64,000 nucleotides of DNA from positions 1-64,000 of the forward strand of contig JAOAPB010000067.1 of NCBI GenBank assembly GCA_025462645.1, given 5' to 3'. Below are positions 1-64,000 of this stretch, piece by piece; the stretch's first letter is position 1, and each line of letters starts with the position of its first letter. Source of the stretch: Edaphobacter sp. GTDB taxonomy: Bacteria; Acidobacteriota; Terriglobia; Terriglobales; Acidobacteriaceae. The notes beneath the pieces were generated by a model. That model saw only the letters and a program-made list of their open reading frames with translations. It was not told the origin of the DNA and ran no database searches. A program made the position numbers and the translations under genes.

Positions 1-265
1 CGCCTCCGGAAGGTTCGACCAGAAATCCCAGTTGCTGTCCGCGCTCCGCATGCCCGTCCTCGGATCACGTTTGATCGCATGGTTGAGATCCGGGAACTTG
101 AGCGGATCGCGCAGAAAGAAGACCGGGTGTTGTTACCCACAAGGTCCCAGTTGCCCTCGTCCGTATAGAACTTCAACGCGAATCCGCGGATATCTCGCTC
201 GGCGTCGACCTCGGCGAAGGTTTGCATCAGCGCGCCCACGGTCTCGTGCACCATATGGCTGTGCA
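1..265 (-). pseudogene. Catalase fragment (5'-truncated, frameshifted), continuing off the left edge
   Basis: Minus-strand translation in two frames gives [26 protein letters not shown] / [42 protein letters not shown], the catalase core. Frame change at the GGG run around 125-127. Confidence 0.8.
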
Positions 266-287
266 GATCTCCGAGGTGCTGACCAGT

Positions 288-1280
288 ATTACTCTTTCTT
301 GTGCTCGCTGCGTTGTGGCTTGCGCCTTGGGCCAGCTTCCTTCCTATGGCAGCCTCTTGGTCTCTGCGAGCCTTCGGTAGCAACTCTTCCGCTTCAGTAG
401 AAGCGCGCCATACCACTCTGATCCTTCTCCTTTGGGCTGGTATGGTGCTCGCCTTCTTTTGCCTCTCATCCAGGCAAGAGTATTATTCGCTGCCCGCCTT
501 GCCGGCTCTGGCACTTTTGATCGGGGGGCTTTTGGCGCGAGCACATGAAGGCAATCCCGTCGCTGAGCGGCAGGTGCTCCTCGCCAGCCGATGACTCCTG
601 CAGCCCCAGTCGCTTCTCATAGCCGCGATCACCGGCTACTTCGATATTTCGGCGCCCGTACCGCCGACTGGAACGGACATCTCATCTCTACTCTTCTCCG
701 ACCCAGCGAAGTACAACCTCGCCCTCGGCCATGTCTTCGACCTCACAGGCCGCGCCATGGGCTGTTCCGGGGACCGCTGGCAATGGTATGCGGCGCCATG
801 CTCGTCGGCGGACCTCTCAGTCATCTCTTCCGTTTGCGGCGCCGGCACCTCTTCGCCAACCTCTCATTGACTGTTGCCAGCATTGCCGTGTTGCTGAGCG
901 TACACGAAGGGCTCACCCGCTTCTATCCGATTCTTGGATCGAAACCCCTTGCGATCGCTATCAATGGCGTATATCAGCCAGGCGACCGCATCCTCATCGA
1001 TGGCGAATATACGCTTGGTTCAACTCTCAACTTTTACACGCAGCATCCGGTCTCGCTTGTCGATGGTCGAATGAATGGAACCTGGTATGGCAGCTACTGG
1101 CCGGATGCCCCACATATTTTTGAGACGAACGATTCCCTGCACATATTGTGGTCCTCCAATTCCGCTCGCATCTTTCTGCTTACCTACAATCCTGCTCGCG
1201 CCGCCGACCTATCCCCCTATGGTCCCGTCTATCGGCTTGCATTTTCTGGAGGAAAGACAGTTCTCTCGAACCAACCATGA
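288..1280 (+). pseudogene. ArnT/GT39-like glycosyltransferase, C-terminal remnant with an in-frame stop and a frameshift
   Basis: Frame 301 ([21 protein letters not shown]...ALLIGGLLAR) reads through TGA at 592-594 into LLQPQSLLIAAITGYFDISAPVPPTG...NLALGHVFDLTGRAMG, then continues in the 591..1280 frame (LFRGPLAMVCGAMLVGGPLSHLF...GSKPLAIAINGVYQPGDRILIDGEYTLGSTLNFYTQ). Confidence 0.7.
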
Positions 1281-1588
1281 TGGGCATCTACTTCTTCAGG
1301 ACACTCGGCACGAAACTTCCGCGAGCAGATCGATGTCATACAAATCCTTACACATCTTCCACACATCCTGACAGCGTTGTTCTGCCAATCCAGCTAGCTT
1401 CAATACAGCACGGAGGCACAACGAGGTGCGCATCTATCTCATCGCTCGTGCGAACGTGAAGCATTTCCGAACGTCAGGTGAACTAGGCGCGATCCGAAGA
1501 GTACCTCCCATCGGCGCAACAAACTCTATCTTTGGGCTACTTGCCCCTGCATCCCCCTTTAGGCAGGAAATGAACACTCTTTATCAAG

Positions 1589-2965
1589 ATGAAACCACTC
1601 GAACGTCGACTTCACATCGAGCAGATTTGGCTCTCTATCAGGTCAGTCGCGATGTCTTTGCCATTAGTAGTCTGCTGCGCTTTGGTGCTTCGAATCGTGG
1701 TAGTTACATTTAGTTTCCACAGCATTGCAGCACCTTCCCACGACCATGCAGAGTTTGGCGCTGAGATGGGGTGGGTTGCTCGCAGCTTGGCATTTGGCCA
1801 TGGATTCAGCTCGCCATTCTTCCCAACGACCGGGCCTACCGCTCTGGTGCCACCACTTTTTCCATACTTGCTGGCCCTGGTCTTCCACACGTTTGGTATC
1901 TACACCGCCAAGTCCGCTTTGGTTATCTTGTCGCTCGACAGCTTGTTCTCAGCGCTGACCTGCATCCCGATCTATCTGAGCCTAAAATACACTGCGGGCG
2001 AAAGGCCAGCGCAGCTCGCATCCTGGCTCTGGGCAATCTACCCGTTCTCAATCTACTTCTCTGCAGCTGAGGTCTGGGACTTTGCCTTAACCTCTCTTCT
2101 GTTTGCAACCTGCTTTTGTTTGGCTCAGCGGCTTCATTGCAAGATCGTTTCTTGGCATGGTTCGGGTTCGGCGTTCTGTACGGAGTCACGGTTCTCTCGA
2201 ATCCCTCCGTTCTCTCGCTGTTTCCCTTTCTTCTGCTAACGGCTCTTTGGAAGGTTAGACGCGTAGGTGGCCGCTGGCTGCTCTTCGGGATTGTGACCAT
2301 TGTCGCTCTTGCCACTGTCGTTGGAGCATGGACCGTCCGCAACGATCGTGTCATGCACGCTGCCTCTCCCATCCGCGACGGTTTCTGGCTTGAATTCTGG
2401 GCCGGCAACAACGGCGATACCTCCGAGTCAAATCCATCCTGGGCGCATCCTGCCAGCAATCCTGTCGAAATGCAAAAGTTTGAAGCTGAGAGAGAACCGG
2501 CCTACCTTGCTAGCAAGCACACCATGGCAGTGAACTTCGTGCGTCATCATCCGATCTTCTCCGCTGGTGTTTCATTCCGCCGCGCTGCTCGCTTCTGGAC
2601 CGGATTCTGGAGTTTTCGGCCAAGCTATCTGCACTCCGAACCGCTGGATGTACCGAATGTTTTCTTTTGCACTGGCATCACGTTTTTTATGCTTCGGGGA
2701 ATACGCCGTTGGTGGAAGATGGATCGGCGCCACGCGGTTCCTTACCTGATATTGCTGATCGTGTTTCCGTTGCCCTACTACCTAACACACTCGTCTATGG
2801 ACTATCGGCAACCGATTGAACCTGAGATTGTCATGTTGGTAACCCATAGGCCTCTTCGACATCAGGGATTGGATCGGGCAGCAAACTCTGGCGCGGTCGA
2901 AGACTCCCGTCAGTAACCAACCAGAACCTCAGATGGCCTACAGACTATCCGGAGAATCGATCTGA
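1589..2965 (+). pseudogene. GT39-family-like membrane glycosyltransferase split by frameshifts
   Basis: ORF 1589..2239 (HDHAEFGAEMGWVARSLAFGHGFSSPF...) continues in ORF 2116..2916 (LQDRFLAWFGFGVLYGVTVLSNPSVL...). Join near 2137 (-1). A second shift near 2848 restores GLFDIRDWIGQQTL. Confidence 0.65.
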
Positions 2966-3571
2966 GAGATGAGGAGCTTATAGATAAAATGCAGAACGAC
3001 ATTGATGAAGAGGGTTTCCGCAATCATCAGGCTCTTACGAAACCTCACCGTACGTTTCATGAATCAGGTTCGCACATTGCTTCTGGAAAGCGCCATACCG
3101 ATATATGGCCACAACAGGACAGGAAGTTGCGAAGCTCTCTGATCGTATTACAACCCCAACGTGCTACCGGACTATCAGGCAGACCGCCAACAGATGACAA
3201 GTAGTGTGTTGTCAATCGAAGCTTTGTGCGGTTCCGGGACGTAAACGATCTCGTGGCGCGGAGCATGAGGGCGCTGCTTCGCGATGACGATTCATCGTTC
3301 GCGGGGGCCCTACAAAATTCTACGTTCCGCTGACTCCTCCTTGACGGAATATGTGCAACCGGTCACCCAGAATGAAAATATAGGTGGTCACTCAATGCTT
3401 GAAAAAAAGTGTTTTGTTTGCAGACTGACTGTGTTAGCCCTATTCATGGTGGGCATTGCGCCCAGGTTTCCGATGCAGAGGCCCGATTGCAACGCCGGCG
3501 CGTTGTACGTGCCGAACACGAAGAGGGCTGCATTGGCTAGCATCAAGGCTGTAATCAGCGGTTTCAGCGCC

Positions 3572-5044
3572 CTAAATGATACGCGGGCGTAAGGGTGTTT
3601 GTTCCGGCATGTTACCGATATCGATTACCACTAGAGTAATGTCGTCGGCCTGCGCGCGGGTGCTCCCGCTCCCGGGCCACCCAAGCACCTTATCAAGCAA
3701 ACGCTCAGCAAACTGTTCAGCCGCAAGATCCTGGTGGGTCGCAATGAAGTCAGCCAACTGGGTCTCTCCGAACGCCTCGCCCTGAGCGTTCACTGCCTCC
3801 ACCAGCCCGTCGGTGTAGACCAGCAGGCGGTCACCCGTTTCTAACGTGAATTCTGTTTGCTCATATTCCTCACTTGACCGCACGCCTAGCAATAATCCAC
3901 TCTCATTCAACTCGAGCAAGGTTCGCGTAGCGCTTTGCCAGAGCAGCAACGGCGGATGCCCGGCAGCGGAGTAACACCCCATTCGCCTGGCTTGATCAAG
4001 AAACACATAGACCGCCGTCGCGTATTGCCCCTGCGCCTGGCGACAGAGTGTGGAGTTCAACCCCGCGATGACCTTGCCAGGTTCTGCTCCAACATCCATG
4101 TGCGCAGACACCGCCACTTTAACCATCGAGGCTACCAGCGCTGCAGGTACTCCATGCCCGGTAACATCGGCTACCACAATTCCTAAGCAGTCTGGCCGAA
4201 ACACCAGAAAATCGTAGAAATCTCCCGCTACTGCCCGCATAGGCGCATACCGGACGGCGAGGTTGAAACTCTCCATCTCGGGGTTTGTGCGCGGCAGGAT
4301 TGAGCTCTGAATTCGCGTAGCCGCTCGCATCTCTTCGCCCAACGAAACCAGCTGCCTTTCATTCGCGAGAACCCGTCGCGTTGCCACGTAACCGAGACAG
4401 CAAATCAGCACGAACAGTCCATATGGCTCAGTGTCCGCGTGCCAGTCGAACAATCGTGTGCTGGCAATGCGATCGTGTGCGAATGTCAGAAAGAGAGCAC
4501 CCAATCCCAGAGACAAAATGCCCTGGTCCTGCACCTGCGGACGCTTATATCCCATCAGGCGCCCCAGCAGGAGAATCGCGGGCAAGAGGAAAACAGTTCC
4601 GATCCCAGCTGTCGGGACCAGGTCCGGGCGCCTCTTAATCACGATGCTCGCAAACGCAATCGTGGCGAATACCACATAGGCCCATATCAACCAGCGGACG
4701 GACGAACGCCAGCCTTTGCCGTAAAAATCCTCGAAGAGCAGCAGGGCTGGAACGAGAGTCGCAAACTCGACCAATTTACTGACGAAGGGCCAAACCCCCT
4801 GCGGTTCACCGAAGGCCATCTGGAATGGGGTTGTGTTCGTAAGCAATCGTAGGCCATATGGGCCGGCGAATAACCCGAACCAGAGCAAGACTCGCTCGCC
4901 CGATTGCCACCGGGACAGATGTACAACAACTGCAGCCACCCCAATCGCCGCAATGATGGAGCCAAGGATCACCAGCGGAAGATTCCCGCGTAGGTTGGAC
5001 CGCAACTGCTCATCAGAGACTGCCAGGAGGAGCGCGTTGATCAC
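3572..5044 (-). CDS. SpoIIE/RsbU-type PP2C serine phosphatase with N-terminal membrane region
   Basis: AATRIQSSILPR...AVAGDFYDFLVFRPDCLGIVVADVTGHGVPAALVASMVK; GDRLLVYTDGLVEAVNAQGEAFG; hydrophobic N-terminal half. Confidence 0.9.
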   Translation of the reverse strand: MINALLLAVSDEQLRSNLRGNLPLVILGSIIAAIGVAAVVVHLSRWQSGERVLLWFGLFAGPYGLRLLTNTTPFQMAFGEPQGVWPFVSKLVEFATLVPALLLFEDFYGKGWRSSVRWLIWAYVVFATIAFASIVIKRRPDLVPTAGIGTVFLLPAILLLGRLMGYKRPQVQDQGILSLGLGALFLTFAHDRIASTRLFDWHADTEPYGLFVLICCLGYVATRRVLANERQLVSLGEEMRAATRIQSSILPRTNPEMESFNLAVRYAPMRAVAGDFYDFLVFRPDCLGIVVADVTGHGVPAALVASMVKVAVSAHMDVGAEPGKVIAGLNSTLCRQAQGQYATAVYVFLDQARRMGCYSAAGHPPLLLWQSATRTLLELNESGLLLGVRSSEEYEQTEFTLETGDRLLVYTDGLVEAVNAQGEAFGETQLADFIATHQDLAAEQFAERLLDKVLGWPGSGSTRAQADDITLVVIDIGNMPEQTPLRPRII

Positions 5045-5227
5045 AATGGGACCTGCCTAGACGTTCTTGCTGAACCTTAGGGCACGCCTCGCGATCCTGA
5101 ATCAGGGAATAACAACGAGCTCTCCTTCAGGCGGAGCGAGCACCTCGACAGTATAGCGGGAGACCGCCAGGGCAGGCTTGCCGGAGACGAATCTCATTTG
5201 ACGGCGTGACCTGGTCATCTGGCGGAT

Positions 5228-6196
5228 GTGCCTCAACCTATGGAAGTGCCATCATTGGCTCGTCAAGTGGAGGACATGATGATAAGCGGAAATCAGAACT
5301 CAGCGGTCTGGAACTCGTTGTCCAGATCCATATCAGAAGCAATCGAAGCAGTCCAGGACAGCATCGTCACCATTCATGGAGGAGGCCGTTCGACCTCAAG
5401 CGGAGTTGTGTGGCGACCTGGTGTCGTCGTAACTGTGCGTAACGGTCTCCGTCGCGGTGAAGTAATCAAAGTGGCCTGCGGGGACGAGCCATTCAACGCT
5501 AGTGTTGCAGGAGCTGATGCGGGAACCGACCTCGCGGTGCTTCGCGTAGAGTCCAACAGCCTGAAACCCGCTGAGACCAGCGATCTCGAGAGTACGCGCG
5601 TCGGGGAGCTTGTGCTCTCCGTCGGCCGTTCTGTGCTGGGGGACATCTCGGCCAGCTCAGGAATCATCGCGCGTCTTGGCAGCCCCTGGCGAACCTGGCG
5701 CGGGGGGCAGATTGATCGCCTCCTTCGACCTGATGTTCGACTTTACGCAGGCCAGGCCGGCAGCGCACTGGTGAACGAACAGCATCGGGTTCTGGGTATC
5801 AATAGCCCGGCTTTAGCTCGTAATGCCATCATCACCGTGCCGACACAGACCATCGATCGGGTTGTCGACGCAATCCTTGAACGCGGGCACGTGCCTCGGC
5901 CTTTTCTCGGTTTCGCGATGCAAGCCGTTCCTGTTCCCGAGACGCTGCGCGCTCAGTTCGCCGAGGGAGCCGACCAGGTTCTCCTGGTTCTGCACGTCGA
6001 ACCTAATTCTCCTGCAGCTTCAACGGGAGTGCTGGTGGGAGATCTGATCGTGTCACTGAATGGCGATCCCGTTCATGATGTTCGTGATGCTTTTCATTGG
6101 ATTGCCAGATTGAGTGTCGGAGACCCTGTATCTCTTGTCGTGATCCGGGGAGGCGCGAGAATGGAGTTGACGTTAACTGTGGCGGATCGTGGTTGA
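5228..6196 (+). CDS. HtrA/DegP-like trypsin-fold plus PDZ protein, apparently lacking catalytic His and Ser
   Basis: Trypsin fold (TDLAVLRV, GSALVNEQHRVLGIN) followed by PDZ (HVEPNSPAASTGVLVGDLIVSLNGDPV). Usual TNNHVV reads TVRNGL and GNSGGP reads GQAGSA. Confidence 0.8.
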   Translation: MPQPMEVPSLARQVEDMMISGNQNSAVWNSLSRSISEAIEAVQDSIVTIHGGGRSTSSGVVWRPGVVVTVRNGLRRGEVIKVACGDEPFNASVAGADAGTDLAVLRVESNSLKPAETSDLESTRVGELVLSVGRSVLGDISASSGIIARLGSPWRTWRGGQIDRLLRPDVRLYAGQAGSALVNEQHRVLGINSPALARNAIITVPTQTIDRVVDAILERGHVPRPFLGFAMQAVPVPETLRAQFAEGADQVLLVLHVEPNSPAASTGVLVGDLIVSLNGDPVHDVRDAFHWIARLSVGDPVSLVVIRGGARMELTLTVADRG

Positions 6197-6905
6197 CCAT
6201 CGCAAACACGAAACACAAGGTCGAGCGGAGCAGGAGACCGTACGTCCGCTCGACCAGTTGCTTGTACTGCCATGTGTCGATTCGACGTTGCATTCGAGCT
6301 ACTTCGAAGGTCTTCAAGGGGCGCGAGGCGTGGATTTGCTGCGCATCACACTTCCGTCAACTCTGCTCTTTCGTGCGCAGAGCGACAATCCCGATGCTAT
6401 TGTGATTGTCACCGAAGAGTCATTTCCTGCAACGTGGGGAAATAACAGCTCCCTGGAAGAAGTCTTCTCTGATACTCCTACGGTCTTACTAGCCGGAAGA
6501 CCAAGTGCTGCCATCGCGAGAAGGGCTTCGCGGTTGAAGATACGCTCCGTGCTTCCGTTGGTCATAACGACTCATCAGCTTGTTGCCGCGATTGCAGCGA
6601 CGGTAGCTGGCTTCGCTGTCGCCATGCCACAACCCTTTCTCTCGGTTGAAGATGAGATTCAGGGTATTCGCTTCGAGTCGAGCAATTCCGCACAACTGTT
6701 TTCAGCAGAACATCTAACTGCAAGAGAAGTGGAGGTCTTACGTCTGGTGGCTCTTGGGCAGGGAAATAAGGAGGTAGCTGCGCATCTCAAAGTGTCGGAA
6801 CACACCGTGAAGTTCCATGTCAGCTCCGTTCTCGCCAAGCTCGGCGCCCGAAGCCGGACAGAAGCCGTAACGATCGGCATCCTGCGCGGCTTGGTTGCCA
6901 TTTAA
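6189..6905 (+). CDS. LuxR-family transcriptional regulator with C-terminal HTH
   Basis: LTAREVEVLRLVALGQGNKEVAAHLKVSEHTVKFHVSSVLAKLGARSRTEAV; start overlaps the stop of the HtrA-like gene. Confidence 0.88.
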   Translation: MVDHRKHETQGRAEQETVRPLDQLLVLPCVDSTLHSSYFEGLQGARGVDLLRITLPSTLLFRAQSDNPDAIVIVTEESFPATWGNNSSLEEVFSDTPTVLLAGRPSAAIARRASRLKIRSVLPLVITTHQLVAAIAATVAGFAVAMPQPFLSVEDEIQGIRFESSNSAQLFSAEHLTAREVEVLRLVALGQGNKEVAAHLKVSEHTVKFHVSSVLAKLGARSRTEAVTIGILRGLVAI

Positions 6906-7157
6906 AATGGATCACCTCGGTTGTGCCGCCACGACTCCGGGCGGGTGGTCGGCAAAGCGGAAGGTTATCCGAAACGGGCTTCTGGGACTCTCTGTGTGTG
7001 TAAATCGCCAATGCACTCGGCGAAAAAAGGTATCGCTCAGTAGCGTTCAATAGCAATAGGTCTGGGCAAGGGCGTCCAGGTCGCTCTAAACGTACTATTT
7101 TTATCTTTGGCTTTTTGACCTTTGGCGTGGTGACCTCAGTTAGACGTCGGATAGGAT

Positions 7158-7622
7158 GTGCTCATGAAAGTTTATCTGAGTGTTTGCTTTGTTTTCTTTT
7201 CTCTGGCTGGGATGGGCGGAGGGGTGGCGGGGGCGCAGACGGTGGCGTCGGCAGGGCCGAAGGTGCTCTCACAGGCTGAGGTTCTGGTCTTTGACCAGAT
7301 GCCGGCGAATAAGACGGCGTCCGGAGGAGAGAGCCGGAACCTGCAGCACGGCGCTCTGACCACGGGCGAGACGGTGGCACTGCATGAGTCGATGCTGCCA
7401 GTGGGTAGTGTGTCGGGGCCGCAGCAGCATGTGATTCAGCACTCGGAGCTCATCGTGGTGCGGGAGGGTACGGTGATGTTCGAGCATGGGGACAAGGCGG
7501 ACAAGGCTGGGCCTGGGGATGTGATCTACGTGGCCTTTGGGACGATGCACCGGCTGAGGAATGTGGGAGACGCTCCGGCGAAGTACGTGGTGATTGCAAT
7601 TGGCGGGGACACGAAAAAGTAG
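7158..7622 (+). CDS. Secreted cupin-domain protein (copy 1)
   Basis: Signal peptide; cupin motifs HVIQHSELIVVREGTVMFEHGDKADKAGPGDVIYVAFGTMHRLRNVGDAPAKYVVIAIGG. Confidence 0.85.
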   Translation: MLMKVYLSVCFVFFSLAGMGGGVAGAQTVASAGPKVLSQAEVLVFDQMPANKTASGGESRNLQHGALTTGETVALHESMLPVGSVSGPQQHVIQHSELIVVREGTVMFEHGDKADKAGPGDVIYVAFGTMHRLRNVGDAPAKYVVIAIGGDTKK

Positions 7623-7659
7623 CTGGTGAGAGGTAGGACAAGTCGTTTAGGATGGCGGC

Positions 7660-8136
7660 ATGAAAAATCTGAATCGTCGTGAACTTTGTGTTGCCCTTTC
7701 GGCCTTTGCGGCGATGGGCAGTGTGGCGGCTGAAGGGCAGACTCCTGCGATGCCCGGAGCGCCGGGTGAGAAGACGCTTTCGACACCGCAGGCGTTTTCG
7801 TTTGATTCGCTGCCGGTGAAGAAGACGGAGAATGGGATGTCGCGGGCGGTGACACAGGGCGTGCTGCCGACGGGCGAGGCGGTGGAGATGCATGAGACGA
7901 CGCTGCTGCCGGGGCATATGCCGCATCCGGCGCACAAGCACAGGCACTCGGAGTTCATGATGATTCGCGAGGGCGCGATCGAGTTCGACAACGATGGGAA
8001 GAAGGAGACGGTGGGGCCGGGTGGGGTGATCTTCGCGACGTCGGGGATTATGCACGGGATCAAGAATGTGGGGGATGCTCCGGCGAACTACTTTGTGATT
8101 GCGATTGGGCGGGAGTCCGGGGTGCAGAAGGTTTAG
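7660..8136 (+). CDS. Cupin-domain protein (copy 2), possible Tat-type signal
   Basis: MKNLNRRELCVALSAFAAMG; PHPAHKHRHSEFMMIREGAIEFDNDGKKETVGPGGVIFATSGIMHGIKNVGDAPANYFVIAIG. Confidence 0.87.
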   Translation: MKNLNRRELCVALSAFAAMGSVAAEGQTPAMPGAPGEKTLSTPQAFSFDSLPVKKTENGMSRAVTQGVLPTGEAVEMHETTLLPGHMPHPAHKHRHSEFMMIREGAIEFDNDGKKETVGPGGVIFATSGIMHGIKNVGDAPANYFVIAIGRESGVQKV

Positions 8137-8185
8137 TGCGCGGCCGGTGTGGCACGTGCCGCAGTTGGTCGGGTAGGATGGCGGC

Positions 8186-8659
8186 ATGAAGAATCTGAAT
8201 CGGCGTGAAGTTTGTGTTGCTCTGTCGGCCCTTGCGGCGATGGGCAGCGTGGCGGCGGAGGCACAGGCAGGTGATGCGGTTGGCGGCGGGCCGGTGCTGG
8301 CGCATTCGGCTATCTTTCCTCTTGACCAGCTTCCGGTGAAGGCCTCGGCGAATGGCGGGGAGAGCCGGGCGGTTATCCACGGGACGCTGGCTACGGGGGA
8401 GTTTGTGGAGTCGCATGAGACGACGCTGCCGCCGGGGCAGATGCCGCATCGGCCTCACCGGCACAGCCACTCGGAGTTTCTACTTATCCGCGAGGGGAGG
8501 CTGGAGGTCGACACGGACGGGAAGAAGGAGCTGATTGGGCCGGGAGCCGTCGTCTTCACCGCATCGAACGTTATGCATGGGCTGAAGAATGTGGGCGACA
8601 CACCGGCTCTGTACTTCGTGGTCGCGGTGGGGAAGCAGTCTGAACCGAAGTTTGCCTAG
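8186..8659 (+). CDS. Cupin-domain protein (copy 3), possible Tat-type signal
   Basis: Closely similar to copy 2, including MKNLNRREVCVALSALAAMGSVAAE and PHRPHRHSHSEFLLIREGRLEVDTDGKKELIGPGAVVFTASNVMHGLKNVGDTPALYFVVAVG. Confidence 0.87.
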   Translation: MKNLNRREVCVALSALAAMGSVAAEAQAGDAVGGGPVLAHSAIFPLDQLPVKASANGGESRAVIHGTLATGEFVESHETTLPPGQMPHRPHRHSHSEFLLIREGRLEVDTDGKKELIGPGAVVFTASNVMHGLKNVGDTPALYFVVAVGKQSEPKFA

Positions 8660-8682
8660 ATGGAGCTGCAGCCGGGCGTCCG

Positions 8683-11232
8683 TTATTTGAGGCGGGCGCC
8701 CAGCTCGATGTCCTCGGCGAAGGTGGCGAGGATGGGCTTGCCGTCTTCGCCGTTGGAGGCGGCGAGCAACATGCCGTGGGACTCGAGGCCGCGCATCTTG
8801 CGGGGGGCGAGGTTGGCGATGACGACGATCTTGCGGCCGATGAGCTCTTCGGGGGTGTACCACTCGGCGATGCCGGAGAGGATCTGGCGCCTCTCGTAGC
8901 CGAGATCGACCTCGAGGCGGAGGAGCTTGTCGGCCTTGGGGATGCGCTCGGCGACGATGATTTTGGCTACACGGAGGTCGATCTTGACGAAGTCGTCGAT
9001 GGCGATCTGCGGGGTGTCGGGGGCGGCGGAGGCTGCGGCGGAGTTTGCGAAGGCACCGGAGGCTGGAGACTCGGCGTGGGGTGGGGTTCGGACGAGGTCG
9101 GGGCCGGGGGCTGCCGCCGCGCCGACGTGGGAGCCGGGATTCTGCTCGGAGAGGCTGCTGGTGCGGGGCGGGGCTCCGGGGTGCGTGGAGTCAGAGGGGG
9201 CAGGGGAGGTGTGGGTGGTCTTCTCGTCGACGAACTTGGACGGGGTGGGCTGCTCTGCTTTTTGTGGGGTGTTGTTCAGTTCCATGTCGGTCATGATCTG
9301 GATGAGTCCTTTGTCTGCTCGGGGGAAGATGGGGGAGAGGGGGCCTAGTTTTGTGCCGGGTTTCAGTCCGCCCCATTCCAGGTTTTTCAGTTCGCCGTTC
9401 TTGGCGGCTTGTTCGATGGCGCCTAGGCCTAGTTGGGCCCAGACGGCAGCTGTGGCGTAGGGGAGAACGGGATAAAAAAGAGCGGTAATGATTCGGATGG
9501 ATTCAGCTGCGGTATACAAGACCTCCTCTAATTTGACGCGTTTGCTCTCATCCGCAGCGAGTTTCCAAGGCGCACTACGGGTCACATATTCATCTACATA
9601 AGTTATGTGTTCTGCGATTAGCGACAGAGAAGTAGAAAAGTTCAGCCCAATGATAATGTCATCAAAACCGGATGACCGAAGCCAATAATTAGAGTCGTGT
9701 TCGCTGCCAAGATCATTCATCAACTTAATCGCTGGCAAGCCGACCGCATCAACGCTAATTGATTCAATTGAATCAACGAAAGCGGGATCCCTCCTTCTGA
9801 TCAAAGGACGTTTTTCTGGTATCAATCCCTCTCTGTATTTGTGGATCATCGACAGCGTGCGGCTGACTAGGTTGCCATAGCCATTCGCCAAGTCGCTGTT
9901 GTAGCGCTGGACTAGAGCGTCGAAGCTGAAGCTGCCGTCCTGGCCGAAGGGGATCTCGCGGAGGAGGAAGTAGCGGAGGACATCGGACGCGAAGAGGTCT
10001 TGTTCGGCTTTGGTTGGTTGTTGAGGCGGCTCGGGTGAAGCAGATCCCTCCGCTTCGCTGCGCTCCGGTCGGGATGACACAGAAGTGGGGAGTAGCAGGG
10101 TGCCGAAGGCGTCGAGGATGGTTTCGGTGCGGACGATGTTGCCGCGGGATTTGGACATCTTCGAGTCTTCGAAGAGGAGCCAGCCGTGGGCGGTGATCGC
10201 TTTGGGCAGGGGAAGGCCGGCGGCTAGGAGGAAGGCAGGCCAGTAGACGCAGTGGAAGCGGATGATCTCCTTGCCTACGAGGTGGAGGTCGGCGGGCCAG
10301 TACTTTTTGAATTTTTCCTGCTCGGCTGGGTCGTCGCTGCCGTAGCCGATGGCTGTCATGTAGTTGGCGAGGGCGTCGAGCCAGACGTAGATGACGTGCT
10401 TCTCGTCGCCGGGGACGGGGATGCCCCACTTGAAGCTGGAGCGGGAGATGGAGAGGTCCTTGAGGGCTCCGGGGACGTAGGGGGTGCCCTTGGTGGAATA
10501 GGCGATGGTGCTTTCCGGGGAGATTTGTGGCTCGTCCGGCGAAATGCGGGGGTTCTTCGCTTCGCTCAGAATGACATCGTTAGAAGGATTGGCGAGGTTG
10601 CCAGAAAGATTGGCGATGTTGCCGCGGAGGAAGCTTAGGACTTCGTTCTTGCGGACTTCGGGTTGGATATCGAGACGGTTGTCCGGATCGTCGCTTTCGA
10701 TGAGGTCGATCAGCTGGCGCTGGTAGTTGGAGAGGCGGAAGAAGTAGTTCTCTTCAGTGACGGTCTCGGTGGGCTTGCCGTCGGGGCCGATGGTGCCGGG
10801 AGGGCCGTCGATGAACATCTCCTCGCCGACGGAGTATTGGCCGGTGTAGGTGCTGAGGTAGATGGCGTCGCGGTCGCGGAGGAGCTGGAAGAGCTTCTGG
10901 ACGGCTGATTTGTGGCGGGGGTCGGTGGTGCGGATGTAGTCGTCGTAGGTGATGCCCATGCGGTCCCAGAGGTCGCGGAAGCTCTGCGCGATCTTGTCGA
11001 CGAAGTGCTGGGTGGGGATGCCGGCGGCGGCGGCGGAGCGCTCGATCTTCTGGCCGTGCTCGTCGGTGCCGGTGAGGAAAAAGGTGTCGTCGCCGAGAAG
11101 GCGGTGGCGGCGCGCGATGACGTCGGCCGCAATGGTGGTATACGCGTGACCGATGTGGGGGCGCGCGTTGACGTAGTAGATCGGGGTGGTTAAGTAGAAC
11201 TTTTTTTGTGTCTCAGACATGAGGGTGGCCAA
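8683..11232 (-). CDS. metG: Methionyl-tRNA synthetase with C-terminal EMAP-like tRNA-binding domain
   Basis: TTPIYYVNARPHIGHAYTTIAADVIARRHRLLGDDTFFLTGTDEHGQKI; KMSKSRGNIV; C-terminal IAIDDFVKIDLRVAKIIVAERIPKADKLLRLEVDLG. Confidence 0.97.
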   Translation of the reverse strand: MATLMSETQKKFYLTTPIYYVNARPHIGHAYTTIAADVIARRHRLLGDDTFFLTGTDEHGQKIERSAAAAGIPTQHFVDKIAQSFRDLWDRMGITYDDYIRTTDPRHKSAVQKLFQLLRDRDAIYLSTYTGQYSVGEEMFIDGPPGTIGPDGKPTETVTEENYFFRLSNYQRQLIDLIESDDPDNRLDIQPEVRKNEVLSFLRGNIANLSGNLANPSNDVILSEAKNPRISPDEPQISPESTIAYSTKGTPYVPGALKDLSISRSSFKWGIPVPGDEKHVIYVWLDALANYMTAIGYGSDDPAEQEKFKKYWPADLHLVGKEIIRFHCVYWPAFLLAAGLPLPKAITAHGWLLFEDSKMSKSRGNIVRTETILDAFGTLLLPTSVSSRPERSEAEGSASPEPPQQPTKAEQDLFASDVLRYFLLREIPFGQDGSFSFDALVQRYNSDLANGYGNLVSRTLSMIHKYREGLIPEKRPLIRRRDPAFVDSIESISVDAVGLPAIKLMNDLGSEHDSNYWLRSSGFDDIIIGLNFSTSLSLIAEHITYVDEYVTRSAPWKLAADESKRVKLEEVLYTAAESIRIITALFYPVLPYATAAVWAQLGLGAIEQAAKNGELKNLEWGGLKPGTKLGPLSPIFPRADKGLIQIMTDMELNNTPQKAEQPTPSKFVDEKTTHTSPAPSDSTHPGAPPRTSSLSEQNPGSHVGAAAAPGPDLVRTPPHAESPASGAFANSAAASAAPDTPQIAIDDFVKIDLRVAKIIVAERIPKADKLLRLEVDLGYERRQILSGIAEWYTPEELIGRKIVVIANLAPRKMRGLESHGMLLAASNGEDGKPILATFAEDIELGARLK
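10041..10082. repeat. Interspersed repeat-like segment inside metG (translates to SSRPERSEAEGSA)
   Basis: cagatccctccgcttcgctgcgctccggtcgggatgacaca; lies in a non-conserved insertion after KMSKS. Confidence 0.6.
10547..10577. repeat. Interspersed repeat-like segment inside metG (translates to DVILSEAKNPRI)
   Basis: gcgggggttcttcgcttcgctcagaatgaca; lies in a non-conserved insertion. Confidence 0.6.
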
Positions 11233-11328
11233 TTTTCAGTCTAGCAGGGGGGTTGGGGGACAGCGGGGAGCATGGGCAGGAACGAGCCACAGGAACAGCA
11301 AAAAAACACGCATGGCGAAAGCCGATGC

Positions 11329-11370
11329 GGGGGGTCTTCCCCTTTGGCTACGCTCAGGGTCAGAGTGACG
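11329..11370. repeat. Third related repeat-like segment, just upstream of metG
   Basis: ggggggtcttcccctttggctacgctcagggtcagagtgacg; shares the CTTCG/CGCTCAG...GTGAC layout with the two metG copies. Confidence 0.5.
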
Positions 11371-11381
11371 GAACGACTGGC

Positions 11382-12257
11382 TTAGGGGGTGGTTGTCGGG
11401 GTGCTGCTGGATTCGGGTTGGGGTTCTTCGTGGATCGGCGTTGCGGGAAGGTTCTCCTCAGCGGCCTGGGCTTTGCTGGCGAGGTTGAGATGCTGCTCCA
11501 TGGTGTGGCGAGCCTGGGCGGGGTTGTGGGAGCGGATGGCGCGGTAGATCTCGCGGTGCATCTCGGCAGACTCTTTGAGGTCCTGGGCGTTCTGGACGGT
11601 CTTGCTGCGGTACTCGTAGAGGTTGGCGGTGATGGTCTCCATGAGGGTGCCGAGGATGGGGTTTCCGGCGGCGCGCGCGATGGTCCGGTGGAAGCGGACG
11701 TCGTGGATGAGGTACTCCTGGGGGTCGGTGAGGGCGGCGTACATCTCGGCGACCTCTTCGGCGAGCTCGGCGATGTGCTCGTCGGTGGCTCGCTCGGCGG
11801 CGAGGGCGGCGACGCTGGCCTCGAGGACGAGGCGTGCTTCGAACATCTGCCAGGGGAGGAAGCCGTGGAGGGCTCCGAGGACGGAGAGGGAGCTGGAGTC
11901 GAGGGCGGGGGGGCCGTTGGAGACGAAGGTCCCGGCGCCGTGGCGGCTCTTGAGGACGCCCATGGCAGAGAGGAAGCCGATACCGGCACGGAGGCTGGAG
12001 CGGCTGATCTTGAGCTGGCGGGCTAGTTCGCGCTCGGGGGGGAGGCGGTCGCCGGGGCGGACTTCACCATTTGAAATGAGGGAGCGGACGTACTCGACGA
12101 CCTGCATGGTGAGCTGACTGTGTGTCGTCGCGTCGCCGTCGACCTCTTTATGATCCTCTTTTTTCACGCCGAACAAAGCTCCTTGCCGAAGTGGAAGAAG
12201 AGTATCACGGGCGTAAGACGTCACGCCAAGCAAAGGTGCCGTAGGGGAGCAGCCCAT
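11382..12257 (-). CDS. GntR/FadR-family transcriptional regulator (FCD domain)
   Basis: VVEYVRSLISNGEVRPGDRLPPERELARQLKISRSSLRAGIGFLSAMGVLKSRHGAGTFV plus helical FCD-like C-terminus. True start is probably internal to the listed ORF. Confidence 0.9.
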   Translation of the reverse strand: MGCSPTAPLLGVTSYARDTLLPLRQGALFGVKKEDHKEVDGDATTHSQLTMQVVEYVRSLISNGEVRPGDRLPPERELARQLKISRSSLRAGIGFLSAMGVLKSRHGAGTFVSNGPPALDSSSLSVLGALHGFLPWQMFEARLVLEASVAALAAERATDEHIAELAEEVAEMYAALTDPQEYLIHDVRFHRTIARAAGNPILGTLMETITANLYEYRSKTVQNAQDLKESAEMHREIYRAIRSHNPAQARHTMEQHLNLASKAQAAEENLPATPIHEEPQPESSSTPTTTP

Positions 12258-12317
12258 CGTATGCGCCGCGGAGTACGGGCAGACGATGGGCTGTGGGTTA
12301 GAACGGATGCGGGGAGA

Positions 12318-13664
12318 TCAGGCTGTGCGTGGCTGTCCGAGCCTGGGTACGAGGAGATGGAAGATCAACAGAGCTGTGAGATAGGCGAGGCCGGCAAGGC
12401 TGAAGATAAGCATGGGGTGAAGTGAGAAGTAGTGCTTCACGATCCAGGTAAAGGTCGCTCCGCCGACCGCGCCGATGGCTCCGCCGAGGCCGACGACGGT
12501 AGAGACGGCGGTGGAGGGGAACATGTCGGTTGGGGTGGAGAAGAGGTTCGCGGACCAACCCTGATGGGCAGCGGCAGCAAGCGCGAAGAGGGCGACGGCG
12601 GGCCAGGCGCTGTTGGGCGAGATGTGTCCCATCGTTGGGACGAGCATGATGGGAACCACGCAGAGGGCGCAGATGAGGAGAGCGATTTTACGTCCGCTGT
12701 TTACGCTGTAGCCGCGCTTCATGAGGAAGCCGGAGAATCCGCCGCCGGCGATAGAGCCGACGCTGGAGACGGCGTAGACAGCGACGATCTCCCAGTAGGC
12801 GTGAGCCAGATCCAGGCCGTAGTTCTCGTTGAGAAACTTGGGGAGATAGAAGAGATAGAACCACCAGATGGGATCAGTGAGGCCTTTGGCGATCGAGAAG
12901 GCGTAGAGGCCCTTGTGGTGGGCGAGCTCGCCAAAGAGAGCGAAGAAGCCCCTGTTCGCGGAAGGAGAGACAACCTCCTGGAGATTGATCTGGGTCTGGG
13001 TGGCTCCGCGGCGAAGCTTGTTATACGGGAAGAGAAGCCAGACAACGAGCCAGATCAGACCCATGGAGCCGGTGGTGACGAAGGCGGCCCTCCAGCCGAA
13101 GCGGTAGGTGACAAAGGCGACGAGAGCAGGGGCGATGAAGGCGGAGGCGTTGGAGCCGGAGTTGAAGATGCCGGTGGCGAGAGCACGCTCTTCGGAGGGG
13201 AACCACTCCGTGGTGGCCTTGATGGCGGCGGGGAAGTTTCCGGACTCACCGAGGCCGAGCAAGGCGCGGGCGATGCAGAAGCCGACGACACTGCCGACGA
13301 GAGCGTGCGACATAGAAGCGAGCGCCCAGACGGCGATGGCGATGGCGTAACCGAGCTTGGTGCCGAGCTTGTCGATGACGCGGCCGGCCGTGAGGAGACC
13401 GACTCCGTAGGCGACCTGGAAGCAGATGATGATGTTGCCGTAGTTGTTGTTGAAGACGTCCTGGTGGACGGCGTCCTGGGAGAAGTCCCAGCCCATGAAG
13501 GGGAGGTTGTGGAGGAGCGGCTCGATCAGCGAGAGGACGGAGCGGTCCATGTAGTTAATGGTGGTCGCGGCGAAGAGGAGAGCGCAGACGAACCATCGGG
13601 TACTGGGTTTTTCCGGGGCGGAGGTGGTGAAGCCCGAATCAGACAGGCTGGCGGCGTTAGACAT
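12318..13664 (-). CDS. MFS transporter, ACS (hexuronate/anion:cation symporter) type
   Basis: WFVCALLFAATTINYMDRSVLSL...NIIICFQVAYGVGLLTAGRVIDKLGTKLG...ALLGLGESGNFPAAIKATTEWFP. Start at MSNAAS preferred over the 13787 start. Confidence 0.88.
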   Translation of the reverse strand: MSNAASLSDSGFTTSAPEKPSTRWFVCALLFAATTINYMDRSVLSLIEPLLHNLPFMGWDFSQDAVHQDVFNNNYGNIIICFQVAYGVGLLTAGRVIDKLGTKLGYAIAIAVWALASMSHALVGSVVGFCIARALLGLGESGNFPAAIKATTEWFPSEERALATGIFNSGSNASAFIAPALVAFVTYRFGWRAAFVTTGSMGLIWLVVWLLFPYNKLRRGATQTQINLQEVVSPSANRGFFALFGELAHHKGLYAFSIAKGLTDPIWWFYLFYLPKFLNENYGLDLAHAYWEIVAVYAVSSVGSIAGGGFSGFLMKRGYSVNSGRKIALLICALCVVPIMLVPTMGHISPNSAWPAVALFALAAAAHQGWSANLFSTPTDMFPSTAVSTVVGLGGAIGAVGGATFTWIVKHYFSLHPMLIFSLAGLAYLTALLIFHLLVPRLGQPRTA

Positions 13665-13972
13665 GCAGTAGAGGCTCCCGGGAAGATTCTGGTCTGACCA
13701 TTGATCGTGTAGGCCGCTTCGGTGCGGCCACTCTGAACGGAAGTGCGTCGTGGATGAGGATAGCTGTTGGTAGGCTACTTGTGTCAAGCTCGAACTAAAT
13801 GGGTTTGGAGTATGGTCAGGCCACTGATTTCTTGGATTTTGCGAGCGTCAAAGGCTGCTAGAGAGGGATGAGGGGGGTGGAGGTATTTGAAGTCGGCTCC
13901 TTGCGGCCAGATACTCAGGTGTGCCTCCGTCCCAAACGACAGTCGCGCAACATTTACACTTAAACCTTGACT

Positions 13973-15115
13973 ATGTCTGACAAACTGCATGAATGCGCGG
14001 TCGCCGGGGACCCGGGCGATCTTCTTCTGCTTCGCGTCCATCCCGCGCCCCTTCGTCCGTCCCGCACGGCCTTTCAGCGTGATCGGGAGCGGATTGTGCA
14101 GTCGCGTGCCTTCCGCCGTCTTGCGGGGAAGACGCAGGTCTTTACCAGCCGCGCCTCCGACCACTTTCGCAGCCGTCTGACTCACACGATGGAGGTTGCC
14201 CAGATCGCCCGCGCCGCTGCGGCGGAGCTGGGACTGAATGAGGATCTTGCTGAAACTCTGGCCCTTGTTCACGATATCGGCCATCCTCCTTTTGGCCATG
14301 CGGGCGAACGGGCTCTCGACCAGTGTCTCTGTCGCCATGGTCGCAACTTCGACCATAACCTCCACGCCCTGCGGATCGTAGAGCACTTCGAGCAGCGCTA
14401 TGCCGCCCACCGTGGTCTAAATCTGACACTCGGCGTGCGCGAAGGCATCATCAAGCACTCCCGCGACTACAGTGCCGACCAACACCCCGACCTGGCGGAA
14501 TATCTGCTCGACGAACGGCCACCGCTCGAGGCGCAGCTCATCGATCTTGCCGACGAGATCGCCTATCTCACGGCCGATCTAGACGATGGGGTTGAGTCCG
14601 GCCTGCTCGAGATTAGTCATATTTGCGAGAATGTCGATATCCTCAACCGCTGCTACCGTGCCGTCGAGCGGGAGCACGCCGGTCTCGAGGAGAAGTACCT
14701 CTTCAATGAAGCGCTCCAACTGATGCAGAACACGCTTACCGATGACCTGATCGAGAACACTCGCAAGAACACCCAGGCTATTGGCGCCGAGTCCCTCGCC
14801 GACATCCGAAGGCACACCTCTCGCCTCGCTCTGTTCTCCCCGCAGGCGGAGGCCGAACGCCTGCAGGAGAAGCGCTATCTCTACGACACGCTCTACACTT
14901 GCGATGCGCTCGAAAATGAGCATGACAAGGCCGAAGAGGTTGTGACCACGCTCTTTAACTACTGGATCAACGATCCTGAGGAGCTGCCGCAGGGTTATTT
15001 CGACGAAGTGCGGGAAGAGGGGCTCGCACGCGTCGTTGCCGACTATATCGCGGGCATGACCGACAGCTTCATCCTCCTGCAATACGCCCAGGTCAAACGC
15101 GCCGTCCGCCGCTAG
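13973..15115 (+). CDS. dgt: Deoxyguanosinetriphosphate triphosphohydrolase-like HD protein
   Basis: RDRERIVQSRAFRRLAGKTQVF; RSRLTHTMEVAQIAR; ALVHDIGHPPFGHAGE. Confidence 0.94.
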   Translation: MSDKLHECAVAGDPGDLLLLRVHPAPLRPSRTAFQRDRERIVQSRAFRRLAGKTQVFTSRASDHFRSRLTHTMEVAQIARAAAAELGLNEDLAETLALVHDIGHPPFGHAGERALDQCLCRHGRNFDHNLHALRIVEHFEQRYAAHRGLNLTLGVREGIIKHSRDYSADQHPDLAEYLLDERPPLEAQLIDLADEIAYLTADLDDGVESGLLEISHICENVDILNRCYRAVEREHAGLEEKYLFNEALQLMQNTLTDDLIENTRKNTQAIGAESLADIRRHTSRLALFSPQAEAERLQEKRYLYDTLYTCDALENEHDKAEEVVTTLFNYWINDPEELPQGYFDEVREEGLARVVADYIAGMTDSFILLQYAQVKRAVRR

Positions 15116-15190
15116 CACCCGTGGATACTGGACGAATTCGCGATCAAAGCGGTGCCCGTTGACACATCTGCGCTGTAGAATGCCAGCCAC

Positions 15191-15820
15191 ATGAGCTTTA
15201 CCGCGGGCAACATCACGGCACTTGTCGTCGCAGCCAGCTTCGCGGCCGGTCTGAATATCTACGCCACGGTGCTGACCCTCGGTATCCTGGCACGCACGCA
15301 ATGGGTCTCGTTGCCTCCAGGGCTTGAGTCGCTCGGCCACACCTGGGTGCTGGTCGTCTGCGGCATCATGTTCGCCATCGAGTTCGTCGCGGACAAGATT
15401 CCAGGCTTCGACATGATCTGGAACGCGCTTCACACCATCGTTCGCGTACCTATCGCCGGCCTGGTTGCTTACCACGCCAGCTCGCAGCTCTCGCCGCAGA
15501 TGCAGATTATGGCCACAGGGATCGGTGCAGGTATCGCGCTCGCAACACACGGCTCCAAGACTGCTGTTCGCGCCGCCGTGACGCCAAGCCCGGAGCCGGT
15601 GTCGAACATCGCGCTAAGTACTACGGAAGACGTCGTCGCCATCGGTCTTACGTGGTTCGCAACGCACCACCCTATCATCGCCGCATCTGCAGCTCTGATT
15701 CTTCTGACATCGGGAGTCGTCGTTGCCCGGGCCCTTCTAAAAGCTATCCAGCGGCCGTTGCGACGAATCTTCCGCCCTGATCTGGAGCGAGCGGAGGCGG
15801 CCAGAAAACCATCCGTCTAA
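15191..15820 (+). CDS. DUF4126-like membrane protein
   Basis: Hydrophobic protein with GLNIYATVLTLGILAR and IEFVADKIPGFDMIWNALHTIVRVPIAGLVAY. Confidence 0.75.
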   Translation: MSFTAGNITALVVAASFAAGLNIYATVLTLGILARTQWVSLPPGLESLGHTWVLVVCGIMFAIEFVADKIPGFDMIWNALHTIVRVPIAGLVAYHASSQLSPQMQIMATGIGAGIALATHGSKTAVRAAVTPSPEPVSNIALSTTEDVVAIGLTWFATHHPIIAASAALILLTSGVVVARALLKAIQRPLRRIFRPDLERAEAARKPSV

Positions 15821-15853
15821 CGGCTCGCCCTAGCGGGTGAAGCGCGGACGGCT

Positions 15854-16756
15854 TCACCGCTCCAGCGCCGCTCGATCCCAGTTTGCGAGTCTCGCGCCAG
15901 CCTCGTAGGTACTCTGCAGAAAGTCCATCACCGCATCGTCTGGCGAAGCTGCCGCGCGCACATCGTCATACTTCAGGATGAACTCTCCAAGTTTTTTATC
16001 GTAGTATGCGGCGTCAGGCTTTACCTTTTCGGCATCCAACGCCGCGGGCGAGGGGGCGGCGTAACAGTAGAAGGCCGCCGTGCCGAATCCACCATTTCCG
16101 GGCCAGAAGCCAGCGCTGATCACCTCGTGCGAGTAAGCCTCGCGAGTGATTCTATCGGCGTCGTCGCGCGGCGGCGCAGGTCGACCGGAGAAGCGCGTTA
16201 CCGCAAGGTCGAAGCTCCCCCAGAAGAAATGCACCGGACTCATCTTCCCGACAAAGCGTGAGGAGAACTGCCTGAAGAGATTGTCTGCAGAGGTCAATGT
16301 CCGCCAGAACCGGTGTGCGTACTCCGGGTCGTAGGAGTGATGCACCTCATCCTTCGCGAACGGAATCGGATCGCTGATCTCCACCGGCACCGGGTTGATT
16401 TCGACGGAGACACCGAGAGTGGAGAGGCATCTCTGATACTCCGCGTAAAAGCTCGCCACAGTCTGGGCGCGTAGCGGCACGGCGAGCTCACTTCCTGAGC
16501 TCAGGCGAAACCGCAGGTCATGACTTACGAAGTCGAACTCGATCTCAAGGAGATCGCCCTGATAGGGCATCGCTGAGGTAGTCAGTCCGCGTGCGCTTAC
16601 GTAGAGAGGAACGTTCCACCAGTGGTTCAACAGCGGAGTCAATTCCAGGCGCGTCTTCCCCACAATCTGCGTCCACATGTGCAGCGTCGCAGCCGTGTCC
16701 TTCCACTTATCCCAGGGAAGCTCAGGCCAACTGTGCGATGGTGCGGTCTTTGTCAT
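15854..16756 (-). CDS. DUF5996-like protein
   Basis: WPELPWDKWKDTAATLHMWTQIVGKTRLELTPLLNHWWNVPLYVSARGLTTSAMPY; MSPVHFFWGSFDLAVTRFSGRPAP. Confidence 0.8.
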   Translation of the reverse strand: MTKTAPSHSWPELPWDKWKDTAATLHMWTQIVGKTRLELTPLLNHWWNVPLYVSARGLTTSAMPYQGDLLEIEFDFVSHDLRFRLSSGSELAVPLRAQTVASFYAEYQRCLSTLGVSVEINPVPVEISDPIPFAKDEVHHSYDPEYAHRFWRTLTSADNLFRQFSSRFVGKMSPVHFFWGSFDLAVTRFSGRPAPPRDDADRITREAYSHEVISAGFWPGNGGFGTAAFYCYAAPSPAALDAEKVKPDAAYYDKKLGEFILKYDDVRAAASPDDAVMDFLQSTYEAGARLANWDRAALER

Positions 16757-16839
16757 TACCAGGGGCTCCTATAAGCGATCGAGTGTCTTCGTTGAATGAA
16801 CTTTACTCCAGTCCCACAGGTAAAGACATGTTGAAAAGA

Positions 16840-18108
16840 CTATCGTGACACAGCGCGGACTAGTGATACTTTGGCCGCATCGACGCTACGCCATGCTACG
16901 TATGCATCTCCGTCTGGCGCGAGGCTCAATGTGGGGTAGCGGTCTCCGGCGTCGTCCGCAGGTACGCGAGACACTGCGGAGAGGTGTCCGCGTGTATCGA
17001 TGCGGAAGATAAACGGCGTCACCTCTTCCCACCTGCCTGTCTGCGATGGGAGGCGCCCGGAGAACGCGATGGCGATCGTTCCGTCGTCTCTGGAGGCAAG
17101 GAAGGGATGGTTCGCGCTCTGTATGCCGCCGCTGACGACGATCTCACGAGAAAAACTTCTACCGCCATCGCGAGACGCGGCCAGACGGATCCCGGGTTGT
17201 TCTCCCGCGGCCGTGTACCAGGAGACGATCAGCTTCTCCTTTTGAAGAGCTACGACGGGCCCGGACTCCGGGCAGCCGAAGATCTTCCATCGGTCTGCCG
17301 CGACACGAACCGGTTCGCCGAAGTGTTCTCCAGCATCAGTGGAAGTAGCCACGGCCACGTCTCTTTCGTTGTCGCCGTAGACATGACGGTACGCGACATA
17401 GACCCTGCCATCGCTCGAAATTGCAATAGAGGGGCGACAGCACGGGCACGCCAGTGTGGCAACCTTGACGTTGCTATGGAAGGTAACTCCGCGGTCCGTC
17501 GATCGAGCAAGGTATACGTTGAAGGTGCCGGTGGCTGCGGAGGTGTTATCTCGCCCATCGAGCCATACGGCATAGACGTCACCGTTTGGCGCAACCGCGA
17601 GCGACGCAAATCCCGAGTAGCTTTTGTCCGTGGCCGGCTTATCCGTAACGAGTGCGGAGTCAGGAGCCTTCGAATCCATACCGCTCGAACGAGCCACCCG
17701 CAGTTGTGTGCCGGTAGTGTCGTTCTTCTCCTGCCACAACGCGAAGGCGTACATGCCCCGCGCTATAAGTTGCGGCGCGTTCTCTGCCGATGTTGTAACG
17801 ACAGCTCCCGGAGAACTCAATGCTGTGGGAGACATCCAGTGCTCACCTCCATCGTGCGACATGCGTAGGGTTAGTGCTGGAACGCTATCGTTCTCTACGG
17901 AAAGAAGGTAGAGACCCCCTGTAACCGTAGCGGCAACGATGGGGCGCTTACCCCCGACCTGTAAAACGCGAGGGTGCGGCTCGAACACGAACGCCTGTTC
18001 TCCGGTTTGCACAAGTGTCTGAGAGCGTCGCCAAAGCAGAAAGCCTGTCACCAGCAGGAGGGCGATCAGCAGCGAACCGGCAATGATACGAATAGATCTT
18101 CGATTCAT
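16840..18108 (-). CDS. Secreted sialidase/BNR-repeat-like protein
   Basis: N-terminal TM/signal; repeated SxDGGxxW-type motifs (MSHDGGEHW, STDRGVTFHSN, STDAGEHFG, SRDGGRSFS). Confidence 0.75.
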   Translation of the reverse strand: MNRRSIRIIAGSLLIALLLVTGFLLWRRSQTLVQTGEQAFVFEPHPRVLQVGGKRPIVAATVTGGLYLLSVENDSVPALTLRMSHDGGEHWMSPTALSSPGAVVTTSAENAPQLIARGMYAFALWQEKNDTTGTQLRVARSSGMDSKAPDSALVTDKPATDKSYSGFASLAVAPNGDVYAVWLDGRDNTSAATGTFNVYLARSTDRGVTFHSNVKVATLACPCCRPSIAISSDGRVYVAYRHVYGDNERDVAVATSTDAGEHFGEPVRVAADRWKIFGCPESGPVVALQKEKLIVSWYTAAGEQPGIRLAASRDGGRSFSREIVVSGGIQSANHPFLASRDDGTIAIAFSGRLPSQTGRWEEVTPFIFRIDTRGHLSAVSRVPADDAGDRYPTLSLAPDGDAYVAWRSVDAAKVSLVRAVSR

Positions 18109-18155
18109 CGATCATCCTTTAAATAGTGGTGCGCTTGTATAGCCTTTACCCTTAC

Positions 18156-21008
18156 TTAGAACGTCAGTCGCATCGCCAGTTGTACCTGTCGCGGATCTCC
18201 TACGGCTGTTGCTCGCCCGAAGGTCGAGGTCGGCGTGGATGGGTAAGCTCCCGTGCCCCATGTGCCGTTCGGGATCATATCGTTCCGGTGATTGAGGGCA
18301 TTGAACGCTTCAGCAATTCCTTCGAGCTTTACCCGGTCGGTCAGGCTGAAGGTACGGCTCAGACGCGCGTTGAGGCTGAAGAAATCGAAGCCGATCCCGG
18401 CGTTCCTGCCGATCACCGTGCCGGGAAGAGCCTGTCTGCAGGAGAGGGTCAATACGCCACCGACACAAGGCCGGAGAGTCGTTCCCTGAAGGCTCGTGGT
18501 TCCTGTGACGATGTTGAAGGGAAGTTTGGAGTAGTACTGCAAGATGCCGCCCAGCCGCCATCCATGGCTGAGATGATCGACCGCTCCATGAGCGGGGCTG
18601 GTGGGCGAGTGAACGCTCGTGTCAAAGATGACGCGGTGCCTCTGATCGTCGTCGGAACGGCTGCGATCCTCGCCGACGAAGAAGTTGTTGATCGGAGAAC
18701 TGAAGAAGAACTCGCCTACGTCGTCGATTGCCTTCGACCAGGTATAAGAGAGGCGGAAGCTACCCCAGGCGACGGGCCGCTGCACAAATGAGACCGCCAG
18801 ACCATCGTAGTAGGAGTCGGCCTTCGAGTCATAGGCGCGACTGTTAGCGTAGGCTGGATTTGGCCGCGTTCCGTCCGGATTGATGTTGGTGTTGATTGAC
18901 GTGATCAGGTGAAGTCCGCGCACATGCTGGTAGCTGATGCCGAGGGTACTGTGATTGGAGAGTTGCTGTTCGACCTCAAGACTGGCCTGTTGCGAATAGG
19001 CGTTCTGAATATTGCGATTCATCAATGTGAAGTTGAGCAGAGCGTTCGTAGGTGGAGCGGCTGCAACATTCGGGAAGACAGGGGCTCCGGGATCTCCCGG
19101 AGAGAAGGTGTAACTGAGGAGCTTTGCCTGATTCACGTTTGTAGTGTTGGAAGCCGAGAGCAAAGCATTTGCCAGAGCGCGCAGCGGAATCCGGTCGTAG
19201 AACAGCCCGTAGCTTCCACGCACGACGGTGCGCGAGTTGGCGAAGGGCGACCACGCAAAGCCGACGCGCGGAGAGATGTTGTTGGTGTCGGTGTGGATCG
19301 TCTGCAAGAACTGAAGGTCATAGCGAACTCCTGCATTGAGGGTGAAGCTGGGACTTAGCTTCCACTCATCCTGAACGTAGAAGCCGATGTTGGGATTAGT
19401 TTGCGAGACGGCCGGAACACCAAATGACTGGGTGTAGCCCTGTGTGTTGTAGGCGCCGGATTGGAAGGCGGCGAGCGATGCGAACGTATAGGCTCCGCGT
19501 AGCGACTGGGGAAATGTAATGGTGTCGTTGTTATAGAGAAGATCGATACCAGTCTTGATGGTATGTGCTCCGCGCTGCAGCACGAGGTTATCGACCACCT
19601 CGTAGAGATAGTTGAGTCTGGCTATCGGCGACGAGGAGAAGCGACCGAACTGAGCTACACCCGAGATCGTTACGGCTGGGCCGAGCTCATCGTTCGGAGG
19701 GGCGTTGAGGTTGTCATAGGTGAACTGACCGCGCGTCTCGTTGAAGGTTCGCGGGGAGAGTGTTGCGATATTGCTGATGGCAAGAGTGTGGTTGGTGTCG
19801 CGGACGGCCGTACCGAAGCTGACGGCAGCAAGGCCGCCAACTCCACGGGCATTGATGCTGTCGAGGGTATAGAGACTGTAACGGCCATTGAACTGGTCGC
19901 GCTCGTTGAATCGGTGATCGCCGCGTACGAAGAAGTTCGTGGTGTGAACGGTAGTCGGATAGAGCGTTGTTGGCCCAGACCCAACACTGAGGAGAGGGGC
20001 CTTGTAGCCGACCGCTTGCAGGCGGGTATTGATCGTGGCGGCGGTTGCTGGACTAATGGTAATGATGCCGTTGGTGTTCAACCGGCGCTGCTCAAAGTTG
20101 CCATAGAGAAAGGTACGGTCACGTTGCAGTGGACCGGAGAGGCTTGCTCCATACTGTCCTTGCGTCAGCGGTAGCTTGCCTCCTGATAGCGCGTTGTTCG
20201 CGTTCAGGCGTTGATTCTGTAAGTAGCCATAAAGGCTGCCGCGCAGGTTATTGGTGCCGCTTTTTGTGATGACGTTGAAGTAGCCTCCGAGTGCGCGACC
20301 GAACTCCGCCTGACCGCCGGAGGTAACGACCTGGAACTCACGGACTACATCGAATCCATAGAAGTTGCCGGCGAGCCCGGCAGCGTCATCATTGGCGGAG
20401 AGCCCGTCCACGATGAAGCCGTTCGAAAAATTTCGCTGGCTATTGATGGAATAGCCTTGTCCAGGAACCGGGGAGGTCTCGGCGAAGGTCTGGGTGCTGG
20501 CAGTGTTCGTTGGGGAGACGCCGGGGACAAGAAGGGCGAGGTCGAGATAGTTCCTCCCGTTATAAGGGAGATCGGTAGCCTCGGCTTGGCTTACCGTTTG
20601 AGTAATCTGGCTGCGGTTCTCTTCGAGGAGAGGCGACTGGGTGCTGACCTCGACGGTTGTTGCGTCTGACTGCACACTCAGATTAATGGAGAGGTCGAAT
20701 GCTGCACCCACGGTAAGGTTCACCTGACGCCTTACCCCTGCAAAGCCGAGCTGCTGGACGCGGAGCTCGTATCGGCCCACAGACAGATAGGGAAAACGGA
20801 AGCGGCCCTGGGAGTCCGACGTGGCTTTTCTGGTCTGATTGGTCGCAGCCTCTGTTGCTTCAACCGTTGCGTTGGGAACAATCGCGCCGGTTGGATCAAT
20901 CACTCGTCCTGTAATGGAAGCGGTAGTGAGAGTCTCTTGTGCCCATGCACAGGAACCATAAATGAGAAGAAACAGGATGGATAGGAAAATAGCTCTGGGT
21001 CGAAACAC
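18156..21008 (-). CDS. TonB-dependent receptor with N-terminal carboxypeptidase-regulatory-like domain (Oar-like)
   Basis: TTASITGRVIDPTGAIVPNATVEATEAATNQTRKATSDSQGRFRFPYLSVGRYEL...; plug and barrel features (FSNGFIVDGLSANDD, YGLFYDRIP). Confidence 0.93.
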   Translation of the reverse strand: MFRPRAIFLSILFLLIYGSCAWAQETLTTASITGRVIDPTGAIVPNATVEATEAATNQTRKATSDSQGRFRFPYLSVGRYELRVQQLGFAGVRRQVNLTVGAAFDLSINLSVQSDATTVEVSTQSPLLEENRSQITQTVSQAEATDLPYNGRNYLDLALLVPGVSPTNTASTQTFAETSPVPGQGYSINSQRNFSNGFIVDGLSANDDAAGLAGNFYGFDVVREFQVVTSGGQAEFGRALGGYFNVITKSGTNNLRGSLYGYLQNQRLNANNALSGGKLPLTQGQYGASLSGPLQRDRTFLYGNFEQRRLNTNGIITISPATAATINTRLQAVGYKAPLLSVGSGPTTLYPTTVHTTNFFVRGDHRFNERDQFNGRYSLYTLDSINARGVGGLAAVSFGTAVRDTNHTLAISNIATLSPRTFNETRGQFTYDNLNAPPNDELGPAVTISGVAQFGRFSSSPIARLNYLYEVVDNLVLQRGAHTIKTGIDLLYNNDTITFPQSLRGAYTFASLAAFQSGAYNTQGYTQSFGVPAVSQTNPNIGFYVQDEWKLSPSFTLNAGVRYDLQFLQTIHTDTNNISPRVGFAWSPFANSRTVVRGSYGLFYDRIPLRALANALLSASNTTNVNQAKLLSYTFSPGDPGAPVFPNVAAAPPTNALLNFTLMNRNIQNAYSQQASLEVEQQLSNHSTLGISYQHVRGLHLITSINTNINPDGTRPNPAYANSRAYDSKADSYYDGLAVSFVQRPVAWGSFRLSYTWSKAIDDVGEFFFSSPINNFFVGEDRSRSDDDQRHRVIFDTSVHSPTSPAHGAVDHLSHGWRLGGILQYYSKLPFNIVTGTTSLQGTTLRPCVGGVLTLSCRQALPGTVIGRNAGIGFDFFSLNARLSRTFSLTDRVKLEGIAEAFNALNHRNDMIPNGTWGTGAYPSTPTSTFGRATAVGDPRQVQLAMRLTF

Positions 21009-21065
21009 GTTGACTCCGATAAATCGGCATGACGCAAATAGCGCGATGCGGGCCTTTGTTTTGTT

Positions 21066-21554
21066 TCAGGCGAGGAGGGTCGTCGGAGGAGGGCCGCGTT
21101 TCTGCTGCGATCGATCGAAGGAGATTCGACCTTGAGCTTCGATCTGCGGACGTTGTGCAGGATGCGACAGGATCTCGGCGAAGAGAAGAGAGGCTAACGC
21201 AAGCTGGAAGCTGTGTCCATGCACGGTCGCCGGGGATGCCGGGGTGTACGGGCATCTCTCGACTACTTGAGCCAAACCGTGGGAGTGCGATGGGTTGTCG
21301 TTTGGCGCGAGCGACATCCTGTGCATCGAGCAGGCATGTTTGCCATGGGTTCGGCAACATGCCGGCAAGGTGGTTTCATTCGGGACTTGCAGGGAGGTGA
21401 ACGGGAGAAGGAGCAGCGACGAAAAGATGGCGAGAAGGATTATGGCGCTCGTTCGCCATACCCACGACTGCCGATCTCTTCCTGGGAGCTGCATGATTAC
21501 GTTACCCCTGTCTATGGGAGCTATGGACGCCTCTGGGTCGAGCGCGGAGATCAT
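21066..21554 (-). CDS. Small secreted Cys/His-containing protein, paralogue of 21700..22113
   Basis: Hydrophobic N-terminus, TLPACCRTHGKHAC, ERCPY, C-terminal KRGPPPTTLLA. Confidence 0.55.
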   Translation of the reverse strand: MISALDPEASIAPIDRGNVIMQLPGRDRQSWVWRTSAIILLAIFSSLLLLPFTSLQVPNETTLPACCRTHGKHACSMHRMSLAPNDNPSHSHGLAQVVERCPYTPASPATVHGHSFQLALASLLFAEILSHPAQRPQIEAQGRISFDRSQQKRGPPPTTLLA

Positions 21555-21699
21555 CAGGCTTCGTACCGGACAAAAAGGATGAGCCTTCGCTGCAAATGAT
21601 GCAGGCGTCTTTTGACGCGATGAAAGACGATCGCGAGAGCACTATGGGCTAGAGTCCATCAAGGTAATGCAGAATCTCTCTGCGCAGGTTCAAGTGTGG

Positions 21700-22113
21700 C
21701 TATGCGAGGGAGAGTTGCGGGGGGCCGCGTTCCTGCATGGAGCGATCAGGTTCGATCCATGCACAAGCATGCTCTGACGCTTTGTCTGCGGAGCTAACTG
21801 CGAGCCGGATAAATAGAGGAGCAGAGGCGTGAAGGGAAAGGTCATTGCGCTGGAGAGGAGCAATGGCCTGTGGGTAAGCTGGGCACTTCTCCCGAACGGC
21901 CGAGAGCCTAATCCCCTGAGACTGCTCATCCAGCACAGTCTTCGCGCAGTGATGCGCACCGTTCCGCCGACAGCACGCCGGAAGATTGCCATTCACGTCT
22001 GCAGTGAGAGCAAACAGCGGCGATACCAGCGGCAGGCTGAACAGAAGAAGAAGCGAGATGGCCAGAAGACGGCGCATACTCGCGATTGTAGCGCACGCCG
22101 GGGACAACCGCAT
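21700..22113 (-). CDS. Small secreted Cys/His-containing protein
   Basis: Signal-peptide-like N-terminus; NLPACCRRNGAHHC, EKCPAY, C-terminal ERGPPQLSLA. Confidence 0.6.
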   Translation of the reverse strand: MRLSPACATIASMRRLLAISLLLLFSLPLVSPLFALTADVNGNLPACCRRNGAHHCAKTVLDEQSQGIRLSAVREKCPAYPQAIAPLQRNDLSLHASAPLFIRLAVSSADKASEHACAWIEPDRSMQERGPPQLSLA

Positions 22114-22152
22114 TCTCTGGTGTTGACGTCGAAGGGGGAATTTGAGTCTATG

Positions 22153-23097
22153 TCAATGGCGTAAGGGTCTGGCTTCAGAGCGCAACAGCGGCTTGAGATC
22201 TACCTCGAAGAAGTGAATCTTGTCTGCTCCCTCGGTCGTACTCACCGAGAGGTCCTGTAGCATGGACGGCTGCAGGTTGAGTTCACCCATATGGAGCGTC
22301 TGCATCTTCGTCGGGCTGCTGGTTGCAACAATTGGCGCGGTCAAGGTTTGTGAGCCTAGGTGCACGACGAATTGAGAGCCTGTGGCGACGCTGGGTTTCG
22401 CTGTGCTGTACAGGATGCTCACGTCGAGCTTTCCTGACTCATTCACGCGTACGTTCCAGCGAAGCGCGTTGCCCTTCTTCTCCAGGCCGTCGACATAATA
22501 GCGTGCAGCCTTGCCATCGCCATAACTGAAGTCCACTCCGTCCGTCGTCGCGTCAAAGCCGAGGAGCCGGTTGTTTCCCCAATGCGTCCCGAGGAGTCTC
22601 CCTTGTTTTGCTTTTACTCCATCTGTGGTCTTCAATACGATGACAGAGTCGACGGCATCCGGCGCAGTTGCGGGTACGCGTACGCTGAGATATTCGCTGC
22701 CAACCCGTTCCAGCTTCAACGGCTTCTTCGCGGGATCGCTTAGCAGATATGCAGTACTGACCTGGCTGAGCAAACCGCCAACTACCAATCGACGATTCGC
22801 GGGCCACTCAAAGACGTGGAGGTAGACGGTATTTTCTTTCACGGTGGAGTCGCCCCAGGCTTGTCTATCGAGTGGCGTGCGCTGCGTTCCACGGATACTT
22901 TCGGCATTCACCGACATCCATCGCCCAATGCTTTCGAGGGTCGCAACATCGGGCGGATCGATGGTGCCATCACCACGCGGACCAATGTTGAGAAGGATGT
23001 TGCCTCCCTTTGCTGCTGCCTTTGCCAGTAGCTGAATAAAATAGGAGAGATTCTCTCTGTTGCGGCACACCCTATGCCAGGTCAAAACATTGGGCAT
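22153..23097 (-). pseudogene. Alpha-L-fucosidase (GH29), C-terminal part
   Basis: [55 protein letters not shown] plus C-terminal beta domain; N-terminal catalytic half absent. Confidence 0.75.
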
Positions 23098-23120
23098 CGG
23101 AGCGAAAACGAGTGGGGTTT

Positions 23121-23450
23121 ATGAAATATCGATGGAAGGCGTGGTGGATTCGTCCCACAGCGGCGGCAATCTTCACCATCTCAGGAATAGCAGGGGCACA
23201 GAATCCGGCATCCGACGCGCAGAGACGATCGGAGGCAGCCAATGAGCCGATGCAGAGCGGCGCGGCAGCCCAGCGCGATACGGCTGCAATCTGCGACGCC
23301 CAGACGGGTTGGTATGCGGATGCACTCAAGACGCGCGACGAACGTTTGGCATGGTGGCGCGAGGCGCGCTTCGGCTGTTTCATCCACTGGGGAGCCTACT
23401 CCGTACTGGGTGGAGAGTGGCAAGGCAAACTTATCAAGAATGAATCTTGA
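23121..23450 (+). pseudogene. Alpha-L-fucosidase (GH29), N-terminal part on the opposite strand
   Basis: Signal peptide then [29 protein letters not shown], typical of GH29 N-termini; stops shortly after. Confidence 0.75.
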
Positions 23451-23511
23451 TTTTTATAGGCAATTGTACCGCGTCGCACTTCTACTCAAGCTGCTGGCAA
23501 TCCTAATGTCG

Positions 23512-26500
23512 CTAAAGAGGGAGGGAGAGAATGCCGACGAGCGGAATGCCAACCCAGGTGGGTCGACTGTTGAGCTCATAGAGTAGCTCGTAGAGTGCTT
23601 TCTCCAGTAAATAGCCGTTGAGCTGGAGCTGAGCCTCCGCAGATGGGGGAATGAGATGTGAGTTCGCAGCAACGATGGATTGATGGTAGGTGCGGAGGAA
23701 TTCTGTGGATACGGCGTTTTGCCAGAGGCGAGCCCAAGCTTCAATGTTTCTGGCGTCGTCGGGTCTGCGTTGAGCAAAGGCGTTGAGACCAGCGTAGGCG
23801 GCGTAGCTGAAAGAGCGCAACATGCCGGCAACGTCTTTGAGGGGCGACTGTTTAGCGCGTCGCGTGGGGAGGTCGCGTGCGGGTTCGCCTTCGAAGTCGA
23901 GGATGACGTAGTCACCACGCGAACGTAGCACTTGTCCAAGATGATAGTCGCCGTGGATGCGGATGCGCTGGCCGGCGTTAGCGGGCGGGATGGAAGCGAT
24001 GGAGCGGGCACGAGAGAGGAGTTTGAGACGCCAACTGAGAACAAGCGCAGCGTTGTCGGCAACAGCGTCGGTCAGGTGGGACATACCTCGTTTTAGTGCC
24101 CCAAGAGAGAGGGATATTTGTTGTTCGATTCGGTTGGCCTCTGATGTGAGGTCACTGGAGGTGAAGGGTTCTGCGAGAAAGGCCGGGTTGTCGGTTGGTG
24201 TGGCAAGTGCAAGATGCATCTCGGCAGTACGGCGGCCAAGGAGAGCGGCAGCATCGAGATAGAGACCGGCGTGTTCACGGGCGAGCGAGGAAGGCTCATT
24301 ATCTGAGAGGAAGCTAGGAGAGCTGCCCGTGTCTTGTAGTGCTGGCAAAATTGCGACGCTGTCGTAGTACAGAGAGAGCTCATCGAGCGTCCACTGCCAT
24401 CCATCACCTTCGTTTTCAACGAGGCCTTGCAGCATTGCAACGGTGGTGGGGTCGCCGTCTTTGGAGTTGAGCGTGATATCGCCGAGGAATGGGGCAATTC
24501 GGGTGAAATGCGTAGTCTCGGTGAGGAATCTGCCTATCTCGGTATCGGGATTTTCGCCAGGCTCGAGACGGCGAAATATCTTCATGATGAGTTTGGCGTC
24601 GTAGATGATCGACGTGTTTGATTGTTCGGCGGAACCGGTGCGTGCGGGAAGTGGATTGTCCCCTCGAACTTCAGCGAGTGTGCTGCTGCTGTGACCTTGC
24701 AGCATGCCGGCTCGACTATTAAGTACGCCGTTCGTTGCGATGATATTGAGTATGGCCTGACGGACGTCTTCGAGTGCAACGGCGTCATGAAGGATGGCAG
24801 GGCCGGTAGACGTACTGACGGTTGCAAGGATGTTTGCGGGATCGATAGCGCGAATTGTCTCGGCAGTCTCACCAGAGCTGATGGCGAGGGGGAGTTGATA
24901 GATGTTGGTGGTGTCATCGTCGTAGGTTAGTTGTAAGAAGATAAGAGCGGCGTTAAGGCCGGGGAGCTCTGCAGCGTCGAGCACCTCGATGGTTTTGGTA
25001 GTGCGCGATTTTGCGCCGAACCAGCGCTGACGTGGCAGATAGGTGATGAGGAGTTGCTGGAGAAGTACCAGGCCGGGGCCGGTTAGAACTCCTCCGATGC
25101 CTTGATGGAGGAGATCGAGAATCGGCTCTTCTTGGGGGACCTGGACGGGCTCAGGGAGCTCGGGCGCAAGCTGGAGCTCTAGCCACAGGAAGGAATAGGG
25201 GGCAAGCGTGAGCGGATATGGCTGTGTGGAGATGGTGGGAAAGGTGACGTAGCCCAGCATCTCGACGGGGATCATGCCTGAGAATCTGCTCAAATCGAGT
25301 GAGACGGGCTGCGAGAAGCGAGAGAGATTCGCTACGCAGAGGACAATCTCATTGCTGCCATTTTCTTCGTATTGACGAATATAGGCAAGGATCTTTCTAT
25401 TGTCGGGATTGAGGAATTCCTGTGTGCCGCGCCCGAAGACATGGAAGAGCTTACGGAGCGCAATCATGTTGCGCGTCCACTGCAGGAGCGACGATTGATC
25501 GGATTGCTGCGCTTCGACGTTGATGGATTGATATCCCCAGATGGGATCAGTGATGACAGGGAAGTAGAGCCGCGCTGGGACCGCAGTGGAAAAACCGGCA
25601 TTGCGGTCCGAGTTCCACTGCATGGGAGTACGGACACCATTGCGGTCGCCGAGGTAAATGTTGTCTCCCATGCCGATCTCGTCGCCGTAGTACATGATGG
25701 GGGTTCCGGGAAAGCTGAGCAGAAGCGAGTTGAGCAGTTCGATGCGGCGGCGATTATTGTCGACGAGTGGTGCGAGGCGGCGACGAATGCCCACATTGAT
25801 GCGCATGCGGGGGTCGGCAGAGTAGGCGAGATACATATAGTCACGTTCGTCATCCGTGACCATTTCGAGGGTGAGCTCGTCGTGATTTCGCAGGAAAAGT
25901 CCCCACTGACAGTTGTCCGGGATCGCGGGGGTCTGGGCCATGATGTCGGTGATGGGAAGACGATCTTCCTGGCGGAGAGCCATATAGATGCGCGGCATCA
26001 AGGGAAAGTGGAAGGCCATGTGGCACTCGTCGCCATCGCCGAAGTAGGGGCGGACGTCGGTGGGCCATTGGTTGGCCTCGGCAAGAACTAGACGATTGTT
26101 GTAGTCGGCGTCGATCGCGGCGCGAATCTTTTTGATCACGGCGTGAGTTTCAGGGAGATTCTCGCAGCTGGTGCCGTCACGTTCGACGAGATAAGGAATT
26201 GCATCCATGCGAAGCGCGTCGACGCCCATATCGAGCCAGAAGCGCATGGCCTTGAGCACTTCTTCGATGACAACAGGATTGTCGAAGTTGAGGTCGGGCT
26301 GATGTGAGAAAAAGCGGTGCCAATAGTAGGACTTTGCCACCTCGTCCCAAGTCCAGTTGGATTTCTCCGTGTCGGTAAATATGATGCGAGCATCTTTGAA
26401 GAGTTGATCGGTCTGTGACCAGACGTAGAAGTCGCGCTCGGGCGAACCCGGAGGGGCGTTGCGCGCAGCCTTGAACCATGGGTGTTGGTCGCTGGTGTGA

Positions 26501-26826
26501 TTGATGACAAGCTCGATCATGACCTGCATGCCACGAAGATGAGCGGCATCGAGGAACATTTTGAAGTCATTAAGAGTGCCGTAGCTGGGGTTGACGTCGA
26601 CGTAGTTGGCTATATCGTAGCCGTCGTCGCGTAAGGGAGAGGGAAAGAAGGGAAGCAGCCAAAGGCAGGTAACGCCAAGATCCTGCAGGTAGTCGAGCTT
26701 GGACATCAAGCCGGGAAAGTCGCCTATGCCGTCCGCATTCGAGTCCATGAAGGCGCGAACGTGAATTTCATAGATGATCGCGTCTTTGTACCAAAGTGGA
26801 TCGGTGGCGCTTCCGGCTTTTTTCAC
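23512..26826 (-). CDS. treS: Maltose alpha-D-glucosyltransferase (trehalose synthase) fused to maltokinase
   Basis: [65 protein letters not shown]-terminal kinase part [28 protein letters not shown]. Confidence 0.96.
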
Positions 26827-26882
26827 TGGTTTCCCTCGTGCTATGGCTTGCTGCAGTTCTATTTGCTGAATTGAGTGTAGGC

Positions 26883-28880
26883 TCAGAGATTATGCGGGGA
26901 TAGGCGGAAGATGTGTGCAGGCATTCGGTCCGGGCGCAGAGCGACGAAGTTGCGACGGCCGCTCCACTGATAGCGCGCACCTGTGAGCAAGTCTTCTACT
27001 TCAAAGGAATCATTGTGAGAGATCCCAAGTTCCTCCAGGTCGAGGTTGGTCCAGCCTGCCTGTTCCTGCGTGGGGTCAATGTTGATCGCCACAAGAATCC
27101 GATTGTCGCCGTTTGATTTGCTGTAGCAGAGGATATTCGGATTTTCGACGGGGTGGAAGTGGAGGGAACCGTCGCTTTGCAGGGCAGGGTTGTCATGGCG
27201 GATCTGGTTGATCTGCGTGATCAGTGGCGCAAGGCTGTGGCTTGCGGAGCGGTCCCAATGGCGTATTTCATACTTCTCACTGTTGAGATACTCTTCGCTA
27301 CCGGGCTTTGCGGGAACGTTCTCGCAGAGCTCGAAGGCCGGTCCGTAGATTCCATAGTTCGCCCCCAGTGTTGCGGCGAGGATGAGGCGCTGCATAAAGG
27401 CGGGACGGCCGCCGGTCTGTAGAGCGGCATGGAGTATATCGGGGGTATTGGGCCACAGGTGGGGACGGAAGAAGTCGGTAACGGGCGGCTTGGTGATCTC
27501 TTCGAAGTATGCCTGCAGCTCGTCCTTGTTATTGCGCCAGGTGAAGTAGGTGTAGGACTGGGTGAAGCCAGCTTTTGCCAGCGCATACATGACATGAGGG
27601 CGAGTGAAGGCTTCGGCGAGGAATATGACGTCGGGGTACTTGGCGTGCAGGTCTGCGATGCACCACTCCCAGAAGGGAAAGGCTTTGGTGTGGGGGTTGT
27701 CGACACGGAAGATACGAACCCCTTGGCGAATCCAATAGGCGAAGACATCGCGCAGTCCGTCCCATAGGCGACGCCAGCTTGGAGATTCGAAGTTAAGGGG
27801 ATAGATGTCTTGATATTTCTTAGGAGGATTTTCCGCGTACTGGATGGAGCCGTCGGGACGGATGATGAACCAATCGGGATGTTCTGTCACCCAAGGGTGA
27901 TCAGGAGAGCATTGAAAGGCAATATCGAGAGCTAGCTCCATGCCGAGATCGCGAGCGGAGCCGATGAGAGACTTGAAGTCGCGAAGTGTTCCGAGCTCGG
28001 CGTGGATCGCTTTGTGCCCACCATCCTTCGAGCCGATGGCCCATGGGCTGCCGGTATCATCGGGGGCGGCGGTAGTACTGTTATTCCGGCCCTTGCGAAA
28101 TGCCGTTCCGATGGGATGGATCGGTGGAAGGTAAAGCACGTTGAAGCCCATGGCGGCAATACTCGGCAGGAGTGCTTTTACGTCGGCAAAGGTACCATGT
28201 CGAGCGGGATCGGGAGATGCCGATCGAGGGAAGAGTTCATACCAAGTAGAGTAGCGGGCACGTTCGCGGTCGACCCACAGATGCAGTTCACGCGAGTAGC
28301 GAGTGATAAGAGTAGGGTCGGGATACAGCGCGGCTACTTCAACGACTTCGTCCCTGATTGGCCACTCGTAAACGGCAGCATTGCGATCTGCCAAGTCGTT
28401 GAGATCGGTTGCCGCTTGAGTGAGGAGTTTGTTGTGCGGACCCTTAGTTCGATTTGCTATTTGCTTCAACAAAATCGCGCCAGTGCGCAAAGCGAGTGGA
28501 ATATCCTGCGACTCGGCAGATTGATTTGACGCGTCTGGAGTGGGCTGGGCGGCAAGACGTTTTTTAAAATCTGCACACCATGTGCCAAAGTGATCGATCC
28601 ATGTCTCAATGGTGTAGCTCCAGTCACCGAGTTGATCTACGGTGAAAGTCGCCGACCAAAGATCGTTCGTGAGTGGCACGATTGACGTGGAGCGCCAATC
28701 AGTTTCGTCTCCATTCCGATACAGCAGACGTCCCGAGATATGATCATGGCCATCGCCGAAGACGGCAGCGGATACGGTTACCTCATCGCCGACGATCCTT
28801 TTCGCGGGATAGCGGCCGCATTCGACCTGCGGTCGAACTTCTTCTATAACGACACGTTTGCGGCCCTCAATAGGTTTCAT
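26883..28880 (-). CDS. glgE: Alpha-1,4-glucan:maltose-1-phosphate maltosyltransferase
   Basis: [62 protein letters not shown]. Confidence 0.95.
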
Positions 28881-28978
28881 ATGATCTGCATATAGAAATT
28901 CACTTCCTTCTTCATCTCAATTATGCTCATGCCGTTTCCGGCATGTATCTGCCGAGACGAGTTCCTTCTTAGAAGGAT

Positions 28979-29001
28979 GCGCGCGAGGCCGCGCGCGTTT
29001 T
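28979..29001 (+). terminator. Candidate intrinsic terminator in the glgE-sirtuin intergenic region
   Basis: GCGCGCG-AGGC-CGCGCGC-g-TTTT hairpin. Confidence 0.4.
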
Positions 29002-29495
29002 CTATAGGACCACGCAGAAAGAATTGATGATGGGCAAGCAGATGGAAAGACGTCCTACATCCGCCTTAGATGCGTTAATATCGAGAGTGTTCGGTTTCAA
29101 TTCGAGTGTCGAGCGGCTCTAGGCGCAATTGCAGGTCACCAATCGAACATTGGACGTGCTATCATCCATGATTCGGTAATCGACGCGCTGCTTCCACCGA
29201 TATGTAGGTTGCATTGTCTTACCGGTCGAGCCGGTCTAGCTCTTCCTTCAACACTCCGGATTATGCCTTGGTAGCACGCTTTCACAGTCCGTCAACCGAC
29301 AGCATCGTAGTGATAATTGCTGGTATTCAACGTTTTCGCATGGATGCAGCGCATCAAAGCCATACATATTTGATGTAGGTGCTTTTCGGCGTTTATTTCA
29401 TCGCGGCTTGGGGACAACTTTTTTAATTTCGAGGCTTCAGTTCAAATGACTCGATCAAGTCAGACGGACCAGGCTACTTTGCATCTTATTTCCAT

Positions 29496-30219
29496 CATGC
29501 ACTTCACATCTCAAGATCGCCTCTTCGTCCTCACCGGTTCCGGTATCTCTGTTGAGAGCGGGCTCGCTACCTTCCGCGGATCCGGAGGCCTGTGGAACGG
29601 CTATCGCGTTGAGGAAGTCGCCACGCCCGAGGCCTGGCATGCCAATCCCGAGCTGGTCTGGCATTTCTACTCCATGCGTCGCCGGGATGCCCTGTCCGCG
29701 AAGCCGAACGCCGCACATCTCGCCTTGGCAGAGATAGAACAAAAACTTGGCGATCGATTCTATCTCTGTACTCAAAATGTCGATGACCTACACGAGCGCG
29801 CCGGCTCTCGCCGCATGCATCATATGCATGGCACTCTCTTCGAGTCCCGCTGCGAGCGTTGCAATGAACCGTTCCCAGACCAAGCTCTGTATGAGACGGC
29901 TGAGAACTTACCCCACTGTTCGGAATGTGGCACACTCATCCGGCCGCACATTGTGTGGTTTGGCGAAGAGCCGCTCGATATGGAACACATATATACCGAA
30001 CTCAACAAAGCTACCACTCTGCTTGTAGTTGGTACCTCAGGATCCGTCTATCCGGCGGCAGGCTTCGTACACGTTGCCAACCATCTGAATATCCAGACCG
30101 TCTACATCGGTCCTGAGGAGCCCTTCAATGCTGACGCCTTCAATGAAGTTGTTCTGGGGCCGGCAACAAAGGCGCTACCGCGCTTCTTCAAACCGCTGTC
30201 TCTACGTCTTGAAAGCTAA
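29496..30219 (+). CDS. cobB: NAD-dependent protein deacylase (sirtuin)
   Basis: LTGSGISVESGLATFRGSGGLWNGY; TQNVDDLHERAGS; CERC...CSECGTLIRPHIVWFGE. Start chosen at MHFTSQDR. Confidence 0.94.
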
Positions 30220-30248
30220 AAGCGAACAGATGTCAGTTGTCTGAAAGG

Positions 30249-31589
30249 CTATTGCTTGATGACCGTTCCATCCCGCTTCCTTATCTCGCCCCACCCGCCA
30301 TTCAGATGGTTCGGACTTTCTGTAAATGGAGATTTCGCCGCCAGCTTCTCGTCGATCTCGATACCCCAGCCCGGCTTCTCATTCACCCAGAAATATCCGT
30401 CCTTCATCTCCGGGCAGCCTTTGAAGATCTCCTGCGTCTTCGCATTGAATGGCGTGTACTCCTGGATGCCAAAGTTGTAGCTCACGATATCGAGCGTTAT
30501 ATTCGCCATGTGGCCCACCGGTGAAACGTCGCCCGGCCCATGCCACGCTGTCTTCACGCCGAACTGCTCGGCTTGGATCGCAATCTTCCGCGCCGGCGTA
30601 AACCCTCCCACCTGAGAAACATGGACGCGAATGTAGTCGATCAACTGCTGTGCGATCAGTGGCTGCCACTCGTGCGGACTGTTGAATAGCTCACCCATCG
30701 CGATCGGCGTCGCGCAATTATCCCGGATTTGCTTGAAGTACCCGAGATCTTCAGGCGAAAGTGGATCCTCGAGGAAGAACATCCGGAACTTCTCCGCCTC
30801 CTTGCAGAACTGCACGGCCTGATTTGGAGTCAGCCGCTCATGCATGTCATGCAGTAGTTCCACCTCGTCTCCTAACTCCGTTCTGCAGACCTCCAGCAGC
30901 TTCAGTGCACGCCGCATCTGATACGCCGGCTCAAACAACGGCTTGTCGTGCAACGCTTTTAGAGGAGGACCTTCGCCGTGCGCCGAACCGTAGCCCGACA
31001 TTCCCGGCAGCCCCACCTGCACTCGAATATTCCGGAAGCCCTGCGCCATATACTTCTTCGCCGCCTCCACTACATTTGCAAACTCCAGGCCGTCGGCGTG
31101 CGCGTAGCAGTCCACCGCCTCGCGACACTTGCCTCCCGCCAACTGATACACCGGCATCCCCGCCTGCCGTCCTTTGATGTCCCACAGAGCCTGGTCGATC
31201 CCGCTCAACGCATTGTTCAGCACTGGCCCATTCTTCCAGTATGAGCTGTCATAGCAGCTCTGCCAGATATCCTCGATGCGGTCTGTCGCCTTGCCTAGCA
31301 GAAACGGCTTCAGATATTTTTCCACCGCCGGTTTCACCAGGTCAGCGCGTTGCGTAAACGTCGCACAACCGTAGCCGTACAGTCCATCCTGATCGGTTGT
31401 GATTTTTACCACCGTCAACCGAGATCCAGCCGGCGCGCACTCGATCACACTGATGTCTTTGATACGTGGCGAGGGCATGCCCCGCGTGTTACGTTCTATC
31501 TGCTCCTGCGCTCGAAGGACAGGCGCTGCCAGAGTCAGAAGGCTGGCGCCTCCAATGGACTTCAACAGATCACGGCGACGCATCGACAT
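30249..31589 (-). CDS. Mandelate racemase/enolase-superfamily enzyme (mannonate dehydratase-like) with Tat signal
   Basis: MSMRRRDLLKSIGGASLLTLAAP; GIDQALWDIKGRQAGMPVYQLAGG; LLHDMHERLTPNQAVQFCKEAEKF; FFLEDPLSPED. Confidence 0.9.
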   Translation of the reverse strand: MSMRRRDLLKSIGGASLLTLAAPVLRAQEQIERNTRGMPSPRIKDISVIECAPAGSRLTVVKITTDQDGLYGYGCATFTQRADLVKPAVEKYLKPFLLGKATDRIEDIWQSCYDSSYWKNGPVLNNALSGIDQALWDIKGRQAGMPVYQLAGGKCREAVDCYAHADGLEFANVVEAAKKYMAQGFRNIRVQVGLPGMSGYGSAHGEGPPLKALHDKPLFEPAYQMRRALKLLEVCRTELGDEVELLHDMHERLTPNQAVQFCKEAEKFRMFFLEDPLSPEDLGYFKQIRDNCATPIAMGELFNSPHEWQPLIAQQLIDYIRVHVSQVGGFTPARKIAIQAEQFGVKTAWHGPGDVSPVGHMANITLDIVSYNFGIQEYTPFNAKTQEIFKGCPEMKDGYFWVNEKPGWGIEIDEKLAAKSPFTESPNHLNGGWGEIRKRDGTVIKQ

Positions 31590-31844
31590 TGTTCAGAACT
31601 CTCCCAAGATGGACTTGAATGCTTGCAAAGAATACCTCAAACGCTCGCCCTTTTAATCTCTGCGTAGGAGGAACTTAGCCGCCACGTGCAGCGAGTAGAG
31701 TGGGGTGGGGCGGCTTTAGATCTGTAAAATTAGCGAGCCCGCTTCAAGTTCTCGATTTTCAGCAGCCAAAAACGCGATTCCGGATATCGTCACATATGGC
31801 GCGGACATTTCCAATCGGGCGGCCCTTGGGATCCGGAAGAGGCC

Positions 31845-31878
31845 AATCGTCTCGCTTGAGTAATCGTCTCGCTTGAGT
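31845..31878. repeat. 17-bp tandem duplication
   Basis: AATCGTCTCGCTTGAGT occurs twice in tandem. Confidence 0.8.
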
Positions 31879-32674
31879 AGAGGAGGAGCGAGATTGCGAT
31901 CTTCACCACGCCAGCCGAACACCTGGCGTGTAAAGACTTCCTCTTTAGGTTCCTGGTCAGTTTTGCAGGCAAACTGGGGGTGGACGACGCTCAGTCTGTA
32001 ACGCTCTCTTCGGTGTCTAGCAACAATTCAAGTTGGGATAACGGTCGCGGTAGTTAGCGTCGCATCCTGGATGAAGCGGCACTACTTCAGATCGGAGATG
32101 GAGGATTTCCAAGTAGGTCGGGTCAAGGAGGCCCCATAGTCGGCTATCCAATATTTTGGCATTCCTCAAGTGCTCTGCACACCGCAAACCTCTATCCGGG
32201 AGCATGTCATGCAATGTGACGACTTGCTGGTTTAAATTCAACATCCATTCTGTTGAAGACATCGCGTCAATCAGAGGGTAGTTCCATCTATTTTTGGTGC
32301 AATCCACGATACTTCTCAATATCTTCGCAGGGAAGTTAGAGCGTTGTCTGGCGTATCTTCAGCAGCTACGCTAGGGAAGGGGACACACAACTCGCCTAGA
32401 GGTCATGGCAAACCAGGAGTGGTTTTAAAGCTGCTAACAAGTAGACTTCCTGCATCGATATGGAATGTCTTAGACATATCATCACTAATTTGTTAGATGA
32501 TGACCGGGTTGGTATCCATGCAACTACACTTGTCTGGCGGTAGTCTAGAGGGTATGCGATACTGAGAAGACTCTGAAAGGTGTACCAAAACTGCAACTGT
32601 ATTAATAAAGACAGAGCTATAAGTCATGAGATAGGCAGCAACTGAAAGCGGAATATAGCCACTTGAAGTGCAGA

Positions 32675-32761
32675 GCCGGGATGGCGGAACTGGCAGACGC
32701 AGCGGACTCAAAATCCGCCGGAGGCAACTCCATGGGGGTTCGATTCCCCCTCCCGGCACCA
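32675..32761 (+). tRNA. tRNA-Leu (anticodon CAA)
   Basis: GCCGGGA ... gcgga-CTCAAAA-tccgc ... GGTTCGATTCC ... TCCCGGCACCA; acceptor pairing complete, encoded CCA, class II variable arm. Confidence 0.96.
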
Positions 32762-32797
32762 AGATAAGCCACATAAAATGAATAGGTTACGAAGACC

Positions 32798-32824
32798 AAA
32801 GCCTCTCAACCCGAGAGGCTTTTT
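32798..32824 (+). terminator. Intrinsic terminator downstream of tRNA-Leu
   Basis: AAAGCCTCTC-AACCC-GAGAGGCTTTTT. Confidence 0.88.
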
Positions 32825-32840
32825 CATGCTCAAAAAGTGC

Positions 32841-32900
32841 TGGTGCCGGTTTTGGTGCCGGTTGGTACCTAATTTGCTAATTTGGATTAGGAGGTGCCGG
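32841..32900. repeat. Three GGTGCCGG repeats between the tRNA and integrase, complementary to the tRNA 3' end
   Basis: TGGTGCCGG at 32841-32849 and 32853-32861, GGTGCCGG at 32893-32900; the tRNA ends CCGGCACCA. Confidence 0.75.
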
Positions 32901-32903
32901 AAC

Positions 32904-33941
32904 ATGCCCAGGAGGAGTACGAAGAAGGAGCGCGGCGTATTCGAGAAAGACCCCGGTTCCGAGATTTGGTGGATTCGGTATTACATCGACGGACGCGAAC
33001 GCCGCGAGAAAGTCGGGCGCAAGAAGGACGCGAGCGACCTGTACAAGATCCGCAAGGCCGATGCCCTGCGCGGTGTCAAGCTGCCCACCAACATGAAGAG
33101 CAAGGGAGTGAAGTTCGAGGCACTCGGCAAGCACGCGCTTGAGTGGTACATCGAGCATGGCCGGAAGGACGTCAAGAACTTCCGCATCCGGATGAACATC
33201 ATCCTCAAAGATTTCGGTGATCGCGTCGCGGACGAGATCTTGCCCTCTGAGATTGACGCCTGGTTGAAGGGGCACGACTGGTCTCCGGCGACCAAGAACC
33301 GCTACAAGAACGTCTTCGGAAAGACGTTCAAGATCGCATACGCTGACGGCAAAGTTTCGGGCAATCCTGCCCGGCTGGTTGAGCAACGCCCTGAGAAGAA
33401 TGCGCGTCTTCGGTTCTTGTCAGCCGACGAAGAACTGAGACTTCGTGACGCCATCACGAAGCGCTGTCCGCAACACATGCCGGAGTTGGATATCGGGCTC
33501 AATACTGGAATGCGTAAGGGCGAACAGTACAGTCTCGAATGGCCTCAGGTCTCGTTTCGGCGCAAGCGCATCCTGCTCGAAGAGACGAAGAACGGTAGCA
33601 GCCGGGAGATACCGATGAACAAGTCCTGCATCGCCGCGATGGAAGCGCTCTATGAAAGCCGACCACACGAAGGAAGAGTGTGCCAGTCGAAGTATGGTAA
33701 GGACCTGAATGACTCCCGTTCTTGGTTTGACCTATGCATCAAGGACGCGGGAATTCAAAACTTCACATGGCATTGTCTTCGGCACACGTTCATTAGTCGC
33801 CTCGTCATGGCCGGAGTTGATTTGAGAACAGCCCAGGAACTAGCAGGACATAAGACAATTTCAATGACGGTTCGGTACGCTCACCTGGCTCCTGAACATA
33901 ATCAGGCGGCAATCGAGAAGCTTGATTCCCTCAAACATTAA
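32904..33941 (+). CDS. Tyrosine recombinase/integrase of the element
   Basis: LDIGLNTGMRKGEQYSLEWPQV; HCLRHTFISRLVMAGVDLRTAQELAGHKTISMTVRYAHL. SD AGGAGGT at 32889 before ATG 32904; the ORF-track start at 32778 precedes the tRNA terminator. Confidence 0.94.
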   Translation: MPRRSTKKERGVFEKDPGSEIWWIRYYIDGRERREKVGRKKDASDLYKIRKADALRGVKLPTNMKSKGVKFEALGKHALEWYIEHGRKDVKNFRIRMNIILKDFGDRVADEILPSEIDAWLKGHDWSPATKNRYKNVFGKTFKIAYADGKVSGNPARLVEQRPEKNARLRFLSADEELRLRDAITKRCPQHMPELDIGLNTGMRKGEQYSLEWPQVSFRRKRILLEETKNGSSREIPMNKSCIAAMEALYESRPHEGRVCQSKYGKDLNDSRSWFDLCIKDAGIQNFTWHCLRHTFISRLVMAGVDLRTAQELAGHKTISMTVRYAHLAPEHNQAAIEKLDSLKH

Positions 33942-33998
33942 GAGCGGGACCAAGAAGGGCGGCGCTCGGTATCCACATCCTGGGAGACCGGTCGCGCC

Positions 33999-34313
33999 CT
34001 AACCAGCAAGGCGCTCAGGATGATCTCCACGAGAAAATCGTCGAAGGTCGGAGGTCGGAATCAGGACCCGCGCTCCAATGCGCCGTGTCGTCAACTGCTT
34101 ATTTGCGACCAGATAGTCCAACGCTCTGCAACTGATTGAAAGCATTGACGCCGCTTCTTCTCTGCCGACAAGCAGTTTTTCTTCTGGCGAAAGGGTGACT
34201 CGTGCAGGCCGTTTTCTTTCAGGAAGACTGGTCTGATCCATTGCAGTGTTCTCCATGATGACTTCAAGTGTCTCTGAACCCCACTTGTCCAGGTTCACAG
34301 CGGGCTTCTGCAA
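33999..34313 (-). CDS. Excisionase/helix-turn-helix DNA-binding protein
   Basis: LVGREEAASMLSISCRALDYLVANKQLTTRRIGARVLIPTSDLRRF, MerR/Xis-like HTH. Confidence 0.8.
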   Translation of the reverse strand: MQKPAVNLDKWGSETLEVIMENTAMDQTSLPERKRPARVTLSPEEKLLVGREEAASMLSISCRALDYLVANKQLTTRRIGARVLIPTSDLRRFSRGDHPERLAG

Positions 34314-34547
34314 GACTCTGACGAAGCTTGTCTACACGTCCAATACTCATTTCCAATGACCCAATCAGTCGGCCTGATGGACAAGGCTAGGGCGTACTTT
34401 CCACAGAATAGAAATGGTTGCCCCGGGGCGCTCAGAGTGGAATCAAATTTGGCAACTCCATCGCCTTTTATTGCAACCAATCAAGTTAGCGCATCAGCTG
34501 ACCGCGCACGCTACGGCCGCCGAGTATAGCCAACAGGTTGGTGCATC

Positions 34548-35513
34548 ATGGATGAAGGGCCCGACTTCCGCCACTTTGTGTCATTTGTTGCAGTTGCCGA
34601 AACATGCAATTTCGGTAAGGCTGCCGAGAGATTGGGCATGGCCCAACCCACCTTGAGTTTGCAAATCAAACAGATAGAAGACTGGGCAGGCGAAAGGCTC
34701 CTCCTGCGCTCTCCTTCCGGGTCTTCGTTGACTGAAGCTGGTCGGCACTTCCTTGTAGTTGCCCGCCACATGATCCACCTGAAAAATCATGCCCGACACG
34801 CAATCATTACGCGGCGAAGCGAATGGCCCCTCAGGCTAGGATTTTCGCTATTTGCGAAACACGAGTTGGTAGAGGAAACAATCGTTGATTACAAGGAGAT
34901 TGTTCCAGGAGGGACGGTCCAGACCTCAAGTGATTGCACAGCGCGTCTTGTCGAAATGCTTGAAGATGGCCGGCTGGAAGCAGCAGTCGTCACGCTTCCC
35001 ATCGGTTCCACAGATCTAGTCGAACAGAGGATTTGTGACGACAAGGTATTCGTCTGTCTTCGCAAAGATGATCCCATGGCTGAGCGCGAGTCGATCCCCA
35101 AAGATGTAGTGGCAGAGCGCCTAAAAGTGATGTTTCATCGCGATTACCATCCACACCTATACGACAAGATAATGGCGCGTTTTCGAGGGGCGGGAATGCA
35201 TTTACATCCCACTGAGACTTTCTCTGCTCCATCCGATATGCAGCACATGGTCAAGTCCAGAGGCTGCTTTGGCCTCGTCCGTGAACACACGCCACTGCTC
35301 CCGGATCTAACGAGTCGGCCAATCTCCGGCTTCTCAATTAAGTTCATTACAGCGGTCGTATCCCATGCAGCGCAGCAGCGCCCCGCAATCCCCGTAATGG
35401 CATATCGCATGGCTCAACGTTGCGCGGACCAATTGAACACGGATGCTCTGTCGAAGAAGCCTCCCCAATCAGCGAGCAATTCGGGATCAGGTTCTCAATC
35501 TCAGGCTGGCTAA
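34548..35513 (+). CDS. LysR-family transcriptional regulator
   Basis: FRHFVSFVAVAETCNFGKAAERLGMAQPTLSLQIKQIEDWAGERLLLRSPSGSSLTEAGRHFL. Confidence 0.92.
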   Translation: MDEGPDFRHFVSFVAVAETCNFGKAAERLGMAQPTLSLQIKQIEDWAGERLLLRSPSGSSLTEAGRHFLVVARHMIHLKNHARHAIITRRSEWPLRLGFSLFAKHELVEETIVDYKEIVPGGTVQTSSDCTARLVEMLEDGRLEAAVVTLPIGSTDLVEQRICDDKVFVCLRKDDPMAERESIPKDVVAERLKVMFHRDYHPHLYDKIMARFRGAGMHLHPTETFSAPSDMQHMVKSRGCFGLVREHTPLLPDLTSRPISGFSIKFITAVVSHAAQQRPAIPVMAYRMAQRCADQLNTDALSKKPPQSASNSGSGSQSQAG

Positions 35514-35628
35514 ACTCAGCGCATTTGGTAAGCCATCAACTCGGTTGATAGGGCAATCGAAAATGAGTATTGGACTGTGATTTCTTCTGCCCCTAAAGTC
35601 ACGGCATATCACGACTGAAACCCAGTCG

Positions 35629-36033
35629 ATGGAGACGCCGATGATTTGCAGGAACCGTGATGTCAATCGCCCAAACTTCAACCAATCCAATCCCAAGTGC
35701 GCCGACCGGCGTGCTTCCTATCTCAAGACGAACTTAGCCCACGCTTTCCGCGCGATGGCTCCCGCCCTCTTTGCGCTCACATTCGCGAGCGTTGCCCATG
35801 CCCAAGGAACGATGGACTTCTCCGGCGCTCAGACGCTTATGGGGACGTTCAAAACGTTTGCCGTCTATGCCGGTGCTGTTATCTGTTTTGGCGGTCTGAT
35901 CTTCGCCGGCATTCGGATGATGAGCGGTCGCTTTCAGGATGCCATTCCCGGCCTCTTCGGTGCGCTTTTCGGCGCTGGCGTTCTTGGATGGGGCGCGGGC
36001 TGGATCGGGTCTCTCACCGGGCAGTCGATGTAG
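35629..36033 (+). CDS. VirB2/TrbC-like T4SS pilin
   Basis: Signal peptide ending AHAQ; two TM segments FAVYAGAVICFGGLIFAGIRMMSG and FGALFGAGVLGWGAGWI. Confidence 0.8.
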   Translation: METPMICRNRDVNRPNFNQSNPKCADRRASYLKTNLAHAFRAMAPALFALTFASVAHAQGTMDFSGAQTLMGTFKTFAVYAGAVICFGGLIFAGIRMMSGRFQDAIPGLFGALFGAGVLGWGAGWIGSLTGQSM

Positions 36034-36041
36034 GAGCTGCC

Positions 36042-36311
36042 ATGCACACGACCAAGCGGGGAGAACCGTTACCGATCAATCAGGCAATGAACAGGCCGAG
36101 AGCCAAGCTAGGGCTTGACCTCTCGGCATGGATGGCCATCGTGTTTGTCTGCGTGACGGTTTTCCTCGTCGGTTTCCGAATGCTGGCAATCCTTAGCTTT
36201 CCAACACTCGCGGGCGGCGCATGGTTGATCGTCCGTAAACACCCAAAGATGTTTCAACTGTGGGGCCTCAGCCTCGGCCAGAAGAGCTACTATGACCCGC
36301 GCAAATACTGA
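36042..36311 (+). CDS. VirB3/TrbD-like T4SS protein
   Basis: MHTTKRGEPLPINQAMNRPRAKLGLDLSAWMAIVFVCVTVFLV...; position between VirB2- and VirB4-like genes. Start preferred over the 35697 ORF start. Confidence 0.7.
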   Translation: MHTTKRGEPLPINQAMNRPRAKLGLDLSAWMAIVFVCVTVFLVGFRMLAILSFPTLAGGAWLIVRKHPKMFQLWGLSLGQKSYYDPRKY

Positions 36312-38661
36312 ACAGATCAGACATACCCCGTGGTTTGCGAAAGCGGGAGCGGCGTGCAGCATCGTCCCGATCTCTCGTTTTGTTGGACCGAACATCTTCG
36401 CGCTGAAAGGTGGAGGCTACGGGTGCCTCTTCTCTCTCACGGGCTTGGATGAAGAGGCCCTGACCGACCTTGATCTTGAGGCTCGGGTTCGTCAGGTGGA
36501 AGGCGCTCTGCGCGGACTGCCGGAGGGATCGTGCCTCTATCAGTACACGCGAGTGATGTCCGGGTTCGATCTTCCCCGGCAGAAGCAATACAGGAACGAA
36601 GTGACGGAGACCTTCGCGAGCGACCGTCTCGCACACCTCGACAAGACGGCAGCGTTTCGCCGCATCGACCTCCACTGGTGCCTGACGCTGGAGCCCTCCC
36701 AGGCGAGGGCGTTCCAGCGCAAGCCAGATGAGAATGTCGCGGACACGTCAAGGATGCTCTCCGATCTTGAGAAGACGGCAACCTTGTTAGAAGGCCACCT
36801 CGACAGCTCTCTCGGTCTCAAGTTGTTGGGGAAGGCCGAAGCCTTCCAGTTCTTCAGCTACTTGTTCAATTTGGAGGAATGGTCAGGTCGAGATCAGCTC
36901 CGCGCAGATACGGGTGTTGACCGCCAGATAGTCAAAAGCCCGGTTGCGTGGCATAGCGATCATGTGCAGATCGGCAAGCGGCCCGTTCAGATGTTCTCTC
37001 TGAAGACGACCCCGGAGGCGTCGCGGCCCTGCCTGTTCTCCGGTCTGCTGACTATCGATTGTGACAGTGTGCTGTGCTCGACATGGCGGGTGAAGTCTAC
37101 GTCGGCAGCACGCAGCGAGATCGACGCCCAGGAGAAGTTCATCTCTTTCTTCAAAGTCGGTGTGTTGACCCGCGTAATGAGCGGTAGGGACACCGCCTCT
37201 CTCGAAACGGGAGCCGGTGCCAAGGCTGCGAACAACAGCGTAGATGACTTGAGCGACGTGATCCGGTCGCTAGACAAAAAAGCCCAGGGCGAGTTCTCGC
37301 TCCGTCTACTTCTGGCGACGCGCAGTCCGGAGCAGCTACGAGACACCGTCCCCACCGTGCATCGGCTCTTCGTCGATGCAAGGGCTCAAGTGATGGAGGA
37401 GACGCTGGGCAATCTCTCCGCCTTCTACGCCATGTTCCCCGGCAATCACAAGTTCAATGTCTTTCCGCTGTGGCTGGCCGAAGACCATCATGCTCGTCTC
37501 TCCTCTGTGTTCGCGCCTCATATCGGACATCCTCATTCTGAAGATCTCGATTCCGAGTATCTGAACATCTTCGAGACGCGCACACGGACGCCGTTCTTTC
37601 AGGACGTGTATGTGGACGGCGTCCGGGTCATGCTCATCATCGGGCCAACAGGAACCGGAAAGTCGGTCCACGGAAATCAGATCATCTCGCTTGAGCAGAA
37701 ATATGGCGGCTTCACTTATATCTTCGACATCGGCGGGAGCTATGAAAGCGTGGTCGAGCTGTACGGTGGCAAGGTTGATCGAGTCGGCAAAGATGGCCCG
37801 CGAGTGAACCCGTTCGCCCTGGAGCCGACCGAGAGCAATATCAAATTCCTGTACTCGTTTGTGAAGCTCCTGCTGACAAATGGCGGCGCGGAGCTTGAGC
37901 CCGAAGATGACGACGTAATCCATAAGGCCGTGCAGGATATGTACCTCTTGGACGCAGCGAATCGCCGGCTCTCCAATCTGTTCCTTCCCAAGAAACTCGA
38001 CAGGTATTTGGCGAAGTGGGTTGGGAAGGGTATTTATAACGCCGTCTTCGATAACGTGGAAGATAGCCTATCGCTCTCGCGACTCCAGTGCTTCGACTTC
38101 CAGGGAGTCAACAACGAGCAGTACGCCGACCTGGTCGAGCCGTTGATGGTGTGGCTGCTACGCCGAATCAACGATGTTCTCTACAACCCTGCCAATCTCG
38201 GAGTTCCCAAGCACATCCTGATCGAGGAGATTTTTTCTTCGATGAAGAACAAGCAACTCCTGGATGGAGCGTTGGCTTCGATCAAGACCGTCCGCAAGAA
38301 CCTTGGCGGCGTCACCATGATCGGCCAGTCCGCCGATGACCTGGGTGCGAATGCCGACAGCATCGTGAACTCCTGCACGTCGTTCCTGTTCCTCAAAGAC
38401 GCCACTTTCAACCGGAAGCGGTACGCCGAGCTATTCAAGATGAACGAGCAGCACCTCGCTCTCTTCGAGAGCTTGCAGGACCGCGAAGGACTTTACATGC
38501 GGCGCGATGGGCTGACGAAGGTCGTCACCCTGAATCTGGACAGCCGCAGCTACGCAACATTTTCGACAAAGCCGAGGGACCGTGTGCGCCGGACGAAGCT
38601 GATCGAAAAGTACGGACTCTCTGAGGGCATCTCTCGTTTTGCCCAGGGCGAGGCTGTGTAA
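36292..38661 (+). CDS. VirB4/TrbE-like T4SS ATPase
   Basis: MLIIGPTGTGKSVHGNQIISLEQKYGGFTYIFDIGGSYESVVELYGG; ILIEEIFSSMKNKQLLDGALASIKTVRKNLGGVTMIGQS. Confidence 0.93.
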   Translation: MTRANTEQIRHTPWFAKAGAACSIVPISRFVGPNIFALKGGGYGCLFSLTGLDEEALTDLDLEARVRQVEGALRGLPEGSCLYQYTRVMSGFDLPRQKQYRNEVTETFASDRLAHLDKTAAFRRIDLHWCLTLEPSQARAFQRKPDENVADTSRMLSDLEKTATLLEGHLDSSLGLKLLGKAEAFQFFSYLFNLEEWSGRDQLRADTGVDRQIVKSPVAWHSDHVQIGKRPVQMFSLKTTPEASRPCLFSGLLTIDCDSVLCSTWRVKSTSAARSEIDAQEKFISFFKVGVLTRVMSGRDTASLETGAGAKAANNSVDDLSDVIRSLDKKAQGEFSLRLLLATRSPEQLRDTVPTVHRLFVDARAQVMEETLGNLSAFYAMFPGNHKFNVFPLWLAEDHHARLSSVFAPHIGHPHSEDLDSEYLNIFETRTRTPFFQDVYVDGVRVMLIIGPTGTGKSVHGNQIISLEQKYGGFTYIFDIGGSYESVVELYGGKVDRVGKDGPRVNPFALEPTESNIKFLYSFVKLLLTNGGAELEPEDDDVIHKAVQDMYLLDAANRRLSNLFLPKKLDRYLAKWVGKGIYNAVFDNVEDSLSLSRLQCFDFQGVNNEQYADLVEPLMVWLLRRINDVLYNPANLGVPKHILIEEIFSSMKNKQLLDGALASIKTVRKNLGGVTMIGQSADDLGANADSIVNSCTSFLFLKDATFNRKRYAELFKMNEQHLALFESLQDREGLYMRRDGLTKVVTLNLDSRSYATFSTKPRDRVRRTKLIEKYGLSEGISRFAQGEAV

Positions 38662-38694
38662 CCCGTATCTCCACTTCACAACCAAAGGGCCCCT

Positions 38695-39546
38695 ATGAAA
38701 CCGCCGATGATCCTAACCGTTATGTCTCTTTTCTCCCTCGTCTGTGCTGTCTCCCAGGCATCGCCTGCGACTCCACCGCATCACCTTGAGCCGAACGCCC
38801 CGCGTTCCGTCACAGTATCCGAGGCGCAGACGCCGCCCGTCATACGGGCCGGGCTGCTGCAGTCCACCCTCATTCTCCTCCCGGCCGAAGAGAAGATCGC
38901 CACCGTCTTCGGCGGCGACACGGTGGACTGGGTGTTCGATGGCGGCCATGTAGCCAGCCGCTTCATCAGCGTCAAGCCAAAGCTCGCCAACACGACAACC
39001 GACATTCACATCGTCTCTGACCACGGCAACGAATACACCTTGCAACTTCAGGAGATCTCTGGGGACACGGACGCACACTTCGATTCCAAGGTGTTCATCG
39101 TGCCCGGTGATAAGGCAGCTAAGGACAGGCTTACCGACATGCCCGTCTTCGTACCCGCCGCTGAATTGGATAAGGCCAAGCAGGAAGCCGCCGCAGCCAA
39201 GGCCGCGCAAGCTGCCGAGTTGAAATCGGAAGAGGCCAAAGCCGAGACCTATCGCAGCCAGTATCCGGGCAGTCTGCACTTCGATTTCAGCTGGGACGAG
39301 AAGAAGGGCAAGGAGCTTGGCCTGCAGCAGATATGGCATGACGACAAGTTCACCTATCTGCGCGGTGTCTTCCAAGAGACGCCTGCACTGTATGAGATGA
39401 AAGACGGTAAGGGATCGCTCATCAACTTTGATTACAACGCCGGCCTGTACACCGTACCGAAGCAGTTGGAGACGGGCTATCTGGCGATTGGCAAGAAGCG
39501 CGTGGACTTCCACCGCAGTTCCAACGGAACAGGGGAGAAGAACTAG
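38695..39546 (+). CDS. VirB9/TrbG-like T4SS protein
   Basis: Signal peptide; STLILLPAEEKIATVFGGDTVDWVFDGGHVASRFISVKPKLANTTTDIHIVSDHGNEYTLQL. Confidence 0.85.
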   Translation: MKPPMILTVMSLFSLVCAVSQASPATPPHHLEPNAPRSVTVSEAQTPPVIRAGLLQSTLILLPAEEKIATVFGGDTVDWVFDGGHVASRFISVKPKLANTTTDIHIVSDHGNEYTLQLQEISGDTDAHFDSKVFIVPGDKAAKDRLTDMPVFVPAAELDKAKQEAAAAKAAQAAELKSEEAKAETYRSQYPGSLHFDFSWDEKKGKELGLQQIWHDDKFTYLRGVFQETPALYEMKDGKGSLINFDYNAGLYTVPKQLETGYLAIGKKRVDFHRSSNGTGEKN

Positions 39547-39548
39547 CC

Positions 39549-40883
39549 ATGACCGACCAGAATCCCAACCCACCCGCTACCGTCCCCCTGCAGCGTGAAG
39601 CTGTGGGGCCAGTGAAGAAGAGCACGCCCGTCATCATTGCGCTTGTCGTGATCGTCGGTCTCATAGGACTCGCGAATATCTCAAGCCTTGTGAGCGGCAA
39701 GAAGAGAACCGCACCGCAGAGCGCTTTGCCGATGCGTCCTGCTACTGCAAATCCTCAACAGGTATCCAGCTTCGAGACGCAGCAGGCGACCGAAGCAAAA
39801 CGAGATTCCGAGGATCAGCAGCGGAGGCAGGAGCTTGCCGCCGAGATGCAGCAACTTCAGGCCGCGCAGAATGTGCCAGGGCCGGAGGCAGCAGGAGCGC
39901 CGCCCATGACTGCCGCCCAGCGTTCGGCGCTGTATGGAGACAGCCCGAATGCACCGAGCAAGACCTCCAATGTCTCACAAGTACAAGCCGAGGCGAAACA
40001 GAAGGCTTTGGAGAAAGAGAAGTTGCACCAGGATGCGCTCAACAGCGACACCGTTGCCATCGACTTCGCTCATCCGACGACTGCCAGCCCCGGAGGTTCG
40101 CCCGCAGCTCAACCCACCGCCGTATTGGGCGAACGTGATGAGATGACGCCGAAGGCAGCTTCGGAATCTCTGGCAGGGTCAACTCACGAGCGGGGAGAAG
40201 CCAGGAGGGGCGGAGGTGCTCAGGCGGTCTCGGATCAGCAGCCGAAGTTCGCCGGTAAGAGCAATCCGATGGCACCCTATGACTTCGATTCCTATCAAGG
40301 GCAGCTTTACCGCGTATTTGAAGGAACCGTTCTGGAAGGTGTCGTTACGAACCATATCGACGGTGGCCTGAACGGGCCCATCCTTATCATGCTCACGACC
40401 GACTATTACTCGCACGACCACCAGCAGCTTCTCATGCCACAAGGTACACGCCTGATTGGATCGGTGCAGAGTGTTGGCAACGCCCAGCAGCGGAAGATGT
40501 TTGTGACTTTCCATCGTGCGATCTGCCCGGATGGTTTCTCGCTTGAGCTGGACAAGTACGTCGGCCTCGACCCGCTCGGCACGACAGGTCTCGCTACCAC
40601 GGTTGACCACGGTTACTTGCAGGCATTCGCGGCAGCGGCTGCAGTCGGCGGTTTGGGTGGCCTCGCACAGATCGGCAACAGCGGCAGCGTACTCTCGCCT
40701 TCGACCCAGATCCGTGACGGCATATCGGATCAGTCCGCAGCCGAGGGAGAACAGGTGCTCAACCACTTTCTCAACCGGCTTCCGATTATCACGCTCAAGG
40801 AAGGTTCCCGCGCTCGCGTGTACATAGGCACTGACATCCTGATCCCGTCCTACGCGGAACACCGCATCGATTCAACCCTGTAG
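39549..40883 (+). CDS. VirB10/TrbI-like T4SS protein
   Basis: YRVFEGTVLEGVVTNHIDGGLNGPILIMLTTDYYSHDHQQLLMPQGTRLIGSVQ; C-terminal ARVYIGTDILIPSYAEH. Confidence 0.92.
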   Translation: MTDQNPNPPATVPLQREAVGPVKKSTPVIIALVVIVGLIGLANISSLVSGKKRTAPQSALPMRPATANPQQVSSFETQQATEAKRDSEDQQRRQELAAEMQQLQAAQNVPGPEAAGAPPMTAAQRSALYGDSPNAPSKTSNVSQVQAEAKQKALEKEKLHQDALNSDTVAIDFAHPTTASPGGSPAAQPTAVLGERDEMTPKAASESLAGSTHERGEARRGGGAQAVSDQQPKFAGKSNPMAPYDFDSYQGQLYRVFEGTVLEGVVTNHIDGGLNGPILIMLTTDYYSHDHQQLLMPQGTRLIGSVQSVGNAQQRKMFVTFHRAICPDGFSLELDKYVGLDPLGTTGLATTVDHGYLQAFAAAAAVGGLGGLAQIGNSGSVLSPSTQIRDGISDQSAAEGEQVLNHFLNRLPIITLKEGSRARVYIGTDILIPSYAEHRIDSTL

Positions 40884-40904
40884 CCGTGCGTATTGGAGGC
40901 ATAG

Positions 40905-41117
40905 GTGAAGGTCCGTATTCCCAAAATCGCGCTTTCCGTGGCCTTCGCTGTGCCTGCCAGCTACGCCGCAGTCCATGCCGTGCGGGCAGTCAACGCAAGC
41001 GATGCCATGGACTCCGTGTTGTTTTATGCCGACGTGCCGGACCGTATCAGCGAAGTCGTAACCAACTTCAAAATGCTTCCGGAGCGGATGAACCCGACCT
41101 GCTCTGAGTGCAACTAA
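40905..41117 (+). CDS. Small hypothetical secreted/membrane protein in the T4SS operon
   Basis: Hydrophobic N-terminus (IPKIALSVAFAVPASYAAVHAV); GTG start with nearby GGAGG; fills a gap between genes. Confidence 0.5.
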   Translation: MKVRIPKIALSVAFAVPASYAAVHAVRAVNASDAMDSVLFYADVPDRISEVVTNFKMLPERMNPTCSECN

Positions 41118-41140
41118 CCCTCAACCCTTCAGGAGCCTCT

Positions 41141-41929
41141 ATGAAGTTCAACCTAAGTAAACGACGGAAGTACCTGCTCGCGGGCGGGCTTCTTCTGGCA
41201 ACAGCGACGCCGAGCTTCGCGCTCTTCGGCATCGGAGACATTGTCTTCGATCCCACGAGCTACGCGAGTCTCGTATCTCAGCTAACCACTCTTGAGTCGC
41301 AGTACAACATGCTCAAGAACAACGTCACCCACTTCTCCTTCAAGCAGCAATGGCAGACGACGCTCAATGCGCTGAAGAATGCGAACGTGGCGAATATGTT
41401 CGGCGAAACGGCGGGCGTTAACATCGCGCTCAACACCAACTCGCCGAGTGCATCGTTGACGGCCTGGAAGACCGCGACCGTTCCGGTCAGCACCGGGACG
41501 ACCACCTATCTGCAAGGGCAGACGGTCGGGAACAGTGCGCAGCTCTCCCAACTTGCCATGATCGAGATGTCCGATTCGGTATCGCCGGACTGCCTTACGG
41601 CAGTTGGCCAATACCGGGCCGGGCGCAGCCAGAACGGGACCGCGAACAACTCGCTCAAGCAGCAGCAGTTCGATACCACGTCAGCGACGAACAGCGAAGT
41701 CCAGCAATTGAACCTTCTGAACGCCGCTCAAGCCCAACAGTTGACCGAGATGCAGTCCCAGGCCGCGATGCACGTCTGCCTTGCCTCTCAGATGACTGTC
41801 GCCAACATGCAGCAGCGGAACGCCGCAGCACAGGACCTGAACACGGCGGCGGCGGTCCAACAGCAACGGACGACAAACGACACCAGTGCGGCCAATGAAG
41901 GCAGCACTTGGACGACCTACTTGCCCTGA
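41141..41929 (+). CDS. VirB5/TrbJ-like T4SS protein
   Basis: Signal peptide; DIVFDPTSYASLVSQLTTLESQYNMLKNNV; SD AGGAG before ATG 41141. Confidence 0.8.
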   Translation: MKFNLSKRRKYLLAGGLLLATATPSFALFGIGDIVFDPTSYASLVSQLTTLESQYNMLKNNVTHFSFKQQWQTTLNALKNANVANMFGETAGVNIALNTNSPSASLTAWKTATVPVSTGTTTYLQGQTVGNSAQLSQLAMIEMSDSVSPDCLTAVGQYRAGRSQNGTANNSLKQQQFDTTSATNSEVQQLNLLNAAQAQQLTEMQSQAAMHVCLASQMTVANMQQRNAAAQDLNTAAAVQQQRTTNDTSAANEGSTWTTYLP

Positions 41930-41941
41930 TTTGGAGAAGAA

Positions 41942-42210
41942 ATGCTGACAGCAATCAATACGAAGATTCTCCTTGCAATCTTGCGGCACTGACCGTCATA
42001 GGCGGTGCCGCCATTTATCAACGCGATGAGGCCGCAAAGACAGCGGTAGCAACGGCCAAAGCAGCGCAACTCCTTCAGCTACAGAAGGACGATAACGATT
42101 ATTTGAAACAGGAAAATGAGGATCTTCGGAAACAGGTCGAGGCTGACAAGAAGCGGCACAGTTCAGCCGCGGCCCACGAAGGCAAGACCTGGAAGACCTA
42201 TATCCCCTAA
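41942..42210 (+). pseudogene. Small TM/coiled-coil T4SS-operon protein, reading frame broken by an apparent -1 shift
   Basis: ATG 41942 (SD GGAGAAG) reads MLTAINTKILLAI; after a -1 shift at 41980 it continues LAALTVIGGAAIYQRDEAAKTAVATAKAAQLLQLQKDDNDYLKQENEDLRKQ...TWKTYIP. Confidence 0.6.
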
Positions 42211-42242
42211 CCCCAGCTTGAAGTTTAGAGAGAGCATCCGCC

Positions 42243-43160
42243 ATGTCTTCCATTGTGTTGTTAGCCCAAGCCCTTCCAAGCGCGAGTTCCGGCGTTGACT
42301 GGCTGTATCAGTTCACCAACAACCTGACCAATCTGACGACACAGAATGGCGGGGCTCTGACTCAGCTCGGGATGACCGAATTAGCCTGCATTTCGTTCTT
42401 TATGCTCGTCAGCATGGTCGTGAACTGGCAGACCTCGACGATGACGTTCCGTCTGCACCATCACCCGATTCAAGCGGGCGATCTGACCAAGTTTCTGCTT
42501 CAGCTCATCATTTGCTGCCTCTTAGAGACCTACTGGGTCAATCCGTTCCCCGGCGCGAGCTTCGGCATCAACCACTTCTTTTCCTATATCGCCCAAGCGA
42601 TGGTCGCGGCCTTCGATCAAAGCTCACTGGACTCGCTGCTTCAACTGCTCAAGACTGCCGGCGATCAAACGCAAATGCCATCGTTTACCGCACCTGTTCA
42701 GATCCTCTGCTACTTTCTTGTGCAGATACTGCTCGGGCTGGCATCTGCCATCCTCTTCCTGATAAATTGCAGCGCTTTCATCCTTTACGGTGTAACTGCT
42801 CTATTCGGACCAATCTTCGTTCCGTTGCTGATGACGAAAACATTCCGTGCCAAATTCTTCCACTTCCTTGATGTGCTCATCAGCTTCGCCATGATTCGGG
42901 CCGTTGCTGCCGCCTTCATTTTCGTCTGGGCCGGGTTCCTAAATGGATTCATTCAGCAGACGTTCAATGGCAACTATTCGATGGAGATGTGGCTCGCCAA
43001 TCTCATCCCCTGCACGATGGTTTTCATCGCCTTCATTATCAATATGCTTTTCATCCCAAGTATGACCCAGGCGATCTTCGGCGGGGCTGCTGGACTGACA
43101 TCTTCTGCGACGCAACTCGCAGGCGGAGCGGCGGCACTAATACTTAAGGGAGGGGCATGA
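42243..43160 (+). CDS. VirB6/TrbL-like T4SS integral membrane protein
   Basis: Multiple TM segments; position between VirB5-like and VirB8-like genes. Confidence 0.82.
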   Translation: MSSIVLLAQALPSASSGVDWLYQFTNNLTNLTTQNGGALTQLGMTELACISFFMLVSMVVNWQTSTMTFRLHHHPIQAGDLTKFLLQLIICCLLETYWVNPFPGASFGINHFFSYIAQAMVAAFDQSSLDSLLQLLKTAGDQTQMPSFTAPVQILCYFLVQILLGLASAILFLINCSAFILYGVTALFGPIFVPLLMTKTFRAKFFHFLDVLISFAMIRAVAAAFIFVWAGFLNGFIQQTFNGNYSMEMWLANLIPCTMVFIAFIINMLFIPSMTQAIFGGAAGLTSSATQLAGGAAALILKGGA

Positions 43161-43164
43161 AGTT

Positions 43165-43350
43165 ATGTGGAATTTCCTATTTGGGTATCTATTCGCCGGG
43201 GCCACTTTGCGTTCGCGGGTTTGGCGTCTGGTTCTAGTCGTCGTCTTCGTCGGAGCACTCATCGCCGGCATCATTTACGCCTCCGTGGTTTTCCACGCTG
43301 TCACCGAAAGGAATCGGGCCCCCTATGTCCACCCACACTCTACACGCTGA
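43165..43350 (+). CDS. Small single-TM protein in the T4SS operon
   Basis: WNFLFGYLFAGATLRSRVWRLVLVVVFVGALIAGIIYAS; overlaps the next gene. Confidence 0.55.
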   Translation: MWNFLFGYLFAGATLRSRVWRLVLVVVFVGALIAGIIYASVVFHAVTERNRAPYVHPHSTR

Positions 43351-44131
43351 GTTGCCCTTGACCCCTCAGCAATCCCTCTTGACCGACGAGATCGGAAACG
43401 AGGTCTACGCCTCCCACTATGCCGAACGGAAGCTCAGCCGATTCGTGATCGGAACCGAGACGGTTCTCCTGCTTGGAGCGTTCGGCTTGATCTTCTCTTT
43501 GACGCACCGCCCGATCGCGAATCGCTACATACGCATCGACGAGATGGGCCGCGCCCAGGCCATTGCGTACACCGACCTCAACTACAGCCCCCGCGAGGGT
43601 GAGGTACGGACGTATCTGACCGATTGGGCGAACTATCGGTACACCGTCAGCCGGGACACGATCGCCAAGAAGTATCCGCTCAACTATTACTTCCTGTCGC
43701 AGAACTTGGCTTCTCAGTTGATGGGCCAGGACAATCAAAATCACCTCGTTTCGCAGGTTGTAGGCGGACAGATTGAGCAGAACGACGTGGAAGTCAAGAA
43801 CGTAACGATTACGACCATGTCGGATGAGACGGTTCAGGGTGCGACCATCGCCCGCGGAACGGCGCTTGTCACCATCGACAAGCTCTACTCACAGCGGAAC
43901 TCTCGGGAGCCGAGGACGGAACACTGGTTCCTGAGTGTCACCTATTATTTGAACCCCAAGCAGGTAAGTGACCAGGCTAGAGTCTTCCCGCAGTTCGAGA
44001 CGATCAATCCACTGGGATTGACCATCACGGAGTTCCACGAGAACCGGATGTCCGTCGATCCTATTGCGGTCGGTGTGAACACCGCCGCACCAGCGGCTAC
44101 GGCACTTCCAGCGACGGAGGGAACGCGATGA
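43325..44131 (+). CDS. VirB8/TrbF-like T4SS protein
   Basis: Single TM then periplasmic domain YIRIDEMGRAQAIAYTDLNYSPREGEVRTYLTDWANYRYTVSRDT. Confidence 0.85.
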   Translation: MSTHTLHAELPLTPQQSLLTDEIGNEVYASHYAERKLSRFVIGTETVLLLGAFGLIFSLTHRPIANRYIRIDEMGRAQAIAYTDLNYSPREGEVRTYLTDWANYRYTVSRDTIAKKYPLNYYFLSQNLASQLMGQDNQNHLVSQVVGGQIEQNDVEVKNVTITTMSDETVQGATIARGTALVTIDKLYSQRNSREPRTEHWFLSVTYYLNPKQVSDQARVFPQFETINPLGLTITEFHENRMSVDPIAVGVNTAAPAATALPATEGTR

Positions 44132-45096
44132 GCTACCACCTCATTCTTCCGTTCTTTCCCGAGGAACTGCGAACGCTGTTGCTCGACCCATCCATCTCGG
44201 ACTTGATGATTAATGGGACGACCGGAGTGTATGCGGATCGAGCCGGGGTCGTGCAGCATATTCCACTGTCCGAGCCGTACACCAACGACCGACTGCAGGC
44301 GGCTATTGAGCGTGTTGCCAGAATTCTTGGCCAGGATCTTACGACTCAGAATCCCATCCTCAATACCCGCTTGCCGGACGGCTCTCGTGTCGCCGTTGTA
44401 GGTGCGCCATCGTCCATTAATGGGCCGACGCTGACTATTCGGAAGTTCAACCGCTGGTATAGCTCGGATGAGCTGATCGAATCGGGCAGTATGCCACGCC
44501 AAGTTCGCGATATCGTGGTTGACCTCATCGGTAAGAAAAAGAACGGCATCATCAGCGGCGGAACTGGCTCGGGGAAGACGACCCTGCTGAAGGCCTTCCT
44601 TGACCACATCCCGGAAACCGAGCGGCTGCTCATCATCGAGCAACCGGCAGAGCTGAAAGTGGCCCACAAGAACGCCGTTCGTTGGGAAGCTGTAGAGGAG
44701 ATTCCAGGGCAGGTCGCCATTACGCCGAGCGAGCTACTGGCGGCAGCTCTCCGCCATCGTCCCGACCGGATCATCATGGGCGAGATACGTAATGAATGCG
44801 GCTACGACTTGCTCCAGGCGATGAACACAGGCCACGGCGGAACGCTGTCTACCATCCACGCGAAATCGGCGTGGGATGCGTTGAACCGTCTCTCCAACTT
44901 GGCACTCAGCGCCCGACCCAATCTCAACCACGCTTTCATGCGGTCTGAGACGGCAGAAGCTATTGATTTCGTGCTCTATTGCGAGCGCGACCATACAGGC
45001 CGGCGTCGAGTCCGTGAGTTGATTACAGTCGGCGGCTACAGCCATGCAGACCAGAGCTTCCAGACCGAGGAGGTCTACCGCGCTTCCGCTGCCTAA
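44128..45096 (+). CDS. VirB11/TrbB-like T4SS ATPase
   Basis: GIISGGTGSGKTTLLKAFLDHIPETERLLIIEQPAEL; RPDRIIMGEIRNECGYDLLQAMNTGHGGTLSTIHA. Confidence 0.95.
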   Translation: MSYHLILPFFPEELRTLLLDPSISDLMINGTTGVYADRAGVVQHIPLSEPYTNDRLQAAIERVARILGQDLTTQNPILNTRLPDGSRVAVVGAPSSINGPTLTIRKFNRWYSSDELIESGSMPRQVRDIVVDLIGKKKNGIISGGTGSGKTTLLKAFLDHIPETERLLIIEQPAELKVAHKNAVRWEAVEEIPGQVAITPSELLAAALRHRPDRIIMGEIRNECGYDLLQAMNTGHGGTLSTIHAKSAWDALNRLSNLALSARPNLNHAFMRSETAEAIDFVLYCERDHTGRRRVRELITVGGYSHADQSFQTEEVYRASAA

Positions 45097-45534
45097 CGCC
45101 CAGTCCAAACGCTAAAGCACCTAACCCGTATCCAAGGTCTTACCAATGCACCATCATGCTCCCATTCCGGCGGCACAGCCCCAGCTGTCTCTAACGCCCT
45201 TCAGCGTGTGGTTACAGAGCCGCGAAGAGCGCAACGGCAGTGGCGAAAGGCCGTCACTTACCGAAACTCTAGCCAGCGGTTATGAGGTGCGGTTTGGGCA
45301 AACTTCCGACGCCGAGAGGCGAGAGAGTGACTTCGGTCCAGAGGGATTCATCCGGCTCGTATCCCGCCTTTGCACGGTCACTGCTTCGGGGCTTAGCCGG
45401 CGCCCTTCGGGTTACGGCTTCCAGCTTCGCCGGACCCTCCGCAAATGCAGAGCTTGGCACTTGGGAGCCGGGCCCACTTCGCTTATTAGTGACCCGAGCA
45501 AGATCGGGAAATTCAACTCACGGAGATCACCACC

Positions 45535-45930
45535 ATGTACCAGAACAAAGTCACCCTCATCGGCTTCCTCGGCAACGACGCAGAAGTTCGCACCAACGAC
45601 AACCGCAGCTTCACCACTCTCTCGCTGGCTACCAAGAGCTCCTACAAGAAGGACGGCCAGTACATCTCGCACACCGAATGGCACCGTTGCGTGATCTTCG
45701 GCAAGCTCTCTGAGTGCGCCGGCACGCTGAAGAAGGGCGCTCATTTGCAGGTGGAAGGCGAGCTGCGCAGCCGGGAATACGAGACCAAGAAGGTCGGCAA
45801 GAAGCCAGCCCAGAAGAAGACCATCTGGGAAATCCGGGTGAACTCAATTCTCAAGCTGGACCGGGCGGAGAAGGCAAGCCCGGAGGAGCAGGACGCAGAC
45901 TCTCAACTTCCTCTGGAAGCGGTCGCATAA
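45535..45930 (+). CDS. ssb: Single-stranded DNA-binding protein
   Basis: MYQNKVTLIGFLGNDAEVR...FTTLSLATKSSYKKDGQYISHTEWHRCVIFGKLSE. Confidence 0.95.
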   Translation: MYQNKVTLIGFLGNDAEVRTNDNRSFTTLSLATKSSYKKDGQYISHTEWHRCVIFGKLSECAGTLKKGAHLQVEGELRSREYETKKVGKKPAQKKTIWEIRVNSILKLDRAEKASPEEQDADSQLPLEAVA

Positions 45931-45950
45931 GCCGCTTTTTCCATCAACTC

Positions 45951-45977
45951 GGGAGCCCGGTAGACGCCGGGCTTCCC
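45951..45977 (+). terminator. Hairpin downstream of ssb (candidate terminator/attenuator)
   Basis: GGGAGCCCGG-tagacg-CCGGGCTTCCC; no strong U-tract. Confidence 0.4.
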
Positions 45978-45996
45978 AACCTGTGAGACACCCGCA

Positions 45997-46986
45997 TTGA
46001 ATACGCAGACCGCACACGAATTCCTAACTCGATGCTTCCACCCAGGCGAGACGGTTGCCGTTCTCCTCCGGAAGGAGAACCCGGCTTCTGCGACGCAGCG
46101 CATTGTTCGGTTGGAGCAGGCGCTCGCGCCCCGCTATCTTGCTTGGCTCCGCTATGAGAATCACAACGGAGCAAACGTCTATGTCGCCGCCAATCCACTA
46201 CTCCCCGGAAGTCGAAAGAGGACCAAAGAATGCATCGCAGAGGTTCGGCACCTTTACATCGACATCGACGTAGACGGTGAGGACCGTATCGCCGCCCTGA
46301 GAGAATCCGATATCGTACCCGTTCCAAGCACGATCCTCTCGACTTCGCCCGGCAAGTACCAGGCGCTTTGGAGGGTCGAAGGCTTTGACTTCGACCAGCA
46401 GGAGAACACGCTGAAGTTGCTGGTCATCGCCTTCGGGGGCGACTCCGCTTGCACCGACCGCAACCGTGTTCTTAGGGTGCCGGGATTCCTGAACCGCAAG
46501 TACGATCCCGCTCACTCGGTTTCAGTCGAATACCCCAGTGACTCCATCTACCATCCCGATGACTTCCGCTTCCATAATGCGTTGCTAAATGCGGTGATAC
46601 CGATTCGGAGTACCGCACAGACATACGCGACAGGAAAGAACACTTACTCGGAACGTGATTGGGCGTGGGCTGTCCAACAGCTTTCACTTGGCGAGGATGC
46701 AGGGAATCTCACGCTTGCGCTCGCTTCCCACCGCTCGGATAAACCCAACCCCATCTACTACGCCCAGCGCACCATCGACATCGCTTCGGCTCGTCTCATG
46801 TTGCTCAATGGTGCGGCGATTGAGGACGTAATCGCCATGCTGGAAGACCGGCGTTCCGCCGATTTCCCCGCAGCCCTTTGCTCCTCCAGAGCGCGGGAGA
46901 TTGTGACCACGGCGCAGCGAATGATTGACCGCGCAAAGTTTGCTTCATTTCACCACCCAAAGGAGAACCACGATGCCACTGCTTGA
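45997..46986 (+). CDS. RepB-like/archaeo-eukaryotic-type primase-domain protein
   Basis: EVRHLYIDIDVDGEDRIAAL; STSPGKYQALWRVEGFDFDQQENTLKLLVIAFGGDSACTDRNRVLRVPGFLNRKY. Confidence 0.78.
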   Translation: MNTQTAHEFLTRCFHPGETVAVLLRKENPASATQRIVRLEQALAPRYLAWLRYENHNGANVYVAANPLLPGSRKRTKECIAEVRHLYIDIDVDGEDRIAALRESDIVPVPSTILSTSPGKYQALWRVEGFDFDQQENTLKLLVIAFGGDSACTDRNRVLRVPGFLNRKYDPAHSVSVEYPSDSIYHPDDFRFHNALLNAVIPIRSTAQTYATGKNTYSERDWAWAVQQLSLGEDAGNLTLALASHRSDKPNPIYYAQRTIDIASARLMLLNGAAIEDVIAMLEDRRSADFPAALCSSRAREIVTTAQRMIDRAKFASFHHPKENHDATA

Positions 46987-47287
46987 AGTCGTCCAGACCC
47001 GTCAGATCAGCGCTTCCATTCGTCTCACTGACACAACCGCCACTCAAGTCGATCAGTATGCCGCCTTCATTCGCGCCTGCGCCGACGATGTCGTCGAGCA
47101 AGCTCTCGCCTATGTCTTCAGCAAAGACCGTGACTTCCAGGACTTCCTCAAGACCCCGGAAGCCCGGAAGGTTACATCGACATTGCGGATACGGAAGGTT
47201 CCGGCTGCCGAGGTATCTGAGCAAGCTGCTCAGAAGCCTCTCCCATCACCGATTCCCGCTCCCGTATCGCAAGCGAAAAGCGCTTGA
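46973..47287 (+). CDS. Hypothetical protein
   Basis: ATG 46973 with AGGAG upstream; overlaps the primase-like gene end; small charged protein. Confidence 0.5.
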   Translation: MPLLEVVQTRQISASIRLTDTTATQVDQYAAFIRACADDVVEQALAYVFSKDRDFQDFLKTPEARKVTSTLRIRKVPAAEVSEQAAQKPLPSPIPAPVSQAKSA

Positions 47288-47424
47288 TCCTCCATTTCAT
47301 TCCGGGGCAAAGGCACTGCGGTGCTGCGCACCGGAAGAATGTTGACACTCCATCCCTTCGAGGGTCGTGCAAAGTGACGAAATGGTTCCATTGGGAAACG
47401 TACTGATAGACAACAACTTACCGA

Positions 47425-47474
47425 TTGGCCAGGTTCCAGATGCAACCAGCACGGTTGCACTGGGAACCGGCCAG
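47425..47474. promoter_or_regulatory. Imperfect inverted repeat, candidate oriT/relaxosome site
   Basis: TTGGCCAGGTTCCAGATGCAACC-agcac-GGTTGCACTGGGAACCGGCCAG, just upstream of an RHH-like gene and the TraD/relaxase genes. Confidence 0.5.
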
Positions 47475-47489
47475 TCAAAGGTGGTTTCG

Positions 47490-47867
47490 ATGACTCAAGC
47501 TCATGTTCATGCGACTACCGTTGACACTCGCCACGGTCGCGATTCCAGAAGCGAAAGTTTTGCCACGCGGTTCACAAGAACCGAACTGGCCGTCCTTTCG
47601 CGAGCTGCGGCAAAGGATGGAATGAAGGTCCGTGAGTGGGCTCGCGAGGCTCTATTGCGCGAGGCCCGACGCTCTGAGGACCCGCTATTCACGGAACTCA
47701 TCGCCACTCGAATGATCCTCCTAAACCTGTTGAAGCCACTGGCAATGGGCCAGGTAGTGACCCCCGAGGACTTTACACGCATCAGCGCGACCGTCCGCTC
47801 CGACAAGCGCAAGGTCGCCCAGGAGATTCAGCAGCAGTACATCACCGCTTCACCGAAGGAGCCCTAA
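47490..47867 (+). CDS. MobC/TrwA-like relaxosome accessory protein (RHH-like)
   Basis: FATRFTRTELAVLSRAAAKDGMKVREWAREALLREAR...LIATRMILLNLLKPLAMGQ; located before the coupling protein and relaxase. Confidence 0.65.
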   Translation: MTQAHVHATTVDTRHGRDSRSESFATRFTRTELAVLSRAAAKDGMKVREWAREALLREARRSEDPLFTELIATRMILLNLLKPLAMGQVVTPEDFTRISATVRSDKRKVAQEIQQQYITASPKEP

Positions 47868-47869
47868 TC

Positions 47870-49959
47870 ATGCCGACCCAATGGGGACGAAAAGAAACGA
47901 TCACTTGGCCCCCGCATGTGCCGATCTTGAGCTATACGGCGATCGCGACCGCTCTACTTTGCACCTGTCTATTCATCTGGCAACGGCTCTCCTTTTCGGT
48001 GACGCCTCTCCAGAGGAGCTACATCACGGAGTACATTCGCTCCGAAGCCGGCGGCACATTCAACGCCCACGAGTCCTACCGGCTTCTCTATTTGGGAGGC
48101 GGGAAAGGAAAGCCGCGCCTGGCATTCCCGGTTGATTTCGTCGCAGGTAAAACCGAACTACCCAATGGCAAGGTCATCCCCGTCGCCCTCTCGGAACTGG
48201 CAACCGCCCAGGGATACCGTTGGTTCTACCGCGGGCCGGAACAGAAGTTGGCTGATCGCAGTCTTCACCGCTGGCTCCGCTCGACGGTATACGAAGACAA
48301 GGGACTGTTGGGTCTCTTTGCCCTCAGCTTCATCGAGGGCGGAGTCTGCCTCGTGACAATGCTTTGGTTCGCCGTCCCGTATGACATCAGGCGCCTTAAG
48401 CAAATGAAATACGGCCGGATTCTTCGCGGTCCACAGTTGCTTAGCCCACAAGAATTCAACCGGCAGCAGAAGGGCGACGGTATTGGATTCAAGACAACCG
48501 AACTCGGCAAGATGATGCGGATTCCGGCTCGAAAGGAAGCACAGCACTTTCAGATCATGGGGGACACCGGAGTCGGCAAGACCCAGCTCATCATGCAAAT
48601 CCTGCGTCAGATTCGCGAGCGAGGCGACTCAGCAATCATTTACGATCCGGCCTCCGAGTACCTCCAGCGTTTCTATGACAAGGAGCGTGGCGACATCATT
48701 TTGAATCCGTTGGACGAGCGTTGCCCGTACTGGGGTCCTGCTCAGGAGATGGCCTCAAATGCCGAGGCCGATACCATCGCCGCCTCCCTTTATCAGCCGA
48801 CCACCGACGTAAAGGACGAGTTCTTTCACCAGACCCCGGCACAAATATTCGCCCACCTCTTGAGAAAAGGTCCGACGCCGCATCAGCTCGCCGAATGGAT
48901 GGCGAGCAGCGAGACCTTGGAGACCTTGGTTGCCGGAACGGAGATGTCTTTCTACATCGACCGGAAGGCCGGCCCCCAACGTGCCGGTGTGCTGGCATCG
49001 CTTGGATTGGTGGCAAAGTGCTTCCGTCTCTTGCCGGAAAAGGGTCACACCAACCGAACGTGGAATGCTCGATCATGGGCCAAGGAACGCAAGGGTTGGA
49101 TATTCATTACGTCGCGTCCGCCCGAGCGCGAGACACTCCGTCCCCTGCATTCCCTATGGATCGACTTGCTTGTCATGCGGCTGCTCACCGCACCCCAGCC
49201 GGGACAGAAGCCGGTGTGGTTTGTCATCGACGAACTTGCCAGTTTGCAGAAGCTCCCGCAGCTCCATACAGCAATTACGGAGAACCGGAAGAGCAAGAAC
49301 CCTCTTGTCCTCGGCTTCCAAGGTAAGGCCCAGCTTGAGGTGATTTATGGTCATCTGGCCGAGGTCATGCTGTCGCAGCCAGCGACCAAAATCTTCATGA
49401 AAACGGCTGAGCCGAAGGCTGCGGAATGGATATCCGAGGCCATCGGAAAGGTCGAGATCGAACGCCTCAAGGAGACGAAGTTTGATGGATCTCGCTCCGG
49501 CAAGAACTTCACCGTTGATCGTCAGATTGAACCCTGGTCATGGGTTCGGAGATCAGCGGACTGGACGACCGCCACGCCTATCTCAAATTGGGGAACACCG
49601 TCGCGAGGTTCGACTTCGATTATCTCGACTTGCCCACGCCGACCGTCGGCTTCCTGCCCCGTGACTCTGCGGACGGGGCGATGAGCTTCGACCCGGACAC
49701 CTTGAAACCGCGTTGTGCCCCGACCGCGGCACCGTCTTCCACCGAGTCCGAGGTAGAGGCAAGTAATGGCGCCCCTCTCGCCCACAAGAAGGAGAGGCGG
49801 GCCGCCGCTGCGCTGCAGTTGGACGAGCAGGGCAAGATTGAGCCTGAAGTGGGTCCACAGCCAGAAGATCAGGAGAATTTCAAGCTGCCTCGCGGTTCGC
49901 ATCTCGACTTGCAAGCAGTGGACGAGTTGGAGCACGCCGTTCATCCGGGGATCTTTTAG
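47870..49959 (+). pseudogene. TrwB/TraD-like type IV coupling protein, interrupted by an apparent -1 frameshift near 49534
   Basis: MGDTGVGKTQLIMQILRQIRERGDSAIIYDPASEYLQRFYDKERGDIILNPLDERCPYWGP in frame 1; the C-terminus LVMGSEISGLDDRHAYLKLGNTVARFDFDYLDLP lies in the -1 frame (ORF 49540..49959). Confidence 0.82.
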
Positions 49960-49962
49960 GCC

Positions 49963-52734
49963 ATGCTGACCATCTCCAAGCCGCTCAGTTCCGGCCAGGC
50001 ACAGAGTTACCACAAGCTGGAGTTCACGTCGGAGACGCAGAACTATTACAAGCAGGGCGACGCCGTGAGAGGCGAGTGGCAAGGCCAACTTGCCGCTCGT
50101 CTCGGCTTGTCAGACGAGGTGTCACCGCTCGAATTCTCTCGCCTGGCAGAAGGCAAGAATCCCACGACGGAAGAGCAGATGGTCAAACACCGAGCTGCGA
50201 TGGAGTACAAGAACCCGGATGGCACGACGACCAAGGCCGTCGAACACCGGGCCGGTTGGGACGCGACCTTCTCCGCTCCGAAGTCTGTCTCTCTGACCGC
50301 CTTGGTGGGAGGCGATGATCGTGTGCGGGAGGCCCATCGCGCCGCAGTCACGACCGCTTTGGACGAGTTGGAGCGGTACACCCAAGCGCGGATCGGTGGC
50401 AACAACCCCGCAGAGACCACCGGCAAGTTCATCGCCGCCAAGTTCGAGCACGACACGGCGCGCCCGGTCGATGGCTACGCCGCCCCGCAGCTCCATACCC
50501 ATGCCGTAATCTTCAACGTGACGGAGCGGGCGAACGGTTCAACCCGCGCGTTGCAGGAGCGCGGCTTTTTCGAGAGCCAGCAGTATGCGACCGCCGTGTA
50601 TCAGTCGGCACTTACCTACCAGCTCCGCACCTTGGGGTACGAGATCGAATCCGGCAGGAGCGGCGCTCCGGAGATCAAAGGATACTCGCAGGAATATCTT
50701 GACGCCTCAAGCCCTCGCTCCAGGCAGATCAAGGAGCAACTCGAAAAAACTGGATACAGCGGCCCAGAGGCCGCACAAATTGCGGCTCATTCCACCAGAG
50801 AACGTAAGCAGTCGCGTACTCCGCAAGGGGTTCTTGCCGCACACAAAGAGATGGCCGCCAGCTTCGGAAATCAGCCCCGGCAAGTTGTCGCAGCCGCCCT
50901 CGCGCGGACGGAGAAACGGGAGCGGCAGCCGGAACAGCGACCTCACGCGAAGGAGGCGGTCACCTTCGCTCGCGACAGCATCTTCGAGCGGGAAGCAGTG
51001 GCAGATGAACGAGCGATCCTCCGCGACGCACTTCGTCGCGGCATGGGAGACGCCACGTACCGGGACATCCGCGCCGAGTTCGATAGGCGACAGGAAGCGG
51101 GGGATTTCCGCTCCGTTCAGGGCACCAAGCACAGTTCAGGTCGTAGCTTCACGACACCCGAAATGATCGCTTCCGAACGTGCGAACATCCGATACGTTCT
51201 GGAAGGCCGCAATGCTGTCGAGCCGATCATGGATGCGGAGCGGGCCAGAGAACAGGCCGGCACGCGATCCTTTCTGAACGACTCCCAGCGTCGAGTCATC
51301 GAGGAAGTCCTAAACTCATCCGACCGTATCCATGGCCTGCAGGGACTCGCCGGAACCGGCAAGACCACCACCCTCCAGACGATCCGCGAAGGCGCTGAAG
51401 CAAACGGATACGTCGTCGAAGGATTCGCGCCCACTTCCAAAGCGGCAGGGCAGCTTCGCGAGGCAGGAATAGAAGCTGCTACTCTCCAGAGCTTCCTCGC
51501 CCGTGGTCAGAATCACCCGGCCGCCGATCCTGCCAACCGGCACCTCTACATGCTGGATGAGTCCAGCCTTGCCAGCACTAAACAGATGCGCTCGTTTCTC
51601 GGCAAACTCAAAGTCGAAGACCGAGTCCTGGTTATCGGAGATACCCGCCAGCATCAAGGCGTGGACGCCGGGCGACCGTTCCAGCAGATGCAAGAGGCCG
51701 GGATGCAGACCTCACAGCTCGACAAGATCGTGCGCCAAAAAAACCCTGAGCTGCTACAGGCAGTCCAGCATCTTGCCCACAACGAGACGACAAAAGGTAT
51801 AGCAATGTTGGCCGAGCAGGGCAGAATTACCGAGATCGCAAACAGCAATAACCGCATAGCCGCAATCGCCAGGGATTATGCTTCACAACCCGAGAATACG
51901 ATCATCGTCTCCCCGGACAATCGAAGCCGTCAGGAAATTAATGAGGCTGTTCGCGTCGAGCTACGGAAGGCCGGTTTACTCGCTGTGGACGGTGAGGTCT
52001 TCCGAACTTTGACGCACCGCTCCGATATGACCGGGGCAGACCGGTCATGGGCTGCGCGCTACAAAGTCGGTGACGTGCTGCAGTACACCACCGGGAGCAA
52101 AGCAGAAGGCATTGAGCGCAACAGTTTCTCCGTTGTGCGTTCTATCGATGCCCGTGCAAACAGTATCGCTGTGGAGGTTGAGAACGGATCGACCGTGACG
52201 TATGACCCGCGACGATTGCGAGGTGTCAACGTTTTCCGCGAGATCGAACGTGAGTTCGCCGTCGGTGACCGGCTCCAGTGGACCGCTCCCAACAAAGAAC
52301 TTGGCGTGGCGAATCGAGATCTCGGAACGGTTGTCGGTCTCGAAGAAGGCAAGATGACCCTGCGCATCGACGGCAAGACCGCCCGTCTAGTGACATTTGA
52401 CGCCGCTGAATTTCGACAGTTCGATCACGGATATGCGGTCACGTCCCACAGCTCTCAAGGGCTGACTGCCGGCCGCGTCTTGGCGAATTTCGATACCGAT
52501 TCCAACCGCAATCTCATCAACACCCGGCTCGCCTATGTAGCAATCTCCCGCGCATCGAACGACGCACATATCTACACAAATGATGCGGAAAGACTGGGAG
52601 AGAAACTTGCATCTTCCATATCTAAGACGAGTGCTCTGGAGGTGCATTCCCCGACCGCGAGTCTGCCAAAACGAACGCCAGAGATTCGGCGAATACAAGA
52701 CATCAGCATCGAAATTCCGGGTCTGAGTCTATAG
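49963..52734 (+). CDS. TrwC/TraI-type (MobF) conjugative relaxase-helicase
   Basis: N-terminal relaxase with PQLHTHAVIFN (HxH); helicase motifs GLAGTGKTTTLQTI, RHLYMLDESSLASTKQM. Confidence 0.95.
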   Translation: MLTISKPLSSGQAQSYHKLEFTSETQNYYKQGDAVRGEWQGQLAARLGLSDEVSPLEFSRLAEGKNPTTEEQMVKHRAAMEYKNPDGTTTKAVEHRAGWDATFSAPKSVSLTALVGGDDRVREAHRAAVTTALDELERYTQARIGGNNPAETTGKFIAAKFEHDTARPVDGYAAPQLHTHAVIFNVTERANGSTRALQERGFFESQQYATAVYQSALTYQLRTLGYEIESGRSGAPEIKGYSQEYLDASSPRSRQIKEQLEKTGYSGPEAAQIAAHSTRERKQSRTPQGVLAAHKEMAASFGNQPRQVVAAALARTEKRERQPEQRPHAKEAVTFARDSIFEREAVADERAILRDALRRGMGDATYRDIRAEFDRRQEAGDFRSVQGTKHSSGRSFTTPEMIASERANIRYVLEGRNAVEPIMDAERAREQAGTRSFLNDSQRRVIEEVLNSSDRIHGLQGLAGTGKTTTLQTIREGAEANGYVVEGFAPTSKAAGQLREAGIEAATLQSFLARGQNHPAADPANRHLYMLDESSLASTKQMRSFLGKLKVEDRVLVIGDTRQHQGVDAGRPFQQMQEAGMQTSQLDKIVRQKNPELLQAVQHLAHNETTKGIAMLAEQGRITEIANSNNRIAAIARDYASQPENTIIVSPDNRSRQEINEAVRVELRKAGLLAVDGEVFRTLTHRSDMTGADRSWAARYKVGDVLQYTTGSKAEGIERNSFSVVRSIDARANSIAVEVENGSTVTYDPRRLRGVNVFREIEREFAVGDRLQWTAPNKELGVANRDLGTVVGLEEGKMTLRIDGKTARLVTFDAAEFRQFDHGYAVTSHSSQGLTAGRVLANFDTDSNRNLINTRLAYVAISRASNDAHIYTNDAERLGEKLASSISKTSALEVHSPTASLPKRTPEIRRIQDISIEIPGLSL

Positions 52735-52792
52735 GTCAAGCCACAGACGTTTTGCCATAAGCAGTGAATACGCATCAGCGATGTCGTGCATA

Positions 52793-53710
52793 TCAGCGTC
52801 TCTTCGGCTTGCGACCTTCAATTCGCGTCTGTGCTCCTATGCCTAACAGAGCCTCTATTTGACCGGCGGCGCGAAGCACTTGGTAAACATCCAAGTTGGC
52901 GACCGTCGTGTGCTCTTGGACGTAGGTTGCGAGGTATTTTTCGGATTCGGAACTCACCCCGTTTCGAGCAGAAACCAGATATGCGACCGACTCCGCTTCA
53001 AGCTCCTTCTGGCGATGGTCTACCTGTGACCTTTCTGGAATTTTGAGAAGGGAGTCAGCTCCGAGATGGCCTAGAAAAAGATGACCCAACTCATGCGCGA
53101 TCGTGACGAACTGAGTGGCAGGAGCATGGTTGCGATTGACATGCACTTCGTAAACGCTCGCGACCTTGGGATCGGTAGACGGATATATCAACCGGATACT
53201 TCCTGCTGATCCATCCCCTGCGTCTATCATTTGACTTTCTATGGATTTCGAGCCCATCCGTCGACAAAATGAGCCAATGCGTTCCGCGTCAATTGGACCT
53301 TGAGCAAAGAAGCTAGACACGTCCTTTGGCAGGGGCTTACCCTCGGTGTCTTCCGAATCGTAGACTAGCGCAACGGGGCCGAATGGCCAGAGAATTAGCA
53401 ACGGACGCGCTCCTGGCTTCGGCCTGCGGTCGAAGCGCTCCTTCCAATCCACGGCAGAAGCGGCATACATGAGTCCCGGCTTCTGCACCTGGAGGAGCAT
53501 CGCATTGAAAGGCGCAAAGTTACGCAGGCGAACAACAAAATCGAGGAGTTCCTTGTAGTCCTTCGTCTGCGTGTAGAGACGGGAATCAGTCAGCAGCTTG
53601 TCGAGCAGAGATCGTGCTTCATGTTCCTCTGACAGCTGCGCCTCCGGGACGGCCTGCGACTCACCTTTGGCTCCGGACAGTTTCTTTATAATCGATTGAA
53701 AAATTGGCAC
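52793..53710 (-). CDS. ImmA/IrrE-type zinc metallopeptidase with ArdC-like N-terminal region
   Basis: TQFVTIAHELGHLFLGHLG (HExxH, codons at 53081-53095); N-terminal RLRNFAPFNAMLLQVQKPGLMYAASAVDWKERF...GARPLLILWPFGPVALVYDSEDTEGKPLP. Confidence 0.85.
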   Translation of the reverse strand: MPIFQSIIKKLSGAKGESQAVPEAQLSEEHEARSLLDKLLTDSRLYTQTKDYKELLDFVVRLRNFAPFNAMLLQVQKPGLMYAASAVDWKERFDRRPKPGARPLLILWPFGPVALVYDSEDTEGKPLPKDVSSFFAQGPIDAERIGSFCRRMGSKSIESQMIDAGDGSAGSIRLIYPSTDPKVASVYEVHVNRNHAPATQFVTIAHELGHLFLGHLGADSLLKIPERSQVDHRQKELEAESVAYLVSARNGVSSESEKYLATYVQEHTTVANLDVYQVLRAAGQIEALLGIGAQTRIEGRKPKRR

Positions 53711-53711
53711 G

Positions 53712-54521
53712 TCAGACCTCCCCGGTGCCGGGGCCTTCGGGAAGGAACCCGTACTTGGTGCGGTGCCTTTTGAGGTTTTGCCTGTGTAAATCAGTCAATC
53801 CGATGATTGCGGAGACTAAATCAATTCGCAACGCGAGTGAAGCCGCATCGCTCAAACTGTCCGAGCGGAGAACAACCCCGACATCCGAGAAGCTGACAAG
53901 GCCGCTGTCGAAGGCACAGTCCCAGAGAGCAGAAAGTAGAAGCCCATTGTGTACATCCAAGCGCAGTTCGTCCGATTCGCACTCGGCCCAGGGGACGATA
54001 TGCGAAGCACGAAGAAGAGCCGGGTCTGTAATGCCAGTCAGCGGGCAGCGGCCATTCCAGTATTCGAGCAAGGCGCCGCGGAAGATGTCCTGGCCGATGC
54101 GCACGATCGTGAGTCGTTCGGCTTCTGTGCTGCTTGGAAGTGCGGTTGTCCGCTTCTGGAAGACGGCCAAAGGTGCGTCGGGCAGACTGACGCCGAGCTT
54201 ATAGGCGCGGTCGAGAGCATCGTACAGGCCGGAGAGTGTGGCAAACCCGTAGGATGCGAGGCCAGGTATTTGTACCAGCCCATTGGCGACAACGGACCGA
54301 GGAATGGAAAGTTCGTGCGCCACACCAGGATGGGTCACGGAGAGAAGCCAAATATTCTGGAGCGGGTCACGTGCGATCCACACCTCGCCGCGCGCGGTGG
54401 TGGAGCTGTAGCCGAGCCAGCCTCCTTGCCGTCCCAGTTCGACGCGAAAGCCGTTCTCGTACGTAGCTTTGTGTGCCTCCTCGCGGAGAACGAAACCGGG
54501 AGAATTTTCAATTTGAATCAC
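53712..54521 (-). CDS. HNH endonuclease-domain protein (HNH_2-like)
   Basis: CPLTGITDPALLRASHIVPWAECESDELRLDVHNGLLLSALWDCAFDSGLVSF. Confidence 0.88.
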   Translation of the reverse strand: MIQIENSPGFVLREEAHKATYENGFRVELGRQGGWLGYSSTTARGEVWIARDPLQNIWLLSVTHPGVAHELSIPRSVVANGLVQIPGLASYGFATLSGLYDALDRAYKLGVSLPDAPLAVFQKRTTALPSSTEAERLTIVRIGQDIFRGALLEYWNGRCPLTGITDPALLRASHIVPWAECESDELRLDVHNGLLLSALWDCAFDSGLVSFSDVGVVLRSDSLSDAASLALRIDLVSAIIGLTDLHRQNLKRHRTKYGFLPEGPGTGEV

Positions 54522-54522
54522 G

Positions 54523-56475
54523 TCAGAGGTCCACTTTCAAAAGCCGCTGCTCTGCAGGAGCGCCTTTCACTTCGAGGCAGAGCCAAGGTCGGGTTTGAAA
54601 AGCTTTCGGCGGTGCAGTCGTAGTTGTGAGTATGTATTGGAATAGAGGAGCTGAAGTAGATTTCTCTAGTTTTTCGGCGAACAGAAAGAGGCGCTTGTAG
54701 ATCTCTTCGCTTAGATCCGCTTCCCTCGGACTGTCATGAATCAATACCCCTGGAAAGTACAGAGATTTCTCCATTGACATCGCTAAGACTGCAAGATCGA
54801 AGGCAACCACCTTAAGCGATTCAATCGCTACGGTAGATCGATAGCCTCCAAGCTCTACATTTAACTTAAGGCCATTACCATCGAGCTTTGCCGATCCTCT
54901 AATGTCACCCGGGACCAATTCACGTAAAACGATGTCAAACCAGTTCGACAGACTCAGGATGATCGTAAAACTGGCGTCCCGGTGTTTAGCAATGCTGAGA
55001 CGAGTTTTCTCCAACGCGTCTTCATTCTTGCTTGCCTCTGACTGAGCCTCATCATACTCGGCAAGAAGTGCTTCGTATTCTTCCACGTCCTCCGACAGCT
55101 TTTGACTCTCTCGAACCGACTTGGAAGAGACATCCATAGATTGCTCAATCTTGCGAAGGGATGCGTCTAATTCGTCAAATAGATTCTGAGCATCGGCAAC
55201 CTCAGCGTTTAGAGCAGGCTCTTCTTGGCGCAACGACGATATTTCCTGCTCCAATGCCCGAAGCAGCTCTCGCTTACGGGAAATCTCCATTTGCAAGCTG
55301 TGAAGATCACACGTTTCCGTGGAGATGCCGCATCCCTCCGCAAGAGCCTTATCGATACCAACTTTGCAGATGGGACAAACAGGATTGTTCTCATTGAGAA
55401 GACGAGCGTGCGCTTCTGGCAATTCAGCGGCGATTGCGGGTCTAATCTTTTGCTTTTCCTCAATCCTTCCGTTTAGCAGCTTAAGCTCGCCTTGCAGCCG
55501 GTTGAATTCATTCTTTGCCACATCTCTCTCGCGTCGTGCCTTTTCAACATCCACCGAGCTAACGCGTTCAGGCAGATTGAGAGCCTTCGAGAACTGCTCT
55601 GTGGCGGCTTTCTTCAATAGCACCACATCGACAGGCGTTCCAGAGAGCGCTTCCCCATCCCTCCGAAGCTTCGTGTAGACATTGACACGTGCCCTTTCAA
55701 GCTGCCATTTGAGACGGTCCAAGTCTGACTTCTTCCCGGTTACGTTCTTGCTTTGGAGTTCCTCCTGCTGCTGCGCTGCCACCTCATTTATTGAAAGAGC
55801 GCCAAGTATGGCGCGAACGACGAGCAGCTTGTCTTCCCCAGACCGATTTACCACGGGAGAAGACGAATTACTTTCGGGCGATCTCCAATTCAAGACATGA
55901 CTGAACCGGCACTCCTGGTCCCTGGTGATCCATGCAAGCAAAGCCTTCCACGCAGATTCTGAACCGATACTGCTCGGCATCAGCTTGGGAGAATCGCCCA
56001 GGATGCTCTGAGTAATTGCGTCAACGAGCGGAGCCATGCCAGTTGCCTGATGTTCTCCTGAGAACAAGTCATCTAGCGAGCCGCCCTCCTGAACCACATC
56101 GCGGCGTCTATGGCCAAGCGACCGAAGAACGATCCAAACTTTGCTGTCGAGGATGATCTCTGCTCCCACACAACCCTTTGGAAAGACTTCTCCGATTCGA
56201 TGGCGCAGATCATCGGATGCAAACGTGTCTTCTCCCAAACAGAAGCGAAACAGGCGGCAAAACGTCGTCTTGCCGCCTCCATGGCCGATCGGTGAGTCTT
56301 CCGTCTGTGAATCAGGCGACCAGACGATATTGAACCCAGGGCGCATTGGGATATCCCGGAGAACCACGTTCGGCTCTCGCCAAATCACAATACGTTTTAC
56401 CCAAAGCTTCGGGCCGGTACGGCCTGCCTCCGGGTTGAGCGAGAACGTCGGACGCGGAAACAATTCAGGCGGCAT
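54523..56475 (-). CDS. SMC/Rad50-like ATPase (DUF2326/ABC-type) with CPxC hook
   Basis: Walker A GHGGGKTTFCRLFRFCLG; coiled coil; VCPICK hook at 55366-55377; Walker B-like FPGVLIHDSPREADLSEEIYKRLF. Confidence 0.85.
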   Translation of the reverse strand: MPPELFPRPTFSLNPEAGRTGPKLWVKRIVIWREPNVVLRDIPMRPGFNIVWSPDSQTEDSPIGHGGGKTTFCRLFRFCLGEDTFASDDLRHRIGEVFPKGCVGAEIILDSKVWIVLRSLGHRRRDVVQEGGSLDDLFSGEHQATGMAPLVDAITQSILGDSPKLMPSSIGSESAWKALLAWITRDQECRFSHVLNWRSPESNSSSPVVNRSGEDKLLVVRAILGALSINEVAAQQQEELQSKNVTGKKSDLDRLKWQLERARVNVYTKLRRDGEALSGTPVDVVLLKKAATEQFSKALNLPERVSSVDVEKARRERDVAKNEFNRLQGELKLLNGRIEEKQKIRPAIAAELPEAHARLLNENNPVCPICKVGIDKALAEGCGISTETCDLHSLQMEISRKRELLRALEQEISSLRQEEPALNAEVADAQNLFDELDASLRKIEQSMDVSSKSVRESQKLSEDVEEYEALLAEYDEAQSEASKNEDALEKTRLSIAKHRDASFTIILSLSNWFDIVLRELVPGDIRGSAKLDGNGLKLNVELGGYRSTVAIESLKVVAFDLAVLAMSMEKSLYFPGVLIHDSPREADLSEEIYKRLFLFAEKLEKSTSAPLFQYILTTTTAPPKAFQTRPWLCLEVKGAPAEQRLLKVDL

Positions 56476-59400
56476 GTGCTCTTACCCAGGTCTGGAGGTC
56501 TACGGGAAGTTCGGCTATTGATGTCTCAATCTCCATACCTTCCATGGCTTTCATTACAAAGCCCGCGCGCCCATCGGCCCAGCCTTCCGTTAAGAAATCT
56601 TGCACTATAGAACCAGGGGCCCAAGTATCGTTTGTAGCGTCTTCCAAAAGTGCGTGCATACCTCGCAGCTGAGTATAAGCATCGCGCCACTCGATGTTGC
56701 CGCGAGGTATAAATTGGATCACGTTTGCTGCCCCAGAAGCGCGGGCGCTACTTCCGATCAGGCGTTGCCAAGTTTTTAGATCTGTGCCGGAGAGTCGAGA
56801 GGTAATTAGTTGGGGATTCAAAGCGTAGAGCGCAGCCAGGCGAACTCGTGCTGCCGATGTTGGCCCTGACAGCTGCTTGAGAATTGCTGCAAGCTGAAGC
56901 TGAACTGAAATGCTGTTGTAGTTTGGCATAGCCCAGACATCGTTGGGCAAAGTGGAAGGGTCGGCAAACGGCGAGTGTTCGACAGAAGTGCTCTCGATGC
57001 CTTCGAACAGCGGACCAGCCCCCAGAAGGAAATTCTGGTCGGAGAGGTTCCGTTGGCCAATGGTCATGGATTGCACGGCACTCTGCGGCGGAGCGACGTA
57101 TGGCTGCGGGCAGGACAGTTCGCCACGCTCCATTCGGTCCCAAGCGTCGAGTACAAGGCGCCGGGTGCGGTACTCCTTGTGGAGCTTCAACTCCTTTTCC
57201 TTGAACACGCGGAAAGTCTCGCTTGGGTAGTCGGCACCCATCACATCGGCAGGGTCGAGGATGTAGCGAAGCTCGTCGAGGGTGAGGCCGTAGGCGTGCG
57301 CATACCAAGCGTCGATTTCGGCACGAAGGGTCGCTCTAAGCACGTCGTCCCATGCGAATGGTGGACCGTCATAGCCGAGATCATGCGCGAATGGTGACAT
57401 CGAATGGCTTGTGTAGGTCAATTCCAAGACCCGAGGAACCAAGAAATCTAAAGCCGTCTGATCGAAATAGGAAGGCGGTAGCACGGGCAACTGTTCCATG
57501 ATGAAAAATGTGAGATGAGTTCCACCGATCTTCTGCCGTGCCACATAGTCGCAAATTAAGGAACACAGAGTGCCGAGTAGAGCAGCAGCTAGAGGGGCCG
57601 AGACCGTGTCCTCTAAGAGGATGAGGGACAGATTGTGTCCAACTGCAGTCGCAGGCAGAGCACACGCGACAATAGTTCGCTCGTTTGTTGCATTTGTTAT
57701 GTCTCGAAAGCCTAGAAACCATCCAAACTGATATCCGCCGGCTGAGGCAGCTGCCTGTACTGTTCGCTCATGTACCCAGTAGCGTGGATTTATCTCCAAG
57801 CTTGAATCACTCTTCTCTTGCACTGTGAGATCTCGGCTTTCGTCGTCCTCATATGTTGCCCATCGGTGATCGAATTGGTGAATCAGCTTGGCCTCATACA
57901 ACGGAAGATGATATCCAGGGCTATCGTCTCCTTCAATCAGGCTTTCATAGATGATCCACTGGTTCCCGGACACTTCTGCATTGGACGCTTTCTCGAATTC
58001 AGCGCGGCTTCCGAAGAGTTCAGAATCGGTGGTCATATTGAACAATCCCTGGCGAAAGCGAAACTTCCAGACATCCTTGCCGGAACTTTCACGGATCAGT
58101 ATGGGTACACGTTCGTATATTTTCTCAGTGAGCAAGGCATCCGCCTTGGAACGAAATACCGGAGAGGTCTGAGTCCGTGGGTTGATGAGTGCCACTTGAG
58201 ATCCGGAGAATCTGAAGTGACGCTCTTGTTCGTCTAGCTGCTCCACCCTCCGCATGAAAAACGCAAAATCTGTGGTGCTGTTGTTTGTTGGAGCCGTAAT
58301 GAAGAGGCAGAATTGGAAGGCGTGATGAACCGCGGGAAAAATGAATTCTTCGTTTTCAAAGGAAAAGACTTCGGTCAGCCGCTCTCGATTCACCATGTGG
58401 CTGAAGAAAGCTGCGGTGCCGGCATCTGTAACGATGCCCCTTGGAAAGATTCCTCCCGAGTGACCCTTTGCTCCTCCCAGGTTCAAAAAAAGTTCAGCGA
58501 ATAGTGCATAAGTATTGGTTTTTCCTTTTGCAGTTAGTTCAAAACGACCGGAACCGCGAACGAATTCGTTGCCTGCTTCAAATCTTCGCTTCTCGACCTC
58601 GAATGCTGCGAATACAGCTGGCTGAGTTTCTCGAAGTGCGGCGATGGCTTTTTTTCGCGCAGCGCCTGACATTTCCGCAATCTCCGGTGCCCGCTTAGCA
58701 AAATACTCTTCCTCTCCAAGTTGCATGACCTCCCATGGAGGATTGCCGAGTACCGCGTCGAATCCTCCTGAGGCGAGAATGTCGGGGAATTCCAGCGCCC
58801 AATGAAACGCACGCGCAGTGGAGGCAAGTTCGCGAGCAGTTCCCAGTCGCGGACCGTACACGGTGCCTGCGCTCATAGCGGTATGTACATCCGCCGTTGT
58901 CGGGATCAAGCTATTGTCTTCGTGACGTGCGGTTTCTTGTGTCTTGAGCGACAAAAATGCGGCGATGTACAGATCAGCGGCCTGGGCAATATTCTGCAGG
59001 CGGGGGTCGTGAGACGCCGAGTCGAAACGTTCCCGCTTGGCATTGATTTCCGCAACAGTATCCTCCGGCAGTTGGCGTACCGCGCGCAGCGACTGTGCCA
59101 GCTTTGGCAGTGCGAGCGTGTCAGACGTCCCGGACAGCCTCATGCGTATCTGGCCCTTGATCTCGTCTCGATTCTTTTTGCTGAAGTCTTTCGCAACCGT
59201 CTTGTCGTCGCCGATGAGCGGCTTATAAGCCGCGTCGGGAATCCCTTTGCTCAGGACATCGATGGTGAAAATGCCGAGAAGGGAGTCTCCGAGCCGGATG
59301 TTGGCATCGAGGAATCCGAGCGGTTTGCCGGGTTCCACGGTTTCGATCCATAGGGCAACTTTCGTGAGTTCGACGGCCATGGGATTGCGATCAACACCGT

Positions 59401-61033
59401 GGATGCAGGAACGAACAACATCGCGCAAGGCGGCGAGACGCTGCTGCTCGGTATGAATGTCGCCGTGGCGGATGCGCACAACCCGCTTGGCTACGCGACG
59501 CGCAGCGGCGAGAAGGAAATGGCCGGAACCGCAGGCAGGATCGATGACCGTGACTCCAAGCAGACCACGGACAGGGTCTTCCGACTCGCTTTCGATCCGG
59601 TCGAGAACGGGGTCGAGTGCGCTATCGAGCAGTACCTGTACGAGAGAGTCCGGCGTGTAGTAGCTGCCGCTTGTCTTACGGGCGTTGCCCTTAGTCTGTG
59701 CACCTTCCGCGAATTTAAACTCCCGACCGTCGCTGCTGAGGCGCGGTGTAAGTTCGAGCAGGCTTTCGTACACGGAGCCGAGCTCTTCGGTCTCCATGTC
59801 CCGCCAGTTGACCGGCATCAAAAGCCCTTCGTCCCGAAGCCACGCCAGGCGGAAGATGGCCTCCATTAAGAAGCGATTAGATATGTGAATACGATCCAAC
59901 TTAGGTGTTGCCGAGGCAGCGAAGATACCGCCGAGCGCCGGGAGACCGAGCCGTGGTTCTCCGTTCGCTAGGGCACCGAAGGTAACGCGGAGACCCGACC
60001 AACGGTCGTGGAAGTTATCCCATCCACTCCGTCTAATCGCTCTGTCGCGCAAAGCTCCCAGCGAGTAGCCTTGGGCATACAGCTTGCGCTGCTCTTCGGA
60101 AGCATTCGGGATGTGCAGTAGGTTACGATCCTCCGCAGCGAGCAAGAAGATCAACTTATAGACAAGTCGCAACAGTTGGCGAAAGTATTCGTCGATTGGC
60201 CAAGTGCCTTCCCGCAGCCGCAAACTTAACTCTGTGTTCGCGGGATTCGTCAGGAAGCCGGTGCCAAGTGCAAGCAGGGCGGCTTCCACGCCATCGCGAA
60301 GGCGATCGCGGGCTGCCAAGCCTTCCTTGCTGCCGGACTCGCGCCAGCGTTCCAGCGGCGAGTCCACGGGCAGCGCACCGAGACGACCAAAACGGCTTAC
60401 GTGAAGCACGAGCCAAAGTGCCGAGAAGCCCGCGTAGTCTTCGGCCTCAAAGATCTGACGAAGGTCAGCTTCGAGATAGGCCGGGCGGGTCAGGCTTTCG
60501 TTGTCGCGCAGCAGGCGTAGTGATTCACCATTCGTACAGAGTCCCCATACGGCTCCTTCGTCCGCGTTCAACCAATCCTGCAAAGCTGAAGCAGCGGAGC
60601 GGCGGCGATCCTGCGAAAGTGAATTGCTGGCGTGATCGAGACCGTCGGATGGTGGGACGACAACAACTGGGACACGACCACCTAGGGCTTCTAGCGTTAC
60701 CGGGAAACGCCTGTCGTTGCGGAACTTCGGAGTCTTGACAGCCTGAATGTCGGAAAAGCCAAAGACTACGCGAAGAAGCTGCTCAGTGAACTCGATCGTT
60801 TTGTGACGTGCAGGGGTATTTGAGGCATGAAGATCACGGAAGAGAGCCTGTCCGATGCGGAAATAACGGGCGGTTTCGTCTCGAAGCGTCAGACCCTTCG
60901 GGATACTGTAGTCGGCATCGGTTTGCTCCTCAGCCTTGCGTTCAGCGACCGCCGCGAACTTCGCGGAAGACAGGAGCGATCCTTCAAGAGTGATAGCGTC
61001 GAAACTCAGGGTGGACTTGCGAACACGCGCCAT
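56465..61033 (-). CDS. Large Eco57I/PglX/DrmMI-like N6-adenine DNA methyltransferase
   Basis: Motif I VTVIDPACGSGHFLLAAARRVA; motif IV GFDAVLGNPPWEVMQLGEEEYF; 1522 aa with extended C-terminal region. Confidence 0.92.
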   Translation of the reverse strand: MARVRKSTLSFDAITLEGSLLSSAKFAAVAERKAEEQTDADYSIPKGLTLRDETARYFRIGQALFRDLHASNTPARHKTIEFTEQLLRVVFGFSDIQAVKTPKFRNDRRFPVTLEALGGRVPVVVVPPSDGLDHASNSLSQDRRRSAASALQDWLNADEGAVWGLCTNGESLRLLRDNESLTRPAYLEADLRQIFEAEDYAGFSALWLVLHVSRFGRLGALPVDSPLERWRESGSKEGLAARDRLRDGVEAALLALGTGFLTNPANTELSLRLREGTWPIDEYFRQLLRLVYKLIFLLAAEDRNLLHIPNASEEQRKLYAQGYSLGALRDRAIRRSGWDNFHDRWSGLRVTFGALANGEPRLGLPALGGIFAASATPKLDRIHISNRFLMEAIFRLAWLRDEGLLMPVNWRDMETEELGSVYESLLELTPRLSSDGREFKFAEGAQTKGNARKTSGSYYTPDSLVQVLLDSALDPVLDRIESESEDPVRGLLGVTVIDPACGSGHFLLAAARRVAKRVVRIRHGDIHTEQQRLAALRDVVRSCIHGVDRNPMAVELTKVALWIETVEPGKPLGFLDANIRLGDSLLGIFTIDVLSKGIPDAAYKPLIGDDKTVAKDFSKKNRDEIKGQIRMRLSGTSDTLALPKLAQSLRAVRQLPEDTVAEINAKRERFDSASHDPRLQNIAQAADLYIAAFLSLKTQETARHEDNSLIPTTADVHTAMSAGTVYGPRLGTARELASTARAFHWALEFPDILASGGFDAVLGNPPWEVMQLGEEEYFAKRAPEIAEMSGAARKKAIAALRETQPAVFAAFEVEKRRFEAGNEFVRGSGRFELTAKGKTNTYALFAELFLNLGGAKGHSGGIFPRGIVTDAGTAAFFSHMVNRERLTEVFSFENEEFIFPAVHHAFQFCLFITAPTNNSTTDFAFFMRRVEQLDEQERHFRFSGSQVALINPRTQTSPVFRSKADALLTEKIYERVPILIRESSGKDVWKFRFRQGLFNMTTDSELFGSRAEFEKASNAEVSGNQWIIYESLIEGDDSPGYHLPLYEAKLIHQFDHRWATYEDDESRDLTVQEKSDSSLEINPRYWVHERTVQAAASAGGYQFGWFLGFRDITNATNERTIVACALPATAVGHNLSLILLEDTVSAPLAAALLGTLCSLICDYVARQKIGGTHLTFFIMEQLPVLPPSYFDQTALDFLVPRVLELTYTSHSMSPFAHDLGYDGPPFAWDDVLRATLRAEIDAWYAHAYGLTLDELRYILDPADVMGADYPSETFRVFKEKELKLHKEYRTRRLVLDAWDRMERGELSCPQPYVAPPQSAVQSMTIGQRNLSDQNFLLGAGPLFEGIESTSVEHSPFADPSTLPNDVWAMPNYNSISVQLQLAAILKQLSGPTSAARVRLAALYALNPQLITSRLSGTDLKTWQRLIGSSARASGAANVIQFIPRGNIEWRDAYTQLRGMHALLEDATNDTWAPGSIVQDFLTEGWADGRAGFVMKAMEGMEIETSIAELPVDLQTWVRAHAA

Positions 61034-61035
61034 TC

Positions 61036-63807
61036 CTAGACGCCTCCCGGAATGAGCACGTACACACCGAGGACGTCTGGAGGGAGAACTGGCTCTACAG
61101 TGACGCGGGGTGCCCCAGGCATGGACGCGGTAGCCGACCGTACTCGCTCATGGTCAGCAAGCAAGATCTTCGCTCGTTGAGCGGCATAGGCGGCGATTGG
61201 ACCGCTCTCGCCTCGCATTGCTTCGATACGTGTAAGAGCCTGCCGAACGATGCGGTCCTGAGCAACTACAGCCAGGTTTTCGGTTGCAGGTGAACGGAGT
61301 AATTCGAACGCCTCATCTCCAACGTGGGTCGGAGCGTCTGCATTCCCGGTGAAGGCGAGGACGCCGGCTTCTTCGACCAGCAAGAGCTTTTCCTGACGAC
61401 CATGCACGAACAGTTTGAAACGGAGCCGCATGAGCAGAACAAAGGTTTGAGAAGACACGTCCTTGGTCGCCCAAACGCCGCAACGTCCAAGTGATCGCCC
61501 CGTGGTCTCACTTGGCTGCAGAGCGCTTTCAAGCAGGAAATCGGCCAGAGTTGAGGGAAGGGGGTGGCTGCGAACAACCACCTCGGCATTAGGGGGTGCA
61601 GGTTCCTGAAACGTGATCTTCAATGTTCCCTGTAGCCCGCGCGCAGCGAGTCGCTCTAAAACCGTTGGAGGCAAGGCTTCCAGATGCGCCAATTCGATTC
61701 CTCCGGTCAACGACTCAAGTCCGGCATTGAGCCGCCCCATAGCCCTAGCCAGAAAGCGCCGAACATCTTCAGGACCGCCCAGCAGGGTTTGCCAACGCTG
61801 CCATTCGGGGATCACTTCATCAGGACGAAGAGTGTTCTGGGCGAAAACTGCGCGTGAGCGACGCTCGCCCTCTTCGGCATCGCGCCAACGACGGTCAACT
61901 TCGTCCGTGTCCGCCGACAGTTCGATACCGAGGTCGAGGCGAAGTTGCTCAGAACGGCCTTTGCGAAGAAGCAAAGCGTTTAGAAGAGCACCCGCCACCG
62001 CTGACCGCTCTTCCGGTAGAGGTACTGTGACGCCGGTTGCTTTGCGGATGGCTTCGGCCTTGCGGAGCACAACCTGAAGAACCGCTCCGTCAATGGAACT
62101 GTCGGGAGAGTAAAGAAGCACAGATCGGACAACCTTTGATTGCCCAAAGCGATCTACGCGGCCTTCCCGTTGCTGATGCCGCGTCGGATTCCAAGAGAGG
62201 TCGTAATGCACAACGGAATCGAAGAGATGCTGGAGGTTGATACCCTCTGACAGGCAATCGGTCGCAACAAGGATGCGCTGGGGCGCGCTTCCCATAGACT
62301 CAACTCGTGCACGGCGGTCTTCGGGCGTCAGCAATCCTGTGACTGCTTCGACGCAAAGCTTGGGAAATGCCTTGCGAAGTCCAGCAGCGACATGTTCCGC
62401 CGTAGCGATGAAACGACAGAAGAGTATTGGGTTGGAGCCATCTTTGAGTAAGGGACGCAGGAGCTCTGTAATCGCATTGAGCTTTGGATCTGGAGCGGTC
62501 GTCAGAGCCTCCGCTTGTCGAACCAAAGCGGCCAGCGCTGGGTCATCAAGTACGACAGCGGCAGGCTCGACATCCAGTCCTTCGGCTTCGTCATCGTCGC
62601 AAAGCTGCTCTTCCAGAACCGCTACGTCGCTCAATCGCGTACGCAAAGCGCTATGGGCGGCGGCGGGCGAAGACCCGACACATCGCATGAGAGCAAGCGT
62701 GCTCCAGAATGCCATCCGCCTATTCCGCTTATCGCTGCCCGCGCCCTCTACGACACCGAGGCAGTAGTCCAGGACATTGTCATGAAAAGCCTGATGCGCA
62801 GGATTGAACCGGTAGGGCTTTTCTGTTGTGTCGTGGCGAGGGGGAAAGGAGCGATCTTCGCCCCAATCCTTGCTTCTAATATCGATTCGACGCCGCTGAA
62901 CAAAATGCCGCGCCAATCTACGACGAGAAGCTTCGTCTTCCAGCGAACTGCTGCTGAATTGCGGATCGAGCAACGACAAAAGGCGGCTGAATGCCTGCTC
63001 ATCACCGCTGTGAGGTGTTGCCGTCAGAAGGAGCAGGTGTCGGTTCGGATCTTCCGCAATTTTCCGAAGCAACTCAAATCGCTGCTGCCGCCCGAGGTGG
63101 GCGCCAACGCAGGAGTGTGCCTCGTCAACGATCACAAACGGAGGACATGCCCGTCCGAAGCTGTCGCGTCGCTTTTCGGCCTTAATGTAGTCCAAGCTAA
63201 CGACGGTGAATGGGTTCGCCTCGAAGAGAGTCTGTGACTGTGCTAATCCCCGTTCAAGCCGAGCTGCCGAGGCTGCTGTGACTGCCACAGCGTCAAGATC
63301 AAACTTGCTGTGCAGTTCTCCAGTCCATTGTTCAACCAGATGTGGCGGACACAAGACAGCGAACCGGTCAATTTCTCCACGATCGACGAGCTCACGCAGA
63401 ATGAGGCCCGCCTCTATGGTCTTACCGATACCTACGTCGTCCGCAATCATCAGCCGAACCGTTTGCTGGCGGAGCGCCATGAGTAACGGCACCAACTGGT
63501 ATGCTCGGGGATCGAACGCTACCCGAGCAGCCGAGCGGAATGGTCCCGCCCCTCGGCGAAGTGACAACCGCAATGCTTCGCCTAGCAACAAAGCTGCGTC
63601 TTGTGTTGCCCGGTCCTCCGCTTGCGGAAGGTCAAATTGAGCCGGAAGGACAGGATCTGCTTCGAGCATGGGGTCGATGAGTTGAACATCCAACTCGCTG
63701 CCCGTGAGCGGACGAAGGGAAAGAAGTGACTTGTCAACGGAAGGCAATGCGACCCATTCACGCCCCCGCGCCCGAACGAGGTCCCCTGGCGAAAATGTAA
63801 CGATCAC
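61036..63807 (-). CDS. SNF2/RapA-like DEAH helicase (DrmD-like)
   Basis: MIADDVGIGKTIEAGLILREL; FVIVDEAHSC; LLLTATPHSGDEQAF; ILVATDCLSEGINL; NPTRHQQREGRVDRFGQ. Confidence 0.92.
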   Translation of the reverse strand: MIVTFSPGDLVRARGREWVALPSVDKSLLSLRPLTGSELDVQLIDPMLEADPVLPAQFDLPQAEDRATQDAALLLGEALRLSLRRGAGPFRSAARVAFDPRAYQLVPLLMALRQQTVRLMIADDVGIGKTIEAGLILRELVDRGEIDRFAVLCPPHLVEQWTGELHSKFDLDAVAVTAASAARLERGLAQSQTLFEANPFTVVSLDYIKAEKRRDSFGRACPPFVIVDEAHSCVGAHLGRQQRFELLRKIAEDPNRHLLLLTATPHSGDEQAFSRLLSLLDPQFSSSSLEDEASRRRLARHFVQRRRIDIRSKDWGEDRSFPPRHDTTEKPYRFNPAHQAFHDNVLDYCLGVVEGAGSDKRNRRMAFWSTLALMRCVGSSPAAAHSALRTRLSDVAVLEEQLCDDDEAEGLDVEPAAVVLDDPALAALVRQAEALTTAPDPKLNAITELLRPLLKDGSNPILFCRFIATAEHVAAGLRKAFPKLCVEAVTGLLTPEDRRARVESMGSAPQRILVATDCLSEGINLQHLFDSVVHYDLSWNPTRHQQREGRVDRFGQSKVVRSVLLYSPDSSIDGAVLQVVLRKAEAIRKATGVTVPLPEERSAVAGALLNALLLRKGRSEQLRLDLGIELSADTDEVDRRWRDAEEGERRSRAVFAQNTLRPDEVIPEWQRWQTLLGGPEDVRRFLARAMGRLNAGLESLTGGIELAHLEALPPTVLERLAARGLQGTLKITFQEPAPPNAEVVVRSHPLPSTLADFLLESALQPSETTGRSLGRCGVWATKDVSSQTFVLLMRLRFKLFVHGRQEKLLLVEEAGVLAFTGNADAPTHVGDEAFELLRSPATENLAVVAQDRIVRQALTRIEAMRGESGPIAAYAAQRAKILLADHERVRSATASMPGAPRVTVEPVLPPDVLGVYVLIPGGV

Positions 63808-64000
63808 GCGGACACTCCTAGAGCTTCCAAGAGTTCCCTTGGGGCCTCAGTTTGGGGGCTGGCCGGCAGAACAACAACGTCAAAGGCCATATCGCTGAGC
63901 ACCTTAGCCGTCTCGCTATTGGGTGTTTCGGTAGTTGCGACCACACGATGTTCTTTCCAAACCAGCGAAAACTCAGAACCTTCAGCAAGGAGTGGCGTGC
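63804..64000 (-). CDS. C-terminus of an upstream operon gene, truncated by the window edge
   Basis: Open minus-strand frame ...EFSLVWKEHRVVATTETPNSETAKVLSDMAFDVVVLPASPQTEAPRELLEALGVSA*, stop overlaps the helicase GTG start by 4 nt. Confidence 0.7.
   Translation of the reverse strand, partial: TPLLAEGSEFSLVWKEHRVVATTETPNSETAKVLSDMAFDVVVLPASPQTEAPRELLEALGVSA

Follow-up and report, generated by a model that had tools for sequence, protein, structure and literature searches.

The stretch analysed here (the window) comprises 64,000 nucleotides, positions 1 to 64,000 of contig JAOAPB010000067.1 from Edaphobacter sp.; the contig itself runs on to 99,939 bases. The right part of the window holds a minus-strand operon that encodes, in operon order, a YprA helicase, an SNF2 helicase, a PglX/DrmMI-type methyltransferase (MTase), an LmuB-like SMC ATPase, an HNH nuclease and an ArdC-like peptidase. 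The features are as follows, with contig coordinates where a gene leaves the window.

32729..32761, plus strand: left 33-bp direct repeat, 3' end of tRNA-Leu(CAA), ICE boundary
32778..33941, plus strand: tyrosine integrase of the ICE, adjoining the tRNA-Leu gene
49963..52734, plus strand: TrwC/MobF relaxase of the ICE, convergent with the operon
52793..53710, minus strand: ArdC/M78-like metallopeptidase, HELGH, 305 aa; in the same transcription unit by spacing, not conserved with the system
53712..54521, minus strand: HNH_2 endonuclease, 269 aa; H174, N192 and D201/FD motif conserved; predicted to be the likely effector
54523..56475, minus strand: LmuB-like SMC/Rad50-type ATPase, 650 aa; Walker A GHGGGKT at 64, CPIC zinc hook at 367, Walker B HDSPREADL at 580
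56465..61033, minus strand: PglX/DrmMI-like adenine methyltransferase, 1522 aa; motif I at 498, NPPW at 764
61036..63807, minus strand: RapA/BrxHII/DrmD-type SNF2 helicase, 923 aa; GIGKT at 126, DEAH at 228
63804..64000 in the window (whole gene contig 63804-68972), minus strand: YprA/DruE-type DEAD helicase with MZB (DUF1998) domain, 1722 aa; C-terminal Vsr-type nuclease domain degenerate

The original prediction, which was made from the letters of the window, placed five or more minus-strand genes in one tight operon, and this is confirmed. All five reading frames are open at the positions listed, with 1-nt gaps between the peptidase, HNH and SMC genes, an 11-nt overlap of SMC and MTase, a 2-nt gap between MTase and SNF2, and a 4-nt overlap of SNF2 and YprA. 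Chance does not account for the clustering, as 7 plasmids and dozens of genomes have relatives in the same order with similar overlaps. What the prediction lacked was the first helicase: a 64-aa reading frame at the right window edge is the C-terminus of the 1722-aa YprA-type protein, the fused equivalent of DrmA and DrmB and the true first gene. Since the operon starts outside the window, this gene was hidden from a reader who had the window alone. The prediction had further held that an SMC-like ATPase, an HNH nuclease and a metallopeptidase occupy the positions where drmA, drmB and drmC would be expected. The SMC and HNH genes are indeed real and conserved together, but the peptidase does not belong to the set, and the supposed absence of a DrmA–DrmB equivalent does not stand; the operon begins with the YprA gene and has no separate drmA or drmB and no drmC-type gene.

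The operon was also correctly predicted to be cargo next to a conjugative relaxase. The 33-bp repeat corresponding to the 3' end of tRNA-Leu(CAA) is present in copies at 32729-32761 and contig 94308-94340, and between them lie genes for VirB4, VirB6, VirB11, a TrwB-type coupling protein and the TrwC relaxase. On the basis of the direct repeats, the integrase and the conjugation genes they enclose, we regard the operon as cargo of a 61.6-kb integrative conjugative element (ICE) in tRNA-Leu. A divergent ArdC-N antirestriction gene (contig 69432-70346) is found upstream of the YprA gene. Same-genus genomes within a 396-genome sample gave no matching YprA helicase. Many fragments of tRNA-Leu 3' ends occur in the genus at this kind of site.

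The best PADLOC 2.0.0 profiles of the individual proteins scatter over different systems (DruE, DpdE, DrmMI, LmuB and HNH). The YprA protein, with Walker A at 110, DELH at 231 and QRSGRAGR at 1033, is matched best by DruE1 (2.6e-93). The SNF2 protein has SNF2 and Helicase_C domains and is related to RapA, DrmD, BrxHII and the DpdE profile (DpdE 6.4e-200, DrmD 1.5e-74). A Dpd system, considered because of the strong DpdE match, is improbable: the surrounding genes are of other kinds, and the profile seems to span this SNF2 family. Neither the DpdA transglycosylase nor 7-deazaguanine synthesis genes are found among the annotated neighbours of the relatives. The MTase carries Eco57I/N6_Mtase domains and is of the PglX/DrmMI/type IIG kind; its DrmMI match (1.5e-67), together with the DrmD match of its helicase partner, upholds the predicted kinship of this pair with class 1 DISARM. 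An HNH_2 domain (1.1e-11) and an M78-type peptidase domain (1.9e-06) were assigned, and the SMC protein has a weak DUF2326 match plus SMC/LmuB profiles. An AlphaFold2 model of the SMC protein (mean pLDDT 85.7) finds its best matches in Lamassu LmuB (9uxh, E 2e-16; 9hqu) and the YydD model 9a6c. A PDB sequence search with P0004 returned no match. In nearly all loci fetched, SNF2, MTase, SMC and HNH have kept their catalytic motifs.

Conservation of the gene set was followed from the SMC protein. A plasmid search returned eight full-length relatives; in seven of them YprA, SNF2 and MTase precede SMC as in the window, and five of the seven also have HNH. Scanning about 85,000 species genomes with an SMC alignment gave 214 relatives, the best 80 of which were fetched. 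All five genes from YprA to HNH are adjacent and in order in 46 of the 89 SMC loci (window included; best 80 of the 214 genome relatives); HNH lies further on in 10, the four genes occur without HNH in 11, and much of the remainder ends at contig borders. Sampling was keyed on similarity to the SMC and YprA proteins of the window, and the frequency of the branch is therefore biased. In most loci the end of the MTase gene and the beginning of SMC share about 11-17 nt, and the five-gene set occurs on chromosomes and unrelated plasmids in several phyla, beside transposition or toxin-antitoxin genes. Among viral contigs, YprA gave no match and SMC one; phage records gave none. The peptidase was rejected as a core part: a single other fetched locus (L086) has a relative, it otherwise occurs alone, and the nearest homologue on a plasmid is an orphan adjoining a Tn3 transposase. 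We thus regard it as cargo.

ARMADA is a DISARM-related class in which, according to the main text and legends of Bell et al. (bioRxiv 2025, PMC12458937), Type I loci begin with YprA, behind which come a BrxHII-like helicase and then a PglX-like MTase; in both Type I and Type II, the C-terminus of YprA is predicted to be an active nuclease of the Vsr type. Type I is further marked by the phylogenetic place of its YprA protein, a BrxA-like insert and a helical finger. The order YprA, BrxHII/RapA-like, PglX-like is shared by our operon, with YprA closest to DruE. Judging from gene order, similarity and homologous C-termini, the core fits ARMADA Type I, so that the operon would not be wholly new. 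The earlier remark that no named system with exactly this set was known holds in part: PADLOC 2.0.0 matches no whole system, but the core already bears a name. In contrast to Type I as described, the Vsr catalytic motif is lost here and SMC and HNH genes are added; the main text and legends of that paper mention neither of these two genes for ARMADA, the term HNH appearing once, in a reference title. Because the active Vsr motif is absent from the window and from all HNH loci, we speak of a variant and not of a plain member of ARMADA Type I. Type II, as reported in the same text, guards E. coli without abortive death, needs both helicases and the NPPW motif of the MTase, and loses defence on deletion of any gene (PMC12458937); its order is SNF2-MTase-YprA followed by a RelE-UvrD protein, ArmD, whereas the present order is different and the operon has no ArmD.

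Other systems share parts of the set. Class 1 DISARM has the DrmD-like helicase and DrmMI-like MTase, but here helicase and DUF1998 are combined in one DruE-type protein, the order is different, and the operon has neither separate drmA and drmB nor a gene for the DrmC phospholipase-D nuclease. The SMC protein resembles Lamassu LmuB in both sequence profile and fold, and a nuclease gene follows it. No LmuA or LmuC profile is matched, although the LmuA effectors that pair with LmuB in Lamassu are varied and can be HNH nucleases (PMC10586767). Here, the SMC gene is embedded in a methylase-helicase operon. With Druantia the operon shares a YprA/DruE-type helicase with a C-terminal nuclease remnant, but it has an MTase and an SNF2 helicase, and the DruE-like protein stands alone, with no DruH, DruABCD or DruMFG partners. 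Hma, among the DUF499 BREX-related systems (PMC12839542), likewise combines helicase, MTase and ATPase; it was rejected as a match, its HmaC being a DUF499 ATPase and the ATPase here of SMC/Rad50 type. McrBC lies next to Type I-like loci in Deinococcus (L105) and Nocardioides (L106), and was likewise noted beside a DISARM-like cassette in the CoCoNuT paper (PMC11090510).

The feature that sets the operon apart is the state of the YprA C-terminus. In loci that lack HNH it carries an intact motif such as PDFYYEPRVWIFCDGTPHD (pattern PDF.Y..DG.PH), and two of three tested C-termini of this active type match DUF559 near the Pfam cut-off. The motif is gone from the YprA protein of the window and from every HNH-bearing locus (63/63 readable), and it is intact in 17/22 of the HNH-lacking loci; no locus combines HNH with an intact motif. 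Most of the five exceptions are truncated or damaged: in L016 and L101 the sequence stops before the HNH position, in L099 an IS21 element follows the MTase, and in L100 YprA is truncated. L108, from Chloroflexota, has a degenerate Vsr domain without HNH and is apparently a genuine exception. By profile comparison, dead and active C-termini are homologous (97.6%, P 4e-12), and the dead kind has lost the DG.PH loop by deletion. A Foldseek search with the dead domain returned nothing significant, and hence no nuclease, although helices and strands in its predicted fold follow a PD-(D/E)xK-like order. In a second sample, 15/16 YprA relatives from the phylum of the window itself have the intact motif, which in one ARMADA II-like protein (L146) lies further inside the protein, and one is degenerate (L147); none of the 16 is accompanied by HNH or SMC, several of these loci being short or without the other core genes.

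In YprA trees built without the Vsr region, the HNH loci form one clade, and HNH changes once, Vsr one to two times and SMC 7-10 times. The association of HNH with Vsr loss is thus a single event kept across a deep clade and not convergence, and this single switch leaves the independent-pairs test without power. A functional swap is nevertheless supported, given that HNH is found in every intact locus of the clade with its catalytic residues kept while the Vsr loop is deleted. Loss of Vsr as a consequence of SMC acquisition was considered and rejected, as SMC is found with both Vsr states. Nor is SMC what ties HNH to the operon, since HNH directly follows the MTase in L096, L097 and L102, with no SMC between.

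The SMC gene also has a life outside this operon. The same family follows hsdR-hsdM-hsdS genes in L044 (Pfam-confirmed) and hsd-like genes in L026, L070 and L065, which are similar to L044 by sequence; in L044 and L065 a DUF5655/NucS_C-type protein of 319-322 aa comes after it. In one viral contig (L094) it follows a type III-like mod/res set, and in L010 SMC and HNH occur without the helicase/MTase core. This distribution suggests that SMC is a portable partner of ATP-driven restriction systems. Judged by its modelled fold, which is LmuB-like, and by the workings of Lamassu (PMC10586767, PMC12904381), its role would most likely be the sensing of DNA ends or structures that gates the nuclease.

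Gene content, conservation, motif loss, single-clade origin and the mobility of the SMC gene together make it probable that the operon is an ARMADA Type I variant from a distinct HNH branch, in which cutting has moved to the HNH protein and SMC is an optional sensor. A defence function is suggested by analogy with the tested Type II. In the mechanism we propose, the MTase would mark host DNA at its target adenine, and the SNF2 and YprA helicases would load on and travel along unmarked invading DNA, perhaps engaging it by way of ssDNA, in the manner of DruE from Druantia III (PMC13192584). In the ancestor, the Vsr-type nuclease at the end of YprA would have done the cutting; in the HNH branch, where that domain lacks its catalytic motif, the operon-encoded HNH protein may cut instead. 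Where present, the LmuB-like SMC would probably detect DNA ends or structures and gate or enhance the action of the nuclease. More tentatively, a single event may have replaced the built-in Vsr with a separate HNH nuclease in a major branch of ARMADA Type I, which would also have taken up an LmuB-like SMC that moves between systems. This SMC may be a plug-in sensor of DNA structure, shared by several restriction systems that are driven by ATP and based on methylation but otherwise unrelated (ARMADA, type I and type III-like R-M).

It could be argued that two systems lie side by side here, an ARMADA Type I core of the usual kind and a Lamassu-like module of SMC and HNH that works on its own. 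The varied nuclease partners of LmuB, the frequent gain and loss of SMC, its presence after hsdRMS and type III-like genes, and the core-less SMC and HNH pair in L010 would all agree with this. However, LmuA and LmuC genes are not recognised, SMC and MTase overlap in most loci, HNH can follow the MTase in the absence of SMC, and it is the presence of HNH, not of SMC, that tracks the dead Vsr domain, making such a juxtaposition unlikely. We consider it a little less likely still that HNH is a regulatory or backup nuclease and that the helicases, or what is left of the C-terminal domain of YprA, stop the DNA. HNH could be an accessory with another role, as BREX-like loci often have other accessory nucleases (PMC12839542); for BREX, DISARM, ARMADA, MADS and Druantia, the restriction step is given as unknown in a 2026 review (PMC12904381); in Type II, defence is lost whichever gene is deleted; and the HNH/Vsr pattern is one clade-inherited switch, not replicated evolution. 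Set against this is the retention of HNH, with conserved catalytic residues, in all intact loci of the branch, where the Vsr catalytic loop is deleted. The effector role that the original prediction held possible for HNH is thereby borne out as likely, with the HNH protein as the candidate for the cutting component.

The single-gene profile matches to DrmMI, DrmD, DpdE and DruE could also indicate a canonical DISARM, Dpd or Druantia locus that was incompletely read, but separate drmA, drmB or drmC genes do not recur in the conserved neighbourhood, nor do druH, druABCD or, among the annotated neighbours, genes for 7-deazaguanine, and the MTase and two helicases stand in ARMADA I order; such an origin is very improbable. 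Finally, the location of the operon inside the ICE, between relaxase and ArdC gene, might mean that peptidase, HNH and SMC serve the conjugative element, in maintenance or anti-restriction, and not phage defence. With the same five genes on chromosomes and unrelated plasmids of several phyla, and with a methylase-helicase-nuclease logic that is that of restriction, this hardly merits belief.

The preferred reading, an HNH branch of ARMADA Type I, turns on an observation that is new relative to the main text and legends of PMC12458937, the pairing of Vsr motif loss with HNH presence in one YprA clade. The branch is a natural test of the cutting component, its built-in nuclease being apparently dead and a separate HNH gene always being kept in intact loci. 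The wanderings of the SMC gene further suggest that one family of SMC ATPases may be a portable add-on, linking Lamassu-type DNA sensing with classical restriction-modification.

The SMC ATPase of the operon, an LmuB-like protein, has family members in several genetic settings among the loci of relatives fetched by similarity to the window's SMC or YprA proteins (L numbers). Type I restriction-modification genes (hsdRMS) precede it in L044 and, judged by sequence resemblance, in L026, L070 and L065, where the ATPase could be an unnamed add-on to type I restriction. A DUF5655/NucS_C-type protein lies 3' of the ATPase in L044 and L065, and DUF262-like (GmrSD-like) genes are found between SMC and HNH, or after SMC, in L046, L073, L074 and L012. 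In L094, a contig of the IMG/VR viral collection, genes for a SNF2 helicase, an N6_N4 MTase and a type III Res-like protein come before the SMC gene.

L146 (positions 5901-8000 and 14749-17433) is an ARMADA II-like locus: YprA and SNF2 flank a RelE-UvrD-like gene, and an apparent PHP-domain/ABC-ATPase fusion lies downstream of the MTase. On a plasmid of Nocardioides sp. JS614 (L106), ARMADA Type I-like genes and McrBC adjoin DISARM drmA/drmB.

The ICE that carries the defence operon has further genes, and its 61.6 kb are limited by direct repeats that correspond to the 3' end of tRNA-Leu(CAA):

Window 32729-32761, 33-bp direct repeat
Contig 94308-94340, 33-bp direct repeat
Contig 69432-70346 (+), gene for an ArdC-N antirestriction protein, oriented divergently to the operon
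Contig 75270-77897 (-), PLDc_2-domain protein of 875 aa, possibly a further defence gene

Fragments of this tRNA 3' end are present in many genomes of the same genus, which suggests that it is an integration hotspot.
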